The notes under the pieces were generated by a model, which saw only the letters and a list, made by a program, of their open reading frames with translations, was not told the origin of the DNA and did not search any database. This document shows, piece by piece, positions 1 through 64,000 of a stretch of DNA of 64,000 bases. The stretch covers positions 62,001 through 126,000 of the forward strand of contig NZ_CAMLSE010000001.1 in assembly GCF_946482605.1 (NCBI RefSeq), in the 5' to 3' direction. The translations under genes were made by a program, and so were the position numbers. The stretch is from an uncultured Dyadobacter sp. (GTDB lineage Bacteria; Bacteroidota; Bacteroidia; Cytophagales; Spirosomataceae). The stretch's first letter is position 1. Each line of letters opens with the position of its first letter.

Positions 1-15
1 AATAGTTTGACTGGA

Positions 16-3000
16 TCAGAACGACAGCGACAGGTTGGCACCAATGCTGCGGGAGCTGGGCAGCTCGCCATAACCGAATCCTTGTTCATTTCCACCTTTC
101 GCGTCGATCTCCGGATCGATGTGAGGCGTATTTTTGAAGATCATCCAGATGTTCCGGCCCACAAGGGAGATCTTGGCCGACTGGATTTTTACCTTTTTCA
201 AGAGCGATGGTGCGAATGTGTAGCCGAGCGATACTTCACGGAGTTTAACATAGCTCGCATCAAAAATCGCCGATTCGTGGTAGTTACGCGGGTTGGAATA
301 GCCATACAACTGGTTGGCGGTCACGATAATGTCGTTTGCGACGAAGGATTTTGAGCCATCCGCGGCCGTTACCTCGCGCACACCCTGGCCGATCACACCT
401 TCCTCGCGGCCCAGTGCGGTTTCGGCATACTGGCCTGTCCAGCGGGCGGTACCGGTGCCTTCGTCGTAAATATCTCCTCCCATGCGAACATCCACCAGCG
501 CGCTCAGCGACCAGCCCTTGTAGTTGAAGGTGTTCAGCATTCCGCCGATCCAGTCAGGCTGGATGTTGCCAAGCTTTTGTCCGGCGGCAGTAAGGGGAAG
601 CCCATTCGCTCCGTAAACGATTTGTCCATTGTGTTTCTGAAAACCAACACCGTAGAATGTACCGTAAGGCTGGCCTACACGTGCTTCCGACGACATGCCG
701 CGCTGAGTTGCCAGGGTGTAGGTCGTTAAACCTTCGGCCAGTTCAACAACCTTATTGCGATTCCGCGCCCAGTTGAGCGACACGTCCCAGCTGAAACCGC
801 CCGGTAATTTTACAGGCGTTCCGGAAATTGCTATCTCAACCCCTTTGTTGGTGATCTTTCCAGCGTTGAGAATGCGGGTATTATAGCCGCTGGCTTTCGA
901 AATTTCCACACCGAGTATCTGGTCTTTGGTCGTCTGGCTGTAATAAGTGACGTCCAAGCCTATTTTGCCTTTCAAAAAGCGGAGGTCGGCTCCAAGTTCA
1001 AGGCCGGTAGTGATCTCCGGTTTCAGGCCGCTGTTCGCGATTTCGATGTTTTCGGAGAATTTGGGCACTGCGCCATTCCACGAGCCTTTGGCAAGGAATG
1101 TTTGGGCCAACTGATAAGGCGTAGCGTCGTTACCTACCTGTGCATAGCTGGCACGTACTTTACCAAATGTGAATGCATTGCTTTTGACATCAAACAACTC
1201 CGTCAACACGGCGCTCAATGAAGCGGAAGGGTAGAAGTACGAGCGTGCATTGGCAGGTAGCGTGCTTGACCAGTCGTTCCGGGCGGTCAGGTCCAGGAAC
1301 AATGCATCTCGCCAGGACACGTTAGCCGTTCCGAACAAGCTCTGCGTTTCCGATTTCCGGATGAGGCTTTCGATGGTGTTCTGGCTTGGTACCGAGTTTC
1401 CGGCATTGTACAGGCCATCCACCACCATTTCACCTACATAGAAATAATTCCTTTTGTAATAATTAGTCCTTTTAATACCGCCTACCTGTACATTCAAACC
1501 AAAATCCGCATTGATATTCTTATTGTAAGTCAGCATGAAATCGGAGTTGGTTTCCTGGCTGCGGAGTACTTCTTCCGAAAAGCGGCCAGGTGTGCGCACA
1601 CCGTTGCGGACGCGCAGGAAGTTTGACACGTTAATCCGCGTATCCGACCAGTAGTCGGTGCCGCTGCGGAGCATCAGGCTCAGTGAGGGCAGGATTTTGT
1701 AGTTCAATGCGATGTTGCCCAGCAAGCGGTCCTTCTCGTTGCTCTGTGGCAATCTTTTTTGGGAGAAATACGGGTTGGTGAAGAAAGTATGCTGCCAGTT
1801 AGGCGGGTCTGTATCGTTGCCGCGCTGGTTGTGCACATCCATATAGCTTTCATAATCGCGCAATTGTGCCCAGGAAACGTGGCGGTGCGACCAGATGAAC
1901 TCCTGTCCGCTGCCGTAGCTCTTGTTGTCGGAACCCGATTTGATATACTCTCCTGAAAGCGTAATGCTCAGGTTTTTGGTCAGGTTGTAGCCAGAGTTAA
2001 TGCGGAAATTATTACGGTGAAAATCATTGTAATACATAATACCCGTTTGATCCACGCGGCTCAGGCCGAGGCGGAAGTAACCTTTGTCGTTGCCGCCGTT
2101 CAGTGCGACGCTATTGGTAATGGTGCGGCCGGTATTCCAGTACTCGTTCCAGTTATTGGGCTGGGGAGTCAGTGGTGCAACATCGTCACCAGTCCACCAC
2201 TGTCTCACCAGGCGCCCATCCATCGGAGCTCCCCAGCTTTCATCTGTCCCTTCTGATCCTACGAGAGGATATCTTGCGTCGTAAACGGCGCGGTATTGCG
2301 CAATTTCTGCCGGATCGGTGATGTTGCCGCTCCATCCGTCGTTGTACCAGGTGCGGTAGCCATTACCGCCACCATAAGTGTTCTGGAAATTTGGTTTGAT
2401 CCACGGGCGCTCAAAGCTGATGTTGGAGTTGATATCCACACCGAGGCCTTTCGTGCCCTGGCCGTTTTTAGTGGTGATCAGGATAACGCCATTGGCGGCT
2501 CTTGAACCGTACAATGCAGCCGCATTAGGTCCTTTCAGAACCGACATTTCCTTGATATTGTCGGGGTTGATCTCCGAAATGCCGCCGCCCCATGTTTTGT
2601 TGGCAGTTTGTTCCATAGGCACACCGTCGATCACGATCAATGGCTGGTTGTTACCCGATACCGATGAAGATCCGCGGATCTGGATCGTAGAGCCGCTGCC
2701 CGGGCCGCCGTTGGATTGTACGCGAACACCGGCGATTTTGCCCGACAGTGCATTCGCCACGTTCGTCGAGCGCGATTCGGTCAATGCGCTTCCTTTTACT
2801 TCCTGTACTGTATATCCCAACGCCTTTTTCTCACGCTCGATACCGAATGCGGTGACGACCACCTCGGCAAGCTGTCGCGTGTCGGCGTCCAGTTTGATGT
2901 CGAATTTGGATTGGTTTCCGATCGGCATTTCTTTGATCAGAAAACCCACGTATGATATGACGAGCACGCCGTCACCCGGAACCGAAAAGCTGAAATTACC

Positions 3001-3171
3001 GTCAGCATCGGCGTTTGTACCCACATTGGTGCCTTTGTAAATGATCGACGCTCCTGCAAGTCCGAGACCATCTTCGGCTGCCGTTACCTTGCCGGACAGT
3101 TGGCGCACTTGTGCGAAAACGACCGGAGAACACAGACAAGCCCATATAAATAAGAGTAGAACTTTACGCAT
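16..3171 (-). CDS. SusC/RagA-type TonB-linked outer membrane porin
   Basis: This is a 1051-residue outer membrane transporter that should import oligosaccharides or other bulky nutrients with TonB energy and a SusD lipoprotein lid. Residues 1-20 form a Sec signal peptide ending VVFAQ. A carboxypeptidase-regulatory-like beta domain follows (about 24-100), then the SusC signature LAEVVVTAFG before the plug, and a long beta-barrel ending in the aromatic-rich ANLSLSF strand expected of outer membrane proteins. The ATG at 3171 is directly before the signal peptide. The stop lies at 16-18, so the gene is complete, but its usual SusD partner would start beyond the left edge. A promoter and a long structured leader lie upstream (3172-3620). 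The substrate cannot be read from the sequence. Confidence 0.93.
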   Translation of the reverse strand: MRKVLLLFIWACLCSPVVFAQVRQLSGKVTAAEDGLGLAGASIIYKGTNVGTNADADGNFSFSVPGDGVLVISYVGFLIKEMPIGNQSKFDIKLDADTRQLAEVVVTAFGIEREKKALGYTVQEVKGSALTESRSTNVANALSGKIAGVRVQSNGGPGSGSTIQIRGSSSVSGNNQPLIVIDGVPMEQTANKTWGGGISEINPDNIKEMSVLKGPNAAALYGSRAANGVILITTKNGQGTKGLGVDINSNISFERPWIKPNFQNTYGGGNGYRTWYNDGWSGNITDPAEIAQYRAVYDARYPLVGSEGTDESWGAPMDGRLVRQWWTGDDVAPLTPQPNNWNEYWNTGRTITNSVALNGGNDKGYFRLGLSRVDQTGIMYYNDFHRNNFRINSGYNLTKNLSITLSGEYIKSGSDNKSYGSGQEFIWSHRHVSWAQLRDYESYMDVHNQRGNDTDPPNWQHTFFTNPYFSQKRLPQSNEKDRLLGNIALNYKILPSLSLMLRSGTDYWSDTRINVSNFLRVRNGVRTPGRFSEEVLRSQETNSDFMLTYNKNINADFGLNVQVGGIKRTNYYKRNYFYVGEMVVDGLYNAGNSVPSQNTIESLIRKSETQSLFGTANVSWRDALFLDLTARNDWSSTLPANARSYFYPSASLSAVLTELFDVKSNAFTFGKVRASYAQVGNDATPYQLAQTFLAKGSWNGAVPKFSENIEIANSGLKPEITTGLELGADLRFLKGKIGLDVTYYSQTTKDQILGVEISKASGYNTRILNAGKITNKGVEIAISGTPVKLPGGFSWDVSLNWARNRNKVVELAEGLTTYTLATQRGMSSEARVGQPYGTFYGVGFQKHNGQIVYGANGLPLTAAGQKLGNIQPDWIGGMLNTFNYKGWSLSALVDVRMGGDIYDEGTGTARWTGQYAETALGREEGVIGQGVREVTAADGSKSFVANDIIVTANQLYGYSNPRNYHESAIFDASYVKLREVSLGYTFAPSLLKKVKIQSAKISLVGRNIWMIFKNTPHIDPEIDAKGGNEQGFGYGELPSSRSIGANLSLSF

Positions 3172-3225
3172 GGGGAATCAGAGTTAAATTGTTAGGTGTT
3201 CGGTAGTAGTAGGAGGAGAATAAAG

Positions 3226-3297
3226 TTATGGCTGTGAGGCGTCCACACTTCCATGCGCCGCACACACTTTCGCGTGGACAGAACAACACAGCCATAA
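3226..3297 (-). promoter_or_regulatory. Two-tier inverted repeat in the SusC leader
   Basis: An outer 11-bp perfect inverted repeat (TTATGGCTGTG at 3226-3236 with its complement at 3287-3297) encloses an inner pair (GTCCAC at 3241-3246, GTGGAC at 3274-3279). It lies about 55 bp upstream of the SusC start. If the upstream promoter is used, it sits inside the 5' leader of the mRNA as a 72-nt hairpin. It could be a regulatory RNA element, a processing site or an operator. There is no U-run after it, so it is not an obvious terminator. Confidence 0.55.
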
Positions 3298-3589
3298 GCT
3301 TGCAACACTGCTTTTCCGGAAAGCAATACCCTCTTTAATCGAGGACAAACAGGGCGAAAAGTTTCAGTTAGGCCATAGAAAAGCCAGACGTCGACAAGCG
3401 GTATTTGTCCACGGTGTTTAAGAAACCTGTATTAAAAAAATTATATGTGCGTTGGAGTCAATCTTACCCGACGGCCACGATTTGGCGCATCTTCTTTGCA
3501 GTAAGCGTATCTCAACACTCCGGATATATTCATGTGCGGCTGGAATATATCTCCGGTTTAGAAGTTCTGTCATTCGTTTAATGACTTTT

Positions 3590-3619
3590 CAAATATACTG
3601 ACAATGTCAAATAATGCAA
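3590..3619 (-). promoter_or_regulatory. Bacteroidota-type promoter for the SusC gene
   Basis: Read on the minus strand, TTG at 3619-3617 is followed after 19 nt by TATATTTG at 3597-3590. This matches the Bacteroidota -33/-7 consensus (TTTG, 19-20 nt, TAnnTTTG). The start of transcription would be near 3583, giving an mRNA leader of about 410 nt before the SusC ATG, unusually long. Confidence 0.6.
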
Positions 3620-3886
3620 GAGAATAGATTTAAAAAATGAAGTTTTTTGCAATAAAAATTGGTCATTTAAAATCAATACAGACTATTATTGTAATAATTC
3701 GATAAATAGTTTTACTAATCCGATTTTTAACGCTTCCTACTGGTTTTGTAGATTAGTACTTCAATTTCTAGTTCGTAAATGGCTTAAATATAGATGTTTA
3801 TAAAATTTTAATTTCTTAGAAAATGCCACAGTGCAACGGTGGGCCGTTTTTCTGGCAGCTGCGTATGCAAACGTGTGAAATCATAA

Positions 3887-3919
3887 AAAAGAGCGCCCCG
3901 GCTAAGAGGCGCTCTTTTT
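3887..3919 (-). terminator. Rho-independent terminator after the amidase gene
   Basis: A 7-bp stem, GAGCGCC at 3891-3897 and GGCGCTC at 3908-3914, is flanked by A-runs on the left and T-runs on the right, so it could work in both directions. It lies about 30 bp past the stop of the minus-strand amidase gene. Confidence 0.85.
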
Positions 3920-3948
3920 GTTTGTATTGAAAAAGTTATATTTCTGTA

Positions 3949-4863
3949 TCAAGGTTGGTCAATGAACCGCTTCAAAATAGGGCGGTAAGAATCGATGCGG
4001 CGGTCGCGCAGGAACGGCCAGGTGGTGCGGTAGAAGTCGAGCTTTCCGAGATCCAGTTCTTCCACGTGCGTGACTTCGCCTTCGTGCGGCGCGAGGTAAA
4101 GCAGGCGACCCTGGGGGTTGGCGATGAACGAGCCGCCCCAGAACTGCTGGTCGGCTTCGCGGCCTACGCGGTTCACGGAAACTACATACACGCCGTTTGC
4201 GACGGCATGTCCGCGTTGCACGGTTTGCCAGGCGCCGTATTGCTCTTCGTTGATAATAGGATCCGTCTCGTTCACGTCCCAGCCGATGGCGGTGGGGTAG
4301 AAGAGGATTTCCGCGCCCATGAGGCTGGTAATGCGTGCTGCTTCAGGGTACCATTGGTCCCAGCAGATGAGCACGCCTATTTTGGCAAATTTGGTATTGA
4401 AAATCCGGTAGCCGTCGGTGTCCTGCTCGGTTACCGGCGAACCGTCGACCGGCGCATCGCCTGGCGTGAAATAGAATTTTTCGTAGTAACCCGGATCGTC
4501 GGGAATGTGCATTTTGCGGTATTTGCCCAAGTAACCACCGTCGGCGTCGAGGACGGCGGTGGTATTATGGTACAAGCCATGCGCACGTTTTTCGAACAGC
4601 GACGCGATGATCACCACGCCCAGCTCCTTCGCCAATGCCCCAAGTGACTCGGTGGAAGGACCTGGAATGGCCTCAGCCAGACTGAAATTGCTATGGTCTT
4701 CGACGTCGCAGAAATAGAGCGATTTGAACAGCTCTTGCAGACAGATAATATTCGCGCCCTTTTGCGCAGCTTCACGGATTTTTTCGGTAGCCTTCAGAAA
4801 GTTAGCATCAACGTCCGAAGTGCAGCTCATTTGCACCAGACCAATGTTTACTTTTTTTGCCAT
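3949..4863 (-). CDS. aguB: N-carbamoylputrescine amidase (nitrilase superfamily)
   Basis: This 304-residue cytoplasmic enzyme should hydrolyse N-carbamoylputrescine to putrescine, ammonia and CO2, the last step of the agmatine route to putrescine. The carbon-nitrogen hydrolase catalytic triad is visible as Glu44 (CLQELF), Lys117 (KYRKMHIPDDPGYYEK) and Cys167 (VLICWDQWYPE). The motif spacing and the sequence around the lysine fit the AguB branch better than beta-ureidopropionase or NAD synthetase domains. Length is normal for the family. The start is an ATG at 4863 directly before MAKKVNIGLVQM, the usual first strand. It has a terminator of its own downstream. No agmatine deiminase is next to it in this window, so the pathway assignment rests on family resemblance. 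Confidence 0.88.
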   Translation of the reverse strand: MAKKVNIGLVQMSCTSDVDANFLKATEKIREAAQKGANIICLQELFKSLYFCDVEDHSNFSLAEAIPGPSTESLGALAKELGVVIIASLFEKRAHGLYHNTTAVLDADGGYLGKYRKMHIPDDPGYYEKFYFTPGDAPVDGSPVTEQDTDGYRIFNTKFAKIGVLICWDQWYPEAARITSLMGAEILFYPTAIGWDVNETDPIINEEQYGAWQTVQRGHAVANGVYVVSVNRVGREADQQFWGGSFIANPQGRLLYLAPHEGEVTHVEELDLGKLDFYRTTWPFLRDRRIDSYRPILKRFIDQP

Positions 4864-4905
4864 TTTGGATGTTTGTGTGGATGAATGTCGGACTGAAATG
4901 TAACA

Positions 4906-5895
4906 CTAATTAGGCTGCGGGAGTTCGGGGATGGAGAAATCGAATGCAATATCGTTCATGCATTTGAAATGGCCCTTGGGGCATTTGCTGTAACCGATCT
5001 TCGAGCACGGCCGGCAATCGAGTCCTTTTACTTCCAGCTTTTCGAATGCCGTGCGGTAGGGATACATCCCAAATTCAGGGATCGTATTGCCCCAGATCGA
5101 ATACACTTTCTTCCGGAATGCCGCCGCGACGTGCATTAAGCCGGTATCGTGCGAGAAAACGATCAATGCTTTTTGGATCAGGGAAGCCGATTGGTTGAAA
5201 TTGTATTTACCACATGCATTGAAAACCAGCGCATCACCTAATGCCACGCGAATTGCTTCCCCGGCCTCGAAATCTTCCGGCCCGCCGAGTAAGATGACAG
5301 GGTGGTTGATTTTCCGGCAAAGCTCGATCATTCGTGGCACAGGCATTTTCTTCGTGAAATGCTGCCCGCCGATCGCGTAGGCGACGTAGCTCTTCCGGTG
5401 CGTTGCCGGCAGCCATTCGAGCTCGACCTGATCTTTATAGGGAATAAAATAGTCGAGCCCCTCGCCGTCGTTTTGGATGTTGAATGTTTTTAAGGTATCC
5501 AAACAACGGTCCACGATGTGGACGGGAGGCATGTAATTGACCTTGAACTGTGTCATGAGCCACTTTTGCACATTCAACTTTTCGAAACTGAATGCGGGTA
5601 CGCCGAGCGTCCATTTAATGCGGAGCGTGCGGATATTCCGGTGGAGATCGATGATGCAGTCGAACTTTTCCTTTTTGAGCAGCGAGAGTAATTCGGCGGA
5701 GTTGCCCTTTTCCAGCAGCCAAACCTTGTCGATATAAGGATTGTCGCGAAGGAGAAATTCGAATTTGCTTTTTGTAAAATAATGGATTTCGGCCTCGGGC
5801 ATCTGCTTTTTCAGGCAGCGCACCACGGGCGTTGTGAGCACAATGTCGCCGATGGAGGAAAAACGCAGGATGAGGAATTTGACCGGTTTATTCAC
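4906..5895 (-). CDS. Glycosyltransferase family 9 (heptosyltransferase-like)
   Basis: This 329-residue protein resembles ADP-heptose:LPS heptosyltransferases (GT9, GT-B fold). The N-terminus has the typical first Rossmann strand and loop, FLILRFSSIGDIVLTTPVV. The C-terminal half has the donor-site motifs GGPEDFEAGE and SHDTGLMHVAAAF, followed by a cysteine-rich tail (LDCRPCSKIGYSKCPKGHFKC) common in GT9 proteins of this phylum. It probably adds a sugar to lipopolysaccharide at the inner face of the cytoplasmic membrane. Its start overlaps the stop of the upstream acyltransferase gene by 8 nt, so the two are probably co-translated, and both fit lipid A/LPS assembly. Confidence 0.88.
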   Translation of the reverse strand: MNKPVKFLILRFSSIGDIVLTTPVVRCLKKQMPEAEIHYFTKSKFEFLLRDNPYIDKVWLLEKGNSAELLSLLKKEKFDCIIDLHRNIRTLRIKWTLGVPAFSFEKLNVQKWLMTQFKVNYMPPVHIVDRCLDTLKTFNIQNDGEGLDYFIPYKDQVELEWLPATHRKSYVAYAIGGQHFTKKMPVPRMIELCRKINHPVILLGGPEDFEAGEAIRVALGDALVFNACGKYNFNQSASLIQKALIVFSHDTGLMHVAAAFRKKVYSIWGNTIPEFGMYPYRTAFEKLEVKGLDCRPCSKIGYSKCPKGHFKCMNDIAFDFSIPELPQPN

Positions 5896-6802
5896 TTTGA
5901 AGTTGCTGAAGTAGCTGTGACTGCGGAAGATTTTCCGGCTTTTTGTGTTTCCAGCGCTTATGCGACCAGAGCCAGTTTTCGGGTTGATGGATGATGTCCT
6001 TTTCCATAAAACCGATCTGTGCCTGCAAAATGCTATTGTTGGGTGCCAGTTTGGGCGTTTCCGTAATCAGTTTGAAATAGCCTCTGTAGAAGCCTCTTTT
6101 CATTTCGTTTTTCAAAACGGCCATGTACAAAACCGGGGAATTAAGTCGCCTTGCGATCGTTTCCACACCCCGAAACACGCCGGTATCCTGATGAAGGAAT
6201 TTCGTCCAAAACGCCTTCTCCGGCACCGGTGACTGGTCGTTGATGAGTATAAATATAAAAGGACGTTCGCGCGGCTGCATGGCTTTGGAGATGGCTTCTT
6301 TCATCGTGACCATCTCAGTGCCGAACCGTGTCCTCACATTTCTGAACCAGTTTTCAAACGCATCGTTTTGTAGTTCGTGATACACGACCACCATCTGGTG
6401 AGAGAGCCGCGCCGAGCCAAAAAGGTTCATCATTTCCCAGTTTCCCAGGTGCCCCGCTACTACGACCAGATTTTGATTTTTTTGGTAATACTCATCCAGA
6501 ATAGACACGTCCAGATCAATCCGGGCTAACAAATCCTCCCGGGTAATCGATTTCAGTTTGATCGTTTCAAAAATGATATCGGTGAAATTGCGGTAAAATT
6601 TAGCTGCAATGCGCTGGATAGTTTGCTCTTCGGACGCAGGAAAACTGTTTCGGAGATTGCTCAGGATGACCTTTTTTCTATATTGACCGATATCGAAAAT
6701 GAGAAAGCGGAAGATGTCCGAAAGCTTGTAGAGAACTCCCCAGGATAGCTTCGATATTGCATTGAGCAGGATCAAAAATAAATGGGTAAAAAACGCTTTC
6801 AT
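5888..6802 (-). CDS. Lipid A biosynthesis acyltransferase (LpxL/HtrB-like)
   Basis: This 304-residue membrane-anchored acyltransferase belongs to the LpxL/LpxM (lysophospholipid acyltransferase) family, which transfers fatty acids to lipid A precursors. An N-terminal hydrophobic segment (about 5-25, AFFTHLFLILLNAISKLSWG) anchors it. The catalytic H-x4-E motif appears in VVVAGHLGNWEMM. Length is typical. It is the first gene of a two-gene unit with the GT9 gene, which it overlaps by 8 nt. A TACCTTTG -7-like element lies just upstream on this strand (6848-6841), although no good -33 element is seen. The exact acyl donor and acceptor cannot be told. Confidence 0.88.
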   Translation of the reverse strand: MKAFFTHLFLILLNAISKLSWGVLYKLSDIFRFLIFDIGQYRKKVILSNLRNSFPASEEQTIQRIAAKFYRNFTDIIFETIKLKSITREDLLARIDLDVSILDEYYQKNQNLVVVAGHLGNWEMMNLFGSARLSHQMVVVYHELQNDAFENWFRNVRTRFGTEMVTMKEAISKAMQPRERPFIFILINDQSPVPEKAFWTKFLHQDTGVFRGVETIARRLNSPVLYMAVLKNEMKRGFYRGYFKLITETPKLAPNNSILQAQIGFMEKDIIHQPENWLWSHKRWKHKKPENLPQSQLLQQLQSE

Positions 6803-6908
6803 GGAAACGGATATCTTGTACTTAACCGGTAATTAGTCTGCAAAGGTAGCATTTTGATGGCACTTTCCTTTTGTTTATATTCACTGGTTCAAACAGTAAG
6901 ATAATGCT

Positions 6909-7250
6909 ATGCTGGAAGGATTATTTGACATCAAGAATGATCGCAGACTAAGCGTCTACCTGTACCGCGCAGGTTTCGGCATGTGGCTGATGTACCTTGT
7001 GCTGGGCGCACCTGCATTGCATGTGTACAAACACTACCGCCAGGATTGCGGAATGCTGTGTTTCGTACTGATGATCTTCGGTTTTACCGCTTCCATGGTG
7101 TACGATTATTTCCACCACCGCGACCAATACGAAATCAAGAAGAAGTGGCTGTTTATCAGCTATGTAATACTCGCGGGGCTTATCTATTTCCTGGAATTCC
7201 GCGGCCATGAAAACAGCATCAATCTCGACTGGCTGCTGGGCCTGCTTTAA
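6909..7250 (+). CDS. Small hypothetical membrane protein
   Basis: This 113-residue protein is not one I recognise. It has three likely membrane helices: about 23-40 (GMWLMYLVLGAPALHVY), 48-66 (MLCFVLMIFGFTASMVYDYF) and 80-97 (WLFISYVILAGLIYFLEF), separated by basic, histidine-rich loops. The ATG at 6909 gives a natural start, MLEGLFDIKNDRR. It is transcribed divergently from the acyltransferase gene and its stop overlaps the stop of the methyltransferase gene by 4 nt, so the two genes converge with no space for a separate terminator. No function is proposed. Confidence 0.7.
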   Translation: MLEGLFDIKNDRRLSVYLYRAGFGMWLMYLVLGAPALHVYKHYRQDCGMLCFVLMIFGFTASMVYDYFHHRDQYEIKKKWLFISYVILAGLIYFLEFRGHENSINLDWLLGLL

Positions 7251-8023
7251 TCCGCGAACCCATTAACGGGCTGAGCGTTGTTCTGCATCATTTCCCGCAC
7301 TTTTCCGTAGGAAAGATCTGGTAATGCCGCCACCTTGCCGATCACGATAATGGCGGGGGACGCCATTTCGCTCACCTGTGAAAGCGGTACGATGTTTCCG
7401 ATTTTGCCTGTGACGACTTTCTGTTCTTCAAGGGTCCCGTTTTGAATAATGGAAATGGATTCGTCGAATTTGCCCAGTTCGGAATAGATGGCGACGATCT
7501 CCTGCAATTTGTGAAGGCCCATTAAAATAATGACCGTGGCGGTAGATTGCGCCGCGAGTTGTACGTCTTTCGAAAGCTCGTGCTGTTTGGTAGTACCGGT
7601 AATGACCCAGAAACTTTCGCTCAAACCGCGGGAAGTCAGTGGAATGCCCGCCAATGCTGGTGCTGCGTAACTGCTTGAAATGCCTGGGATCACTTCAGAC
7701 TCAATGCCGTGTTCCGCTGCAAAAAGGATTTCCTCGTAACCGCGACCGAATATGAACGAGTCGCCGCCTTTCAACCGCACCACTTCGCCATATTGACGTG
7801 CCTTTTCCACGATCAGGTCATTGATATCGTCCTGGCCGCAACTGGTTTTGCCGAAACGTTTGCCGACAAGGATTTTGACGCAATTTTCCGGGCAGTAGTC
7901 CAGTAAAGAGGGGTGTGCAAGGGAATCGTATAGTACAACCCGTGCTTTTTGCAGGGCCTTGATCCCTTTGAGGGTGATCAGGTCGGGATCCCCCGGACCT
8001 GCACCGATAAGTGTCAGTTTCAT
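7247..8023 (-). CDS. cobA: Uroporphyrinogen-III C-methyltransferase
   Basis: This 258-residue cytoplasmic enzyme uses S-adenosylmethionine twice to turn uroporphyrinogen III into precorrin-2, the first step towards siroheme. The family hallmarks are the glycine-rich start LTLIGAGPGDPDLITLKG, the segment VRLKGGDSFIFGRGYEE and the later VIPGISSSYAAPALAGIPLTSRG. It is a stand-alone SUMT with no CysG-type dehydrogenase/ferrochelatase fused. It sits directly downstream of sulfite reductase, whose siroheme cofactor it helps make. No full precorrin-2 dehydrogenase gene is visible in this window, although the TauE-like protein at 15666-16844 has an N-terminal piece that may resemble one. Confidence 0.93.
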   Translation of the reverse strand: MKLTLIGAGPGDPDLITLKGIKALQKARVVLYDSLAHPSLLDYCPENCVKILVGKRFGKTSCGQDDINDLIVEKARQYGEVVRLKGGDSFIFGRGYEEILFAAEHGIESEVIPGISSSYAAPALAGIPLTSRGLSESFWVITGTTKQHELSKDVQLAAQSTATVIILMGLHKLQEIVAIYSELGKFDESISIIQNGTLEEQKVVTGKIGNIVPLSQVSEMASPAIIVIGKVAALPDLSYGKVREMMQNNAQPVNGFAD

Positions 8024-8035
8024 GGTGAAAGGGAC

Positions 8036-8124
8036 TTCGGCTGTCGGCTTTCGGCTGTCGGCCTTTTTTGTGCAAGTATCAACACAAGAAAAAGCCGACT
8101 GCCGATGGCCGATTGCCGACAGCC
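8036..8124. repeat. Heptamer-repeat hairpin between sulfite reductase and cobA
   Basis: Each arm is built of degenerate 7-nt units (GGCTGTC, GGCTTTC), and the arms are inverted with respect to each other. A 10-bp perfect pair is GGCTGTCGGC at 8053-8062 with its complement at 8115-8124. The T-run after the left arm and the A-run before the right one are also complementary. It fills the intergenic space and could stabilise or attenuate the mRNA. Related elements lie at 12829-12902, 15511-15672 and 23792-23899. Confidence 0.75.
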
Positions 8125-8127
8125 ATT

Positions 8128-10356
8128 TTAACTATCTTTTCCGAAAGAAAGCTCTTGCAATGCAGGCTCTCCGGTTTCGATCAATTGGGACTCGCGGGTT
8201 TCGCGAACGAAATTCAGGAAGTTTTCGGCAGTATTGATAAAATAGCTGGCGAATGCTTCGCTTGGTTCAAATTTGTTAATGCTGAATACCAGTGATTTAA
8301 ACGGTGTCTCAGCCTGATTCTCTACTGCAAATTCAGCGGGGACATTGTATTTGAACTCCTGTCCGAAATGCGTTTCAAAATCGTTGATAATGCCGTACTG
8401 CGTGTTGGTAGTCACGTCTTTCGACATTAAAAGACCTTTCGCGCCGGTGATGAACACGTTGTATGCATGGTAAATCGCATCCGCCCAAACACCCGATTGG
8501 AAAGATTCTTTCGCCAGATTCAGTTTCTCCTGACCTTCGATGATGGTTGTAGCCACAAGGTCGACGAGTACCGAAGCACATTCCCCAACCCCGATTTCGG
8601 TTTTGAACAATTCATCGTGGTCCCAGTCGCGGTAGTCGTCGTCCTGAACGGTTGTCAGGTCCGCAAGGGGTTTCAGCAACTGGAAGAAGTAATTTTTAGT
8701 CTGGCGCAGATAGTATTGATTGAAATACTCACCGTCCATAGCATTTGCTTCGAAATCATTGAAAAGCAGGCGCAACACTTCCGGTCCGCGTTTGGTAGGG
8801 ACCTTGATCACCTTATCGCCGATCAGACCAATGCCATCGCCGGAGAAACCGCCGCCGAGCAACACTTGCAATGCAGGCAGAACCAGCTTACCATTCTTGA
8901 TCGAGCTGCCGTGGAAACCGATGTTGGCCGCATTGTGCTGGCCGCAACCGTTCATACAGCCGCTGATCTTGATCTTAATGTCCTGATTATAAATCATTTC
9001 TGGGAACTCGTCGCGCATTACGTCTTCGAGTACGCGAGTGATTCCGTAGCTGCTGGAAATCGCAAGGTTACAGGTATCGGTTCCAGGGCAGGTGGTAATG
9101 TCCATCGTGCTGTCGAAACCTGGTGCTGCAAGGCCCAGTTTCGCGAGTTCATGGTAAATAGCTACCAAATCTTCGCCTTTCACGAAACGCAGGATATAAC
9201 CCTGGTTTACGGTCACACGAATATCGTCAGCAGCATATTGGCGAACTACATCAGCCAGACTACGAGCAATGTCGGAGCTCATATCACCCAGCAACACGCG
9301 CAGCTGCACGGCATACCAGCCTTTTTGTTTTTGTTCAAATGTGTTGGTACGCAGCCATTTAGTGAAAATATCCAGCTTGTCGGCATCGATGCTTTCAGCA
9401 GCAATTTTCAGGATTTCCGCTTCGGACAATGCGGGACGTGGCGCGTGATTGATCGCCTCATACTCATTAGTTCCAAAAAGGTCTTCCGGAATCTGGAACG
9501 ATTTGTTTCTAACCGCTTTGCGCTCTTCCTCCACTTTCTCCATCATGCCTTCGAGGCCGAGGTCATTGAGAAGGAACTTCATACGCGCTTTATGACGACG
9601 TACGCGCTCGCCGTAACGGTCGAATACGCGAAGCATTGCCTCGATAAAAGGAATTATCTTGTCTTCTTCGAGGAATTCAAATGCAGTTTGTGCCGAGAAA
9701 GGCTGGGCGCCAAGCCCACCGCCGATCAGTACTTTGAAGCCGCGAACGGTTTCACCCGCTTCGTTCTGACCCATTTTGGCGATCAGACCCACGTCGTGAA
9801 TGAATGCCAATGCGGAGTCTTTCTCAGAAGAAGAAACGGCAATTTTAAACTTCCGGCCCATATCCTGGTTGATCGGGTTGCGGAGGAAATAGGTGAAGAT
9901 CGAATGGGTGATCGGCGTCACGTCGAACGGCTCATCCGGATCGATACCCGCGACAGACGATGCTGTAACGTTACGAATGGTATTACCACAAGCTTCTTTC
10001 AAAGTAATGCCGGCATCTTCCAGATCAGCCCACAATTGGGGAGAATCTGCCAATTTTACAAAGTGCAGCTGGATATCCTGGCGCGTGGTTGCATGCAGGT
10101 TACCCGTCGCAAATTTGTCGGAAGTATCTGCAATACGGACCAGCTGATCGGCTGTAATGCGGCCGTAAGGCAATTTGATACGAATCATCTGCACGCCAGG
10201 CTGGCGCTGACCATACACACCGCGTGTCAGACGGAATTTACGGAAAGCCTCTTCCGGAGTTTCGCCGGAGTAGAATCCACCGATTTTTTGTTGCAGGTCA
10301 ATGATATCGCGCTTCGCAACGGCGGATACTTTGTCAGAAATGATTAAATCGCTCAT
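8128..10356 (-). CDS. Siroheme sulfite/nitrite reductase with C-terminal HEPN-like domain
   Basis: This 742-residue single-chain hemoprotein should reduce sulfite to sulfide with six electrons, probably from ferredoxin. Residues 1-600 hold the two ferredoxin-like repeats and the siroheme/4Fe-4S site; the four cluster cysteines are C423 and C429 (CPGTDTC) and C467 and C471 (CMNGC). The siroheme-binding arginine/lysine region is seen around TGNLHATTRQDIQLH (85-98). Beyond the usual end of the family, residues about 605-720 form an all-helical segment (EKLNLAKESFQSGVWADAIYHAYNVFITGAKGLL) resembling a HEPN domain. The setting (cobA, cysN, cysD, cysH) favours sulfite over nitrite. Hairpin repeats lie on both sides of the gene. 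Confidence 0.92.
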   Translation of the reverse strand: MSDLIISDKVSAVAKRDIIDLQQKIGGFYSGETPEEAFRKFRLTRGVYGQRQPGVQMIRIKLPYGRITADQLVRIADTSDKFATGNLHATTRQDIQLHFVKLADSPQLWADLEDAGITLKEACGNTIRNVTASSVAGIDPDEPFDVTPITHSIFTYFLRNPINQDMGRKFKIAVSSSEKDSALAFIHDVGLIAKMGQNEAGETVRGFKVLIGGGLGAQPFSAQTAFEFLEEDKIIPFIEAMLRVFDRYGERVRRHKARMKFLLNDLGLEGMMEKVEEERKAVRNKSFQIPEDLFGTNEYEAINHAPRPALSEAEILKIAAESIDADKLDIFTKWLRTNTFEQKQKGWYAVQLRVLLGDMSSDIARSLADVVRQYAADDIRVTVNQGYILRFVKGEDLVAIYHELAKLGLAAPGFDSTMDITTCPGTDTCNLAISSSYGITRVLEDVMRDEFPEMIYNQDIKIKISGCMNGCGQHNAANIGFHGSSIKNGKLVLPALQVLLGGGFSGDGIGLIGDKVIKVPTKRGPEVLRLLFNDFEANAMDGEYFNQYYLRQTKNYFFQLLKPLADLTTVQDDDYRDWDHDELFKTEIGVGECASVLVDLVATTIIEGQEKLNLAKESFQSGVWADAIYHAYNVFITGAKGLLMSKDVTTNTQYGIINDFETHFGQEFKYNVPAEFAVENQAETPFKSLVFSINKFEPSEAFASYFINTAENFLNFVRETRESQLIETGEPALQELSFGKDS

Positions 10357-10419
10357 GATGATATTCTAATCGTCTATCGGGATAGTATATTTTTATTCAA
10401 TAGTGCGGTGGCGTTGTCC

Positions 10420-10470
10420 CTTCGACTTCGCTCAGGGTGACAAAGCATGTCAGGCTGAGCGGAGTCGAAG
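10420..10470. repeat. 51-bp dispersed-type palindromic repeat
   Basis: CTTCGACTTCGCTCAG at 10420-10435 pairs with CTGAGCGGAGTCGAAG at 10455-10470 with one wobble, and TGACA (10438-10442) pairs with TGTCA (10448-10452), leaving a 5-nt loop. Very similar palindromes are, from memory, scattered between genes in many bacterial genomes. Here it lies between cysN and the sulfite reductase gene and may form a stable mRNA hairpin. Confidence 0.8.
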
Positions 10471-10478
10471 CCCCAACA

Positions 10479-11723
10479 TTACTCGATCATACAAGCCCCA
10501 ACCGTCACATTGGACGTTTCGTCGATCAGGATCGCTGCGCCGTTTGCGCGGTTTTGCTGATAGGGGTCGTATGCGATGGGCTGGGCCGTCCTGAGCACGA
10601 TTCTTGCTACGTCGTTCAGTTTCAGGGCCTCTACCTCATCCAATTTTTCATAAGAGTTGATGTCGATCTGATACTCAATGCCACGGATTGAGCAGCGTGA
10701 ACGCGCTGTACCGTGCTGCAAAACGTATTTGTTGCCTGGTTTCAACGTCTTCTTGTCATCCATCCAGCACACCAGCGCTTCGATATCCTGGCTTACGATC
10801 GGCGAGTTGTTAACCGAAACAATAGTATCGCCGCGGCTGATATCGATATCGTCTTCCAGTAATATCGTTACAGACTCAAGAACAGATGCCTCCGGTATTT
10901 CGTTTCCGCCAAACTCGATTTTAGCGATTTTAGACTCTCTTTCAGAAGGCAATACCTTAATAGCATCCCCTTTTTTGAAAGTACCGCTCTGAACACGTCC
11001 TGCGTAGCCACGATAGTCATGCAGATCATCAGTTTGAGGGCGGATCACATATTGTACCGCGAAACGGCCGTCTTCCTGGTTCTGGTCTTTCAGTACATTT
11101 ACATTTTCGAGTACCGAAAGCAATGTTTCACCAGTATACCAGCTCATGCTTTCCGAACGGTCGACGATATTGTCGCCATTCAAAGCGCTCACCGGAATAA
11201 TGGTCAGGTCCCTGATCGAAAGCTTCTCCGCCAATTCTTTGTAGCTTTTGGCGATTTCCAGGAATGCATCTTCCGAGTTGCCTACCAAATCCATTTTGTT
11301 CACTGCCACGATCACGTGGGGGATACCCAGCATGGAAGCGATCAGTGAGTGACGGCGGGTTTGTTCAACCACACCATGACGTGCATCCACCAGGATAATG
11401 GCCAGGTCCGCATTGGAAGCTCCCGTCACCATGTTGCGGGTGTACTGAATGTGCCCCGGCGCATCGATGCTGATAAACTTGCGATTCGGCGTCTGGAAAT
11501 ATTTGTACGCTACATCGATGGTAATACCCTGTTCGCGCTCCGAACGAAGACCGTCCGTCAGCAACGCAAGGTCAATTTCACCGGCATTACGAGTTTTGCT
11601 GGCGCGCTCGATGGCTTCCATCTGATCGGCCAGGATATTTTTTGTATCGTAAAGCAAGCGTCCGATCAGGGTGCTTTTACCGTCGTCTACGGAGCCTGCT
11701 GTAATGAATCTTAATAAGTCCAC
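10479..11723 (-). CDS. cysN: Sulfate adenylyltransferase large subunit (GTPase)
   Basis: With CysD this GTPase makes adenosine 5'-phosphosulfate (APS) from sulfate and ATP. The Walker A loop GSVDDGKST, the switch segment DAPGHIQYTRNMVTGASNAD and the NKMD box are all present, followed by EF-Tu-like beta domains. I place the start at the GTG at 11723, giving 414 residues beginning with the family's usual MDLLRFITAG. An in-frame ATG at 11840 would add 39 residues, but these are encoded by an intergenic octamer repeat and are not conserved-looking. There is no fused APS kinase domain and no cysC nearby, which fits direct APS reduction by the iron-sulfur reductase downstream. Confidence 0.93.
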   Translation of the reverse strand: MDLLRFITAGSVDDGKSTLIGRLLYDTKNILADQMEAIERASKTRNAGEIDLALLTDGLRSEREQGITIDVAYKYFQTPNRKFISIDAPGHIQYTRNMVTGASNADLAIILVDARHGVVEQTRRHSLIASMLGIPHVIVAVNKMDLVGNSEDAFLEIAKSYKELAEKLSIRDLTIIPVSALNGDNIVDRSESMSWYTGETLLSVLENVNVLKDQNQEDGRFAVQYVIRPQTDDLHDYRGYAGRVQSGTFKKGDAIKVLPSERESKIAKIEFGGNEIPEASVLESVTILLEDDIDISRGDTIVSVNNSPIVSQDIEALVCWMDDKKTLKPGNKYVLQHGTARSRCSIRGIEYQIDINSYEKLDEVEALKLNDVARIVLRTAQPIAYDPYQQNRANGAAILIDETSNVTVGACMIE

Positions 11724-11734
11724 TGTTGTAATTT

Positions 11735-11794
11735 TGAATGAGTGAATGAGTGAATGAGTAAATTTTGAATGACTGAATGACTGAATGACCGAAT
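11735..11794. repeat. Octamer tandem repeat between cysD and cysN
   Basis: About three copies of GAATGAGT are followed, after AAATTTT, by three copies of GAATGACT or close variants. The run starts only 12 bp upstream of the proposed cysN GTG and fills much of the cysD-cysN gap. On the coding strand it reads as ACTCATTC units. Variation in copy number would change spacing to cysN, or extend a spurious in-frame N-terminus. Confidence 0.75.
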
Positions 11795-11841
11795 AATATT
11801 CTCTCCTTTCTCCGTTCTTCCATTCTCCTTCCTCCCACAAC

Positions 11842-12795
11842 TCAAAAATATCCGCCCTTCTTCCGATCTTCCATCGCCGCTTCCGTCTGCTGGTCGTCGA
11901 TGCGGGTTTCGCCGCGTTCGCTGATTCTTGAAATCGTTATTTCAGCGATTACTTCGTCCAGGGTGGCTGCTGCGGATTCTACTGCTGCGGTACAGGTCAT
12001 ATCGCCCACGGTACGGAAACGCACCTGGCGGGTTACGATCTGGTCTTCCGGATCGGGCTCGATGACCGGCGTGTTGTTCAGCAGTTTGCCGTCGCGGAGG
12101 ATCAACTCGCGCTCATGTGCGAAGTAGATCGAAGGCAACTCTATTCCTTCTCTTTTCAGGTAAGCCCAAACATCCAGTTCGGTCCAGTTCGAGATCGGGA
12201 ACACGCGTACGTTTTCACCTTTCTGAATGCGGCCATTGAACAAATTCCAAAGCTCGGGGCGCTGGCGTTTCGGGTCCCACTGACCAAACTCGTCGCGAAA
12301 CGAGAAGATACGCTCTTTGGCGCGTGCCTTTTCTTCGTCGCGGCGTGCGCCGCCAATACATGCGTCAAATTCAAATTCTTCGATGGTATCCAGCAACGTG
12401 AAAGTCTGCAACCAGTTACGGCTTGCATTTTTGCCGGTTTGCTCCTTCAACCCTTTCGCTTTGATGGTATCCTCCACATAGCGAACGATCAGTTTCGCAT
12501 TGATTTGTTCGGCCAGCTCGTCGCGGTACTCGATCGCCTCGATGAAGTTATGACCGGTATCGACGTGCACCAGCGGGAAGGGGATTTTACCGGGGGCAAA
12601 TGCTTTTCTAGCCAAATGAACCAATGTGATCGAATCCTTACCTCCTGAAAACAACAGGGCAGGGCGCTCAAACTGGCCGGCTACTTCACGCATAATGTAA
12701 ATGGCCTCTGCTTCCAGCTGATCCAGATAATCCGGAGCGCTGCGTTCACTAATCTCCCGTTGGATGTCGGAGGCCTCGTTCACTGAAATTGACAT
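11842..12795 (-). CDS. cysD: Sulfate adenylyltransferase small subunit
   Basis: This 317-residue subunit carries the ATP-pyrophosphatase (PP-loop) active site and condenses ATP with sulfate to APS, driven by GTP hydrolysis in CysN. The PP-loop motif is ALLFSGGKDSITLVHLARKAF. Other family marks are VDTGHNFIEAIEYRDELA, the basic segment CIGGARRDEEKARAKERIFSFRDE and the C-terminal segment ending RKKGGYF, which is characteristic of CysD. The length is usual. It lies directly upstream of cysN, from which an octamer repeat separates it, and downstream of cysH, from which a heptamer hairpin separates it. Confidence 0.95.
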   Translation of the reverse strand: MSISVNEASDIQREISERSAPDYLDQLEAEAIYIMREVAGQFERPALLFSGGKDSITLVHLARKAFAPGKIPFPLVHVDTGHNFIEAIEYRDELAEQINAKLIVRYVEDTIKAKGLKEQTGKNASRNWLQTFTLLDTIEEFEFDACIGGARRDEEKARAKERIFSFRDEFGQWDPKRQRPELWNLFNGRIQKGENVRVFPISNWTELDVWAYLKREGIELPSIYFAHERELILRDGKLLNNTPVIEPDPEDQIVTRQVRFRTVGDMTCTAAVESAAATLDEVIAEITISRISERGETRIDDQQTEAAMEDRKKGGYF

Positions 12796-12828
12796 ATTAT
12801 TGGTTATTGATTTTAATGTTAAAAGGGC

Positions 12829-12902
12829 TTTAAGCGCTAGGCTTTAAGCTATAAGCTGTAAGCTAAGACCTAATGCTTATAGCTTACAGCTTATAGCCTA
12901 CG
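12829..12902. repeat. Heptamer-repeat hairpin between cysH and cysD
   Basis: Perfect 15-bp arms, TATAAGCTGTAAGCT at 12850-12864 and its complement at 12881-12895, are made of 7-nt units (AAGCTGT, AAGCTAT). Further imperfect units extend the left arm to about 12829 and the right arm to about 12902, ending just past the cysH stop. The 16-nt loop leaves little doubt that the transcript can fold here. Confidence 0.8.
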
Positions 12903-12903
12903 G

Positions 12904-13605
12904 CTACTTCGCGTGCAACCCACACTCTTTCTTCGACTCGTCCTCCCACCACCATCTTCCGGCGCGGAAATCCTCGCCTTCCTGGATCGCACGTGTACAA
13001 GGTGCGCAGCCGATGCTTACGAAGCCTTTGTCGTGCAATGGGTTATAAGGAATACCATTTGATTTTACGTATTGCTTCACTTCTTCGAAAGACCAATGCA
13101 AGATCGGGTGGAACTTGAAAAGCTGGTGTGCCTCGTCCCATTCGAGCCTCGGCATATCATGACGGTTCCCCGACTGTTCTGCCCGGATACCCGTCACCCA
13201 GATAACCGCGCCCTTAAGGGCACGGTTAAGCGGCTCCACCTTGCGGATGAAACAGCATTCCTTGCGGTTTTCGATCGATTCGTAGAAACTTAGCGGGCCT
13301 TTCGTGCTCACCATATTCTCTACGGCCTCCGTTTGCGGGTAATACACCTTTATTTTGGTGTCGTAGCGGTTATTGGTCTTCTGCAAAGTCATATAAGTCT
13401 CCGCGAAAAGCCGCCCGGTATCCAATGTAAAGATCCCGATATTGATATTATTCTTTAAAATAAGGTCGCTGATCACCTGGTCTTCGTATCCAAGACTGGT
13501 TGAAAAAACGACTTCCCCGGGAAAAAGATCCGCCAGAATCGCGAGCGATTCGATTTCACTTTTGCCTTCGATGGCGGCGTTTAAAGATGCTAATGTTTCG
13601 TTCAT
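12904..13605 (-). CDS. cysH: APS reductase, iron-sulfur type
   Basis: This 233-residue protein reduces adenylylated sulfate to sulfite using thioredoxin. The PP-loop-like fold has VVFSTSLGYEDQVI and FTLDTGRLFAETY. It carries the four cysteines of the 4Fe-4S class, C117-C118 and C200/C203 (GCAPC), and the catalytic C228 in the C-terminal motif KKECGLHAK. That cysteine pattern predicts use of APS rather than PAPS, consistent with the absence of a cysC kinase gene. The ATG at 13605 overlaps the stop of the upstream DUF3368 toxin-like gene as ATGA, so translation of cysH may depend on that gene. Confidence 0.92.
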   Translation of the reverse strand: MNETLASLNAAIEGKSEIESLAILADLFPGEVVFSTSLGYEDQVISDLILKNNINIGIFTLDTGRLFAETYMTLQKTNNRYDTKIKVYYPQTEAVENMVSTKGPLSFYESIENRKECCFIRKVEPLNRALKGAVIWVTGIRAEQSGNRHDMPRLEWDEAHQLFKFHPILHWSFEEVKQYVKSNGIPYNPLHDKGFVSIGCAPCTRAIQEGEDFRAGRWWWEDESKKECGLHAK

Positions 13606-14066
13606 GGTTGTTCTCCGGCCAATTTGATGGCCTCATTTAATATGCGGTCGCTGATACGGAAATCAGTTTCCAATATTTTTTCAAAAACCGCTTTGGCCGA
13701 TGGTATCTTGTTTTCCGTTTTGGCTTTCACAATCACCCCGATCGTACCGGTCACTTTAATACTCATTTTCGCCGCTGTTTTCCGGGCTTTCAGATCGTCG
13801 AGGATCACCGTGCAGCCCTGCGTTTCAAATGCAAGGGTCAATGCAGATGCTTCTCCGAGATCCAGTATTTCCTCGAACAGCGATTGCAGGGTTTTGTTTT
13901 CAACTTCCTTGACTTCGATCCACTCAGGCAGATCACCGCCGAATTCCCCTGCAATTTCTTTTGTGACAAAAACCTGCTTGTAAACACTTCTCAGAATTTC
14001 TAGCTCTTCGATTTTGGCTAACAAAATCAGACAACTGGAATCCGCGATGACAAGCGCATCATGCAT
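13602..14066 (-). CDS. DUF3368 family PIN-like toxin
   Basis: This protein of about 154 residues belongs to the DUF3368 group of PIN-fold proteins, usually the toxin half of a module with a UPF0175 protein. Acidic residues expected of PIN nucleases are seen in LVIADSSCLILLAKI near the start, in the central LDLGEASALTLAFE and in CTVILDDLKARK. I choose the ATG at 14066, which overlaps the antitoxin stop by 8 nt. A GTG at 14078 would add four residues. Its own stop overlaps the start of cysH by 4 nt, placing a toxin-antitoxin unit inside the sulfate assimilation operon. Nuclease activity is inferred from the family. Confidence 0.8.
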   Translation of the reverse strand: MHDALVIADSSCLILLAKIEELEILRSVYKQVFVTKEIAGEFGGDLPEWIEVKEVENKTLQSLFEEILDLGEASALTLAFETQGCTVILDDLKARKTAAKMSIKVTGTIGVIVKAKTENKIPSAKAVFEKILETDFRISDRILNEAIKLAGEQP

Positions 14067-14286
14067 TGGCAATGTCACTTTTTAAATCTTCTATCGAGCC
14101 GCCGAAAAGGGAAAACCCAAACCTCCCCATGATCTCGATAAAGGCCCTTTTACTAATGCCGACAATCTCCGCAGCCTGACCAACGCTCACCTTACCGCGC
14201 TCATAAAGCTGACCGGCCAGAAGCATTTTGATTTCAAATTCTTCTGAATCCAGGGACTCCGGTAAGTTGATGGTCAACGCTTTCAT
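14059..14286 (-). CDS. UPF0175 family antitoxin-like protein
   Basis: This 75-residue protein matches the UPF0175 family: it opens with a beta strand (MKALTINLPESLD) and continues with a helical DNA-binding-like segment, ERGKVSVGQAAEIVGISKRAFIEIMGRFG, then a short C-terminal tail that probably contacts the toxin. Such proteins usually precede a DUF3368 gene and neutralise and repress the module, as here with an 8-nt overlap. It begins 26 nt after metZ's stop codon on the same strand, so the pair may be expressed from metZ transcription as well as from its own promoter. Confidence 0.82.
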   Translation of the reverse strand: MKALTINLPESLDSEEFEIKMLLAGQLYERGKVSVGQAAEIVGISKRAFIEIMGRFGFSLFGGSIEDLKSDIANA

Positions 14287-14312
14287 ATCGACATTATATT
14301 GAACTTTTTATA

Positions 14313-15500
14313 CTACTCCAATATATCACTTTTCACCGACACTTCCACGGCCTGTGTGAAGTCCTCGATGAGGTCCTCAATGTCCTCTAAACCGACCGAA
14401 ATACGGATCAAACCTTCGGTAATGCCCAATGCGGCTTTCTCCTCAGGCTTCAATTTTGCGTGGGTCGTCGTGTTCGGGTTGGTGACGATCGTGCGGGTGT
14501 CGCCCAGGTTGGATGACAGCGATGCGATCTCCAATGCATCCATAAATGCCGCCACGCGTTCGAAACCGCCTTCAAGGTCGATGGTTACGATAGATCCGCC
14601 AGCGCTCATTTGTCGCTTCGCCAGTTCGTATTGCGGATGCGATTCCAGGAACGGGTATTTTACCGATTTAACATCAGGATGTTTGTCCAGTGCAGTAGCC
14701 AATGCCAATGCATTGGAAGCATGCTTCTCCATTCTCAGGTGCAGGGTTTCAAGACTTTTGCTCAGTACCCAGGCGTTGAATGGAGACATAGATGGCCCCG
14801 TCTGGCGGCAGAAGAAGCGCAACTCTTTGATATATTCTTTTTTACCTACCACGATACCACCCAGCACGCGGCCCTGGCCATCCATGAACTTCGTCGCGGA
14901 ATGTAACACGAGGTCGGCGCCGAAATCGGCAGGGGTTTGTAATGCAGGTGAAGCAAAGCAGTTATCTACGTTGAAAATAATGTTGTGTTTCTTGGTAATG
15001 CGGCCGATCATCGCCAGGTCTACCAGGTCGAGTCCCGGATTCGATGGGGTTTCGAGGTAGATCATACGGGTATTGGGCTGTACTGCGGCTTCCCATTCCG
15101 CTTCGCTTGCGTCTGCATCCAGGTAGGTGTGCGTAATGCCCCATTTGGGCAATATTTGCGTGATAATCTGATGCGCAGAACCGAACAATGCCCGGCAAGC
15201 CAGGATATGGTCGCCGCTTTTCAGCAACGCAGCCATACTCGCAAACACCGCCGCCATGCCGGTTGCCGTTGCCACGCCGTCTTCCAGACCTTCCAGCATG
15301 CAAACCTTATCCACAAACTCCTGCACACTCGGGTTCGAAAAGCGGCTGTAAATATTACCTTCTTCGGTTTCCTCAAAAAGTGCTTTTCCCTGCTCGGCGC
15401 TCTCGAATGTGAAGCTGCTGGTCAGAAAAAGGGGAGTCGAATGCTCGCGATACTTGGTTTTACCGGTCTGGGTGCGTATCGCTTTGGTTTGTTTTTTCAT
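14313..15500 (-). CDS. metZ: O-succinylhomoserine/O-acetylhomoserine sulfhydrylase-like enzyme
   Basis: This 395-residue PLP enzyme of the Cys/Met metabolism family probably joins sulfide to an activated homoserine to make homocysteine, directly using the product of the sulfite reductase encoded nearby. The PLP lysine is K204 in VLHSATKFMDGQG. Other family marks are YSRFSNPSVQEF, ATATGMAAVFASM and the MIYLETPSNPGLDLVDL strand. The N-terminus QTGKTKYREHSTPLFLTSSFTF is typical of MetZ, but cystathionine gamma-synthase or lyase activity cannot be ruled out by eye. It lies between the TauE-like exporter and the toxin-antitoxin pair on the same strand. Confidence 0.85.
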   Translation of the reverse strand: MKKQTKAIRTQTGKTKYREHSTPLFLTSSFTFESAEQGKALFEETEEGNIYSRFSNPSVQEFVDKVCMLEGLEDGVATATGMAAVFASMAALLKSGDHILACRALFGSAHQIITQILPKWGITHTYLDADASEAEWEAAVQPNTRMIYLETPSNPGLDLVDLAMIGRITKKHNIIFNVDNCFASPALQTPADFGADLVLHSATKFMDGQGRVLGGIVVGKKEYIKELRFFCRQTGPSMSPFNAWVLSKSLETLHLRMEKHASNALALATALDKHPDVKSVKYPFLESHPQYELAKRQMSAGGSIVTIDLEGGFERVAAFMDALEIASLSSNLGDTRTIVTNPNTTTHAKLKPEEKAALGITEGLIRISVGLEDIEDLIEDFTQAVEVSVKSDILE

Positions 15501-15510
15501 AAATGGTAGT

Positions 15511-15672
15511 AGGCTTTAAGCTGTAAGTTATAAGCTTTAGGCTTAAAGTTTTTTTTGTTAATCTATTGTTAATCAAATTAATATCACTCAATAACTCTGG
15601 TTTGAATCCTTTCTGCATACAGCCTATTGCTTAAAGCTTATAGCCTAAAACTTTAAGCCCACCGCTTACAGC
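15511..15672. repeat. Heptamer-repeat inverted element between tauE-like gene and metZ
   Basis: The left arm (15511-15550) consists of 7-nt units such as AGGCTTT, AAGCTGT and AAGCTTT. A right arm of complementary units (15621-15672) lies after a 70-nt AT-rich spacer. The right arm runs into the end of the TauE-like gene and supplies its stop codon (CTGTAAGC), suggesting that the repeat was inserted at or grew into the coding end. Confidence 0.7.
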
Positions 15673-16844
15673 GAACTCAAAACCATATAAATAATCCTCA
15701 CGCTGACGATGATGACGATCGTTCCTACCATGATCATCATGGTTTTGATCGGCAGGCGGCGGGATAGTGTGGCGGCGATGGGTGCGGAGACCATACCACC
15801 AAGGATAAGGCCCAATACCACTTGCCAGTGTGAAAATCCGATGATGCTGATGAATGTGACCGAGCTTGCCAGTGATACGAAGAACTCTGCGAGGTTCACG
15901 GACCCGATGGTGTATTTGGGGTGCCTTCCGCGCGCAATCAGCGTCGAAGTTACAATCGGTCCCCAGCCGCCACCGCCAATGGAATCCAGCGTTCCGCCCG
16001 CCATCGCCAGCCAGCCGATCTTCTTGATCGGCTTTTTCTCAACTCGTTTCTTTAACGCTTTCTGGATAATAAGGATTCCCAGGATCAGCGTATAAATTGC
16101 CACTAATGGCTTAATGATATAAATGTATTGTTCGAGCGAGGACAGGGCATAGGCGCCCACAATCGCACCGAGCACGCCTGGGAAGAGTATCTTTTTAAAC
16201 AACTTGCTGTTCACATTCCCGAATTTCAGGTGCATATAACCCGAAACGCCACTCGTAAAAATCTCGGAAGTATGAACGCTGGCACTCACGGCCGACGGCG
16301 GAACGCCCAGTGTCAGCAGGAATGTCGATGCGGTAACGCCGTAAGCCATACCCAATGCGCCGTCGATCATCTGGGCCACAAAGCCACCGAGGATATAGTA
16401 AAAAAAGCTTTCGCTTACTTCAAGCTCGTTCCACAGGAGCGTCAGCCGGTCGTAAGAGAAAAAGGTGAAGAGCAAATGCCCGACGATCATCAACGCGATC
16501 GCAGAGAAGATGTTAACCGCGATTTCGGTACGACTCCTTTTACGAATGGTGGCGGCCCAAAGCTTTTGCTGGATCGTTTCCCAGGTGAGGGGCGTTTTTG
16601 GATTATTCCTGGAATTGGAAAATGCAGGAGCGGTATTTTTCGGGTCAATGACCGCCGATTGGAAGATATCGTCCGATTCGCCCGGTAAATCGCGCAGAAA
16701 AACCACCTTGCCCTGCTCGCGAGCAAGTGCAGCCAAACGTCGATCTTCCTCAGGATCACCACTTGCAATGTATGCCACGTGGAGAGATTCCCAGGTATTT
16801 TCGTTGTTTTCCGTCGAGGGTGTCAAATCCGCCGCTTCCTTCAA
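15666..16844 (-). CDS. TauE/SafE-family sulfite exporter with N-terminal extension
   Basis: The main part (residues about 105-392) is a multi-helix TSUP permease with family motifs GGFVAQMIDGALGMAYG and SVHTSEIFTSGVSGYMHLKFGN; such proteins export sulfite or sulfonates, which fits the sulfur block. Before it come about 100 soluble residues, unusual for the family. Residues 22-66 (HVAYIASGDPEEDRRLAALAREQG onwards) resemble the later half of the Rossmann domain of siroheme synthases, but the nucleotide-binding glycine motif is missing. The frame opens with a TTG at 16844, just after an in-frame TAG, and has no ATG before residue 119, so the exact start is uncertain. Promoter and hairpin lie upstream. 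Confidence 0.8.
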   Translation of the reverse strand: MKEAADLTPSTENNENTWESLHVAYIASGDPEEDRRLAALAREQGKVVFLRDLPGESDDIFQSAVIDPKNTAPAFSNSRNNPKTPLTWETIQQKLWAATIRKRSRTEIAVNIFSAIALMIVGHLLFTFFSYDRLTLLWNELEVSESFFYYILGGFVAQMIDGALGMAYGVTASTFLLTLGVPPSAVSASVHTSEIFTSGVSGYMHLKFGNVNSKLFKKILFPGVLGAIVGAYALSSLEQYIYIIKPLVAIYTLILGILIIQKALKKRVEKKPIKKIGWLAMAGGTLDSIGGGGWGPIVTSTLIARGRHPKYTIGSVNLAEFFVSLASSVTFISIIGFSHWQVVLGLILGGMVSAPIAATLSRRLPIKTMMIMVGTIVIIVSVRIIYMVLSSL

Positions 16845-16887
16845 AGTCTATGTAGTATACTATAATTGTAGAGTAAACTTTCAAGAA

Positions 16888-16911
16888 AATAGCAAACTAG
16901 TGTTTGCTATT
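16888..16911 (-). promoter_or_regulatory. Hairpin at the start of the tauE-like mRNA
   Basis: Perfect 10-bp arms, AATAGCAAAC at 16888-16897 and GTTTGCTATT at 16902-16911, surround a TAGT loop. If transcription starts about 7 nt after the -7 box at 16921-16928, this hairpin begins within the first few bases of the mRNA. It could be a repressor site or a 5' stabilising stem-loop. Confidence 0.6.
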
Positions 16912-16920
16912 TCAGGTCGG

Positions 16921-16950
16921 CAAATTTAAGATCAAATTGTTAGTTTTCAA
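16921..16950 (-). promoter_or_regulatory. Bacteroidota-type promoter for the tauE-like gene
   Basis: On the minus strand TTG (16950-16948) is followed after 19 nt by TAAATTTG (16928-16921), an exact fit to the TAnnTTTG -7 consensus with ideal spacing. It would drive the TauE-like gene and perhaps metZ and the genes beyond, on the same strand. Confidence 0.6.
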
Positions 16951-16954
16951 AGAA

Positions 16955-16990
16955 TAAAAAAGGAAGCAGCATTAATAGCACCTGACTTCC
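16955..16990 (-). terminator. Terminator overlapping the end of the FAD oxidoreductase gene
   Basis: Read on the minus strand, GGAAG-T-CAG (16990-16982) pairs with CTG-CTTCC (16969-16962) and is followed by a run of six Ts. The stop codon of the oxidoreductase gene (16972-16974) lies in the loop. It ends the 3' part of the polysaccharide locus and sits next to the promoter of the following gene. Confidence 0.65.
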
Positions 16991-19245
16991 ATGAGCGACA
17001 CCGGCACCTGCGCGTGGCTGTTTCGCAGCCTGATTTTCAGCAAATGCGTGGTTACCGGTTCTGCCAACGTCAGAGTTTGTTTGGTCAGATGGTTGTCATT
17101 TATCGTTCCGATTACATGATCCGCGTCATCAAGTACTTCTATCTGTTGCGTGCAGAAAGGCATTACAGTTTCGGGATGGACGTAAATGACGTTCTCCATC
17201 GGATGGTCGAAATCCGTGTCGAAGACGAAATCGATTCTTGAAATGCTTTGAACATGGTCCCACCGGATGGATAGTTCCGGTTCTCGGTCACCGATGGCGG
17301 CTACCCATGCATTGGGTCCGGCAATCGGGCGGTGCCAGCCATTTTTCAGGTTTTCTGTGCCAAAAAGTGAAACAGGCTTGCTCAATGTAAAGGCGAGGTT
17401 CAAACCGGCCGGGCGGCGCTGCGGGCACCAGAACTCGAATGTGTCCACGCCCAGGTCTTCGGTAGGCTCCTGTTTGCCGTAGTTGGATACCGCCGGATTA
17501 GTTGCATTGAAAACAGTTACCAGCCCGGTCACGCGCTGCTCGCTGTACTGGATTCTGATGTGCTCATTTTTAATAAAGCAAACAAACGCATAGCTTTCCT
17601 CGGGGAAATAGCTGGTCCAGTCCAGGACTAGTTCATGCTTGCCTGTGATTAAATGGTAACTTCTGGTTTCCAAAGTCACATCCGGCGTGTGATTGAATGC
17701 TTTGCTGCTCTTGCGGAGTTCCACAACCAGTTCCGTTTCCTGTGATGCTTCAACCCAAACAGTTACGCCAGGCATTTCGCCTTTTACGGGGAGCATTTGC
17801 GCCACCGAATGTTCAATCGTTTTCCAAAGGTCGGAGCCGGGCAGTTCGTTCAATTCCAATGTGGAAGAGGCCGTTATTTGTGCGCCATTTAGTAGGTTAT
17901 CAGGATCTGAAACCTGGGTTTGCGGCAGATACTGCCCCGAGCGCCAGAGTTCCAGTTGCAGTTCCTCCAGATGCTTTTCACCGACTTCCCGCGGTGAGCA
18001 GTTGTGCTTTTTAGCAACCGCCGCCGCGATCGCGACCGCCTGCCCACCGGTAGCGCTTGTCGCCATCACACGTGTAGATGCAAATGCGACGTGCGTGGCG
18101 CTGATGATGCGGCCCGCGATGAACAGGTTTTCAATATTTTTGCTGTAAAAACAGCGATAGGGGATGCTGTAAACGCCTTTGCTATGCCACTGGTTGCAGC
18201 CGGCCTGGTCGGAATACACACCGTCGGCGGGGTGTAGATCGAGGCTCCAACCGCCGAATGCGACCGTGTCGGGAAACACCTGTTGCTCCACCACATCCTG
18301 TTGTTTCAAAAGGTAATCCCCCTCAAAACGGCGGCTTTCTCGTTTGCCGGGGATCGCACCGACCCATTCAAGCGTCATATTCTCCGCTTCCGGGAATTCA
18401 CCAGAGTTTTTAATATAATTCCAGGCACCGTAAACCACCTTCCAAAGTTCCCATTTGATCTTTTCGGTATCGTGCACGGTATCCATTCTGCCGCCATATT
18501 CCAGCCACCACAGCCGGCAGCCGAAGTCTTTGGGATTGAAAGTCTTATAACGCGGGATTTCGGTAATATCCTGCAACGCAAAGGAAGGAGCCACAAACTT
18601 CACCGGGCGACCTATATCCTTGGAATAGAAATACATAGAATGTCCCAAAAGCTCACCATACCCCTTGTCGGGCGCGAACTTTTCTCCGAATTCCTCCATT
18701 GACTCGGCCCCCATCCGGAATGCAGCCCCAGCCAGGAATCCGACAATGCCATCGCCCGACGAATCGCAGAAAAGTGGTGCTTTCAACGTGTATTTGGTGC
18801 TATTCTGGCTGCAAAATGCATGAACCGCTTCGATCTTATCGCCGGTTTGTGTTTTGTCAAGATCGTAAACCGCCGTGTTGAGTAGCAGCGTCACGTTTTC
18901 TTCCTGTGTTACTTTTTCGAGTAAAACCGTATCGAAGATCAAGGGGTTGCCGTCGGGGTTGCGGTAGGCGTTTTCAAGCATAATTTCATCAATTACACCA
19001 CCTTCGCGCGCCCAGCGGTTGTTGTTTCCCATATGCGAGGTGGCACCTAGTATCCATAGCCGCACTTCGCTGGAACAGTTGCCGCCCAATACGGGCCGGT
19101 CCTGTACGAGCACTACTTTCAATCCGGCCCGTGCCGCTGTAATGGCCCCGCAGGTGCCCGTCAATCCGCCGCCTACAATCACGAGGTCTGCCGCAAGTGC
19201 AATGGTTTTAGGTTCTCTTTTGTGTGTCGATTCTCCGATTATCAT
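16972..19245 (-). CDS. FAD-dependent oxidoreductase with C-terminal beta domains
   Basis: This 757-residue protein belongs to the FAD_oxidored group common in polysaccharide loci. The dinucleotide-binding motif is LVIVGGGLTGTCGAITAARAG (about 22-42), followed by VQDRPVLGGNCSSEVR and later SGDGIVGFLAGAAFRMG, GKRESRRFEGDY and the C-terminal flavin motif NLFIAGRIISATHVAFASTRVM. The last 300 residues look like one or two beta-sandwich domains. There is no signal peptide, unlike its paralogue at 27475-29556, with which it shares most of the FAD domain, so it is probably cytoplasmic. Substrate unknown; oxidation of a sugar is plausible from context. It lies 48 nt after the GH2 gene and is the last gene of the locus. 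Confidence 0.82.
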   Translation of the reverse strand: MIIGESTHKREPKTIALAADLVIVGGGLTGTCGAITAARAGLKVVLVQDRPVLGGNCSSEVRLWILGATSHMGNNNRWAREGGVIDEIMLENAYRNPDGNPLIFDTVLLEKVTQEENVTLLLNTAVYDLDKTQTGDKIEAVHAFCSQNSTKYTLKAPLFCDSSGDGIVGFLAGAAFRMGAESMEEFGEKFAPDKGYGELLGHSMYFYSKDIGRPVKFVAPSFALQDITEIPRYKTFNPKDFGCRLWWLEYGGRMDTVHDTEKIKWELWKVVYGAWNYIKNSGEFPEAENMTLEWVGAIPGKRESRRFEGDYLLKQQDVVEQQVFPDTVAFGGWSLDLHPADGVYSDQAGCNQWHSKGVYSIPYRCFYSKNIENLFIAGRIISATHVAFASTRVMATSATGGQAVAIAAAVAKKHNCSPREVGEKHLEELQLELWRSGQYLPQTQVSDPDNLLNGAQITASSTLELNELPGSDLWKTIEHSVAQMLPVKGEMPGVTVWVEASQETELVVELRKSSKAFNHTPDVTLETRSYHLITGKHELVLDWTSYFPEESYAFVCFIKNEHIRIQYSEQRVTGLVTVFNATNPAVSNYGKQEPTEDLGVDTFEFWCPQRRPAGLNLAFTLSKPVSLFGTENLKNGWHRPIAGPNAWVAAIGDREPELSIRWDHVQSISRIDFVFDTDFDHPMENVIYVHPETVMPFCTQQIEVLDDADHVIGTINDNHLTKQTLTLAEPVTTHLLKIRLRNSHAQVPVSLMEVRCY

Positions 19246-19293
19246 CTTGTCAGGTCTTTATATGTCGTGGTCTGCCAGCCATTTATGGCCACA

Positions 19294-21384
19294 TTATTTA
19301 AGATCAATGTCAGTTTGTGTGGTAATGAAGCCGGTCGGCTTGACTACTGTAATATGTATTTGCTTATCGAACCCGCGGATGGGTATCGTGATCTCTTTGT
19401 GCTCGCCGGGATTCAGGTTGGGAACGGTTATGCTTGCCTCTCCTGCCTTTAAAATATAGCCGCGAAGCGTTTTTGAAGGGAAATCTCCGCGGGAAGTGAT
19501 TTTTAAAACCAATTGGTGAACTCCCTGATCGCCGGTTTTAAAACTTGCTTTTTCAACCAAAACAGGGGAAAATTCTCGCTGATGCACCGGATAGGCCAGC
19601 CTTGGCGAGCGGTCGGGCCCCACAATGCCCCACGGCCGAAAACCGTTCACATTCGTGCCAAACAGCTTGCTGCGGTAGTCATTATAAGTCCACCACGACG
19701 CACCGGCGATGAACGGGCGTTTACGGATTTCAGCTATTACATCCGTTAAATGCTGCGCCTGGCCAGCCTCGCCGCCCTTACCATCCGATCGCGTACCCCA
19801 TTCACTGATAAACACCGGCTTGTCAGGATACAGCATGTGAATATGGTCCAGTGCTTTGGCATGGCCGCCATAGGTGTTAGTAGAAACAAAATCGACGTAC
19901 TGGCTCGCCTCGTCCTCCGGTTTGGCAGGCAACTGGTTCAGGAGCATACTCGCAAATGTGTACAGGCGCGTGGGATCGAGCTCGCGTGCGTAGGCGATCA
20001 TGTCCTTCGTCCAGCGCTGACCTGCGGCAGTGGTCGATCCGTATTCATTACCAACGCTGTATGCGATCACGCTCGGGTGGTTCCAGTCGCGTTCGGCCAT
20101 TTCGCGGAACTGCGACCGAAATTTGACGCGCATCGAGTCGTTATCCATTTGCTTCGGCGTAAGCTGCCAGTTGCCAGCTTCGGTGATGATCAGCATGCCA
20201 TAGCGGTCGGCCAGGTCATAGAAATATTCCGAAGGTGTATAATGCGTGAGGCGCTGGAATTCCATGCCCGCCTCTTTCATCAATTTGAAATCCTTCTCGA
20301 TGAGCCAATCGGGCTCCACTGAGCCGAGACCGGGGTAATCGATCACCCGGTTGCCGCCGCCAACTTTGACCGGCTTCCCGTTCAAAAGGATCTGTGCATT
20401 GCTCACTTCAATTTTCCGGATCCCGAAATTCGAAGCCAGCGTATCGCCACCGATGATGGTTTTTAATTCATACAAATTAGGCTGGTCGAGGTCCCAAAGT
20501 TTGGTTTGCGCCGCCGTTAATGCAGCTTCGGCTTCAATTACCGCAGTTTGTCCAGCCGGAATGCTCGCCGTATTCGTTTTCCATTTGAGGGTCAAAGATT
20601 TTTTATCCTGCCAAACTGAGAAATCGATTTTGGGCGTAGCCGCACTAGCGGACGCATTCCGCACCCTGATTTTGGCTTTCACTACCGCCGAACCCTTGGC
20701 CAGGTCAGGCGTGGGGTCGATCTTCACATTTTCGGCATAAACTTCCGGTTCGATCGTCAGGTAAACCGGCCGGACAATGCCGCCATAATTCACCCAGCCC
20801 ACAAATCCGTCGTTGATATCGCCCTTGTCCTTAATGCCGGGAATCGTGTTCGTTTTCCAGGTGTCATTATTCACTGCCACAACGAGCAGGTTATTGCCAT
20901 CTTTCAACTGATCCGTCACATCGAACGCGAACGGCGTGTAGCCTCCCTCGTGTTCGCCGACTTTCTGGCCATTCAGCCACACATTGGTTTTGTAGTAAGC
21001 ACCATCGAAATGCAGGATTACGCGTTTTCCGTTGACGGCCTTCCATGCAAAAGTCTTACGGTACCAGGCCGTGCCGGTATAAAACTCATAGCGCGGGTCG
21101 GTCGAGAAGCAATGCGGCACCGTTACCTTGTCCTGGCGGCTCTCCTGCGCAATACCGTCGCGGTACCACTGGTTGGCCATCCCCAACCCGGCCGGATCGA
21201 GTAGAAACCACCATTCACCATGCAGCGGAATCGCATTTGGTTGTCGGATGTGGTATCGGGAGGCATTCGGCTGGGCCGCATTCGGCTGGGCCGCATTCGG
21301 CTGGGCCGCACCCGGCTGGGCCGCGAGTTGCGAGCAGGTTAACGTTATTAATAATGAGTATGTTAAAAGGATTAAGCGTTTCAT
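19294..21384 (-). CDS. Secreted glycoside hydrolase family 2 enzyme
   Basis: This 696-residue enzyme has the GH2 layout: signal peptide (1-22, ending LAAQ), sugar-binding jelly roll (GEWWFLLDPAG through FDGAYYKTNVWLNGQKVGEHEGGYTPF), immunoglobulin-like domain and a TIM barrel. The acid/base glutamate is in YSVGNEYGS and the nucleophile in PVFISEWGTRS. Beta-glucuronidase or beta-galactosidase activity is most likely; the exact sugar is uncertain. I choose the ATG at 21384 directly before the signal peptide; an upstream start at 21459 would add 25 non-signal residues. Four 15-bp repeats just after the signal peptide encode AQPNA-type pentamers. Confidence 0.88.
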   Translation of the reverse strand: MKRLILLTYSLLITLTCSQLAAQPGAAQPNAAQPNAAQPNASRYHIRQPNAIPLHGEWWFLLDPAGLGMANQWYRDGIAQESRQDKVTVPHCFSTDPRYEFYTGTAWYRKTFAWKAVNGKRVILHFDGAYYKTNVWLNGQKVGEHEGGYTPFAFDVTDQLKDGNNLLVVAVNNDTWKTNTIPGIKDKGDINDGFVGWVNYGGIVRPVYLTIEPEVYAENVKIDPTPDLAKGSAVVKAKIRVRNASASAATPKIDFSVWQDKKSLTLKWKTNTASIPAGQTAVIEAEAALTAAQTKLWDLDQPNLYELKTIIGGDTLASNFGIRKIEVSNAQILLNGKPVKVGGGNRVIDYPGLGSVEPDWLIEKDFKLMKEAGMEFQRLTHYTPSEYFYDLADRYGMLIITEAGNWQLTPKQMDNDSMRVKFRSQFREMAERDWNHPSVIAYSVGNEYGSTTAAGQRWTKDMIAYARELDPTRLYTFASMLLNQLPAKPEDEASQYVDFVSTNTYGGHAKALDHIHMLYPDKPVFISEWGTRSDGKGGEAGQAQHLTDVIAEIRKRPFIAGASWWTYNDYRSKLFGTNVNGFRPWGIVGPDRSPRLAYPVHQREFSPVLVEKASFKTGDQGVHQLVLKITSRGDFPSKTLRGYILKAGEASITVPNLNPGEHKEITIPIRGFDKQIHITVVKPTGFITTQTDIDLK
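21263..21322. repeat. 15-bp in-frame tandem repeat in the GH2 gene
   Basis: Four direct copies of a 15-bp unit (GCATTCGGCTGGGCC on the plus strand; the last copy has two changes) lie at 21263-21277, 21278-21292, 21293-21307 and 21308-21322. On the coding strand they encode AQPNA-type pentapeptides immediately after the signal peptide. Copies are identical in three cases, suggesting recent duplication. Confidence 0.9.
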
Positions 21385-21461
21385 TATGTGATGTCGTTCG
21401 GTTATGGGTTTGTTTTTTAGGGATTGATTTTTTTGTTTATTTGTAAAAAGCATTTTCAATT

Positions 21462-21698
21462 ATGGCAGCATCTCACACCGCCCCCACACGCCTCAGCAAT
21501 CTTCAAAGCGAATTGCTGAAATTGTATGCTTATAATGTCTCAGATGATCAATTGCGGGACATCCGGAAAATGCTGGCCGATTATTTCGCCCGAAAAATCG
21601 ACGCAGAAATGGACCGGCTTTGGGAAAGCAATGCCTGGGATGAACAGACCATTGAATCCTGGAAGTCGGAGCACATGCGTAGCAAGTCTTCCAAATGA
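21462..21698 (+). CDS. Putative antitoxin of a PIN-type module
   Basis: This 78-residue helical protein, not recognised by name, precedes a PIN-domain toxin gene and overlaps it by 4 nt (ATGA), the usual order in toxin-antitoxin pairs. The sequence is charged, with a predicted helix QSELLKLYAYNVSDDQLRDIRKMLADYFARK and an acidic-aromatic tail DRLWESNAWDEQTIESWKSEH, a pattern common in antitoxins that wrap a PIN toxin with the C-terminus. It is transcribed against the surrounding polysaccharide locus and begins shortly upstream of, and divergent from, the GH2 gene. Confidence 0.7.
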   Translation: MAASHTAPTRLSNLQSELLKLYAYNVSDDQLRDIRKMLADYFARKIDAEMDRLWESNAWDEQTIESWKSEHMRSKSSK

Positions 21699-22114
21699 GG
21701 ATTGTTCTTGATACTAATGTCCTGCTGATTTCACTTCCAATTAAATCCAGGTACCGACCTATTTTTGATGCTTTGAAGAACGGCGATTTCGAACTCGTTG
21801 TCAGTACTGATATTTTATTGGAATACCATGAAAAACTGACGGAGAAGGCTTCGTCTGAGGTAGCCGACAATGTTCTGAAATTTATACTATCGCTTGATAA
21901 TTGCGTTTTACAATCTACGTTTTTCGAATGGGCGCTAATGCACAATGACGAGGAGGACAATAAGTACGTCGACTGCGCCATTGTAGCCAATGCAGACCAT
22001 TTAGTTTCCGAAGACCGCCATTTTAATATTCTCAAAGACATTCAATTTCCAAGGTTATCAGTGATCAAAGTGAACGACTTTCTTCAATTGCTGACCGCTC
22101 GGGAAGGTCAATAG
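21695..22114 (+). CDS. PIN-domain toxin (VapC-like ribonuclease)
   Basis: This 139-residue protein is a PIN-domain nuclease of the COG1569 type. The acidic metal-binding residues are visible: D6 in MRIVLDTNVLL, E in LLEYHEKL, and the pair in EDNKYVDCAIVANADHLVSEDRHF. It should cleave RNA unless bound by the small protein encoded just before it. Its 3' end overlaps the end of the convergent symporter gene by 50 nt, so the module was probably inserted at the end of that gene, or that gene was extended. It separates the symporter from the GH2 gene within the locus. Confidence 0.85.
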   Translation: MRIVLDTNVLLISLPIKSRYRPIFDALKNGDFELVVSTDILLEYHEKLTEKASSEVADNVLKFILSLDNCVLQSTFFEWALMHNDEEDNKYVDCAIVANADHLVSEDRHFNILKDIQFPRLSVIKVNDFLQLLTAREGQ

Positions 22115-23789
22115 CCACCTTCCGCGCCGCCGAAAACGGGATCAATGCCGAGAGCAATACCACCGTGGCAATCCCTGCCGTGACCATTGCGCCGTCGGTG
22201 GTCAGGATACTCAAAATGAACAGCATCACCGCCGTGAACAGCAATGCGCCGGCAATTACCTGCAAGCCGAAACGATTTTGCTTTTGGATCTCCAATGCCT
22301 CCTGCGGGTCGGCAACGGTGGCTTCCTGCTTGCGCTGGACTTTGGAAAGTGCATAAATGGTGTATTCCCCGGCGATGATGCCTTTCGACCGGGCCCAGAG
22401 CTCATAGGCGAGCAAAAGAAGTAGAGGCAGCCCTACACCCACAATCGTTTCCATTCCGCGCGACAACTTAAAATCGAGCAGGAGCGGGGCCACGGTTTTG
22501 AAAAACAGATTGACACACAGGCCAATACCGGTAATCCAGAGTGTTGTATTGCCATTCAACCTTTTGGAAAACAATGCCCAGAGCGGCGGAGCGAGTAACG
22601 GACCGCCTGAAATGGCGGAGATGCTTAGTACCACTTCCACAATGCCGCCCGCCGCCGGAACCAGCAATGCGATACCGATCATACCCAGCCCGAAAAACCA
22701 CGATGAACCTCGCGCGACGCGTATGAGCTGCCTGTCGGAAGCGGCAGGGTTGACCATCCCCTTATAAATGTCATTCGTGAAAACAGCTGAAACCACGTTC
22801 AATGCCGTGTTGGCGCTGGCGGAGGTCGAGAAGTACATGCCGGTGAGCATCAGGCCCAGCAGCCCGGGAGGAAGCACCAGTTTGCAGATCATCAGATACG
22901 CGTTTTCGGTATCCAGGCCCGTCAATGTGGGGTTAATGGCCTTGTAAATCATCGGTGGGAACATCCAGATTACCGGGCTGATCAGGTACAGGCCGGCGAA
23001 CAGATAAGCGACTTTCCTGGCGGATTTTTCGCTGTCGACGCTCGTGTAGCGCTGCACCATGGTCCAGTTTCCGCCGATGTAACAAATGTGGTAGATCACA
23101 AATGCGGCGACGAACCCGAGCGTGTATTCGCCGTTGAGCAGGTTAAAAAAATCGTCGGGAATGTTGTTGGTGAACCCCTCCCAGCCGCCAACCTTGTTAA
23201 ATGAAAGCGGGAGCAGAATAAATACCGCGGCCGACAGTACGACAAATTGCAGAATATCAGTCACCATCACGGCCCAGAGCCCGCCCACTGCCGTGTAGGC
23301 AATCATAAAGAGCCCCAGCCCGATCGTACAAGGCACTAGCGGCAAATCCAGCGAGGCGCTTACCAGCTTGGCCACCGGATACAGCACCGAGCCTTTGATG
23401 AACACCGAAACCAATGTAAAAATGAAAATATAGGTCTTCTGAACGGGCAGCCCGAGGCGCTCGCGGATGAACTCGGCGGCTGTCAATGCGCCGGTCCGTT
23501 TCCAGCGCGGGGCGAGGTAAATGGCGGTAATGAGCGCACCGATGCACATCGTCCATTGAATGGTAATGGCCACCCAACCATGTTTATAGGCTATGGAACC
23601 CCAGGCTACGAAAGTGCCCGCCGAGAAAAAGCTCATAAAAAGCGACAACCCGCCAATGAACCACGGGACAGCCTCTCCGCCCGCGAAAAATGACTTCAAA
23701 TTGCGCCCCGTCCTGGCAAAAAGCATCCCGATCCCCATTACGAATGCGGAGAATACGAGAATGACGATGGTATCGGTGGTGTTGTTCAT
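22065..23789 (-). CDS. Sodium:solute symporter (SSS family)
   Basis: This 574-residue inner membrane protein of the SSS family should take up a sugar, sugar acid or related solute with sodium. It has about 13-14 membrane helices. Family features include the helices ADTIVILVFSAFVMG-like at the start, WKRTGALTAAEFIRERLG after the second helix, and TAVGGLWAVMVTDILQFVVL, which is the sodium-solute signature region. In this locus it would import the product of the secreted hydrolases and oxidoreductases. The C-terminal 17 codons overlap the oppositely oriented PIN toxin gene. A heptamer hairpin separates it from the upstream gene. Confidence 0.9.
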   Translation of the reverse strand: MNNTTDTIVILVFSAFVMGIGMLFARTGRNLKSFFAGGEAVPWFIGGLSLFMSFFSAGTFVAWGSIAYKHGWVAITIQWTMCIGALITAIYLAPRWKRTGALTAAEFIRERLGLPVQKTYIFIFTLVSVFIKGSVLYPVAKLVSASLDLPLVPCTIGLGLFMIAYTAVGGLWAVMVTDILQFVVLSAAVFILLPLSFNKVGGWEGFTNNIPDDFFNLLNGEYTLGFVAAFVIYHICYIGGNWTMVQRYTSVDSEKSARKVAYLFAGLYLISPVIWMFPPMIYKAINPTLTGLDTENAYLMICKLVLPPGLLGLMLTGMYFSTSASANTALNVVSAVFTNDIYKGMVNPAASDRQLIRVARGSSWFFGLGMIGIALLVPAAGGIVEVVLSISAISGGPLLAPPLWALFSKRLNGNTTLWITGIGLCVNLFFKTVAPLLLDFKLSRGMETIVGVGLPLLLLLAYELWARSKGIIAGEYTIYALSKVQRKQEATVADPQEALEIQKQNRFGLQVIAGALLFTAVMLFILSILTTDGAMVTAGIATVVLLSALIPFSAARKVAIDLPERSAIEESRSL

Positions 23790-23791
23790 AA

Positions 23792-23899
23792 GAAGGCTTT
23801 AAGCTGTAAGCTATAAGCTATATGCTTGATGATTGTTAGTTACGATTCTCTAATGCTTACGGCTTACAGCCTATTGCTTACTGCTTATAGCTTATAGCC
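23792..23899. repeat. Heptamer-repeat hairpin running into a coding end
   Basis: The left arm has units GGCTTTA, AGCTGTA, AGCTATA and AGCTATA (23794-23822); the right arm has complementary units up to about 23899. The right arm encodes the last residues and stop (LAISYKQ, TAA at 23880-23878) of the preceding gene. Same family as 8036-8124, 12829-12902 and 15511-15672. Confidence 0.75.
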
Positions 23900-26460
23900 A
23901 ATGTGCGTGCGCCGAATGCGGGTAGTTTAATATTGGTAATGGCGGCTTTCTGATTTGTTTCGGCCCATTTCATGGTTACCGACGCGTTGGTGCCGGATAC
24001 TTTGCTGTGGTCGATGTTCAGGTTGAATGCGGTAGGCTGCGGGCTGTTGTTCAGCAGCGTGATGTAGTAGGTGTTTTTGGTTTCTGATTTTGAAATAATA
24101 GGGTCGATGGACGGGCTGTCGGCGGTGATGAAGCCTTCTTTGATAACCAGGCTTGCCTTATCCCCAAAAACATCGCCCGGCGCGAAGCCGTAGGTCTGGT
24201 GGGGGCCTACTTTCGGTGTCACAAAGCCTCTGGGGAATGTAACCTTGCCATTCGAGCGCAATGCGGCTTCGGAAAGCAGGTAGTCGGTGATCCAGCCAAC
24301 CTGCCACCAGGCATGATGCGGGTAGGGGCCGGCGCCGCGGTTCATGGCATTCCAATAGTAAGAGGCTACGCTGGTTTTACTGTCCACAAATGCATCCCGG
24401 CCAATGGCAGCCGCGCGGGCCATATCTGCAAAAAGCCGCTCGCCGGTGAGCTGGTAAATACGGATGAACAACCCGGCGTGACTAGCCAGCTGAATAGGCC
24501 CATGCCGGGTAGCGGAACCAAAAATGCCGCCATGTTCAAAACTGAGGCCGGTTTGGCTGATCTCCCAATCTTCACGGGCATTGCCATTGACGGTTTTGGG
24601 TTTGTGGTCGGCGATGGGATGCGTGTAAATAGACGAGGTGTAGATTTTCGCGCAGGTAATGGCGGCGTCCTGGTACTTTTTGTTTTGGGTTAAATCAAAA
24701 AGGTCCAGCAATGCCTGTGCCGATTGGCCCGTCGCAAAGTCGGGTGCGTAGCGTGCGTCCCCGCATACACCCAGGAAAGCACCGGTTTCCACGGCATTTT
24801 TGAGAAACCATTCAGCCCCTTTCTCTGCCGCTTTCAGGTACTTTTCGTCTTTCAAAATGCGGTGGGCGACGATCAGGCCGTAAAACGTTGGCCGCACATC
24901 CTGAATATCCTTGAAAGCCTCCTGTTCGGTTTTGCGGTCGTAGGCCACGGCGAAGCTGCCGTCCTCGCGCTGCCAGCTCAGCAGTTTTTCGGCACCGAGT
25001 TTCAGGCGCTCTTTCAATTCCGCATTATTGGGCTCGAAAAGGAGCATATTACCTACATCGAGCATCACATAGTAGGTCAATGCAATAGGCTCGACGACCT
25101 CGCCCCATTCTTCGACGAATTTTTTCTTTTTGGCTAAATAATATTGCCCCTCCACGGCCCCTTTAAAGAAGCCTTCGTCGGTTTGCTGTTGAACGAGCTT
25201 GAAGTTTTCGGCCGGGGGAAGCACTTTTTGGGTCAGTTCGGGGTCTTTGGTCGCATTGGCGAGCATCCACATCGCGCCGTAATCCGAGTTTTTCATCGCA
25301 TCCTTATCGGAACCCACCACGCCGCCGAGGTACGATTGCGCACCAATCTGCTTGCCTTTGAACTCCTCGATATTCCAGAGCGAAGTCTTGGGATCGGTGA
25401 GGTAATGGTGCATTTTTTCGATCCGGTCGGTCAGTGCCTGCTTGCTTTGCCGAAGCGCGAGCGTTTCACTGAACTTGTAAATATCGACAGCCGCATGTTT
25501 GGTCGCTTGAAACCAGTCGCCTGAGATAAGGCTGTACCGGAATGTGTACGAAACCGATTGCCCGGCCTCCATTTCAGACTTTTCTTCTCCCAAAACCGGG
25601 TAGTATAGTGTCGGCGAAAGCTGTGCCTTGCGGTTCATATGCGAAAGCCCCAGATGCCAGTCGATCTGCGTGATCTGGTCTTTCGCCCACGGGTCGCGGG
25701 CGAGGCCCGGCTCTGGCACCACGGACAGTGTAATGCCCTCCTTGCTGCTCACAAGCGGGCTTAGCGTGGAAGCGCAACGCTCGCGGTACACGGCGGGGCG
25801 GTTGGGGATACCATGGCCATAGGCGTAGGCCAATGCAAAGTTTTTTTGCATAAAATTCCCCTGAAAATAGCCCGGCACCGACACCCAGCTCATCTGATCA
25901 ACGGGCAATGCGGCCAGGGTAGGCGTCGCCAGCGAGAAGTAGCCTTTTTTCTTCGCATTCAAAGTCATCGTTACCAGCACGTCGCTCGGGAAACGGGGAT
26001 CGATCTTCCAATGCGCGGTGATGCTCGCCACATCGGTTTCCGATTTGAATTCCAGTCCGTTATCCATCGCGGTACCTGTTTGCGGGAAAAAGTGAATGGC
26101 GCGCCCGGCGGTGTTTAATGCCACGCCGGTAGTGCTTTCTTTCCACTGGGTTTGCTGGTAATGGTAGGCGTCCTCGGGGAATTTGCCACCGGTGATCTTT
26201 TCAAAGGTTTCGGCCGATTCGGTCGAAGGCTTGGTTTCGGAATAGAGCAAAGTATATTCGCCGGAAGGTGCCGCGAGCTTAGCCCACTGGCCTTTTTTAT
26301 TCACAGCAACCTCTTCAATCCTCAATACGCCGTCCGTCTCCCGCCACTGTACGCGGATCGAATTGTTGGACAATGCCTTTACGGCCGTACGCTGGGCCGG
26401 GGCCTGCAAAACGGCGATAACGTTGAGTAAAACGGGTAGTAACAGGGTTATTCTTTTCAT
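23878..26460 (-). CDS. Secreted helical-toroid protein, possible glycosidase
   Basis: This 860-residue protein starts with a signal peptide (1-22, ending LQAPAQ). The first third looks like beta-sheet, and residues about 330-700 carry repeated paired helices with aromatic and glycine-rich loops (SDYGAMWMLANATKD, LLSWQREDGSFAVAYD, GAFLGVCGDARYAPDFATGQSAQALLDLF), as in six-hairpin (alpha/alpha)6 glycosidases, lyases and epimerases. A beta-sandwich C-terminus ends in SYKQ. I cannot name the family or catalytic residues. It overlaps the upstream apbE-like gene by 4 nt (ATGA) and so belongs to the co-translated part of the locus. Its last codons come from a hairpin repeat. Confidence 0.7.
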   Translation of the reverse strand: MKRITLLLPVLLNVIAVLQAPAQRTAVKALSNNSIRVQWRETDGVLRIEEVAVNKKGQWAKLAAPSGEYTLLYSETKPSTESAETFEKITGGKFPEDAYHYQQTQWKESTTGVALNTAGRAIHFFPQTGTAMDNGLEFKSETDVASITAHWKIDPRFPSDVLVTMTLNAKKKGYFSLATPTLAALPVDQMSWVSVPGYFQGNFMQKNFALAYAYGHGIPNRPAVYRERCASTLSPLVSSKEGITLSVVPEPGLARDPWAKDQITQIDWHLGLSHMNRKAQLSPTLYYPVLGEEKSEMEAGQSVSYTFRYSLISGDWFQATKHAAVDIYKFSETLALRQSKQALTDRIEKMHHYLTDPKTSLWNIEEFKGKQIGAQSYLGGVVGSDKDAMKNSDYGAMWMLANATKDPELTQKVLPPAENFKLVQQQTDEGFFKGAVEGQYYLAKKKKFVEEWGEVVEPIALTYYVMLDVGNMLLFEPNNAELKERLKLGAEKLLSWQREDGSFAVAYDRKTEQEAFKDIQDVRPTFYGLIVAHRILKDEKYLKAAEKGAEWFLKNAVETGAFLGVCGDARYAPDFATGQSAQALLDLFDLTQNKKYQDAAITCAKIYTSSIYTHPIADHKPKTVNGNAREDWEISQTGLSFEHGGIFGSATRHGPIQLASHAGLFIRIYQLTGERLFADMARAAAIGRDAFVDSKTSVASYYWNAMNRGAGPYPHHAWWQVGWITDYLLSEAALRSNGKVTFPRGFVTPKVGPHQTYGFAPGDVFGDKASLVIKEGFITADSPSIDPIISKSETKNTYYITLLNNSPQPTAFNLNIDHSKVSGTNASVTMKWAETNQKAAITNIKLPAFGARTLAISYKQ

Positions 26461-27500
26461 TTTTCCTGGATAAGGTCTTTGATACCGTCGGTGGCGAAGG
26501 ACATTAAATGCCCTTCCTCACTGGTGTAAAGCATGTACACATCGATATCTTTCCGGTTTTTTAAAAAGGTTTTGGTCGCTTCGAGGCCCATAACAAAGAA
26601 TGCGGTATCGTAGCCGTCGGCCGTCATGGCGTCTTTCGCAAACACCGTCACGCTGAGCAACGGCGTCTGCTCCATCGATCCGGTCCTGGGGTCGATGAGG
26701 TGGTTGTAGGTGATTCCGTTGCGGGTTATGTGGTTATGGTAATTGCCCGCGGTGGTCATTGCGCGGTTGGTGAGCTTCACGGTGGCTGCCAATGCGGCAG
26801 GTTTCAGCGGATTTTCGATGCCGGTCACCCAGGGCGCCTGATCGTTTTTGTTGCCCGAGCAGAGCACTTCCCCGCCGATTTCGACCATAAAACGATCGAT
26901 TTTGCGGCTTTTCAGAAATCCCCCCAGTATATCCACCGAATAGCCTTGCGCAATGCCATTGAAATCCAGCTTCACCCCGGGGCGGCTTTCTATTTGTTGG
27001 TTATTGAATTTAATGTACTTAAACCCAATGTATTGCAGCAACGAGTCGATATTTAGATTTTCCGGATCGACATTCTTTTTATTCCCAAAACCGTAAGCCT
27101 CGGAAAGCGGCATAATGGTAGGGTCAAATGCGCCGCCTGTCACTTCATAGATTTCTTTTGATTTAACCAAAACATCATAAAACCACGGCGAACGGAATGC
27201 ATGCCTTGAATCTTGATTGAATGCAGAAAGCTCGGAATCAGGGCGGTAGAGCGACAAACATTTGTCGAATTCAGCGAGTATTGAATCAATGGAATGCTTG
27301 AAATTGCGGCCTTGCGGATCGAAATAACGGACATGGTAAGTGGTACCCTGCGCTTCGCCGTCGATAGAAACCATACCCTCTTCGATGGCCGCCATTGTCG
27401 CCAACGGCAGCATCATCGGGATGAGGGTGGATATTACTCCGGCAATATGGATCGCAGTGTATTTCAATGCAAAATCAGGGTTGAGGGGCCAATGTTTCAC
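26457..27500 (-). CDS. apbE: FAD:protein FMN transferase, ApbE family
   Basis: This 347-residue protein (GTG start) should attach FMN covalently to threonine in extracytoplasmic proteins. ApbE marks are GEAQGTTYHVRYF, the LSLYRPDSELSAFN region, GGAFDPTIMPLSEAYGFG, LDFNGIAQGYSVD and NHLIDPRTGSMEQTPLLSVTVFA with DAMTADGYDTAFFVMG. The N-terminus has a hydrophobic export segment (about 13-36) and no clear lipobox. The GTG at 27500 overlaps the oxidoreductase gene by 26 nt; a TTG at 27467 is an alternative start with a better signal peptide. It lies two genes after a secreted protein with a flavin-attachment-like motif, its most likely target. Confidence 0.9.
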   Translation of the reverse strand: MKHWPLNPDFALKYTAIHIAGVISTLIPMMLPLATMAAIEEGMVSIDGEAQGTTYHVRYFDPQGRNFKHSIDSILAEFDKCLSLYRPDSELSAFNQDSRHAFRSPWFYDVLVKSKEIYEVTGGAFDPTIMPLSEAYGFGNKKNVDPENLNIDSLLQYIGFKYIKFNNQQIESRPGVKLDFNGIAQGYSVDILGGFLKSRKIDRFMVEIGGEVLCSGNKNDQAPWVTGIENPLKPAALAATVKLTNRAMTTAGNYHNHITRNGITYNHLIDPRTGSMEQTPLLSVTVFAKDAMTADGYDTAFFVMGLEATKTFLKNRKDIDVYMLYTSEEGHLMSFATDGIKDLIQEK

Positions 27501-29556
27501 CTTTCAGAATACCTGTCAGTTCGGGCAAATGGTCCTTGTAAACCCCCCGCGGGGTGGTTTTGTATTTGGCTGCGATGTACGAAGCGAATCCCACGACCTC
27601 GCCCATCATCCCGCACGTACGCATGACACGCGTGCTCCCGAACGCTACGTGGGTGGTGCTGATATTCCGACCGGCCATAAACAGGTTCTGGATGTTTTTG
27701 GAATAAAGACAGCGGTATGGAATCGTGTAAGGCGCTACTTTAATGTGCTTGGTGCCCGCGAAAAACTCCTGTCCCTCAAAGTATTTGCTGTTTTTGGCGT
27801 CGGGGAAATGGAGATCGATCGTCCAGGTAGCCGTAACTGAGCCATCGGGGTAAAATTTGCCTTCCTGAATATCCATTTGATTCAAAACATAGTCGCCGAT
27901 GATCCTGCGCGATTCGCGTTTTCCGCCGATGTAGGCCACCCAGGCGAGATCCTTTTTGCCGTATTTAGCGGCTTTGTTTTTCTTTAAATAGGACCAGTTG
28001 CCGTAGATGGCGCGCAGATTATGGTCGCGGATCTGTTCAGCCTGGGTAATGGTATTGAAATTACCGAAACCCGTTTCCCATTGCCAGTCGGATTTGGGTT
28101 CGTCGATGTGGTACTCGTCCGAAAACTGCATAGCCCAGGGCGTTTCAGGGAAGGACGAGACAGTATCGCGGTCCACCGACGCCCACAAATTGGAAGTACC
28201 CAGTGTAAAATCATCGGATTTGTCGGCCGCGAGCGATTCGCCGGTTTCGTCCTTGCTCTCGCGCCCCATCCTGAATTCCGCGCCAGCCAGGAAGCCGACG
28301 GTACCATCGCCGGTACAATCCGAAAAGAAGGAGCCGGAAAAGCGGCACTCCTGGTTGGTAGCAATATCGCGGCCTACTACCGCGGTGATAATGTCATTCT
28401 CTTTTTCAACTTTAAATACATGCGTGTTCAGGAACAGCGAAAGATTCTTTTCTGCTTTGACGATTGAAATTTTGCGTGCATCGCCATATTCTTTGGCATC
28501 GGGGTTACCATTGCCGGGATCGCCGTTGTCCATTTCGCGGACAATGCGGCCGAGCTTGGGGTAGTGGTTTTTATCCACATCACCCATCAAATGTACACGT
28601 ACTTCGGAGCTGTTGTTGCCGCCAAGCACGGGGCGGTCCTGGATCAATGCTACGGTGAGGCCCATTCGAGCGGCGGAAATGGCCGCGCAGGTTCCGGCAA
28701 TGCCGCCACCTACTACCACCAGGTCGTAGCGACCGGCATCCTGTGGCTTATCGGTGAGGTTCAGTTGCTTTCTGCGGAATGCGGTCAGTGCTTCCAGCTC
28801 ATTCGGTGGCGTGAATTTCAAATCGTCTGTAAACAGCAATGCATCGCAGCGGCCGTTGAAGCCGGTAAGGTCTTTCAATGCGAGTTTTGTATCGGTATTT
28901 TTAATGTCGACCACACCGCCGTCGTACCATTTCCAGGCATCGGAGCCGCTTTCGCCGAAAGTTTGGCCCACAGATTTCCCCTCCACCAGCACCTGAAACT
29001 TGCCCGGCCCTTTCGGGAACGGAGCCCAGTCTTTGGTGCGTACCCACATATGGTACTTACCGGTTTTTGGGAATTTTACGGTAGTAGCAGCATCCTTCAC
29101 CGGGCGCCCCATTCCGTGGGCCATAATATAGGAAGAGTTCATGACCACAAAAGACTGCTGATCAATCACCCATCCGCCCTTGTCCTCGAAAGATTCTGTT
29201 TCGATCAGGAGATGGTTCTGAGCCATGGCAGGGACGGTGAGGAGTGCCACGACCAGGATGGCGCTGGCCCATATGGCTATGCCCCGGGCGATGGTGCTTC
29301 GGGCTATTGTGCGCCAGGCGTCTATGTCCCTGGCGATCGCGGCCCGGGCGCCTATGTCGCTTAGGATCGTGCCTCTGGCGATCGTGCCCTGGGTATCTGT
29401 GTCCCTGTCGATCGTGTATCTGGCGTCTGGAGCCCAGGCGATCGTGCCCCTGGCGATCGTACCCCAGGCGTCTGTAGCCCAGGCGTCTGTAGCCCAGGCG
29501 TCTGTAGCCCAAGGCTTAAGCCTTGGGTTGGGGTTGGGGTTGGGGGTGATGTTCAT
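27475..29556 (-). CDS. Secreted FAD-dependent oxidoreductase with repeat-built N-terminus
   Basis: This 693-residue protein has the FAD motif LVVVGGGIAGTCAAISAARMG (about 260-280), then QDRPVLGGNNSSEVR, CTGDGTVGFLAGAEFRMG, GKRESRRIIGDY and FMAGRNISTTHVAFGSTRVM. Residues about 113-245 form a beta-sandwich domain (HLLIETESFEDKGGW onwards) like the golvesin/carbohydrate-binding module in related proteins. A hydrophobic segment at 93-112 ending PAMAQ looks like a signal peptide, but it follows some 92 residues of pentapeptide repeats. The ATG at 29556 overlaps the upstream stop as ATGA, and there is no other ATG before the signal segment. It is probably exported and acts on a glycan-derived sugar. 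Confidence 0.82.
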   Translation of the reverse strand: MNITPNPNPNPRLKPWATDAWATDAWATDAWGTIARGTIAWAPDARYTIDRDTDTQGTIARGTILSDIGARAAIARDIDAWRTIARSTIARGIAIWASAILVVALLTVPAMAQNHLLIETESFEDKGGWVIDQQSFVVMNSSYIMAHGMGRPVKDAATTVKFPKTGKYHMWVRTKDWAPFPKGPGKFQVLVEGKSVGQTFGESGSDAWKWYDGGVVDIKNTDTKLALKDLTGFNGRCDALLFTDDLKFTPPNELEALTAFRRKQLNLTDKPQDAGRYDLVVVGGGIAGTCAAISAARMGLTVALIQDRPVLGGNNSSEVRVHLMGDVDKNHYPKLGRIVREMDNGDPGNGNPDAKEYGDARKISIVKAEKNLSLFLNTHVFKVEKENDIITAVVGRDIATNQECRFSGSFFSDCTGDGTVGFLAGAEFRMGRESKDETGESLAADKSDDFTLGTSNLWASVDRDTVSSFPETPWAMQFSDEYHIDEPKSDWQWETGFGNFNTITQAEQIRDHNLRAIYGNWSYLKKNKAAKYGKKDLAWVAYIGGKRESRRIIGDYVLNQMDIQEGKFYPDGSVTATWTIDLHFPDAKNSKYFEGQEFFAGTKHIKVAPYTIPYRCLYSKNIQNLFMAGRNISTTHVAFGSTRVMRTCGMMGEVVGFASYIAAKYKTTPRGVYKDHLPELTGILKGETLAPQP
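29257..29511. repeat. 17 degenerate 15-bp tandem repeats at a gene start
   Basis: In-frame 15-bp units encode pentapeptides of the form (W/R)-(A/G)-T-(D/I)-A at residues 16-100 of the oxidoreductase. The first three copies (WATDA) are identical and later ones diverge. They extend into the hydrophobic core of the signal peptide (RGIAI, WASAI). All 17 units keep the frame, so copy-number change would not shift translation. Confidence 0.9.
29508..29527. repeat. 20-bp perfect palindrome next to TTGGGG repeats
   Basis: CCCAAGGCTTAAGCCTTGGG is its own reverse complement. It adjoins three TTGGGG-like units (29524-29543), and both lie within the first 16 codons of the oxidoreductase gene. It borders the 15-bp tandem array and may be where that array began. 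Confidence 0.9.
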
Positions 29557-30503
29557 TGTTTTTGCAGGATTTTTTGAATTAGTAGAGTTTGTTCTTCATT
29601 GGCATTGGGCAGGCTGGTTTGCAGGTTTGCTGCCAGGGATTTTGATATTTGAATGGGGCCGGTATTCAGTTTTTTTAGAATGGCTATTTGCATGGCATAG
29701 CCTGTTTTCTGGTACGTTTCCCAAAGCCAGTTCTGCCGTTGCTCTGTTTTTAAAAAGTCATTTCCCACATGCTGTAAGGCATATTTGGCGATGAACCCGT
29801 TCTTTCCGGCGATGATCGCTTCAATATCTTTTTCAAAAGGTCTTTTAACAACGCCGCTTGCATTCATGACCTTCGCCATGGCCCAATACTGGTAATGGTG
29901 ATTTTTGCTTTCCAGAAACCGGTGCAGCAATGCGTCGTTCGAATAAGTTTCGATGACTTTCCGCATTTCGGGTACTGCCTTTCCGTAGGCGATGTGCCAG
30001 AGGGTGTAACAGGTGTAAACCGCGCCGTCGATCACCTGGTTTTTAATGGTTTTTAAAGTCGCACCCGCTTTCGCATCGACAGAATCGGTCAGATTATCGG
30101 TGCCTTTGGAGATCAGATCTTCCATTTTCAGGTCCGCGAAAATGGAGTTCGTTTGGACAAGAATATCCTGTAATTTTTGGTAATCCTCCTCCCTGAACTC
30201 GTCATGGTCGACCTTGGTAAGTACCTTTCCTTCGGGCAGGTCATAGCGTTCATAGTTGCCCAGCAGGTCCCAATAGAAATTGATATACACCGGTTTGCAT
30301 TCATTGGTGTAGCAAACCGGTGTGAAAATGTTCCTGAAAAAGTACTGCGGCTGGCCTTTGTCGTCGAGCGCGAGTTTAAGGGTGTAGGTTAATGTGTCAT
30401 TTTCGGTAACCGTGAACTCCCTGACCCGCTCCTTTTGCCTGTCGGGAAAGGGAGCGGATGTAAGCATTGCCAGGAAGAAAAGCACTTGGGCGATCAGCAT
30501 CAT
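29553..30503 (-). CDS. Secreted protein with FMN-attachment-like motif
   Basis: This 316-residue protein has a signal peptide (about 1-17, LIAQVLFFLAMLTSA). I do not recognise the full protein. At about residues 150-178 the segment VDAKAGATLKTIKNQVIDGA resembles the D-x-x-(S/T/A)-G-A-T site of FMN-binding domains, where ApbE attaches FMN to threonine. Upstream lies a beta-rich part with a cysteine pair (VCYTNEC), and the C-terminal 130 residues are helical, resembling HEAT-like repeats. It directly follows SusD and overlaps the FAD oxidoreductase gene by 4 nt, with apbE two genes on. A role as a flavin electron carrier is my inference. The alanine before Gly-Ala-Thr is a deviation from the commonest motif. 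Confidence 0.65.
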   Translation of the reverse strand: MMLIAQVLFFLAMLTSAPFPDRQKERVREFTVTENDTLTYTLKLALDDKGQPQYFFRNIFTPVCYTNECKPVYINFYWDLLGNYERYDLPEGKVLTKVDHDEFREEDYQKLQDILVQTNSIFADLKMEDLISKGTDNLTDSVDAKAGATLKTIKNQVIDGAVYTCYTLWHIAYGKAVPEMRKVIETYSNDALLHRFLESKNHHYQYWAMAKVMNASGVVKRPFEKDIEAIIAGKNGFIAKYALQHVGNDFLKTEQRQNWLWETYQKTGYAMQIAILKKLNTGPIQISKSLAANLQTSLPNANEEQTLLIQKILQKQ

Positions 30504-30512
30504 TTCAATAAC

Positions 30513-32006
30513 CTATTTCCAATCAGGATTCTGTTCCAGCTTCGGGTTGGCATTGATTTCGTCGAGCGGGATCGGGAAATATTTGTTTTTCGCGGTCACG
30601 TTGCGCGTCGGGTACACGTCATTGACGGCCTTCGGAATCACCGTCAGGAACTTGCCTGTGCGGGTGAGGTCATACCAGCGGTCGCCCTCCGCGAAAAATT
30701 CCCAGGCACGCTCCTGCAAAACAGCTTCGATGAATGCGTCCTTCGCGAGACCGGTTTTGAGGTCCGGTAAACCAGCCCGTTTCCGGACCGGGTTGATGAA
30801 ATCATACGCGGCAGCAGTGGCACCATTCAGTCGGGCCTCAGCCTCTGCTGCGATCAGATACATGTCCGGCAGGCGGAAAATGGGGATATTAGGGATCAGG
30901 CCGACGGTGGATACGGGGTCCTGGTATTTTTTGATGAGGACACCCTTGGTCGTAATGGGTGTAATGCTTTTCTGCGGCACGATGGCACCAGCCTTATTTA
31001 CGTAGTTGGTGTCCAGCAACGTGCGTCGTTTGTCAGCAGGATCGAACGATTTGAAAAATGCTTCATAGGCGAACATCGAGCCGAAAGAGGTGCGGGCAAA
31101 TTCGGGCCCGGCGCTTCCCGGAGGGCCGCAAAGGCCGGTCAGCTGGTGACCAAGGCCGGGCGACACGGGATCGGCTTCGAATGCCCACATATTTTCTACC
31201 CTTGCGGCATCCTCCTTGTCGTATTTGTAAACATCCCGGACGTCGGCCATGAGGGAATATTTGCCCGAGTTGATTACTTCCTTGGCCTTTTCCAATGCTT
31301 TGGCCCAGTCTTCATTGTACAACGCAGCTTTGGCATATAATGCACTCACCACTTCTTTGGCAACACGGCCTTTGTCCACTGTCGGGTAGGAAGTGAGCCC
31401 GGCAGCCAGCGCCTGATCCAGATCGGCGTAAATCTGCTTGTACACGTCCGCTTTGGAGCTTTTAGCGGTCAATGCCTCTGCTTCCGTGTAACTGGGCGTG
31501 ATTTTAATGGGAATGTCCCCAAAGTTTTTACTTAAAAACCAGTGATAAAATGCCCGCAGAAAATAGGCCTCTCCGATGATCTGCTTCTTGCGCGCGTCGT
31601 CCATATTGGCATCCGGCACTTTGGCAATCACCCAGTTGGCTTTTTCAATACCATTGTAACACGAAGCCCAGATCTGCTGCGGCGATTCGTTCGTCCGCGC
31701 ATTGCTTTTCTGCGTCGTATAGTTGACGTCATAGGTAAAGAGTGTCAGCGTGTTGCGGCCCACCACGCCGCGTGGGTAAGTCTGGTCGTCACTGAAATCT
31801 GCGATCAACGTCAGTGCCGGACCTCCTCCCAGGCCGCCCAGCGCGCCGTATGCCGAGATGAGCCCTTTTTCCGCATCGGCAGCGGTTTTATAGAAGGCCT
31901 CGGTATAGATGGACGAGTAAATTGTTTCGTCGAGCTGGCAGGATGGTGCGATCAGCGCCGTTCCGGCCATGCCCAGGTATGTGGTTATCTTCAGTAGTTT
32001 TTTCAT
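30513..32006 (-). CDS. SusD/RagB-family nutrient-binding lipoprotein
   Basis: This 497-residue outer membrane lipoprotein binds glycans at the cell surface and closes over its SusC partner, encoded just upstream. A lipoprotein signal ends at C23 (ALIAPSCQLDE). The family's helical repeats are seen in LISAYGALGG, EAYFLRAFYHWFLSKNFGDIPI and the C-terminal RLPDMYLIAAEAEARLNGATAAAYDFINPVRKRAGLPDL, ending in ERAWEFFAEGDRWYDLTRTG. This last segment is the classic RagB/SusD signature. The spacing of 41 nt to SusC and 9 nt to the next gene indicates one operon. Confidence 0.95.
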   Translation of the reverse strand: MKKLLKITTYLGMAGTALIAPSCQLDETIYSSIYTEAFYKTAADAEKGLISAYGALGGLGGGPALTLIADFSDDQTYPRGVVGRNTLTLFTYDVNYTTQKSNARTNESPQQIWASCYNGIEKANWVIAKVPDANMDDARKKQIIGEAYFLRAFYHWFLSKNFGDIPIKITPSYTEAEALTAKSSKADVYKQIYADLDQALAAGLTSYPTVDKGRVAKEVVSALYAKAALYNEDWAKALEKAKEVINSGKYSLMADVRDVYKYDKEDAARVENMWAFEADPVSPGLGHQLTGLCGPPGSAGPEFARTSFGSMFAYEAFFKSFDPADKRRTLLDTNYVNKAGAIVPQKSITPITTKGVLIKKYQDPVSTVGLIPNIPIFRLPDMYLIAAEAEARLNGATAAAYDFINPVRKRAGLPDLKTGLAKDAFIEAVLQERAWEFFAEGDRWYDLTRTGKFLTVIPKAVNDVYPTRNVTAKNKYFPIPLDEINANPKLEQNPDWK

Positions 32007-32047
32007 ATCAGTTTGAACTCAAGGTCTGCAAAGAGGATTTAGGGCGA

Positions 32048-35000
32048 TTAGAATGTGACCTGGATGCCTCCCAGGAATGATCTGGACTGGGGATAGACGA
32101 AGTTGTCCACGCCGATGACCGTGTTCGAGCCTGCGTAAGTGTTTACTTCGGGGTCATAGCCACTGTAATTTGTGATCGTAAACAGATTGTTCGCGCTCAC
32201 GTACAGCCGGATGCCCTGCACGCCCTTGAATCGAGGTACAGTGTATCCCAATGTCAGGTTTTTGCAGCGCAGGTAAGAGCCATCTTCCACCACATAGTTG
32301 CTGATCGGCAGACGGCCTCCCTGGAATCCGCTCACATACTGGTTGTTCGGGTTGATGGGCGACCAGCGGTTTGCCACTCCCGCGAGGAGGTTACGCTGTC
32401 CCAGCGGGTTTTCGAAAGAAAGACGGCTGGCATTGTAAATGTCATTACCCTGTGAACCGGAAATGAAAGCTCCCAGGTCGAAGCCTTTGAACGACAGGTT
32501 AGTTGAAAAGCCGTAGATGAATTTCGGGTTGGGGTTACCGACGATCATCTGGTCGGCGGAGGTGATCTGTCCGTCGCCCGTCACATCTTTCACCTTATGG
32601 CCCCCGAGGCGTCCGTCATATCCGGGGAGGATGGTTTCGCCGGTCTGATTTACACCGTCGAACACATAACTCTTGAACACCCCCAGCGGCTGTCCGATTT
32701 TGAGGATCGTGTAAGTGGTCATGAAGCGCTCATTGGTGACGCCGCCGTCCAGATCTAGCACCTTGTTGCGGTTGATGGTCGCATTCGCCGAAACATCCCA
32801 TTTCAGTTTACCGTCGAGGATGCGTGCATTCACCGCCAGTTCGAGGCCCTTGTTCTGCAATGCGGCAAAGTTCCCATTAATGCTGCCGTAGCCTGAACTG
32901 AGCGGTAATGTCTTTACATACAGCAGGTCATCGGTTTTTTTCTGATACACATCCGCAATGATGCTGATCCGGTTGTTCAGCAGGCTGATATCCACACCCA
33001 GGTTGGTTTGCTTAGACCGCTCCCAGCGCAGGTCAGGATTGGCAATGCCGGTTGGATCGATGCCCGTTACATAGCTATGGTTGATCATGTAGCTGTTACC
33101 GGAAGCGACTGTCGCCAGCGACTGATAGGGGTCAATTCCCCCTGCATTACCCGTAATTCCATAGCTTCCGCGCAGTTTGAAGTCGGACAGCCACGTGATA
33201 TCTTTCATAAATGGCTCTTCGATCAGGCGATAGGCAGCCGATACGGCGGGGAAGAGACCGTATTTGTGATTCGCGCCGAACTTGCTCGAACCGTCGACGC
33301 GTGCTGTTACGTCGATGAAGAACCTGTCTTTGAACCCGTAGTTTACACGTGCCATATACGAGTCGAGGCGCTGGCTGCTCCGGCCGCTGCTAATCGTGCG
33401 GGTCAATGCAAGTTGCATCGCCTCGTTTCTGGTAGCGTCGTTGGGGAAACCGGAGGCGCTCATGGTGTTGCTATTGCCTTGTTCAAGCTGGGTACCAAAT
33501 ACGGCAGTGGCTTTGAACGAATGGATTTTGGCGAATGAGGTGCTGTAAGTCAGGATGCTTTCGTGCAGCAATGCCAGATAGTTGGAATTGGCTTTGGTAC
33601 CTGAGCCGGAGTTATCGTTCAGGTCACTTTTGTTGACGATCGAGCGGGGTGAATAGCCGTCAAACAGTTCTCCTTTCTGATCAAGGTTAAATGAGGCACG
33701 GTAGGTGAGGCCTTTGAAAAGATTGAACTCTCCGTACAAGTTAGCCAGGGTGCGTTTGATGGCGCGTTTGTTTAGCACAGCCGAGAAGTTCAGCGGGTTC
33801 ACTACCTCACGGTACTGTCCGCCCGCCTGCTCACCGAACGGGAAAATACTGCCGTCGGCACGATAGGGCTGCAAGGTGGGAGGTGCGCCAATAGCCGCCC
33901 CTAGTACAGATGAAAGTACCGCACCGCCGTCGCCGATATTGGTACCGCCCGTCTGGATGCCGTTCGCAATGGAATAACTGCCGAGAATGCTGGTACCGAC
34001 CTTCACATTTTTGCTGATGCGATGGTCGAGGTTAAGGCGGTAGGAATAACGCTGAAACTGAGAACCGATCAGGGTGCCGTCCTGATCGAAATAGTTAAGC
34101 GACATCGCCACCTGTGTTTTTTCATTGCCTCCATTGATCGAAAGCTGGTGATTCTGGATCGGTGCTTTGCGGAAGATCAGTTTTTGCCAGTTGACGCCCT
34201 CGCCGAGGGATGCGGGATCGGGGTAGTAGTTGTTTTTAAATACTTCATTTTCAACCTGAGCGAATTCGGATGCATTCAGTACATCCAGCAACTTGTTTAC
34301 TTTCTGGGTGCCATAATAGCCGTCGTACGTGACACGTGTAGAGCCGTTTTTACCTCTTTTGGTCGTGATCAGAATGACACCATTGGCGGCGCGGGCACCG
34401 TAAATGGCTGATGCCGAGGCGTCTTTTAACACTTCAACCGATTCGATGTCGTTTGGATTGATGGTCGAAAGCGGGCTTACATCCGTAATGCCGCCCCCGT
34501 TGGAAACCTGGATCCCATCGATTACATACAGCGGTTCGGACGATCCGTTAATGGAGTTGGTTCCCCTGATCCTGACACTGATGTTACCACCCGGAGACCC
34601 GGAGTTCTGGTTGATCTGCACCCCCGCAACACGTGCCTGAAGGCCCTGAGCGATGTTCGCCACGGGAGTTTGCACCAGATCGGCCGCTTTGACGGAGGCG
34701 ATGGAGCCTGTTGTTTCAACTTTTCGTTGTGTTCCATATCCCACTACTACCACTTCTTCAAGCGCTTTGGTGTCTGTTTTCAATGAAACATCTACCGTAG
34801 AGCGGTTAGCGACAGCCACTTCCTCTTTCAGGTATCCGAGAAATGAGAACACGAGCGTTGCATTGCCCGACACCTGAATGACATATGCGCCTTCGGCATC
34901 GGTAAGTGTTCCCTGCTGTGTGCCCTGTACCGTTACGCTCACCCCCGGGATCATTTCGCCTTTTTCGTCGGTTACTTTGCCTTTTACAGTAGCATTTTGA

Positions 35001-35071
35001 GCAAGTAACGACTGTGTAATGCCCAGGCAGAGCAAACTGAGCAGGAACAAGTCACGTATTTTTTTCTTCAT
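32048..35071 (-). CDS. SusC/RagA-type TonB-linked outer membrane porin
   Basis: This 1007-residue porin pairs with the SusD lipoprotein encoded next and imports oligosaccharides across the outer membrane. It has a signal peptide (1-24, SLLAQ), a carboxypeptidase-like beta domain (about 27-105), the SusC signature LEEVVVVGYGTQRKVETTGSI with plug segment VLKDASASAIYGARAANGVILITTKRG, and a long barrel ending GGIQVTF. It is the first gene of the minus-strand polysaccharide locus and faces a LacI-type regulator gene across a 339-bp intergenic region with a palindromic site. Paralogue of the porin at 16-3171. Confidence 0.95.
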   Translation of the reverse strand: MKKKIRDLFLLSLLCLGITQSLLAQNATVKGKVTDEKGEMIPGVSVTVQGTQQGTLTDAEGAYVIQVSGNATLVFSFLGYLKEEVAVANRSTVDVSLKTDTKALEEVVVVGYGTQRKVETTGSIASVKAADLVQTPVANIAQGLQARVAGVQINQNSGSPGGNISVRIRGTNSINGSSEPLYVIDGIQVSNGGGITDVSPLSTINPNDIESVEVLKDASASAIYGARAANGVILITTKRGKNGSTRVTYDGYYGTQKVNKLLDVLNASEFAQVENEVFKNNYYPDPASLGEGVNWQKLIFRKAPIQNHQLSINGGNEKTQVAMSLNYFDQDGTLIGSQFQRYSYRLNLDHRISKNVKVGTSILGSYSIANGIQTGGTNIGDGGAVLSSVLGAAIGAPPTLQPYRADGSIFPFGEQAGGQYREVVNPLNFSAVLNKRAIKRTLANLYGEFNLFKGLTYRASFNLDQKGELFDGYSPRSIVNKSDLNDNSGSGTKANSNYLALLHESILTYSTSFAKIHSFKATAVFGTQLEQGNSNTMSASGFPNDATRNEAMQLALTRTISSGRSSQRLDSYMARVNYGFKDRFFIDVTARVDGSSKFGANHKYGLFPAVSAAYRLIEEPFMKDITWLSDFKLRGSYGITGNAGGIDPYQSLATVASGNSYMINHSYVTGIDPTGIANPDLRWERSKQTNLGVDISLLNNRISIIADVYQKKTDDLLYVKTLPLSSGYGSINGNFAALQNKGLELAVNARILDGKLKWDVSANATINRNKVLDLDGGVTNERFMTTYTILKIGQPLGVFKSYVFDGVNQTGETILPGYDGRLGGHKVKDVTGDGQITSADQMIVGNPNPKFIYGFSTNLSFKGFDLGAFISGSQGNDIYNASRLSFENPLGQRNLLAGVANRWSPINPNNQYVSGFQGGRLPISNYVVEDGSYLRCKNLTLGYTVPRFKGVQGIRLYVSANNLFTITNYSGYDPEVNTYAGSNTVIGVDNFVYPQSRSFLGGIQVTF

Positions 35072-35410
35072 GTAGGTAAAAATTAGGGTTTGATCAAAAG
35101 GGTGAAATTGAAATAGTACAATTTGTTTTGACTTTTCAGCTGCTAGCCTTGCTTATCCGGTACCCCCGATTTGCACGCTGAAATGGAGTTTCTACCTAAA
35201 TATAGCTGCATGTGGAGACCAGAACCATGCGGTTTTAAGCCTGAAAAATCCCGGATTTAAACAAAAAGTATCGGTAACGTTTGCGGAGACGTTGCCGATA
35301 TATGGTTTTAAAGATGTTTTATTGGAAAATTCTATATTTTTGTAAAGCAACGAGTCAGCTGTCGCAGGATTGGTGCTAAGAGACCTATTTATTTAAATAA
35401 TACAATCATT
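35072..35410. other. 339-bp divergent control region
   Basis: There is no gene here. It separates SusC (minus) from the regulator (plus). It holds the palindrome at 35269-35300 and, before the regulator gene, a TATTTTTG box (35335-35342) fitting the TAnnTTTG consensus but without a well-placed -33 element. On the minus strand a TACTTTTTG-like box (35270-35262) touches the palindrome. The rest shows nothing clear. Confidence 0.6.
35269..35300. promoter_or_regulatory. Candidate operator for the LacI-type regulator
   Basis: Arms TATCGGTAACGT (35269-35280) and ACGTTGCCGATA (35289-35300) match at 11 of 12 positions around an 8-bp centre. The AACGTT-like cores with CG centres resemble LacI-family half sites. 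It lies between the divergent SusC and regulator genes, overlapping a possible SusC -7 box, where a repressor would be expected to bind. Confidence 0.5.
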
Positions 35411-36580
35411 ATGATTCAATGCGTGAAGTGTGCACAGGTGGATGGCATCATGAAAGCCGGGTATGTCCGCGGCAAGCAACGCTATCTGTGCAAGTGGTGT
35501 AACTATTACTTTACGCATACGGAAAAAGATGATTCGGTGGAGTCGCTGGTGAAGCGGAGGAGGCACCAGACCACCATTATCGACATCGCCAAATCGCTGG
35601 GCGTGTCGAATTCGACGGTTTCGAGAGCCCTGCACGGGCATGCGGACATTAGCCCGGAGACGCGCCAGGCGGTACTCGATAAAGCGGCACAACTTGATTA
35701 CCAACCCAACCAACTGGCCTACAACCTGGTTAAAAGCAGGACGAATACCATTGGTATGATCGTCCCGGAGTTTCATAATCCATTCTTTCCCAATGTGATC
35801 ATCGGAGCGCATGAGGTGCTGACCGAGGCGGGTTACAACCTGACGATCATGCAGAGCAATGAATCGTACCAGGTGGAGATTTCCAATGCGCGTGCCATGC
35901 TTGCTAACCGGATCGATGGCCTGCTGATCTCCCTTACCCAGGAGACTAATAACTTCGATCACCTCAGCCTTTTCGCCAAGCGGGGCATTCCGCTGATCCA
36001 GTTCAACCGGGTGTGCGACCAGATCGATGTGCCTAAGGTGGTCGTGAACGACTTCGAGGCATCCTTTCAGGCGGTTGAGCACCTGATTCTCAATGGATAC
36101 GAGCGGATTGCGCATTTGGGCGGGCCGCTGACTTTGCAGGTTAGCCAGGAGCGTTTACGAGGATACCTTGCGGCGTTGGAGAAGTACGGCAAACCGGTGG
36201 AGAGCCACATGATCATTCAGGGCATGCTTACGCAGCAGAAGGCCCATATTTACGGTCAATACCTGCTCGACCTCACCGACCGCCCCGACGCGATCTTCGC
36301 GGTAAACGATTCTTCGGCGATCGAGATCATGCTTATGGCCAGGGAAAAAGGAATCTCGATCCCCGACGAGCTCGGCGTCGTGGGGTTCAGCGATAATGCG
36401 GAATCGGCTTACATCGGTCCCGGGCTCACGACCGTCCGTCAGCCCACCTTGCAGATCGGCCGTACGACAGCTGAATGGGTCCTGCAACTCGTGGACGCCG
36501 ACGAGGTTATTGTGAACGAGAAGCGGGTTTTGAACACGGAATTGATTGTAAGGGGTTCGTCGACGCGATGCAGCCGCTAG
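35411..36580 (+). CDS. LacI-family regulator with N-terminal zinc ribbon
   Basis: This 389-residue regulator has three parts. Residues 1-40 are a zinc ribbon of the type found at the N-terminus of IS1/IS1595 transposases (C4-x2-C7, GYVRGKQRYLC27KWC30). Residues about 55-78 are a LacI helix-turn-helix (IDIAKSLGVSNSTVSRALHGHADIS), and residues 110-389 form a periplasmic-binding-protein-like sensor domain (TIGMIVPEFHNPFFPNVIIGAHE). Typical LacI proteins are about 340 residues and start at the HTH. It probably senses a sugar from the adjacent locus and controls SusC, possibly through the palindrome at 35269-35300. A terminator follows the gene. Confidence 0.92.
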   Translation: MIQCVKCAQVDGIMKAGYVRGKQRYLCKWCNYYFTHTEKDDSVESLVKRRRHQTTIIDIAKSLGVSNSTVSRALHGHADISPETRQAVLDKAAQLDYQPNQLAYNLVKSRTNTIGMIVPEFHNPFFPNVIIGAHEVLTEAGYNLTIMQSNESYQVEISNARAMLANRIDGLLISLTQETNNFDHLSLFAKRGIPLIQFNRVCDQIDVPKVVVNDFEASFQAVEHLILNGYERIAHLGGPLTLQVSQERLRGYLAALEKYGKPVESHMIIQGMLTQQKAHIYGQYLLDLTDRPDAIFAVNDSSAIEIMLMAREKGISIPDELGVVGFSDNAESAYIGPGLTTVRQPTLQIGRTTAEWVLQLVDADEVIVNEKRVLNTELIVRGSSTRCSR

Positions 36581-36602
36581 CTTTTGGATAAGTACTTAAA
36601 AA

Positions 36603-36637
36603 CAAAAAGTGCGGCCCCAGAGAAGACGCACTTTATT
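36603..36637. terminator. Bidirectional terminator between convergent genes
   Basis: An 8-bp stem, AAAGTGCG at 36606-36613 and CGCACTTT at 36627-36634, has a 13-nt loop and A/T flanks on both sides. It lies between the regulator gene (plus) and the isomerase-like gene (minus), which converge. Confidence 0.8.
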
Positions 36638-36676
36638 AACTACAGAATATAATTATGATTGCCTTTGCGGGAGCGT

Positions 36677-37633
36677 TTAGCTAAACACTTCCCTGAATAA
36701 TTTGAGGCTTTTTGGCACAGCAATGCTGGGATCTTCCTTTCCTTCCATTTCCAGTGATATATAGCCTTTGAAATTAGCTTTTCTTAAGATAGCCGCGATC
36801 CGCCGGTAATCCAGATCGAGATCATAATAATGCCCGCCGCCGTAGTAAGTTTTGGCTTGTACGATCGTTGCGTAGGGTGCCAGACGTTCGAACTGCGGGT
36901 AGGGATCTCCTACGAAATTGCCCGTGTCCACGTTCATGCCCATTGCCGGAGAAGAAGCCAGCGGCTTATAAATTTCCAGCAGATAGTCGATGTTCGACGA
37001 TAGCCCCCAGTGATTTTCGATCGCCAGCACGACACCCGCTTTTTCGGCTGCCACCAGGCATTCTCCCATGGAGTCAATGCACCACTTAATTGCATCCTGA
37101 TCGGTGTAACCCTGTACAGGCGGCTCTTTACCATCCTTATAGTAGTTGGCGTCGCGTTTAACTGTGCGCCAGCTGCCGGTATTCATTCTGATGGCCGGGA
37201 TCCCCATTTGGGTCGCAAGGTTAATACATTTTATGGTATGTTCAACGTCCTTTTTACGATCTTCCGGTTTCGGCTGTACAAAGCTCTGATGGATAGAAAG
37301 TAACGGCAGGGACAATCCATTGTCGAATGCGAGCCTTTTCAGTTTGTTCATATAAGGCACCGTCTCATTCTCCATCTGGCGGTGCAGGATTTCCACGCCG
37401 TCAAAACCGAGCCTGGCCGCATCCTCGATCACTTTGTCCACCGGGTACTTTTGTTCCTGGAAATGCCAGTAGGAGTAGGTTGAAACCGCCAGTGGTATCC
37501 GGCGGGCCATGGGTGCCGAATCGGGGGTTTTAGCCTGTGCTACGTGGCCCGTCATGGCAGCTGCACCGCCAAGTGCAATGGTTTTAAGCCAATCCCGGCG
37601 CGACGCCTTGTCCTGATCGTTGTACTCCATCAT
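36677..37633 (-). CDS. Sugar phosphate isomerase/epimerase-like TIM barrel, Tat signal
   Basis: This 318-residue protein has a twin-arginine signal ([19 protein letters not shown]) followed by an AP-endonuclease-2/xylose-isomerase-like TIM barrel. Metal-binding residues of the fold are likely in [29 protein letters not shown] and [14 protein letters not shown]. Such secreted proteins often accompany sugar oxidoreductases in this phylum and may isomerise or cleave (keto)sugars, though the reaction is unknown. Tat export suggests that it folds with its metal in the cytoplasm. It is divergent from the GH76 gene. Confidence 0.82.
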
Positions 37634-37968
37634 CTGTTTTAGGATAATTGGATTATTATTTTGACAATTTTAAGGATTTTGTTTGAAAACGCTAGCACTT
37701 GTAGTATCAATTTCTACCTAATAGACAGGATATACGCTCTTTTTCCTGGTGCCGCATTGCTTGCCGGACTGTCGGTCTCGCTTACATTTCAATGCGCTTG
37801 GCCATTTCTATACCCGCCACTTCGACAATGCGGATGTAGCAACTTACTACTTAATTGTGCCAAACGGCAATGTACGAGCGGCCGGGACCAGTACGAATCC
37901 GGGAGCCCTGCCAAGTAGAGAACCTTGCGCGGCGTGCTTCTAGTCAAAAATTAAAACGAAACTACTTT
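37634..37968. other. 335-bp divergent intergenic region with possible gene remnant
   Basis: The first 60 bp are AT-rich and probably hold the promoter of the isomerase-like gene. From about 37740 to 37940 base composition becomes GC-rich like coding sequence, and a 64-codon frame (37749-37943, plus) is open, but I recognise no family. It may be a decayed gene fragment or a long leader of the GH76 gene. Confidence 0.4.
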
Positions 37969-39045
37969 ATGAAATTCATCAAACTGACGGTCCTGACATT
38001 GCTGGGATTGAACAACTGGAATGCCGTTTCCGCCCAGGAGTCTCCCGACTACAAGGCGCGGCGGGGCCAGATTATGTATAACATCGAAGGTATTTTCTAT
38101 GAATCGTCCACCGGGCTTTTCCTGGAAACCAATGGGAAAAATGAAAAGCCGCATTCCTATCTCTGGCCGCTTTGTGCATTGCTTCAGGCGGCTACGGAAG
38201 CTGAATCGGTAAGTCCGGGGAAACAATATATGAAGCCGGTGCTCGGGGCGATCCGGCAGTACTACAATACGGAGGCACCTGCGCCGGGTTACCAGGCATA
38301 TGTGACCAGCGAGCAAAAGGATTCGAGGTTTTACGATGACAACCAATGGATTGCGATCGCTTGCCTGGATGCGTATAACCGCACCGGGGAAAAGGATTAT
38401 CTCACGGTCGCCGAAGAGATCTATAAGTTTATGATGACGGGCTATGACACCCAGGCAGGCGGTGGACTTTACTGGAAGGAGGACGAAAAGAATACCAAAA
38501 ACACCTGTTCAAATGGCCCTGGAATACTCGTAGCATTGCAGCTTTATAAGGTCAAAAAGGACCAGGAGTACCTCAATACCGCTGTGCGGCTCTACGACTG
38601 GACGAGAAAGCAACTGCGGTCGCCGGATGGTGTTTATTACGATGCGATCAAGATACCATCCCTTCAAATCGACTCGGCGAAGTATAGCTACAATACGGGT
38701 ACTATGCTGCAGTCGGCTGTGTTGTTGTATGAAATGACGGGCAAGCAGGAATATCTGGATGAAGCTAAAACGCTGGCCGAAGCTTCCAAAAGGCATTTTT
38801 ACCGTAATAATAAACTACCGGACAATTACTGGTTCAACGTAGTGCTGTTACGTGGCTTCGAAGAACTTTATAAAATTGATCCGAAGGCTGGAGATTTCCA
38901 GATCTTCGTCGCCGATGCGGAGCGTATCTGGAAAGACGAGCGGGACACCAAAGGCCTGCTGGGCAGGAAGCCGGTCAAAACGCTTATCGACCAGGGCGCA
39001 ATGCTGGAAATGTATGCGAGGTTGGAAAGGCTGACGAAACAGTAA
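37969..39045 (+). CDS. Secreted GH76 family enzyme (alpha-1,6-mannanase type)
   Basis: This 358-residue (alpha/alpha)6 enzyme has a signal peptide (1-22, ending NAVSAQ) and the adjacent catalytic aspartates of GH76, D123-D124 in RFYDDNQWIAIACLDAYN. Repeated helix pairs with TGKQEYLDEAK-like turns run to the end. GH76 enzymes cut alpha-1,6-mannan backbones. I place the start at the ATG at 37969, next to the signal peptide; the frame is open upstream to 37855 but the extra residues do not look like protein. It ends at a shared terminator facing a fucosidase gene. The neighbouring fucosidases and glycosylasparaginase suggest mannose- and fucose-containing glycans as targets. Confidence 0.88.
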   Translation: MKFIKLTVLTLLGLNNWNAVSAQESPDYKARRGQIMYNIEGIFYESSTGLFLETNGKNEKPHSYLWPLCALLQAATEAESVSPGKQYMKPVLGAIRQYYNTEAPAPGYQAYVTSEQKDSRFYDDNQWIAIACLDAYNRTGEKDYLTVAEEIYKFMMTGYDTQAGGGLYWKEDEKNTKNTCSNGPGILVALQLYKVKKDQEYLNTAVRLYDWTRKQLRSPDGVYYDAIKIPSLQIDSAKYSYNTGTMLQSAVLLYEMTGKQEYLDEAKTLAEASKRHFYRNNKLPDNYWFNVVLLRGFEELYKIDPKAGDFQIFVADAERIWKDERDTKGLLGRKPVKTLIDQGAMLEMYARLERLTKQ

Positions 39046-39052
39046 CAAAACG

Positions 39053-39090
39053 AAAAAGGCGCTGCCAGGTTCAACCGACAGCGCCTTTTA
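39053..39090. terminator. Bidirectional terminator between GH76 and fucosidase genes
   Basis: An 11-bp stem, AAAAGGCGCTG at 39054-39064 and CAGCGCCTTTT at 39079-39089, carries its own A- and T-runs, so it serves both convergent genes. Confidence 0.88.
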
Positions 39091-39105
39091 CATCATACTT
39101 CGAGT

Positions 39106-40569
39106 TTATTCTGAATCCTTGTACAGCCCGAATTCGCTGATGGCGATGCTCACAGGTGATTTAGTGATCCTGAGGCGAACTTTCTGGGTTGTTACCGGCA
39201 CGTCGAGCTTGGCTAGCTTCTTGGCTCCGACGCTTGTTCCTTTATATACTTCTTTCCAGTCATTCCCGATCCAGGCGTCAACTGCAAACTCTTCGATACG
39301 CTGACCAAGCTTAATGTATTCCTGAAGACTGATGATGTCGAACACCAGCGGTTGGGTCGTCTCGATGGTTACCTCCGGTGTTTTGAAATCATCGTCAGTA
39401 GCCCAGTAAGTGTCTGCCTTACCGTCCAGCAGGTTTTTGGCGCTGTAAACGGAATTATATCCGCGAACATTGACGGCTCGGGAAGATGCCCGCGAAACAA
39501 GATTATTCGAAAATGTATTTTTCACATGATCGCCGAACGATTTGAGCGCCGCAACGTCGTCGTTATGCAATTGCCCGCGTGTATCGGGTGCAAGGCCAAG
39601 GTCAAGCGCTGCACCGCGCCCCACGCTTTTCAGGTACAGGTCGAAAAGTTTTTCGGGCGTTTTGGGCTTTTCTGTTGCATGGTAGAACCAGCCTTTGCGA
39701 AGGGGAACGTCACATTCGGCAGGGATCCAGAATTTTCCGCCACGGGTACCGCCCGGATTTTCCGTTGCATTAGCCTGGCCCGGCACGGCTACATTTTGTC
39801 CTTCGGAAGGTTTTGGCGTCAGGGTGGCCCATGAAGTAGGGTTTACGCTACCATCCTCGTTACCAGCCCAGCGGACATCCCAGCCAATATCGCTGAAAAT
39901 ATTGGCATTGGGTTGCAGTTTGCGGGTGTAGTTGGTCCAGGTCGAATCCCATTGATAATACGTTGTGTTATCGATGGAGCGCTTCTCGCGGGCACCGCCG
40001 TAGTAGCCGTCGCCACCATTGGCGCCATCGTGCCACGACATGAACAGGTCGCCATAGTTGGAGTAAAGCTCCCGCAACTGCTCGCGGTAAATCTTAATGT
40101 ATTCCGGTGTGCCATATTTGGCATTGTTACGGTCCCAGGGAGAGCAGTAAACGCCGAATTTCAGCCCGTGTTTGCGGGCGGCATCTGCGACTTCCTTAAC
40201 CAGGTCGCCTTTCCCTTCGCGGAAGGGGCTTTTGGTAATGTTGTAGTCAGTGGTTTTGGTAGGCCAGAGGCAGAACCCGTCATGGTGTTTGGCGACGAGT
40301 ACGATCCCGCGCAATCCACCTGCTTTGGCTGCCTGTACAATCTGATCCGCATTGAAATCCGTGGGGTTGAATGTCTTTGGATCAGCGTCTCCGTAGCCCC
40401 ACTCCTTGTTTTCGAAAGTAGTTGGGGTGAAATGCATGATGCCGTAGACCTCTGTTTCGTGCCAGGCGATCTGCCGTGGTGCAGGCAAAGCACCGTAGGG
40501 TTTGGGTGGTGTTTGGGCAAAAGCGATCGATGCCGTCAGGCAGAGGAGACCAGATAATTGTTTGATCAT
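39106..40569 (-). CDS. Secreted alpha-L-fucosidase (GH29)
   Basis: This 487-residue enzyme removes alpha-linked L-fucose from glycans. It has a signal peptide (1-19, SIAFAQ), the fucosidase barrel with the substrate region HFTPTTFENKEWGYGD and LVAKHHDGFCLWPTKTTDYNI, and the nucleophile Asp in MSWHDGANGGDGYYG (D181), a form seen in one GH29 subgroup, different from the LDGGW form of its neighbour. Residues about 355-485 form a discoidin-like (F5/8 type C) beta sandwich (NVRGYNSVYSAKNLLDGKADTYWATDDD). It lies in the same region as the second fucosidase and the glycosylasparaginase. Confidence 0.92.
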   Translation of the reverse strand: MIKQLSGLLCLTASIAFAQTPPKPYGALPAPRQIAWHETEVYGIMHFTPTTFENKEWGYGDADPKTFNPTDFNADQIVQAAKAGGLRGIVLVAKHHDGFCLWPTKTTDYNITKSPFREGKGDLVKEVADAARKHGLKFGVYCSPWDRNNAKYGTPEYIKIYREQLRELYSNYGDLFMSWHDGANGGDGYYGGAREKRSIDNTTYYQWDSTWTNYTRKLQPNANIFSDIGWDVRWAGNEDGSVNPTSWATLTPKPSEGQNVAVPGQANATENPGGTRGGKFWIPAECDVPLRKGWFYHATEKPKTPEKLFDLYLKSVGRGAALDLGLAPDTRGQLHNDDVAALKSFGDHVKNTFSNNLVSRASSRAVNVRGYNSVYSAKNLLDGKADTYWATDDDFKTPEVTIETTQPLVFDIISLQEYIKLGQRIEEFAVDAWIGNDWKEVYKGTSVGAKKLAKLDVPVTTQKVRLRITKSPVSIAISEFGLYKDSE

Positions 40570-40608
40570 TGGAAAAAGGGGTTTCTGAACTAATGCAAAT
40601 GCATCAGT

Positions 40609-40779
40609 TTAAGTATTGCAGTTTGTAGGTAATGTTATTTTGCCCGCGAGCTTTGTTGAAGGCTTTTGAGCACGTTTGGCTTTTAGAAGTGTACTGATTT
40701 CAGTTAGCATCGAACCGCTAATGGTAGTGTTTACGAATGCCGCATCCTGTTTGTCCAGTAATCTAATGTCAGTTTTCAT
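40609..40779 (-). CDS. Small 56-residue ORF coupled to the GNAT-like gene
   Basis: The frame starts with ATG at 40779-40777, which overlaps the stop of the preceding gene as ATGA, and ends with TAA at 40611-40609. It encodes MKTDIRLLDKQDAAFVNTTI and continues to a Lys/Thr-rich tail. I recognise no family. The exact 4-nt overlap is the main support for it being translated. It might be an accessory or antitoxin-like partner of the acetyltransferase-like protein, but that is a guess. Confidence 0.5.
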   Translation of the reverse strand: MKTDIRLLDKQDAAFVNTTISGSMLTEISTLLKAKRAQKPSTKLAGKITLPTNCNT

Positions 40780-41276
40780 TTGAAGTATTGCTTAAACAGT
40801 GAAAAGGACTCTTTACTATCAATAAACATTCTGCGCCCGCCTAGAATTTTCGCTCCTATCGCTTTCTGGTAATATGTAATTAAGCTCGTTTTTGATTCAA
40901 AAACAACTATTCCGTCAAATCCTTTTTCAAAAGCGAGCCTACATGCATAAGCGATCAGATTTCCGGCCACCCCGAGATACTCCTTCGTTCTGCCTTTGTT
41001 AAATTTCGCATTTTCAATCAAATGCATGAACACATGGTCTTCGTTAAAACTGACGCTGATCAAACCGTGTATCCTCTTCGGATCTCCTCTGATAACCAGC
41101 TTGTAGACGCACTTGCCGACGTGAGACACCTCACCATGCCAGTCAAAGAGCCAGTCGGTTTTTGTGAATGGGCGGCGAGAGATCTTTTCAACAAGAACCA
41201 CTTCGGTTTCAAATATTCTTCCGGTGAGCGCATGCTCAATGGAGTTGGTTAGTTTGTCGATTTCGATATCCAACAT
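40776..41276 (-). CDS. GNAT-like acetyltransferase, hypothetical
   Basis: This 166-residue protein resembles GNAT N-acetyltransferases in its last two thirds: a central sheet (VYKLVIRGDPKRIHGLISVSFNEDHVFMHLIE), a helix where acetyl-CoA would bind (GRTKEYLGVAGNLIAYACRLAFEKG) and the C-terminal strand-helix (DGIVVFESKTSLITYYQKAIGAKILGGRRMFID). The usual Q/R-x-x-G-x-G/A loop appears weakly as YLGVAGNL. Substrate unknown. It lies between two fucosidase genes on the same strand and its stop overlaps the start of a 56-residue ORF. It may be a recent insertion into the glycosidase group. Confidence 0.6.
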   Translation of the reverse strand: MLDIEIDKLTNSIEHALTGRIFETEVVLVEKISRRPFTKTDWLFDWHGEVSHVGKCVYKLVIRGDPKRIHGLISVSFNEDHVFMHLIENAKFNKGRTKEYLGVAGNLIAYACRLAFEKGFDGIVVFESKTSLITYYQKAIGAKILGGRRMFIDSKESFSLFKQYFK

Positions 41277-41350
41277 GCGTATAGCGTTTATTTTCTACAA
41301 AATATGACACTATACGCATACGTTGGTCATGAAATGAGCAACAGGCTGGT

Positions 41351-42772
41351 TTAATTAATCACAAACAAATAAGCCGGTTGAGACCCAATTTCCGCGACGA
41401 GCTTCGCAGGCAATTCAAAGGCTCCGTTTTTCACTTTCAGAACTTTCTTGCTGCCGGCCAAGGTAATTTTCGCTTTGGCAGGAATCTCAAAACCTTCCGG
41501 TTTCAGGCTTACAGGCAACTTTTCGCCTGCTTCGGCCAGGTAAAACGCATAGGTGGTATTTCCCTTTTTGGTATAAGCCCATTTACCCTGCCGATAAGGC
41601 GCCAACGGCTTTGTTTCATAAATACCTACCCCGTTCACATTCATCCATTTGCCCATTTCTTCGAGTCGCTGGTAAGCTTCCTCATGCCATTCGCCGTCGG
41701 GGCCGGGTGCCACGTTGAGGAGCAAATTGCCGCCTTTGGCCACGATGTCGACGAGGGTATGCACGAGCTTTTGCGTCGATTTGAAATTCTCTTTCGGGAT
41801 GTACGACCACGAGTCCCCCATTGTCATGCAGGATTCCCAGGGAATGGACATATAATGGTCGGGGATCGATTGTTCCGGTGTGACATAGTTTTCAAACTCG
41901 CCGGTCACGGTACGGTCCACGACCAGTAGGCCGGGCTGATGCGAACGCGCCATTTTAGCAATGCGGGCCATATCGATATCCTGGTCGTACGGAATCGTCT
42001 TTTGCCAGCTGATCGTCGTGTCGATCGAGCTGAACGGCCTTACCCAGCCGCCATCAAGCCAGAGAATGTCCACGGAGCCGTAGTCCGACATCAGTTCTTC
42101 GATCTGGTTGTAAGTGAAGTCTTTAAATTTATTCCAAAGCTCCGGGCGCTTTTTGGGATCATAGGAGACGTTCCGGTCCTTCGGCGGGAAGTATGGCCAC
42201 CAGTAGGAATCGGTATGCCAGTCGGGCTTGGAGAAATAGGTACCCGTCATAAAGCCCCGGTTGCGGAATGCGGCCAGTACTTCCTTGGTCACATTGGCCT
42301 TTGGGTTGCTCTTGAACGGTGTGTTGGTAATTTTATAATCGGTATACTTGGAGTCGAACATGGAAAACCCGTCGTGGTGTTTTGTTGTAAAAACCACATA
42401 TTTCATTCCCGCATTCTTGGCCGCAGCTGCCCAGCGTTCCGGGTTGAATCTGACCGGGTTGAATGTTTTGGAAATGTCCTCATAAGCTTTTTTGTACTCA
42501 TACCAGTCGTGCGAGTGAGGCCCGCGGCGTTCACACCAACCTTCGTCTTCGGGGCAGAGCGACCAGGATTCCACGATGCCCCATTGGCTATACGTACCCC
42601 AATGCATGAGCAACCCGAATTTGACATCCTGCCATTTGCTTAATTTCTGTTGCACGAGCGGATCTGTGGGCGCTACATATTTGGAGTGGTTTTGCTCCGA
42701 ATGCTGCTGTGCATACGAACCGGAGGCAAAAAGAAGCCCGGTCAGCAGCAGAGCTGTCGATTTCAAATTCAT
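41351..42772 (-). CDS. Secreted alpha-L-fucosidase (GH29), second copy
   Basis: This 473-residue enzyme has a signal peptide (1-21, GSYAQ) and a canonical GH29 barrel: KFGLLMHWGTYSQWG, FTTKHHDGFSMFDSKYTDY and the nucleophile D240 in SVDILWLDGGW. A short beta-sandwich C-terminus replaces the discoidin domain of its neighbour. It should release terminal alpha-L-fucose in the periplasm. The two fucosidases belong to different subgroups, as shown by their nucleophile motifs, and so probably act on different linkages. It follows the glycosylasparaginase gene by 47 nt on the same strand, suggesting one transcript. Confidence 0.93.
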   Translation of the reverse strand: MNLKSTALLLTGLLFASGSYAQQHSEQNHSKYVAPTDPLVQQKLSKWQDVKFGLLMHWGTYSQWGIVESWSLCPEDEGWCERRGPHSHDWYEYKKAYEDISKTFNPVRFNPERWAAAAKNAGMKYVVFTTKHHDGFSMFDSKYTDYKITNTPFKSNPKANVTKEVLAAFRNRGFMTGTYFSKPDWHTDSYWWPYFPPKDRNVSYDPKKRPELWNKFKDFTYNQIEELMSDYGSVDILWLDGGWVRPFSSIDTTISWQKTIPYDQDIDMARIAKMARSHQPGLLVVDRTVTGEFENYVTPEQSIPDHYMSIPWESCMTMGDSWSYIPKENFKSTQKLVHTLVDIVAKGGNLLLNVAPGPDGEWHEEAYQRLEEMGKWMNVNGVGIYETKPLAPYRQGKWAYTKKGNTTYAFYLAEAGEKLPVSLKPEGFEIPAKAKITLAGSKKVLKVKNGAFELPAKLVAEIGSQPAYLFVIN

Positions 42773-42819
42773 GTTGGTTAAGAGATAATTATAAATTAGT
42801 ATTTCCTTATTGCATTGGC

Positions 42820-43857
42820 TCAGGCGAAATGGCTTTTGGAGGGAATCACCCTGCCTTTACCGTCGCCTGTTGTAATGGTGTAAGCAAAACCGGGTTGTAC
42901 GGCATAAGCACCTACTTCCCCTTGCTTATTGACCGCCAGAAAACCTACCTGAAAGGTTTTGGCACGTTCAGGATCACGTTTTACGATACGTTCAATCGCT
43001 TTTTTGCACGCCTCTTCAGGAGATGAACCCCCGCGCATGAATTCCACCACCAGGTGCGTCCCGCATACGCGGATCACTTCCTCTCCCTGACCGGAAGAGG
43101 TAGCCGCGCCAATCTCGTTGTCCACAAATAATCCCCCGCCAATGATAGGGGAGTCACCCACGCGGCCGCGCATTTTGAAGCCCATTCCGCTCGTGGTACA
43201 CATGCCCGACAGATCGCCGTTGGCATCCAGTGCGAGGGTACCCATCGTGTCGTGGTTGAAAGAACCATCGTCCAGTCGTGCCGGAGCAAATGGTCCGTGG
43301 CCTTTCTCCGGTTTTGACTGCTGATGCTCAATATTGATAACCGGCTTGTATTCAGCCTTTTTAAGCCATTTCTTGTATTCTTTGGCCGCATCGGGCGAAA
43401 GTTTTCCGGATTCCAGTTTGAAACCGTTGGCCAATGCAAACTGTTGTGCGCCTTCCCCCACCAGAAATACGTGAGGCGTGGTTTCCATGATCTTCCGCGC
43501 TACGGATATCGGATGTTTGATCCGTTCCAGAAACGCCACGGATCCGCAGTTGGAACGCTCGTCCATAATGCATGCGTCGAGCGTCACGTGTCCGTCGCGA
43601 TCGGGGTTTCCGCCCAGTCCGACGCAGCAATTAATGTCGTTTTCAATGGCTATGGCTGCTTGCTCCACCGCATCGATCGCCTTTCCGCCTTTTTCCAGCA
43701 CAGGCCAGGCGGCAGCGTTGGAGATCTGGCCGCTGTCCCAGGTAGAAATCACAACGGGCTTGCTGGCAACGGGCGCCTTGGCGAACAACTGGTTCACCCG
43801 TGTGAAGGGCAAAGCGAACGCTGAGAGGCGGAGGAAGGATCGGCGATTGGTGTTCAT
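42820..43857 (-). CDS. Glycosylasparaginase (N4-GlcNAc-asparaginase)
   Basis: This 345-residue enzyme of the Ntn-hydrolase family cleaves the bond between GlcNAc and asparagine left when N-glycans are stripped from glycoproteins. The nucleophile is T204 in NHDTMGTLALD, where the precursor cuts itself into two chains. Other marks are VGLGGNPDRDGHVTLDACIMDE and RVGDSPIIGGGLFVDNEIGAATSSGQGE. The N-terminus NRRSFLRLSAFALPF is a Tat- or Sec-type signal, so it acts outside the cytoplasm. A type-III asparaginase is the alternative, but the RVGDSPI(I)GGG segment favours the glycosylasparaginase branch. It has a clear promoter upstream. Confidence 0.9.
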   Translation of the reverse strand: MNTNRRSFLRLSAFALPFTRVNQLFAKAPVASKPVVISTWDSGQISNAAAWPVLEKGGKAIDAVEQAAIAIENDINCCVGLGGNPDRDGHVTLDACIMDERSNCGSVAFLERIKHPISVARKIMETTPHVFLVGEGAQQFALANGFKLESGKLSPDAAKEYKKWLKKAEYKPVINIEHQQSKPEKGHGPFAPARLDDGSFNHDTMGTLALDANGDLSGMCTTSGMGFKMRGRVGDSPIIGGGLFVDNEIGAATSSGQGEEVIRVCGTHLVVEFMRGGSSPEEACKKAIERIVKRDPERAKTFQVGFLAVNKQGEVGAYAVQPGFAYTITTGDGKGRVIPSKSHFA

Positions 43858-44170
43858 AGGTGTCTCGGCATGTTTGTTATGTGGCTGGAAGGAAATAAGG
43901 GTTTTGTAAAATTTTGAAAATACTCAGGAGAGTTATTTAAAATTTTTTCAAATATACATCTCCCGGAATTTGTGATCAATGAAAATATGAAATTTCATCA
44001 TGCCGGTTGTCAGAAACGCCTTATTTTGAAACAATTGTATTCCCGTTTCGAAAAGGCACGGGTGGCTTACGGCAATTCACGCTCGCTAATTTTTTCGGGC
44101 CGACAACCGGGAATTCTGATTAAATGGCCAACTTTGGCTACTGTTATTGCATGAACGAACAACATACACA
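43858..44170. other. 313-bp divergent intergenic region
   Basis: It holds the minus-strand promoter at 43949-43979. Just before the plus-strand gene a seven-codon frame (44151-44174) overlaps the start codon of that gene. The middle part (44000-44140) contains a short open frame but nothing recognisable. Confidence 0.6.
43949..43979 (-). promoter_or_regulatory. Bacteroidota-type promoter for the glycosylasparaginase-fucosidase unit
   Basis: On the minus strand TTG (43979-43977) is followed after 20 nt by TATATTTG (43956-43949), identical in its -7 box to the promoter before the first SusC gene. Transcription should start near 43942, about 85 nt before the ATG. Confidence 0.6.
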
Positions 44171-45061
44171 ATGAGTAACTCTCCAAAGGCATGTGTGGAT
44201 GTGGCTATCAACGCCTATGGCAAGCCTTACCAAACGGCCATCACATTGTTGACGCTGATGAAGCATTCGCAGCAATGGATCAATAAAATTTATTTTGTTG
44301 AAGAAGCCAAACAGCCTGAGCCTCCTAATTTTAAATTCATATTTGACCATTTTGGCGACAAAATCGTCTACTACAAGCCCAATGTGTGGCTTTGGACCAA
44401 TAACGTAAAATTCAATTTCCTTTTGAAGTTCAGGCGGTATCGTCATGCGGTCCGCTATCAATATGCCTGGGAGAAATCGAATCAGAAATACCTGCTGGTC
44501 ATTCATAACGACGTGTATTTCAAAGGCGATCTCGTGGGCGAATATGTGAAGGGGATCGGTTCCGCATCGGGGATCGGGCGCATCGGGCAATGCTGGGTTT
44601 GTCCGGCCATGGAAGCGGGATTATGCGGTCCGGAAAAATATACCGAGTACAAGCCGGGCTACGAGGAGTTGATGAAACTGGCGGCCGCCTACCCGCAGGC
44701 ACGCACCGCCGAGTATGGGCGCGTGGTGGACCAGGCTGCACCGTGGCCGTTGCCCGAATGCAGGCTGAATGAATATGTGGCGATGATCGATCTGGAAAAG
44801 ACGCGGAAAGACACCAGCCCAGAGGGAAATGGAGCCGCATTCGGTGCCTACGACCGGCTGGATGTGGGTGTAAAATGGTTTGCCGACATGAACAATGCCG
44901 GTCATAGTTTCAAGCATTTCGATTACGATCCATTTGCTACCCACAGCTGGATCAGCCTTCAGAATGCGGGACATAACGCGATGTTCGACAAGGACCTTTA
45001 TCAATACGAAGAATCCGTAGCATTGCAATGCCTGAAAGACGAATTTGATCTTCACCCCTGA
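44171..45061 (+). CDS. Glycosyltransferase-like protein, unrecognised
   Basis: This 296-residue cytoplasmic protein looks like a GT-A type glycosyltransferase: an N-terminal strand and helix (ACVDVAINAYGKPYQTAITLLTLMKHS), a DxD-like loop in LLVIHNDVYFKGD and an aromatic, cysteine-containing middle (IGQCWVCPAMEAGLCGPEKY). I do not recognise the family and give no substrate. I choose the ATG at 44171 (MSNSPKACVDV); a TTG at 44147 is less likely. It is 16 nt upstream of the ABC transporter ATPase gene, so it probably forms a three-gene unit with it. Confidence 0.6.
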   Translation: MSNSPKACVDVAINAYGKPYQTAITLLTLMKHSQQWINKIYFVEEAKQPEPPNFKFIFDHFGDKIVYYKPNVWLWTNNVKFNFLLKFRRYRHAVRYQYAWEKSNQKYLLVIHNDVYFKGDLVGEYVKGIGSASGIGRIGQCWVCPAMEAGLCGPEKYTEYKPGYEELMKLAAAYPQARTAEYGRVVDQAAPWPLPECRLNEYVAMIDLEKTRKDTSPEGNGAAFGAYDRLDVGVKWFADMNNAGHSFKHFDYDPFATHSWISLQNAGHNAMFDKDLYQYEESVALQCLKDEFDLHP

Positions 45062-45077
45062 AGCAGGTACCGGCGGC

Positions 45078-45716
45078 ATGGTATTGGAAATCGAACATCT
45101 TAGTCAGCATTACGGGAACAGGGAAATCCTATCGATCCCCTCTTTCCGGATCGATCGGGGTATTTACTGGATCCAGGGCGAGAATGGTGCCGGTAAGTCG
45201 ACGTTTTTCCGGACTATGGCAGGCATGCTGCCTTTTAAAGGAACGGTTAGGCTTGACGGAAGGTACGATCTGAAGAAAAATCCCGTCGATTACCGGCTAA
45301 GACTGAACCTCGGGGAAGCCGAGCCACTCTACCCCTCATTTCTCACCCCCGCCGATCTGATCGCATTCGTGGCCGAAGCACAGCGCGCATCGAAAGCGCA
45401 ATGCGATGCTTTGACGGAGGCATTCGGAATCAATTATCTACAGAACCCTTTTGGCAGCTGTTCCAGCGGGATGGTTAAAAAAGTATCGCTCCTGCTTGCA
45501 TTCCTCGGCGAGCCGTCGCTGATTATTCTGGATGAGCCGCTGATCACCATTGACCAGGAAGCACGGGATGTGCTGTTCAGCCTGATCCGGGACTACCACC
45601 AAAAAGGGGCCACATTTCTGCTTTCGTCTCACCAGCTTTTTGAGCAAGAAGGTCTGCATGTCACGCAAAGCTTCCGCCTCAAAGACAAAACGCTTGTTGA
45701 CGCCGGCCTGCCATGA
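45078..45716 (+). CDS. ABC transporter ATP-binding protein
   Basis: This 212-residue ATPase has Walker A GENGAGKST, Walker B SLIILDEPL and an H-loop LLSSHQLFEQ. The signature loop is degenerate: FGSCSSGMVKKVSLLLAF in place of LSGGQ. The short length fits exporter-type ABC systems with a separate membrane subunit. I start at the ATG at 45078 (MVLEIEHLSQHYG). It overlaps the next gene by 4 nt, and that gene encodes a multi-helix membrane protein that is probably its permease. The substrate may be linked to the glycosyltransferase-like gene just upstream. Confidence 0.88.
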   Translation: MVLEIEHLSQHYGNREILSIPSFRIDRGIYWIQGENGAGKSTFFRTMAGMLPFKGTVRLDGRYDLKKNPVDYRLRLNLGEAEPLYPSFLTPADLIAFVAEAQRASKAQCDALTEAFGINYLQNPFGSCSSGMVKKVSLLLAFLGEPSLIILDEPLITIDQEARDVLFSLIRDYHQKGATFLLSSHQLFEQEGLHVTQSFRLKDKTLVDAGLP

Positions 45717-46783
45717 AAATGCTCCTGCTTTCGACGGTATCGGCATTTTTCAGACAGCGAGCAGGGATGTTCTTTGTTTTGATGGGTATCCTGTTTGGTT
45801 TTCTGAGCGCCGTCGAGCACCATGCATTCGCCGTTTTTTTTCTTACCGGAAAGTATGGGATGGCCTACCTTTTTGCAATATGGCTGGGTTACTCGCTGCT
45901 ATGCTGCCAGTTTCTGATCCATACCTGGAAGCTGCCGGAGTACACCTTTGTATTTCATGCGAGGGTATGGCCTACTGCAACGCGTTGGAAGCGGTTTATT
46001 TTGCAAGGTTTGGCCTTTCTGCAGCCTGTGTTGTATTACGGATTATACCTGCTGATCATCGCGGTTCAGGACAACCTTACCCAGCGCATATGGGCCATCA
46101 TTCCTTTTTATGTGTCGCTGGCGCTTTTGCTGGCTGCGGCTGCGGAATGGCGGATCAAAAAACCTGTGCTTTATGTGCCTGTCAAAGGGCGGCAATTCCT
46201 TCAATGGCCATTTGCACGTCCGGTTTCATGGCTGTTCTGGTCGTTGGAATGGTTGTTCCGGGAGCGGGGCGTCACGTTGATCGCCGGTAAGCTGGGAGCG
46301 ATGCTGATTGCAGCCGGGACCATCCTTTACTATGGAACGGGGGAGTACGATATCCGGATGCCGGCAGTGGGCCTCTCTCTGGCTTATCTACTGAACCTGG
46401 GATTGTCATATGAACTGTTTTACTGGGAATCCGCTGTCTGGCTTTGGGGAAGAACGCTGCCCATACCCGTTCTCTCACGTTGGGGCAGGATATTGGCTAT
46501 ACATGCCATCCTGATTTTGCCGGAAACTCTCGTTGCGGTCCGAAACGGCGCTTTGAGTTTTGGCGAAGTCATGCAGCTCTATCTCCTGGGATTGGCAGCC
46601 CTGACCATTTCGCATTTGTATTTTTATAAAAGGGGAGGATTGCCGGAGAATGCGGTCCAGACGCTGCTCTTCGGCTTTGTAGGGCTCACCTTATTGATTC
46701 TTTACAAAATTCCCCTGTTTCTCATCGCAGGGTGCATTCTTCTGATTTCCCTGTACGTGCATCCGAAATGGTCCGGGATCTGA
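45713..46783 (+). CDS. Probable ABC transporter membrane subunit
   Basis: This 356-residue integral membrane protein has about nine or ten hydrophobic helices (for example MFFVLMGILFGFLSAVEHHAF, LLCCQFLIHTWKL and the C-terminal TLLFGFVGLTLLILYKIPLFLIAGCILLI). I do not recognise a specific permease family. Its start overlaps the stop of the ABC ATPase gene by 4 nt, which strongly suggests that the two proteins form one transporter. No large external domain is present, so it resembles small ABC-2-like exporters. Its last codons form part of a hairpin at the convergent gene end. Confidence 0.72.
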   Translation: MKMLLLSTVSAFFRQRAGMFFVLMGILFGFLSAVEHHAFAVFFLTGKYGMAYLFAIWLGYSLLCCQFLIHTWKLPEYTFVFHARVWPTATRWKRFILQGLAFLQPVLYYGLYLLIIAVQDNLTQRIWAIIPFYVSLALLLAAAAEWRIKKPVLYVPVKGRQFLQWPFARPVSWLFWSLEWLFRERGVTLIAGKLGAMLIAAGTILYYGTGEYDIRMPAVGLSLAYLLNLGLSYELFYWESAVWLWGRTLPIPVLSRWGRILAIHAILILPETLVAVRNGALSFGEVMQLYLLGLAALTISHLYFYKRGGLPENAVQTLLFGFVGLTLLILYKIPLFLIAGCILLISLYVHPKWSGI

Positions 46784-46813
46784 GGCAGGTGCTACCAGCT
46801 CCGGATCCCGGAC
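46771..46813. terminator. Possible terminator hairpin at convergent gene ends
   Basis: GTCCGGGATC (46771-46780) and its exact complement (46804-46813) enclose 23 nt. It overlaps the end of the permease gene and lies before the end of the convergent dehydrogenase gene. No T-run follows, so termination is uncertain. Confidence 0.4.
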
Positions 46814-46819
46814 GGGTGC

Positions 46820-47533
46820 CTATTTGGGTGGCATCGATGGCCGGACCTCTACCTTGCTGGGTAATGTTCTTGCCGGCATCCTGATGAGGTCGGAAACGAT
46901 CTGGCCGATATCCTCGGGTTGGATTTTCCAGGCATCTTTTTCCGACGGTGCGTGGTTGTTGAATTCCGTAGCCACGGATCCCGGCATAATGGTGGTGACT
47001 TTGATGCCCGCATTTCGAACGTCCATCATCATGGCCTGACTGAATCCTACCAATCCAAATTTGCTTGCATTGTAGGCCGTTCCGGCAGGGAAAAAGTTGG
47101 TTCCGGCGAGACTGGAAATCGTGATGAAATATCCTTTGGAAGCTGTCAGCGCTGCCAGTGAGGCTTTGGCGCTGAAGAACACACCGGTAAGATTAATGTC
47201 AATGGTTTCCTGCCACAGCTCGGCGCTCAACTCCTGAATGGGCGCGAAATGACCCACACCTGCGTTCGCTATGAGATAGTCCAGACGCCCCCATTGTGCG
47301 AGCACGGTCTCTACCGCTTTTTCCTGCGAGGCCAGGTTTCTGACGTCGGATGCGATGCCCAGTGCGTAGCCTTCGCGGATGCTATTTAATGCGGTGGCCG
47401 TCTCGTCGGCATTTTTTTGCGAGCGACTGGTGATTGCGACGCGGATTCCATCTTTGATGAGCGACTCAGCGACGCCGTATCCGATCCCTTTGGAACCTCC
47501 CGTAATCAGTGCTGTTCTAACTGTTTCTGCCAT
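46820..47533 (-). CDS. Short-chain dehydrogenase/reductase
   Basis: This 237-residue NAD(P)-dependent oxidoreductase has the SDR glycine motif TGGSKGIGYG, the NAG motif LIANAGVGHF, the catalytic serine in ITISSLAG and the active site Y-x-x-x-K in AYNASKFG. The PG motif MPGSVATEFNNH follows. Length is usual for classical SDRs. The substrate cannot be read from the sequence; similar sequences are often annotated as 3-oxoacyl-ACP reductase-like. It is transcribed on the minus strand, 46 nt after the YiaA-like gene. Confidence 0.88.
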   Translation of the reverse strand: MAETVRTALITGGSKGIGYGVAESLIKDGIRVAITSRSQKNADETATALNSIREGYALGIASDVRNLASQEKAVETVLAQWGRLDYLIANAGVGHFAPIQELSAELWQETIDINLTGVFFSAKASLAALTASKGYFITISSLAGTNFFPAGTAYNASKFGLVGFSQAMMMDVRNAGIKVTTIMPGSVATEFNNHAPSEKDAWKIQPEDIGQIVSDLIRMPARTLPSKVEVRPSMPPK

Positions 47534-47579
47534 TACCTGATGTTTTTAGTACAAAAAATACATTTCAGGGTTAACAGCG

Positions 47580-48014
47580 TCACAGGTCAGAAGGTTTGGA
47601 AAAATTGGTTCCTGAATCTAAAATCTGCATATCCCTGGTATTTTTCTGAACGGCGATGGCACCGAAAATGCCCAGAAGGTAAGCGAATGCGTAAAAGCCT
47701 TTTTCGCTCGGGAGGAGCGTTGCATTCCATAAGCCTACTACCAAAAGAACGATAGCCAGGATCGTCGAAAACCAGCTGATCCCATAGTAAATGGCCGTAA
47801 CGGGAATGCCTTCAAGCCGGTCGCGGACACTCTTCTGGACCGAGACCGCAGCGAAGAGGCCGTACATGAGAACCGTAAAATAATATCCTTTTTCACTCAA
47901 CAACATCTCGGACCTCCACAGACCGATGATAAACCCGGCCATACCGGTGCCTAGCGCGATCCAGGAGGCTGCAATGAAGGCTCCTGACGTTTTCTGAGTA
48001 TTCATAGTGTTCAT
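47580..48014 (-). CDS. YiaA/YiaB-like inner membrane protein
   Basis: This 144-residue protein has four helices arranged as an internal repeat: IAASWIALGTGMAGFIIGLWRSEMLLSEKGYYFTVLMYGLFAAVSVQ is repeated as the ISWFSTILAIVLLVVGLWNATLLPSEKGFYAFAYLLGIFGAIAVQ segment, each followed by K(S/N)xRD. That repeat with LW-x5-LLSEKG is the YiaA/YiaB signature. The function is unknown. It is the probable first gene before the SDR gene on the same strand. Confidence 0.8.
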   Translation of the reverse strand: MNTMNTQKTSGAFIAASWIALGTGMAGFIIGLWRSEMLLSEKGYYFTVLMYGLFAAVSVQKSVRDRLEGIPVTAIYYGISWFSTILAIVLLVVGLWNATLLPSEKGFYAFAYLLGIFGAIAVQKNTRDMQILDSGTNFSKPSDL

Positions 48015-48094
48015 GCTTAGTGTTGGTTTAATGGTGGAGAAGGTTTTTGCCTGAATATTACATCATTTTGCGATAAAGTACCATACTTTGTTTA

Positions 48095-48126
48095 TTTGCC
48101 GGTCTCTGCCCAATATCCTATTTTTG
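48095..48126 (+). promoter_or_regulatory. Bacteroidota-type promoter for fabG
   Basis: TTTG at 48095-48098 is followed after 20 nt by TATTTTTG at 48119-48126, a full match to the consensus. Transcription should start near 48133, about 30 nt before the fabG ATG. Confidence 0.65.
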
Positions 48127-48163
48127 CCGGCGGTATACATTTTGACAGATTCTAATCCTATTT

Positions 48164-48910
48164 ATGAAGTTAGTAGCAAATAAAGTTGCATTGGTAACAG
48201 GGGCCTCACGGGGTATCGGACGTTCGATCGCGTTGCGTCTGGCCCAGGAAGGTGCTGATGTCGCATTTACATATTTGTCCAGTGTCGAAAAAGGAGAAGC
48301 ATTGGCCAGAGAGCTGGAAGCCTTTGGAGTGAAAGCGAAGGGGTACCGCTCCGACGCATCCAATTTTGAGGCTGCGGACCAACTCGTTACCGATGTCGTG
48401 GCTGACTTCGGAAAACTGGATATCCTCATCAATAATGCCGGTGTAACGCGCGACGGCCTGCTGATGCGCATGAGTGAGGAGCAATGGGACACGGTGATCA
48501 ATATTAACCTGAAATCGGTTTTCAACCTGACCAAAGCCGCTACCAAATCGATGATCCGGGCAAAAAGCGGGTCTATCATCAACATTACTTCGGTAGTAGG
48601 AATCCGTGGTAATGCGGGCCAATCCAATTACGCTGCTTCAAAGGCCGGTATCATCGGTTTCACCAAGTCGATCGCATTGGAATTGGGTTCCAGAAACATC
48701 CGTTCGAATGCAGTTGCTCCCGGTTTTATAGAAACAGAAATGACCGACGCTGTGGATGCCAAAGCGGTGGACGACTGGAAGCAATCCATACCGATGAAAC
48801 GGGGCGGACAGCCTGAGGAAGTTGCCGACGCCTGCGTGTTCCTTGCCTCGGATATGTCGCGTTACATTACCGGCCAGGTGATCCAGGTGGACGGTGGTAT
48901 GTTAACATAG
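48164..48910 (+). CDS. fabG: 3-oxoacyl-[acyl-carrier-protein] reductase
   Basis: This 248-residue SDR enzyme reduces beta-ketoacyl-ACP with NADPH in fatty acid synthesis. It matches FabG closely: VTGASRGIGRSIALRLAQEGADV, NNAGVTRDGLLMRMSEEQWD, NITSVVGIRGNAGQSNYAASKAGIIGFTKS with catalytic Ser, Tyr and Lys, and the C-terminal MSRYITGQVIQVDGGM. The LLMRM segment after TRDG is typical of true FabG. It is preceded by a good promoter. Confidence 0.95.
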   Translation: MKLVANKVALVTGASRGIGRSIALRLAQEGADVAFTYLSSVEKGEALARELEAFGVKAKGYRSDASNFEAADQLVTDVVADFGKLDILINNAGVTRDGLLMRMSEEQWDTVININLKSVFNLTKAATKSMIRAKSGSIINITSVVGIRGNAGQSNYAASKAGIIGFTKSIALELGSRNIRSNAVAPGFIETEMTDAVDAKAVDDWKQSIPMKRGGQPEEVADACVFLASDMSRYITGQVIQVDGGMLT

Positions 48911-48984
48911 AGTCTTTCTTCGTTAGTAAATAGCTGGCGGTTTCGTTGTATATTGTAACGTCGCCAGCTATTGAATCCCAACAC

Positions 48985-51060
48985 ATGCGGTCCGAGCTTA
49001 TATTCCAAACCCCTTCCTGGTTCATTATTTTCTGCCTGCTCGCAGGGACTGCATACGCCTTTTTGCTTTACCGGCCCGAGGCACCCTGGGGAAAGAAACT
49101 GAATTATCTGCTGGCCGCTATCCGCGGAATAACCGTTGCCGTTATTTGCTTTTTGCTGCTCAACCCGCTAGTGCGCAGGACCGAAACGTCGGTCGATAAG
49201 GCCAAGGTCGTTTTTGCGATCGATAATTCGGAATCGGTGGGTAAATACGGGCAGGGTTTAATGGGCTCGGTTAAAACGGCGGTTGCAGACCTCACCGCAT
49301 CGGGTTTTGAAGTGAGCATTGAGACTTTGGGGGATGCCAAAAGCGTCAATCCGGACTCTATCCGTTTTGACGGGAATAAAACCGATCTTAGCGGAATGCT
49401 TCAAAACGTGAGCAGCAACTACGAGGGACGCAACCTCACCGACGTTATCCTGTTATCCGACGGGATCGTCAATCAGGGCATTTCGCCGGCCTATAATCGA
49501 TATCCTTACAAAGTAAACACACTTGCAGTCGGCGATTCGGTTCCCGATCTCGATATCCGCGTCAAAGATGTGGTCAATAACCGCATTGCCTACCTGGGGA
49601 ATGAATTTCCGGTCAGAGCAGAAATCGTCGCCAACGGACTTGCCGGAAAGACCACTACCGTAAGCCTGAAACAGAACGGACGTGTGATACAAAGTCAGCA
49701 GGTGGTGATCGACCGCCCTGATTTTTTCAAGGCTTTTGATTTCAAAACATCGTCCGCGCAGAAAGGAGTGCAGCATTACACCATCGAGCTGGGTGCGATT
49801 TCCGGGGAAACTTCGGGAAGAAATAATCGTAAGGATGTGTATATCGACATCATCGACGGCCGGCAAAAGATATTACTGATGGCCCTGGCGCCACATCCGG
49901 ACATCAAGAGTATCCGGAGTATGATCGAGGCCAACGACAACTATGAACTCGACATCAATATCCTGTCGATCAATAACACACCGCCCGTCTCAACCAAGCC
50001 TTATGATTTGGTTATTTTGCACCAGGTGCCTAATGTGCTGGGTTTGGGCAATGCGCAGGTCAGGAAATTGATCGAGGCAAAGCTTCCGCTATTCTTTATT
50101 CTGGGAAATCAGTCGGCGGTGCCGCTGGCAAGTTCGCTGAACAAATCGCTGTTTATCAATGCGGCCGCTAATAATCAGACAGACAAGGTAACTGCCCGCT
50201 TTAACTCTTCATTTCAGCAGCTGAACTTTGATGCTGAGAGTTTGAAACTGTTGGAACGACTTCCTCCATTATCGGTTCCATTCGGCGAATACAACCTTTC
50301 ATCCGGAACAGAGACGATTTTGTACCAGAAAGTGGGGACGCTGAATACGACCAAGCCTTTACTCGTTCTTAACACGAGCGGCGAGCAAAAGATAGCGGTG
50401 CTGGCAGGCGAGGGGTTGTGGCAGTGGCGGCAGGAGGAATTTGCGCAAACCAGCAAGCAGGAAGTGGTCGATAACCTGTTCCAGAAATTGGTGCAGGTGC
50501 TGTCGGTGAAAGAGGACCGGCGGAAGTTCAGGGTTTACCCCGTCAGAAACGAGTTTGATGCGGGAGAGCCGGTGATTTTTCAGACGGAGATCTATAATGA
50601 CATTTATGAGCCGATTTTCGGGCAGGAGGTGAAGCTGGACCTGGTCGACGAAAAAGGCAAAACCAGACAGTTTACCTATACCCATTCCCAGGAATCGCCC
50701 CGGTTCAATGTAAGCGGACTCACTGACGGCGTCTACCGTTTAGCGGCTACGACGACATTGAAAGGACGCCAGGAGAAAGCAACGGGCCAATTTGTGATCC
50801 GTAATGCCGATCTTGAACTGAACAATACCACTGCCGATTTTGGCATGTTGCGCGATCTGGCGCATCGATCCGGAGGGACGTTTATTACACCATCATCGCT
50901 CAATAATTTTATTCAAAAACTTAAAAGTGACCGCCCTGCAGACCGGTTGGACAGTGCCGAGGAGATGGTAGAGCTGATCTACCTGAAATGGCTGTTTTTC
51001 TTGCTTGTTTTATTGCTGGGAGCCGAATGGGGACTAAGAAAATACCACGGTGGTTACTAG
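48985..51060 (+). CDS. VWA-like membrane protein
   Basis: This protein of about 691 residues has two N-terminal membrane helices (WFIIFCLLAGTAYAFLLY, LLAAIRGITVAVICFLLLNPLV), a von Willebrand A-like domain with a MIDAS-type D-x-S-x-S (AIDNSESVG) and LLSDGIVNQG, beta domains, and a C-terminal helix (LKWLFFLLVLLLGAEWGLRKY). The layout matches the Bacteroidota family annotated as VWA domain-containing or BatA-like membrane proteins, although residues about 290-470 look like a class I glutamine amidotransferase-like fold instead. I start at the ATG at 48985. The role is unknown, possibly cell envelope. Confidence 0.72.
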   Translation: MRSELIFQTPSWFIIFCLLAGTAYAFLLYRPEAPWGKKLNYLLAAIRGITVAVICFLLLNPLVRRTETSVDKAKVVFAIDNSESVGKYGQGLMGSVKTAVADLTASGFEVSIETLGDAKSVNPDSIRFDGNKTDLSGMLQNVSSNYEGRNLTDVILLSDGIVNQGISPAYNRYPYKVNTLAVGDSVPDLDIRVKDVVNNRIAYLGNEFPVRAEIVANGLAGKTTTVSLKQNGRVIQSQQVVIDRPDFFKAFDFKTSSAQKGVQHYTIELGAISGETSGRNNRKDVYIDIIDGRQKILLMALAPHPDIKSIRSMIEANDNYELDINILSINNTPPVSTKPYDLVILHQVPNVLGLGNAQVRKLIEAKLPLFFILGNQSAVPLASSLNKSLFINAAANNQTDKVTARFNSSFQQLNFDAESLKLLERLPPLSVPFGEYNLSSGTETILYQKVGTLNTTKPLLVLNTSGEQKIAVLAGEGLWQWRQEEFAQTSKQEVVDNLFQKLVQVLSVKEDRRKFRVYPVRNEFDAGEPVIFQTEIYNDIYEPIFGQEVKLDLVDEKGKTRQFTYTHSQESPRFNVSGLTDGVYRLAATTTLKGRQEKATGQFVIRNADLELNNTTADFGMLRDLAHRSGGTFITPSSLNNFIQKLKSDRPADRLDSAEEMVELIYLKWLFFLLVLLLGAEWGLRKYHGGY

Positions 51061-51082
51061 TATCAGGCCTTCGGGCAAACGA

Positions 51083-52003
51083 ATGCGTTTCTTTTTTTTA
51101 CTGCTTTGCTTCTTACTCCCGGCCGTCTCATCCACGCTTAGCGCGCAGGACACGCCACCGTTGCGCGATACGCTTACGCATGATTCCATTCCGCAGGCGA
51201 GGCCGAATTATGCTTTGTTACGCGGCATTTTTGCGGCACAGTCGGGGTTATACCTGGGCACTTTGTATGGTTTGAGTAAATCGTGGTATAAAAACAGCCT
51301 CACCCGCTTTACCGTCCAGGACGATACCCACGAGTGGTTACAAATGGACAAAATGGGGCACCTTTACACATCCTACCAGATAGCCCGGCATACGGCAGCG
51401 CTTTACAAAATGACAGGTATTTCAAAACGTCAGATGCTGGTGTACGGGGCGATTTCCGGGGTTATTTTTCAAACGCCGATAGAGATCCTGGACGGATTCT
51501 CCCCCGACTATGGCTTTTCGCCCGGTGATATGGTGGCCAATGCAATGGGTTCGGCACTTTACCTGGGACAAATCGCGTTATGGGACGAGGTACGGATACA
51601 GCCGAAATTCTCTTTCCACTATACGCCGCTTTCCAAAGTAAGGCCGGAGCTGCTGGGTAGCAACCGCTATGAAAGCTGGCTGAAAGATTACAACGGTCAA
51701 ACCTACTGGTTTTCAGCGAGCCCCAGATCATTTTTTAAAGGCTCGAAATGGCCTGCATGGTTAAGTCTTTCCGTAGGCTACGGGATCCAGGACATGGTGT
51801 CGGCTGAGAAAGTTACAAGCATTGAAAGAGGGTACAGGCCTTATCGTCAGTATTATCTGTCGGTGGACATTGATCTGACGAAGATCAAGACGAAGAACAA
51901 ATTTGTCAGGACGCTAGGCTTTTTGGCCAACTCACTTAAAATACCGGCACCCGCATTGCAGTTCAGCAGGAAAGGCGTCGATTTTAAGCCTTTTTATTTT
52001 TAA
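51083..52003 (+). CDS. DUF2279 family protein
   Basis: This 306-residue protein has a signal peptide (1-21, ending TLSAQ) and matches the DUF2279/YfiM-like group: DKMGHLYTSYQIARHTAALYK, then IFQTPIEILDGFSPDYGFSPGDMVANAMGSALYLGQ, where conserved D-x-x-G-H and ED/GD motifs recall an outer membrane or lipid-related fold. The second half has beta-barrel-like strands (SVGYGIQDMV, RQYYLSVDIDLTKI). I take the ATG at 51083 rather than the GTG at 51050, which would overlap the previous gene. Function unknown. Confidence 0.75.
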   Translation: MRFFFLLLCFLLPAVSSTLSAQDTPPLRDTLTHDSIPQARPNYALLRGIFAAQSGLYLGTLYGLSKSWYKNSLTRFTVQDDTHEWLQMDKMGHLYTSYQIARHTAALYKMTGISKRQMLVYGAISGVIFQTPIEILDGFSPDYGFSPGDMVANAMGSALYLGQIALWDEVRIQPKFSFHYTPLSKVRPELLGSNRYESWLKDYNGQTYWFSASPRSFFKGSKWPAWLSLSVGYGIQDMVSAEKVTSIERGYRPYRQYYLSVDIDLTKIKTKNKFVRTLGFLANSLKIPAPALQFSRKGVDFKPFYF

Positions 52004-52063
52004 AACAGATAGTAACCACCAGGCAGGGCCGGGTAAGTGGCTTTGCCGGATTTGAATCGGAAT

Positions 52064-53047
52064 ATGAACATTGGAGACAGAGTAAGATTGGTACACGGCC
52101 GGGAGGAAGGCATTATTTATGCGTTCCTTTCCGGCAATGTAGTTGAAATAGAGATCGAGGACGGATTTCGCATCCCGGTCCTGAAAAATGAAATCGTGAC
52201 GATTTCTCCTGTGGAATCACAGCGGATGGTCAAGGCGGAAGAACCGAAAGCGGTGGCGGCCCGGGGGGATGTGATCGTACCGCGCAATGCGCCATTTGCG
52301 GAAAAGGGCATTTACCTGGCATTCATAGCAGTAAACGACCGCGCTTTGACCGTTCACGTCATCAACAATACCGACTGGATATTGCCATTTACAGCCGTGG
52401 CGACTTCCGAATCGGTGAGTACCGGACTGGCTGCTGGCGTGCTGCAACCGCGCACGGCGCAAAAGCTGACCGAAGTACTGATGAAGGATTTCGAATCATG
52501 GCCGGTGTTTGACGTTCATGCATTGTATTTCCGCGAAGGCAATCACCAGTTACCGGCAGCATTGAACAAGCGCATTCGTTGCCGTGCACAGTCGTTCTAC
52601 AAAAACAAAGGAAAAGTGCCGGTACTGGCGAAAGACGGCTTTGTGTATCAGCTGGATGAGGAAAGTCTGAAACGGGAAGCGCCGGGAATTTCGGAAGATG
52701 TTGCTGGTGAGATCAAAGCAAGTATGCTCGGACAGTCGGCTCCGGAGCAGAAGAGTCTTCCTAAACCGGATCAGGTGGTTGATCTGCACATTGAAAAGCT
52801 GGTCAACAACCATAAAAGCCTTTCGAACGATGCGATCCTGAAAAAGCAGCTGGACGTTTTCGAGAGTAATCTGGAATCGGCTATTGCCAATGGGATGGAC
52901 GAAATTACGTTTATACATGGCGCTGGCAGCGGCGCTCTGAAAAATGAGCTGCACCGCAGGCTGGGGAAGAACCAGCATGTGCAATTTTTTAAAGATGCAT
53001 TAAAAGAGAAATTCGGATACGGTGCAACCCTCGTCAAAATCAAGTAA
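52064..53047 (+). CDS. DUF2027 protein with C-terminal Smr domain
   Basis: This 327-residue protein is typical of the Bacteroidota: an N-terminal SH3-like part (IGDRVRLVHGREEGIIYAFLSGNVVEIEIEDGFRIPVLKNEIV), a central DUF2027 beta domain (GIYLAFIAVNDRALTVHVINNTDW) and a C-terminal Smr domain with VVDLHIEKLV and FIHGAGSGALKNEL. The Smr domain nicks DNA or RNA in MutS2-like proteins. I start at the ATG at 52064 (MNIGDRV); the GTG at 52037 is less likely. The next gene's start overlaps it by 26 nt. Confidence 0.85.
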   Translation: MNIGDRVRLVHGREEGIIYAFLSGNVVEIEIEDGFRIPVLKNEIVTISPVESQRMVKAEEPKAVAARGDVIVPRNAPFAEKGIYLAFIAVNDRALTVHVINNTDWILPFTAVATSESVSTGLAAGVLQPRTAQKLTEVLMKDFESWPVFDVHALYFREGNHQLPAALNKRIRCRAQSFYKNKGKVPVLAKDGFVYQLDEESLKREAPGISEDVAGEIKASMLGQSAPEQKSLPKPDQVVDLHIEKLVNNHKSLSNDAILKKQLDVFESNLESAIANGMDEITFIHGAGSGALKNELHRRLGKNQHVQFFKDALKEKFGYGATLVKIK

Positions 53048-54482
53048 TATTTATCTCAGGCCCGGTTATTTTCTGACCGTTCTGCTGGTGGCAGGAAGCT
53101 TATGGCAGTGCCGCCCTAAAAATACCTCCCCTAAGGCGCCCATGGAAGAATACAAATATTCGGAAAAGGAGATCCAGCAAGAAAAGCACTTGTCGGTGCT
53201 GAATGTACCTGTAGAAATTCCGGTATCGGAGATTGAGAATCAGATCAATGCTAAAATAAAGGGCCTGATCTACGAAGACAACAGCTACGAGGATGAAAAC
53301 AACGATAATCTGAAAGCAAAGGTTTGGAAGATAAGTCCTATCCGCGTTGTGGCGATCGATTCGTCGTTTCTGCTTGAAGTTCCATTGAAAATCTGGGTAA
53401 GTGCGGGCTATAAGATCAGCCCGCTGGGTGTGACGATGTCGGGATACAAGGACACCGAATTTTCGATCCGTATCCGGTTGATCTCCAAAATCGGCATTAC
53501 CCCGCAGTGGCAGTTGAAATCGGAAACCTATGTGGATAGCTACGACTGGATCAGCGACCCAAGCATTAAGGTGGCGGGGATCAATATTCCGATCAAGGCG
53601 ATGGTTAGCCGGTTGCTGAACAAGAACTTCGATAAGATCACGCAGGCCATAGACGAGCAGGTCGCGGTTAATCCGGAACTTAAAAAGAACGCGGAACTGG
53701 CCTGGAACGTGGCGAGGCAGCCGGTGATGCTGGCGAAGGAATATGATACCTGGCTGGTCATTGTCCCCACCGGTGTTGTTATGACGCCTCTGCTGGCAAA
53801 AAATAACATCCTTCGTGCCGTGATCGGCATCAAAGGGTATACGCAAACTATCACATCTGCCGTCAAACCGCAGATAGTAGCCACACAAAAACTGCCGGAT
53901 CTGCAACTTGTGGATAAGGTTCAGGAGGATTTCAAAATAGGATTAATCAGTGTGGTGTCCTACGAAGAAGCGGCCAGGCTTGCGACCGCTAAATTTGCAG
54001 GAGAAAAATTCTCTTTCCTCAATGGAAAATACAGCGTCGAGGTCGCATCTGTCGAGATGTATGGCCAGAACGACAGACTGGTTATTAAAGCGGGTTTGAA
54101 AGGAGGCATTAATGGTGATATCTACCTGAAAGGCACTCCTTACTATGATCCTGCGACGCAACAATTGTCACTGAAGGGGCTTGACTATGACCTGGATACG
54201 AAAAATTCGATCATCAGAACGGCCGGATGGCTCTTGCAAGGGCAGTTCAGCCGGATGATGGAAAAGCGAATGGTTTTTCCGGTTGGAGAACAGATTTCGG
54301 AAGCCAAAAAGACCGTGCAGAAAGCATTATCTAATTATAAAGTCACCGAGGGTGTCGTTGTAAAAGGAATACTTTCCGATATTGTGCCTGATAAGGTTTA
54401 TCTTACTCCGAAACATCTTTATTCTGTTGTATTTGCAACTGGAAAAGTGAATTTGAAAGTCGGTGGACTCAAAGGAATCTGA
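53022..54482 (+). CDS. DUF4403 family lipoprotein
   Basis: This 486-residue protein has a lipoprotein-like N-terminus (GYFLTVLLVAGSLWQC) and a long beta-rich body of the DUF4403 family (LNVPVEIPVSEIENQINAKIKGLIYED, later GDIYLKGTPYYDPATQQLSLKGLDYDLDTKNSI). Two related halves suggest a lipid-binding BPI-like fold. It may carry lipids in the periplasm, but this is only suggested by fold. The GTG at 53022 overlaps the preceding DUF2027 gene by 26 nt, suggesting joint translation. Confidence 0.8.
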   Translation: MQPSSKSSNIYLRPGYFLTVLLVAGSLWQCRPKNTSPKAPMEEYKYSEKEIQQEKHLSVLNVPVEIPVSEIENQINAKIKGLIYEDNSYEDENNDNLKAKVWKISPIRVVAIDSSFLLEVPLKIWVSAGYKISPLGVTMSGYKDTEFSIRIRLISKIGITPQWQLKSETYVDSYDWISDPSIKVAGINIPIKAMVSRLLNKNFDKITQAIDEQVAVNPELKKNAELAWNVARQPVMLAKEYDTWLVIVPTGVVMTPLLAKNNILRAVIGIKGYTQTITSAVKPQIVATQKLPDLQLVDKVQEDFKIGLISVVSYEEAARLATAKFAGEKFSFLNGKYSVEVASVEMYGQNDRLVIKAGLKGGINGDIYLKGTPYYDPATQQLSLKGLDYDLDTKNSIIRTAGWLLQGQFSRMMEKRMVFPVGEQISEAKKTVQKALSNYKVTEGVVVKGILSDIVPDKVYLTPKHLYSVVFATGKVNLKVGGLKGI

Positions 54483-54569
54483 TATAAAATTTGTACAATA
54501 ATCAGCGGAAGTGCCATAATTTTTTACTTTTTATGGTATATTGACTGCTGATCGAAAGAAAGTATTTCT

Positions 54570-54577
54570 TAGCTTTG
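54570..54577 (+). promoter_or_regulatory. -7 box of the RNase P RNA gene
   Basis: TAGCTTTG fits the TAnnTTTG box. A transcription start about 7 nt on, near 54584, agrees with the start of the RNA. The -33 element is not clear. Confidence 0.45.
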
Positions 54578-54591
54578 TGGTCAGAGGAAAG

Positions 54592-54995
54592 GTCTAAGCT
54601 GTCCTGCCGCTGCGGTTTTTTAACCGGGGAGGAAAGTCCGGGCAGCATAGAGTGCCGTACTTCCTAACGGGAAGGCAGCGGATTGGCGACGGTCCGTTGA
54701 CAGCAAGTGCCACAGAGAAGATACCGCCCTGGCATATTTTTTGTATGCCACGGTAAGGGTGAAAAGGTGGAGTAAGAGCCCACCGGTTTCCTGGCGACAG
54801 GGAATGCATGGTAAACCTTACGGGCTGAAAGATCAAATAGGTGTTGGTTAATGGGGCTGCTCGTCCCTGCTCTTCGGGGCGCCGGCACGGGTAGATCGTT
54901 AGAGGTTCCGGGTGACCGGAATCCTGGATAAATGGCAGGAGCGGATATCGGGGCAACCTGATTGAAGTTACAGAATCCGGCTTACAGGCTTGGCT
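54592..54995 (+). ncRNA. rnpB: RNase P RNA
   Basis: This RNA is the catalytic part of RNase P, which trims the 5' ends of tRNA precursors. The universal GAGGAAAGTCCGGGC motif (CR I) appears near 54628-54642, and ACAGAGAAGATACCGCC (CR II/III region) at about 54713-54729; a GGTAAGGGTGAAAAGG-like segment follows. The ends pair as P1, CTAAGC (54594-54599) with GCTTGG (54988-54993). A run of Ts from 54995 ends the transcript. Class A bacterial type; the exact ends are estimated to within a few bases. It sits between the DUF4403 and OmpA-family genes. Confidence 0.92.
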
Positions 54996-55061
54996 TTTTT
55001 TCTGATTTTTGAATTTATGTATAATGCTATATTGAATTGAATCACATAACGCGTGTTTCCC

Positions 55062-56570
55062 ATGAAGAAAAAGAATCTTTACGTTGCTTTACTTTGTTCT
55101 ACCCTCCTGAGTTACAATACGCACGCCCAAAATCGTACGTATGAAGGACCTAATAAGATGAATACTTGGTCGATCACAGGCTACGGAGGTATTACAAAAT
55201 TCTTCGGAGATTTGACCCAGTACAATGGCTTCAAACGTGGAGACCGGGAGGATTTAACAGGTGGATGGGGGCTTTCAGTTAACAAGCAGCTTTCGCCGAT
55301 TTTTGGCATTCAGTTAACCGGTGTTAACGGTCGTCTGCAAGGTGCCAAAGACAATCACTACAGCTCCTTGTCGGGAGAAACTTACAGCGCTACTTTTAAC
55401 AGCCCGTCTTTCGTTCAGCTAACCTTGGACGGAACTATGAATGTGAGCCGTTTGCTGCTAGGTTACAACAAGCTGCGCCGCTGGAAAGTGGATGCACACC
55501 TTGGAGGTGGTATTATCTACTACCACACTGACATCGACTGGTCGAATGTGCGTACCAATGAAGTTGGAAGCTTTTCAACTAACACTGACGCCAGTTCCAA
55601 AACTGCCGGTAAATGGGAGCGCAACGGATCCACTTACACACGCGAATGGGTAGTTCCAACCGGTCTGACAGTACATTATGAACTATCGCCCCGCTTCGAC
55701 CTTGGCATCGACTATACGCACAACTTTGTAAATACAGAGAAGATTGATGCGACTGTCGGTGATCTGAGCGACTACAAGAGCCAGCAAGGTATCTGGACGT
55801 TTGCGAAAGGTGATTCCAGAAATGATGCCTACGGAATGGTTTCTCTCGCATTGACCTACAAACTGGGCAAAAACGCAGTGAGAGCAAAAGATGGCAAATA
55901 CGATGCAGCGGCTGGTCGTTATCACTTGCGCTGGGCTAATCCTAAGCAGCTGATCCCGGTTCCTTACAACCCGACAATGAACGATGCGGACTCTATCGCA
56001 AAAGCTAATATGCCTAAGCCGGTTGACCCACGTCTTTATACTGACTCTGATGGAGACGGCGTAGCCGACCTGTTCGATAAAGAAGCAAACACGCCTGCTG
56101 GTAGCGTAGTTTCCGGTGGTGGTGTAGCAATGGATCTCGATAAGATCATCCGCGATGCGATCAAGAATAACCTGCCGAAAGACGAATGCGAGGCGCTGTT
56201 CAGCAACGTTGAGTTCGATACTGACAAGGCAATTATTCGCAATGCTTCGAAAGAAACGCTTAGCAAAGTAGTTGAACTGCTCAACATGCGTACCAACTGC
56301 CGGATCGTTCTGGTTGGTCATACGGATGCCCGTGCTTCCGACTCGTACAACGTAGCTCTGTCACGCCGCCGTGTGGATGCAGCGAAACGATTCCTGGTTC
56401 GTGCCGGATTGACAGATCCTAGCCGCATTATCGCAGAGTATTACGGTGAATACCGCCCGATTGCTGAGAACACTACAGTCGAAGGTCTTCAGTCCAACCG
56501 TCGCGTTGAGATTAAGATTTTGCCAAATAACACAATCCGCTCTACTTACCCGGCTGGTTTCCGCCGCTAG
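55062..56570 (+). CDS. OmpA-family outer membrane protein
   Basis: This 502-residue protein has a signal peptide (1-22, YNTHAQ), an N-terminal beta-barrel-like domain with outer membrane strands (about 30-290), a calcium-binding thrombospondin type 3 repeat (TDSDGDGVADLFDKE) and a C-terminal OmpA peptidoglycan-binding domain (VEFDTDKAIIRNASKETL, VGHTDARASDSYNVALSRRRVDAAKRFL, SNRRVEIKI). The conserved Asp and Arg of the OmpA domain that hold diaminopimelate are present. It links the outer membrane to the cell wall. I use the ATG at 55062. A terminator follows. Confidence 0.93.
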   Translation: MKKKNLYVALLCSTLLSYNTHAQNRTYEGPNKMNTWSITGYGGITKFFGDLTQYNGFKRGDREDLTGGWGLSVNKQLSPIFGIQLTGVNGRLQGAKDNHYSSLSGETYSATFNSPSFVQLTLDGTMNVSRLLLGYNKLRRWKVDAHLGGGIIYYHTDIDWSNVRTNEVGSFSTNTDASSKTAGKWERNGSTYTREWVVPTGLTVHYELSPRFDLGIDYTHNFVNTEKIDATVGDLSDYKSQQGIWTFAKGDSRNDAYGMVSLALTYKLGKNAVRAKDGKYDAAAGRYHLRWANPKQLIPVPYNPTMNDADSIAKANMPKPVDPRLYTDSDGDGVADLFDKEANTPAGSVVSGGGVAMDLDKIIRDAIKNNLPKDECEALFSNVEFDTDKAIIRNASKETLSKVVELLNMRTNCRIVLVGHTDARASDSYNVALSRRRVDAAKRFLVRAGLTDPSRIIAEYYGEYRPIAENTTVEGLQSNRRVEIKILPNNTIRSTYPAGFRR

Positions 56571-56587
56571 TAACAGTGCTGATATAC

Positions 56588-56620
56588 GAAAAGGGAGACG
56601 AGAAATTGTCTCCCTTTTTT
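56588..56620 (+). terminator. Terminator after the OmpA-family gene
   Basis: AAAAGGGAGAC (56589-56599) pairs with GTCTCCCTTTT (56608-56618) and continues into six Ts. It is placed 18 bp after the stop. Confidence 0.9.
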
Positions 56621-56630
56621 ATTGGCTCCG

Positions 56631-56662
56631 TTTCAGAAAATGGGAAACTTTGCCTACATTTG
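56631..56662 (+). promoter_or_regulatory. Promoter of the rpsP-rimM-trmD operon
   Basis: TACATTTG at 56655-56662 matches the -7 consensus; TTTC at 56631-56634, 20 nt upstream, is a close -33 element. Transcription should start near 56669. Confidence 0.55.
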
Positions 56663-56710
56663 CACCCTGTTTAATTACGGGACGAGTTCCCAACCATAAC
56701 AAATTCAAAA

Positions 56711-57271
56711 ATGGCAGTTAAAATCAGGTTAGCGCGTCGCGGACGCAAAAAGAAAGCGATCTATGATATCGTAGTCGCAGATGCCAGAGCACCACGTGAT
56801 GGTCGCTTCATCGAAAAATTGGGTCTTTATAACCCAGGTACAAATCCTGCTTCCATCGTATTGGAATCAGATAAAGCAGTTGATTGGCTTCTGAAAGGAG
56901 CTCAGCCTACTGACACAGCCCGTTCAATTTTGCAACACGAAGGTGTTTTGCTTCGCAAGCACTTGCAGGTAGGTGTTTTGAAAGGTGCAATCACTCAGGA
57001 AGTGGCGGACGCACGTTTTGAAGACTGGAAAGGTTCGAAAACAGATCGTAAAGCGACAGCGGCAGATTCATTGGCCCAGCAGAAAGATGCTGATAAAAAG
57101 GCTAAGCTGGATGCTGAACGTAAGATCAGTGAAGCACGTGCTGAGGCAATCGCTAAGAAAAATACTCCTCCCGCGGAAGAAGAAGCAGCAGTTAGCGAAG
57201 AGGTTGTCGACGAGGCAGCGGACGCAACAGCTCCGGAAGCCGATGCTCCCGCAGAAGAGTCAGCAGAATAA
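56711..57271 (+). CDS. rpsP: 30S ribosomal protein S16, with long C-terminal tail
   Basis: The first 85 or so residues are ordinary S16 (MAVKIRLARRGRKKKAIYDI, GRFIEKLGLYNPGTNPASI, DTARSILQHEGVLLRKHL), an early assembly protein of the small ribosomal subunit. The protein is 186 residues long, about twice the E. coli length, because of a charged, alanine/glutamate-rich tail (about 115-186, ending ADAPAEESAE), common in this phylum and probably disordered. First gene of the rpsP-rimM-trmD group, as in many bacteria. Confidence 0.96.
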   Translation: MAVKIRLARRGRKKKAIYDIVVADARAPRDGRFIEKLGLYNPGTNPASIVLESDKAVDWLLKGAQPTDTARSILQHEGVLLRKHLQVGVLKGAITQEVADARFEDWKGSKTDRKATAADSLAQQKDADKKAKLDAERKISEARAEAIAKKNTPPAEEEAAVSEEVVDEAADATAPEADAPAEESAE

Positions 57272-57361
57272 TTTGATGTTACATACATGCTCTATGGGTC
57301 TGTCGGTGTTCCGCACAGACTCATATTGTTTTATATCCAACCTAATTTTTTAATCCGGCAA

Positions 57362-57922
57362 ATGACACAGGATAATTGTTATTTATTGGGCTATATCGTT
57401 CGGACTCACGGAACCGCCGGAAATGTGGTTGTATTTCTGGATGTGGATTACCCGGAAGAGTACGAAGATCTGGAATCAGTTTACGTAGAAGTAAAAGGGG
57501 AGCTGGTACCCTTCTTCATTGAAGACTTCAATTTGCAGAAACAGAATAATGCCATCGTCAGCTTTGAGGACATTGGCACCATTGAAAAGGCGCAGACCCT
57601 GGTGGGAAGTTCGCTTTACCTGGCACTGGATGAATTGGAGGAACTGGCCGATGATGAATTCTATTACCATGAAATCAAAGGTTTCCAGGTAGTGGACGAA
57701 ACAAGAGGGGAATTGGGCACAGTAAGGGAGGTATATTCACTGAATGGTCAGGACCTGATCGCCATGGATTACCGCGGTACCGAGGTGCTGATACCTACCG
57801 CTGCCGATATCGTGCTCCGTGCTGATAAGAGTAATAAATCGTTGCTCGTTAACCTTCCGGAGGGCTTGCTGGAGGTTTACCTGGATAGCTCATCAGAAAA
57901 TATCCCTGACGATGCGGATTGA
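57362..57922 (+). CDS. rimM: Ribosome maturation factor RimM
   Basis: This 186-residue protein helps assemble the 30S head and binds S19. The N-terminal barrel opens with [22 protein letters not shown], and the PRC-type C-terminal domain contains [18 protein letters not shown] and [14 protein letters not shown] use the ATG at 57362 ([10 protein letters not shown]); the frame is open upstream to 57287 without support. Its end overlaps the trmD start by 11 nt. The conserved order with rpsP and trmD supports the call. Confidence 0.93.
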
Positions 57923-58586
57923 TATTTTGACTTGTGTTCCCAATCTGCTGGATAGCTTTTTCGCACATTCTATCCTCAAAAGGGCACAACAGGGAAATCA
58001 CGTGGAAGTCGTGGTTCATGACATCCGTGATTATTCAACGAACAAGCACCGCACGATCGACGACTATGCTTTCGGTGGCGGAGCCGGTATGGTATTACAG
58101 ATCGAACCGATCGCACGGTGTATACGCGCATTGCAAAGTGAACGAAATTATGATGAGGTAATCTATCTGACACCGGATGGGGAACTGATGAAACAGAGCA
58201 TGGTAAACCAATTGTCCCTGAAAGGAAATCTGATCATGCTTTGCGGCCATTACAAAGGCGTGGACCAGCGCGTTCGCGATATGTTCGTCACAAAAGAGGT
58301 GAGCATAGGAGACTATGTGCTCTCGGGGGGAGAACTTGCGGCAGCGGTGCTTGCAGACGCTATTATAAGGCTTATCCCAGGTGTGTTGAACGATGAAACT
58401 TCCGCATTGACCGATTCATTTCAGGATAATCTCCTCGCGCCGCCGGTGTATTCGCGTCCGGCCGATTTTGAAGGCCACCAGGTTCCCGAAATACTCATGT
58501 CAGGGCATGAAGCGAAGATCGAGGAATGGCGTTACGAGCAATCGCTCCAAAGAACTAAAGAAAGAAGGCCGGACCTCCTAAACTGA
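57912..58586 (+). CDS. trmD: tRNA (guanine-N1)-methyltransferase
   Basis: This 224-residue SPOUT-class enzyme methylates G37 at N1 in tRNAs reading CNN codons, preventing frameshifts. Key segments are [46 protein letters not shown] and the knot region [37 protein letters not shown] choose the ATG at 57912, 11 nt inside the end of rimM; an extended upstream start is not supported. A hairpin overlaps its stop codon. Confidence 0.95.
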
Positions 58587-58600
58587 GAGCGCCGGCCTTC
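58564..58600. terminator. Hairpin at the ends of trmD and the acetyltransferase gene
   Basis: GAAGGCCGG (58564-58572) pairs with CCGGCCTTC (58592-58600), spanning the trmD stop codon. It sits between convergent genes. The stem is strong but no long T-run follows on either strand, so termination efficiency is uncertain. Confidence 0.6.
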
Positions 58601-58619
58601 ATTACAGGGTTGGGGCCCC

Positions 58620-59063
58620 TTAAAAATCAAAATTGCAGTTGATCCACTCGCTGTCGAAGTTGGTCCCATACTTGCGGTAAAAATTAACCGCCGAGGTGTT
58701 CCAGTCCAATACCTGCCACATCATCCCTGTGCAGCCAGTTTGCTTGGCTGCAGCCACGGTCGCATCAAAGAGGATTTTTCCGATGCCGTTGCCCCGCATC
58801 TCCTCCGTAACGATAATGTCTTCCATATATAGCCTTTTGCCCTTCCAGGTGGAATATCGAAAATAGTAGAGGCACAGTCCGATAATTTTTGAATCCACTT
58901 CGGCGACAAAGAAATCGAACAGCTTGTCGTGGTAATCCCGGGTCATTTTGTCAACATTGTTGGTAACCTGGTTCAGAGCCCTTTCATAGATCGCAAGCTC
59001 TTTAACCAATTCAAAAATCGCGGGTATGTCCTCTGCCGTTCCCTGCCTGGTCGAGATATTCAT
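58620..59063 (-). CDS. GNAT family N-acetyltransferase
   Basis: This 147-residue acetyltransferase matches the spermidine/diamine acetyltransferase-like branch: ISTRQGTAEDIPAIFELVKELAIYERA at the start, FFVAEVDSKIIGLCLYYFRYSTWKGKRLYMEDIIVTEEMRGNGIGKILF with the acetyl-CoA loop RGNGIG, and MMWQVLDWNTSAVNFYRKYG near the end. The W-x-G-K-x-L-Y-M/L-E-D block is typical of SAT1-like proteins, so a polyamine or amino-thiol substrate is plausible but unproven. Length is usual. Confidence 0.87.
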   Translation of the reverse strand: MNISTRQGTAEDIPAIFELVKELAIYERALNQVTNNVDKMTRDYHDKLFDFFVAEVDSKIIGLCLYYFRYSTWKGKRLYMEDIIVTEEMRGNGIGKILFDATVAAAKQTGCTGMMWQVLDWNTSAVNFYRKYGTNFDSEWINCNFDF

Positions 59064-59112
59064 GATAACAGTTTATTAATGGAAAGTTTAAGAATCGAGA
59101 ATATACTATTTC

Positions 59113-60144
59113 CTACTGAGAGTTTACATAGTTTTCCCACTTTTCTACGATCGCCTGAAAGCCTTCCGGCAAATCTGTCTCGAACTGTACCCATTCACGC
59201 GTGGTAGGATGCACGAAACCCAAAGATTTGGCGTGCAGTGCTTGTCCTGAAATGAGACTGAACCCATGTTCGACCATGGCTTTATAACTACCGCTGGAAA
59301 CGCCTCTGAGGATCTTGTCACCACCATACATAGGATCGTTGAAGATCGGATGTCCGATGTGTTTCATGTGTGCGCGTATCTGGTGTGTCCGGCCGGTTTC
59401 GAGGTTACACTTTATCAGTGATACATACCGCAGCGGTTTGATTACCTCGTAATGGGTAACCGCGTGTTTCCCCTGGCTTCCGTCCACATATACGTCCATG
59501 ACGCGCCTGTCGCGTGCGCTGCGGCCCACGTGGCCGGTAATTGTTCCTTTTTCAACTTTGGGCTCGCCCCATATCAGGGCATGGTAAGTCCGTTCAATGG
59601 AGTGATCGGCGAACTGGGATGCGAGAAATGTCATGGCGAACTCGGTTTTAGCGATCACCAGCAGGCCTGATGTATCCTTGTCGATCCGGTGGACAAGGCC
59701 GGGGCGTCCTTCACCATTTCTTCCGGTAGGAAGCTGCTGGAAATGATAAACGAGTGCATTGATCAAGGTGCCTGTCCAATTTCCGTATGCAGGATGTACC
59801 ACCATTCCGGCCGGCTTGTTGACGATCAGCAATACATCGTCTTCATACAGGATATTCAACGGAATGTTTTCCGGAACTATATCCGTATCGCGCGGAGGCT
59901 CGGGCAGGGAAAGCGTGATAACGTCGAGCGGCTTGACCTTATAACTGGCCTTGGTAGCCAGCCCATTTACCTTTACGGCCTCCGCTTCGATCCCGTTTTG
60001 TATTTTTGTCCTGGAAGCGTTTGCAACATGAAGATTCAGGAATTTGTCTAACCTCATCTGACTTTGGCCTTTGTCGGCAACGATGCGGTAATGTTCAAAC
60101 AAATCGTCCTCTTCCGAGGTAATTTCAATGGGATCTTCCGACAT
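59113..60144 (-). CDS. RluA-family ribosomal large subunit pseudouridine synthase
   Basis: This 343-residue enzyme converts uridines of 23S rRNA to pseudouridine (RluD-like). An S4 RNA-binding domain (QMRLDKFLNLHVANASRTKIQ) is followed by the catalytic domain with the RluA motif GLVHRIDKDTSGLLVIAKT, whose first Asp is the catalytic residue, and QIRAHMKHIGHPIFNDPMYG. I set the start at the ATG at 60144 (MSEDPIEITSEED); an ORF extended to 60429 crosses the divergent neighbouring gene and is not real. It is divergent from the PLP enzyme gene with only 38 nt between them. Confidence 0.93.
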   Translation of the reverse strand: MSEDPIEITSEEDDLFEHYRIVADKGQSQMRLDKFLNLHVANASRTKIQNGIEAEAVKVNGLATKASYKVKPLDVITLSLPEPPRDTDIVPENIPLNILYEDDVLLIVNKPAGMVVHPAYGNWTGTLINALVYHFQQLPTGRNGEGRPGLVHRIDKDTSGLLVIAKTEFAMTFLASQFADHSIERTYHALIWGEPKVEKGTITGHVGRSARDRRVMDVYVDGSQGKHAVTHYEVIKPLRYVSLIKCNLETGRTHQIRAHMKHIGHPIFNDPMYGGDKILRGVSSGSYKAMVEHGFSLISGQALHAKSLGFVHPTTREWVQFETDLPEGFQAIVEKWENYVNSQ

Positions 60145-60182
60145 TATTTTTTGATTTACTATCAACAAAATTATTAAAATAA

Positions 60183-61079
60183 GTGGATTTACTAAGTCCG
60201 CCGCTGCCAACCCCGTTGCAGCGCATATCCAATGCGGAGATCGAGCAGGCTGGTGTGCGTGTGTTTGTAAAGCGCGACGACCTGATACATCCGACGGTAT
60301 CCGGCAATAAGTGGAGGAAATTGAAGTATAACTTGTTGCACGCCCAAAGTATCGGTAAGGAAGCGATCCTGACCTTTGGCGGTGCCTATTCCAATCACCT
60401 GTATGCGACTGCTGCTGCCGGAAATGCATTGGGTTTGCGGACGATCGGCATCGTGCGAGGGCAGGAGCTTGAGGGAAATGAAAGCAGGACGCTGCAATTT
60501 TGTCAAAAAGAAGGCATGCGATTGCATTTCATATCCAGAACAGAGTACCGGCTGCGTCATACTAGGTCATACAATGCTGCGCTTCTGGAACAATTCAACG
60601 ACCCATACCTTATTCCCGAAGGCGGCACCACAGTGCTTGCGCTCAAAGGCGTAATGGAAATGGTTGACGAGGTGGAAGCACAACTGGGTGCATTGCCGGA
60701 TTGCTTCGCTACTGCTGCGGGCACCGGTGGGACTGCCGCCGGCATTCTCTCGGCCGGTAGCGATGTGCTGGCATTTTCTGCCTTGAAAGGCGGTGATTTC
60801 CTCGTGAACGATATCGAAAGCCTGCTCTCTGATTCGGGCCGGCGTGGCGAGTTGCGTTTGTTTACCGATTACCATTTTGGAGGTTATGCCAAATGGAATG
60901 ATGAATTGCTGGCCTTCATCAGCAGTTTCCGGGCGGCCTTTGGTATACAACTGGAGCAGGTTTACACTGCCAAGATGTTCTACGGTCTTTTCGACCTGAT
61001 CCGGAAGGAATATTTCAAACCAGGTACGACCATTGTGGCGGTGCATACGGGTGGCCTGCAAGGGTTGGTCACGACCTGA
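60183..61079 (+). CDS. PLP-dependent D-cysteine desulfhydrase / ACC deaminase-like enzyme
   Basis: This 298-residue PLP enzyme belongs to the tryptophan-synthase-beta-like group that includes D-cysteine desulfhydrase and ACC deaminase. The PLP lysine is K43 in VSGNKWRKLKYN; LTFGGAYSNHLYATAAAGNALG and AAGTGGTAAGIL bind cofactor and phosphate. It is slightly shorter than classical ACC deaminases (about 338), so D-cysteine desulfhydrase or a related activity is more likely, but not settled by eye. The start is a GTG at 60183. Its 3' end overlaps the antiporter gene's end by 11 nt. Confidence 0.82.
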   Translation: MDLLSPPLPTPLQRISNAEIEQAGVRVFVKRDDLIHPTVSGNKWRKLKYNLLHAQSIGKEAILTFGGAYSNHLYATAAAGNALGLRTIGIVRGQELEGNESRTLQFCQKEGMRLHFISRTEYRLRHTRSYNAALLEQFNDPYLIPEGGTTVLALKGVMEMVDEVEAQLGALPDCFATAAGTGGTAAGILSAGSDVLAFSALKGGDFLVNDIESLLSDSGRRGELRLFTDYHFGGYAKWNDELLAFISSFRAAFGIQLEQVYTAKMFYGLFDLIRKEYFKPGTTIVAVHTGGLQGLVTT

Positions 61080-63342
61080 CCACCTCGATCTCCTCTTCAC
61101 TATTGGCCGGTTTGGAAGCGATAAAATCCTTGATCAGATCCCGGTCACCCGCTATCCAGAGCACATCCTGGTTTTCAATCACCATCGATGAATCGGGATT
61201 GAGAATGCGCTCTCCGTTTCTTTCCAGACCTACAATCATTCCCAGCGTTTTCTCCCGGATCTGGCTGTCGCGGATCGTTTTACCACGGATATTGTATTGC
61301 GTTTTGACTTCGACACGTTCCAGCACGATATGGTCTTCGTGCGCCATATACACGTCCCCATTCGCGCTTACTTCGATATGGCTCCTGAAAACATCGAGCT
61401 GGTCGTCCGTTCCGATTACCTCGATACGGTCGCAGGGATAAAGCACTTCCGTGGGCCTTGGCAGGTGAATAGTTTTGCTTCCGCGCTCGATCAGCACGAC
61501 ATTGATTCCAAAGTTTTCCCGGATTTTAAGCTCTTGCAAGGTCTTGCCGATCATATTGGAATCCGCACTCACTTCCAGAAATGCGAAATGTGCATCCCAC
61601 GGAAGCAGGATTTTTTTGGATTTTCCGCTTCCTTCGAGTTGTCGGGCATTGAGATTTTGCAGGAACCGGTCCTCTATCTTGTGATAAAACCTTTGAAGCA
61701 TCTGGTAGAAAATGGCAAAGCCCAATATCATAATGCCTCCTGCGACTATGAAAGCGATCTGCGTCGAGAAAAATGAAACCAGTAAAAACGCCATTAGCAA
61801 AATCGCGATCAGAACACGCGACAATTCCAGCAGCAGTAATGGGCCCCGACTGTATTTCCGGCTCAGCCAAATGGCCGAATAAGCTTTACGGTTGCCGCGT
61901 TTAAAGACAAGTGCCCAAAGAAATGGTGAAACAAAAAGGAAAGTAATGCCAAAAAGCACCGAGTTCGTAATGAACGTCTCGGGAATGCGTTCGTGCAGCT
62001 GTTCGGCTAATTGCCGGGACGACGCGAGAATAATGCCTACCACCACAACCGAATTCAGGATGACTGTCTGAGCATAGGATTTCAGTATCTGGTTCCATTG
62101 GGTGGTGTGCGCGATGGTTTCGGTACTGGTGCTATACCGGTTCAGGTACAGTCGCCATCTCTCTGGTAAGCGCCGGTCAAGCCATTCGTAGAGCGGTTCC
62201 GAGGCTTTCATCATATAGGGCGTTGCAAATGTGGTGATCACCGAAACACCAACGGCTATGGGGTACAGGAAGCCGCTCGTCACTTTCAGGGACAAGCCCA
62301 GGTTGGCGATGATGAATGAAAATTCCCCGATCTGCGACAGGCTCATCCCCGATTGGAGTGATTTCTTCAAAGGCTGGCCGGAAATGACAGCACCGAGGGT
62401 AACGAAAGTGGTTTTACCGACGATGACAATGAGCACCAGAATGGCGGTCGGAACAGCATATTCCAGCAATAGCCCGGGGTTGATCAGCATTCCCACGGAG
62501 ATAAAGAAGACAGCGCCAAACAGGTCTTTCACCGGTTTGAGCAGGTGTTCTATCTTCTCGGCATGCGTTGTTTCGGCCAGGATAGAACCCATAATGAAGG
62601 CGCCTAATGCCGCCGAAAACCCGGCTTGGGTCACTAGGAACACCATTCCGAAGCATAATGCGACGGAAGTGATGAGCACACTTTCATCATTCATCAGGTG
62701 CCGGTACCGGCGCAGCAGGGTAGGGAATACGAATATACCGCCCAGGAACCAGAGTGTAAGGAAGAAGAACAGTTTCAGACTCGACTGGATAAGTTCATAA
62801 CCGGCAAACTGCTGGCTCAGGGATAATGTCGAAAGCAATACCATCAGCAAAACCGCCGTCAGGTCCTCGATCACGAGTATACCCATTACCACCCGAGTGA
62901 ATTTCTGTGTCTTCAGGCCGAGTTCGTCAAATGCACGGAAAATGATCGTGGTGGACGATATGGCGATGATACCGCCGAGAAAAAGACTGTCGGTTTTACT
63001 CCATCCCAGTAGCTGGCCTGTCATGAAGCCGGTTACCAGCATCATAAATACTTCAAAAAGGCCGGTAATGGCCGCGGTGTTACCCACCTTGACCAGCTTT
63101 TTGAAGCTGAATTCAAGACCCAGGTTGAAGAGCAGGAATATGACACCGATCTCCGCCCATATTTCAATGGTCTTGATGTCGGTAATGGTAGGAAACAGAT
63201 GGAAATTAGGACCTACGAGCAATCCGGCCAATATGTAACCCAGCACGATAGGTTGCTTCAATTTCTTGAAGATTACGGTAATGATACCGGCCATCGTGAG
63301 TATTAAAGAAAGGTCAACAATTAGTTGCGGAACGTGGGTCAT
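61069..63342 (-). CDS. CPA2-type cation:proton antiporter with two TrkA-C domains
   Basis: This 757-residue inner membrane protein resembles KefB-like monovalent cation/proton antiporters. The first 380 residues hold a 12-13 helix exchanger (MAGIITVIFKKLKQPIVLGYILAGLLVGP, LFNLGLEFSFKKLVKVG, GGIIAISSTTIIFRAFDELG). A further hydrophobic part (about 430-545) is unusual for the family. Two cytoplasmic TrkA-C domains follow (FLEVSADSNMIGKTLQELKIRENFGINVVLIERG, and TQYNIRGKTIRDSQIREKTLGMIVGLERNG); a TrkA-N Rossmann domain is missing. It probably exchanges K+ or Na+ for protons and is gated by a small ligand at the TrkA-C part. Confidence 0.88.
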   Translation of the reverse strand: MTHVPQLIVDLSLILTMAGIITVIFKKLKQPIVLGYILAGLLVGPNFHLFPTITDIKTIEIWAEIGVIFLLFNLGLEFSFKKLVKVGNTAAITGLFEVFMMLVTGFMTGQLLGWSKTDSLFLGGIIAISSTTIIFRAFDELGLKTQKFTRVVMGILVIEDLTAVLLMVLLSTLSLSQQFAGYELIQSSLKLFFFLTLWFLGGIFVFPTLLRRYRHLMNDESVLITSVALCFGMVFLVTQAGFSAALGAFIMGSILAETTHAEKIEHLLKPVKDLFGAVFFISVGMLINPGLLLEYAVPTAILVLIVIVGKTTFVTLGAVISGQPLKKSLQSGMSLSQIGEFSFIIANLGLSLKVTSGFLYPIAVGVSVITTFATPYMMKASEPLYEWLDRRLPERWRLYLNRYSTSTETIAHTTQWNQILKSYAQTVILNSVVVVGIILASSRQLAEQLHERIPETFITNSVLFGITFLFVSPFLWALVFKRGNRKAYSAIWLSRKYSRGPLLLLELSRVLIAILLMAFLLVSFFSTQIAFIVAGGIMILGFAIFYQMLQRFYHKIEDRFLQNLNARQLEGSGKSKKILLPWDAHFAFLEVSADSNMIGKTLQELKIRENFGINVVLIERGSKTIHLPRPTEVLYPCDRIEVIGTDDQLDVFRSHIEVSANGDVYMAHEDHIVLERVEVKTQYNIRGKTIRDSQIREKTLGMIVGLERNGERILNPDSSMVIENQDVLWIAGDRDLIKDFIASKPANSEEEIEVVRS

Positions 63343-63387
63343 GAAGGTTTAGCGTTGATGGAAAATTTTGCTTGAATCAATAAAATA

Positions 63388-63417
63388 CAAAAAGCCCTTG
63401 ACGAATCAAAGGCTTTC
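63388..63417 (-). terminator. Terminator after sufB
   Basis: On the minus strand AAAGCC-T-TTG pairs with CAA-G-GGCTTT (arms at 63411-63416 and 63391-63396 with inner pairs), followed by TTTTT and an AU-rich tail. It lies 24 bp after the sufB stop. Confidence 0.8.
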
Positions 63418-63440
63418 TGTGCATTACCAAATAAAAAACT

Positions 63441-64000
63441 TTAACCTACGCTGCCTTCCAGGCTGATTTCCAGTAGTTTTTGTGCTTCTACTGCGAATTC
63501 CATCGGAAGTTGGTTTAATACTTCTTTAGCATAGCCGTTGACGATCAACGCAACCGCCTGCTCTGTCGGAATGCCGCGCTGGTTGCAGTAGAAGAGAATG
63601 TCTTCTCCGATTTTTGAAGTTGTAGCTTCGTGTTCTACGGTGGCCGAAGGATTATTTACTTCAATGTAGGGGAACGTATGCGCTCCGCATTTATCGCCGA
63701 GCAACAGGGAGTCGCATTGCGAGAAGTTACGGGCTTTTTCCGCCTTCTTGAAAACCTGAACCAATCCGCGATAGGAGTTCTGGCTTTTGCCTGCCGAAAT
63801 CCCTTTTGAAACGATGCGGCTTTTGGTGTTCTTACCGATGTGGATCATTTTTGTCCCGGTATCGGCCTGCTGCATATTGTTGGTAACTGCCACGGAGTAG
63901 AATTCGCCGATCGAGTTGTCGCCTTTCAGGATCACGGACGGGTATTTCCAGGTGATCGCTGAACCGGTTTCCACCTGTGTCCACGAAATCTTGGAATTAG
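63441..64000 (-). CDS. sufB: Fe-S cluster assembly protein SufB, 3' part
   Basis: Only the C-terminal part (about 186 residues) is in the window; the frame stays open to the right edge. SufB is the scaffold of the SufBCD complex that builds iron-sulfur clusters. The visible part matches the conserved core: [21 protein letters not shown], then [40 protein letters not shown], and C-terminal [49 protein letters not shown], with the conserved cysteine of the [19 protein letters not shown] segment and the ATTSKI segment. Ends at a stop with a terminator. Confidence 0.93.

Follow-up and report, generated by a model that had tools for sequence, protein, structure and literature searches.

RnfG and NqrC, members of PF04205 that are flavinylated by ApbE, share with FMNc, a 316-residue putative electron carrier of the soil bacterium considered here, a D-x-x-x-x-A-T motif and, along the entire N-terminal domain, a predicted fold. 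FMNc differs from these proteins in that its sequence matches theirs at the motif only, in its fused HEAT/ARM-like repeats, in its pairing with PF12831 proteins in glycan loci and in three further invariant residues outside the motif, Cys64, Cys69 and Trp78. NqrB/RnfD is, moreover, absent from 20 of the 22 genomes picked for holding FMNc. Flavinylated fumarate- and urocanate-reductase-like enzymes, which combine an FMN-bind domain with a fumarate-reductase-type FAD domain, resemble the relay proposed below in placing a covalent-FMN module and an FAD flavoprotein outside the cytosol. In our locus, however, the two are separate proteins, PF12831 is the best match, the hosts are probably aerobic and the direction of electron flow is probably opposite. 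Glycoside oxidation as a breakdown step is a feature of the periplasmic glucoside 3-dehydrogenase and keto-glycoside pathways, which use other enzyme families with cytochrome c or NAD. The proposed relay resembles these pathways in oxidising glycosides, although a keto product is hypothetical here.

Two further precedents concern substrates of ApbE. DUF2271 and DUF3570 proteins, encoded beside orphan apbE genes, are ApbE substrates with demonstrated flavinylation (PMC8238504). Like them, FMNc lies outside Pfam FMN_bind, is often co-located with apbE and carries the motif, but it differs from them in its domain and in its glycan-locus context, and for FMNc the flavinylation is a prediction. The exaA alcohol oxidase cluster includes a flavinylated NapH-like protein, and here too oxidation is extracytosolic and electrons are proposed to exit via the flavinylated protein, which replaces cytochrome c (PMC8238504). 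Whereas that cluster joins an alcohol oxidase to a NapH-like protein, the present locus encodes an FAD enzyme, a soluble carrier and SusC/SusD. Searches of open-licence papers in PMC yielded no description of such a system. The survey covered five genes on either side of each ApbE found, and such clusters may therefore stand unremarked in its supplementary tables.

Layout of the glycan locus

The window, a stretch of 64,000 nucleotides from an uncultured Dyadobacter sp., holds a sugar-uptake operon on the minus strand, and the six genes named in a first-pass annotation are borne out by open reading frames and profile matches. A SusC-type TonB-dependent glycan transporter of 1007 residues (32048..35071; TIGR04056, 889 bits; Plug domain, PF07715) lies adjacent to a SusD-type surface glycan-binding lipoprotein of 497 residues (30513..32006; PF07980, SusD_RagB, and PF14322; lipobox-like APSC by eye). 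With TIGR04056 and PF07980 both over their cut-offs, the pair marks a polysaccharide utilisation locus. These genes are followed by FMNc (29553..30503), an FAD_oxidored (PF12831) oxidoreductase of 693 residues (27475..29556), ApbE, the FAD:protein FMN transferase (26457..27500; PF02424 over profile positions 2-265 of 266, E 1.4e-73), and a glycosidase-like, probably secreted toroid of 860 residues (23878..26460). The toroid reaches the cut-off of no Pfam family and found no close relative in a PDB sequence search; many of the 120 homologues listed carry precomputed GH127 (PF07944) or GH88 (PF07470) domains. Export of each protein was read by eye from its sequence.

Beyond the span first annotated, the operon runs on to about position 16972, again on the minus strand, with an SSF sodium:solute symporter (22065..23789; PF00474, E 2.1e-36), a probably exported GH2 glycosidase (19294..21459; PF02836/PF02837) and a second FAD_oxidored protein of 757 residues that has no evident signal peptide (16972..19245; PF12831, E 1.6e-97). 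The symporter is present in 44 of 67 related loci and GH2 in 38. A LacI-family regulator (35411..36580, plus strand; PF00356, PF00532) is encoded divergently, and many relatives likewise have one upstream of and divergent from SusC.

The three overlaps noted in the first pass (4, 26 and 4 nt) all follow from the window coordinates, in which ORFs, as in the relatives, begin at the first possible start codon. The FMNc/FAD overlap of 4 nt recurs in 12 Dyadobacter loci (L001-L008, L013, L014, L029, L044), and that of ApbE/toroid is kept in all ten closest loci (L001-L009, L044). The 26-nt FAD/ApbE overlap, which depends on a GTG start, is not conserved, since the junction in those ten loci is a gap of 6 to 18 nt. 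The same -26 spacing reappears in one Spirosoma locus, L032. At its other end, the FAD ORF of the window has about 90 repeat-rich codons, which are different in relatives; its true start is therefore uncertain, and translation of these codons is doubtful. The FAD proteins of relatives have shorter N-terminal extensions followed, by eye, by a Sec-like signal.

The candidate flavin carrier and its ApbE

AF2 models divide FMNc into an N-terminal FMN-bind-like domain (residues about 25-186) and C-terminal HEAT/ARM-like repeats (187-316). Because HEAT/ARM-type repeat proteins filled the fold search with the full-length model, the N-terminal domain was modelled alone. Its structural matches, every one with Z < 8, give an RnfG/NqrC-like predicted fold, in agreement with the FMN-bind-like fold anticipated around residues 150-180; model confidence is lowest around the motif, and Foldseek returned nothing at E 0.001, with the top FMN-bind match at E 1.0. 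In sequence searches, neither the window FMNc nor any of 32 members matched PF04205 (Pfam FMN_bind) at E up to 1, Pfam and NCBIfam gave no credible family for FMNc, and the best PDB match in hmmsearch, 8p2b, had E 0.15. Comparison by hhalign with 33 Bacteroidota FMN_bind proteins reached a probability of 26 over 29 columns around the motif only (E 7e-4 as a single comparison). This profile comparison did not recover homology of FMNc and FMN_bind beyond the motif.

The FMN-attachment-like motif that first drew attention to FMNc is D143-A-K-A-G-A-T149 (codons 30057..30077, minus strand, as computed from the ORF). It departs from the published form at one position, the fourth, where A takes the place of S/T. 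Across the family, D-x-x-[S/T]-G-A-[S/T] is matched strictly in 26 of 42 clusters; in eight, A replaces the first S/T, in another eight S or T replaces G, and the D, A and T of the motif are invariant in all 42. Among 801 other ORFs of at least 250 residues, in loci up to L113, only four contain the motif in strict (D..[ST]GA[ST]) or loose (D..[STA][GS]A[ST]) form. T149 is the residue predicted to be linked to FMN, and we infer that FMNc is covalently flavinylated.

The ApbE of the window has an N-terminal hydrophobic stretch, read by eye. In a sampled tree, built with the window's own ApbE left out, 20 ApbEs linked to FMNc in relatives group as a clade apart from other ApbEs. Co-occurrence of apbE with FMNc, on which the first-pass annotation had staked its reading, is found in conserved neighbourhoods of related genomes. 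No ApbE lies within 8 kb in 24 of the 67 related loci; for the paralogue loci the figure is 9 of 11. Eight of the 22 FMNc genomes hold none of four other ApbE substrate families tested. That ApbE accompanies a candidate carrier within a glycan locus, together with an FAD oxidoreductase that is exported, is well supported by predicted fold, motif, neighbourhoods, ApbE clade and PF12831 pairing.

Direction and partners of the proposed relay

We consider it fairly probable that the locus serves glycan utilisation and carries an exported redox relay of its own, running from oxidation by the PF12831 enzyme through flavinylated FMNc to the aerobic respiratory chain. SusC/SusD would bring glycan fragments into the periplasm, where a sugar or glycan would be oxidised by the PF12831 flavoenzyme, which would be exported together with its FAD. 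FMNc, encoded separately and equipped with an FMN-bind-like domain, would receive FMN covalently at T149 from the locus ApbE; it would take electrons from the PF12831 enzyme and pass them to the respiratory chain via a partner encoded elsewhere, and its C-terminal HEAT/ARM-like repeat may dock a partner. The proposal builds on the genes, their order and conservation, the invariant motif, the predicted fold, the ApbE clade of the sampled tree and the near-constant pairing of FMNc with PF12831. Against it weigh the missing Pfam FMN_bind match, the low model confidence at the motif, the A for S/T in the window copy, the loci without a nearby ApbE or PF12831 gene, the second PF12831 protein's lack of an evident signal peptide and the selection of the 22 genomes for FMNc.

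This pairing holds for all 22 FMNc genes in ten genomes, each of which lies near a PF12831 gene. PF12831 is also matched in seven distant or paralogue loci, by nine proteins encoded next to FMNc or in its vicinity. Four of the 67 loci (L061, L062, L065, L067) have no PF12831 partner within 3 kb. Both L061 and L067 sit near contig ends. The window enzyme matches FAD_oxidored over profile positions 1-408 of 416 (254.6 bits; E 2.9e-75 at residues 278-673), with only 37 residues matched to FAD_binding_2, and the preceding stretch, about residues 112-260, is assigned to no family. A PDB sequence search found no close relative and its best matches are confined to the FAD-binding start; oxidation by this enzyme is therefore a prediction. 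Neighbours of divergent FMNc copies, for which 95 of 135 listed ORFs were scanned, come from varied families (GH43, FecR, fucosidase and sulfatase among them) and indicate no single substrate.

It is unlikely, though worth weighing, that the relay is reversed, with membrane electrons passing through FMNc to the PF12831 enzyme to reduce a glycan-derived or aglycone compound. Known flavinylated fumarate-/urocanate-reductase-type enzymes are extracytosolic reductases (PMC8238504). The FAD-binding start of our enzyme is weakly similar to flavocytochrome c3 and urocanate reductase, but the similarity extends over no more than about 40-55 residues around the FAD-binding motif and is common to many flavoenzymes in the same match list. 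Because a COX1-family gene is present in all 22 genomes and the host taxa are mostly aerobes, a respiratory reductase is less expected. From these probably aerobic hosts and the glycan context we infer oxidation rather than reduction, the substrate and the final acceptor; the docking role is similarly conjectural. A CxxCH protein no more than two genes from FMNc in three loci is a plausible acceptor but equally possible as a donor. Since no more than three loci have a CxxCH protein at a distance of up to four genes from FMNc, a cytochrome as the standard partner of FMNc was discarded.

An arrangement in which FMNc is flavinylated but serves as a subunit of the PF12831 enzyme, with oxygen or a soluble compound as the direct electron acceptor and no respiratory link, appears improbable. 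It would suit the near-constant gene pairing and a locus in which no membrane redox partner was seen, but the HEAT/ARM-like repeat suggests further docking, and at locus L110 an FMNc paralogue is followed by ApbE and by a protein that combines DUF7133, HEAT and cytochrome c domains. That FMNc escapes flavinylation altogether, its motif being a structural relic or its flavin bound non-covalently while ApbE serves another protein, would fit the A for S/T in the window, the missing Pfam FMN_bind match and the 24 loci without a nearby ApbE, but is very improbable given the invariance of T149, the distinct ApbE clade that travels with the family and the eight genomes without the other substrate families.

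Implications for orphan apbE genes and SusC/SusD loci

The main flavinylation survey left the substrates of orphan apbE genes unidentified (PMC8238504), and FMNc is a candidate for these missing substrates. The PF12831 oxidoreductases beside FMNc gain a testable partner and setting. SusC/SusD loci are usually described by their hydrolases and lyases; if the oxidative direction is right, their repertoire would be widened by sugar oxidation outside the cytoplasm, served by a covalent flavin carrier. Overall, the locus suggests that some bacteria take electrons from sugars ahead of the sugar's entry into the cell. We put forward more tentatively, as a possibility, that certain Bacteroidota glycan loci form a class of respiratory devices, in which a PF12831 dehydrogenase would turn sugars into keto-sugars in the periplasm and a hitherto unrecognised covalent-flavin carrier with its own ApbE would feed an oxygen-respiring chain. 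If so, energy would be drawn from the glycan before its import into the cytoplasm.

A candidate flavin carrier and its motif

The 316-residue protein FMNc (29553-30503, minus strand), a putative carrier flavinylated by ApbE, represents a new FMN-bind-like family, an assignment that we regard as well supported. The Pfam FMN_bind model matches neither this protein nor any of 32 relatives, and its closest named homologues among the matches listed are from Dyadobacter. The published ApbE motif is D-x-x-[S/T]-G-A-[S/T], as given in PMC12052999; the FMNc sequence D-A-K-A-G-A-T (D143-T149) departs from it at one residue. Among 120 homologues listed of 350, the window protein included, the last four motif residues are TGAT in 61, AGAT in 57, and SGAT in 2. 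Distant copies carry DGVSGAT, DAVSGAT, DGITGAT, and similar forms, with G replaced by S or T in some, in an alignment of 106 members (108 hits minus two with stops or short frames) that holds some genes double because they are present in two loci. After clustering at 70% identity, all 42 clusters share the D, A, and T of the motif, Cys64, Cys69, and Trp78 are likewise invariant, and 26 of the 42 have the strict motif. Of the 801 other ORFs of at least 250 residues in the loci up to L113, 4 contain the motif. We strongly predict that the family is a substrate of ApbE.

The FMNc operon and its relatives

The first-pass annotation described a run of six genes, and our analysis confirms it and its coordinates on the minus strand, where the genes encode SusC, SusD, FMNc, a PF12831 FAD oxidoreductase (27475-29556), ApbE (26457-27500), and an 860-residue glycosidase-like toroid protein (23878-26460). 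The same strand continues with an SSF symporter, a GH2 protein, and, at the operon end, a second PF12831 protein without an evident signal peptide (16972-19245, minus), and sulfur assimilation genes lie from ≈16844 downwards. Frames similar to this second protein (759-768 aa) lie ≈8-13 kb from an FMNc gene in 8 of 10 genomes searched, as read by hand from coordinates. An ORF between the symporter and GH2 genes, overlapping the symporter end (21695-22114, plus), is one that we take to be PIN-domain-like and toxin-like. Upstream and divergent is a LacI-family regulator (35411-36580, plus), whose N-terminal CxxC...CxxC stretch resembles a zinc ribbon by eye.

The proposed overlaps of 4, 26, and 4 nt all follow from the ORF coordinates of the window. 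The first and third recur in relatives, and the second is absent from the ten closest loci; these figures take the first possible start of each ORF in the window and relatives alike. The FMNc/FAD overlap of 4 nt is also found in 12 Dyadobacter loci (L001-L008, L013, L014, L029, and L044), and that of ApbE/toroid is kept in 10 of the 10 closest loci. At the FAD/ApbE junction, gaps of 6 to 18 nt occur in L001-L009 and L044, and the value of −26 is seen once, in L032. The FAD ORF itself begins with a repeat-rich, variable stretch of ≈90 codons (29290-29556, minus), and relatives have other extensions at the same place, so the true start of the window gene is uncertain; the pattern would fit a repeat element that had inserted after FMNc and ahead of the signal peptide.

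Co-occurrence of these genes in other genomes, raised in the same annotation, is borne out by 67 related loci from one genome-collection scan, in which FMNc has a PF12831 partner within 3 kb in 63 and, within 8 kb, ApbE in 43 and SusC and SusD in 59 each. Such counts cover same-strand genes only, use models built from the loci, and include contigs that end near FMNc. Within 9-10 kb lie the toroid (46), symporter (44), and GH2 (38) genes. Most Dyadobacter and Spirosoma loci have the order SusC-SusD-FMNc-FAD-ApbE-toroid-SSF-GH2; Runella has an additional gene ahead of the toroid, and most Chitinophaga loci read SusC-SusD-unassigned gene-FMNc-FAD-ApbE. Most Larkinella loci are without ApbE, and in two such genomes a divergent FMNc elsewhere has ApbE within 150 nt. 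Of 296 genomes sampled evenly across the Bacteroidota, 8 carry an FMNc, the starting genome among them, and Kiritimatiellae-type genomes supply three of the 67 loci (L062, L065, and L067).

At 11 further, paralogue places, the FAD partner accompanies FMNc in 11, SusC in 10, SusD in 9, and ApbE in 2. Ten proteins near divergent copies were searched against Pfam, yielding nine PF12831 proteins and one PSCyt1 protein; several proteins in such places have, by eye, an RR-containing, Tat-signal-like N terminus. Polysaccharide pyruvyl transferase-like genes (PF04230) also lie near divergent copies (L102:9069-10334 and two further neighbor ORFs). Across ten of 22 genomes selected for an FMNc locus, all 22 FMNc genes have a PF12831 match at most 1.2 kb away, and only 23 of 77 PF12831 places (listed by hand; 75 long and 2 pieces of split genes) are near an FMNc. 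The pairing of FMNc with PF12831 inside glycan loci is well supported. Our search of the open-licence PMC literature listed no paper on the SusC/SusD-FMNc-PF12831-ApbE arrangement, and the main text of the flavinylation survey PMC8238504, as available, does not mention polysaccharide, SusC, or Bacteroid-. The accessible text of a later structural study (PMC11334425) covers FMN-bind, NqrB/RnfD, DUF2271, Flavodoxin_4, and FMN_red.

ApbE and its possible substrates

According to PMC8238504, genomes with orphan apbE remain. All 22 selected genomes hold both ApbE (65 genes) and FMNc (35 genes, three pieces of one gene joined), and other substrate families are found in fewer: FMN_bind in 2, NqrB/RnfD in 2, DUF2271 in 13, and DUF3570 in 6. 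Eight genomes (G001, G002, G012, G014, G016, G019, G020, and G022) have ApbE and none of these four, and in six of them, G016 and G020 excepted, FMNc has an ApbE gene no more than 8 kb away. Overall, 19 of the 35 FMNc genes have ApbE within 8 kb. Viewed from the 65 ApbE genes over the same distance, 17 neighbor FMNc, 11 DUF2271, 1 FMN_bind and NqrB, and 36 none, with DUF3570 outside this count; by coordinates, five of the 36 have a DUF3570 match at most 1 kb away. Six of the 36, in six Dyadobacter genomes, are 44-56 kb from the FMNc locus, and the rest may serve further, new substrates.

In a midpoint-rooted tree of a chosen subset of 42 ApbE sequences, the 20 FMNc-linked ones, of which 18 come from main loci and 2 from paralogue loci, group in a single clade (support 0.90) with no other ApbE inside. 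The other 22 sequences represent 21 genes, one being present twice, and the closest to this clade lies beside FMN_bind and NqrB genes. We take the ApbE of these loci to be dedicated to the FMNc family.

Direction of electron flow

For the chemistry, we hypothesize that sugars are oxidized and that the electrons pass to FMNc. The glycan setting of the loci favors oxidation, as do the COX1-family genes present in each of the 22 genomes and the proposal, in PMC8238504, of a flavinylated protein linking an alcohol oxidase to the respiratory chain. A CxxCH protein is also encoded at most two genes from FMNc in three loci (L061, L065, and L110); the one in L110 follows ApbE and combines DUF7133, HEAT, and cytochrome c domains. 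Against oxidation, no membrane redox partner was evident in the locus, and flavinylated fumarate-reductase-like enzymes are reductases. Many toroid relatives among the matches listed have GH127 or GH88 domains, and their source-given names are mixed. Upstream of the operon, two Alpha_L_fucos (PF01120) genes and one Asparaginase_2 gene (39106-43857, minus) hint that glycoprotein glycans may serve as food.
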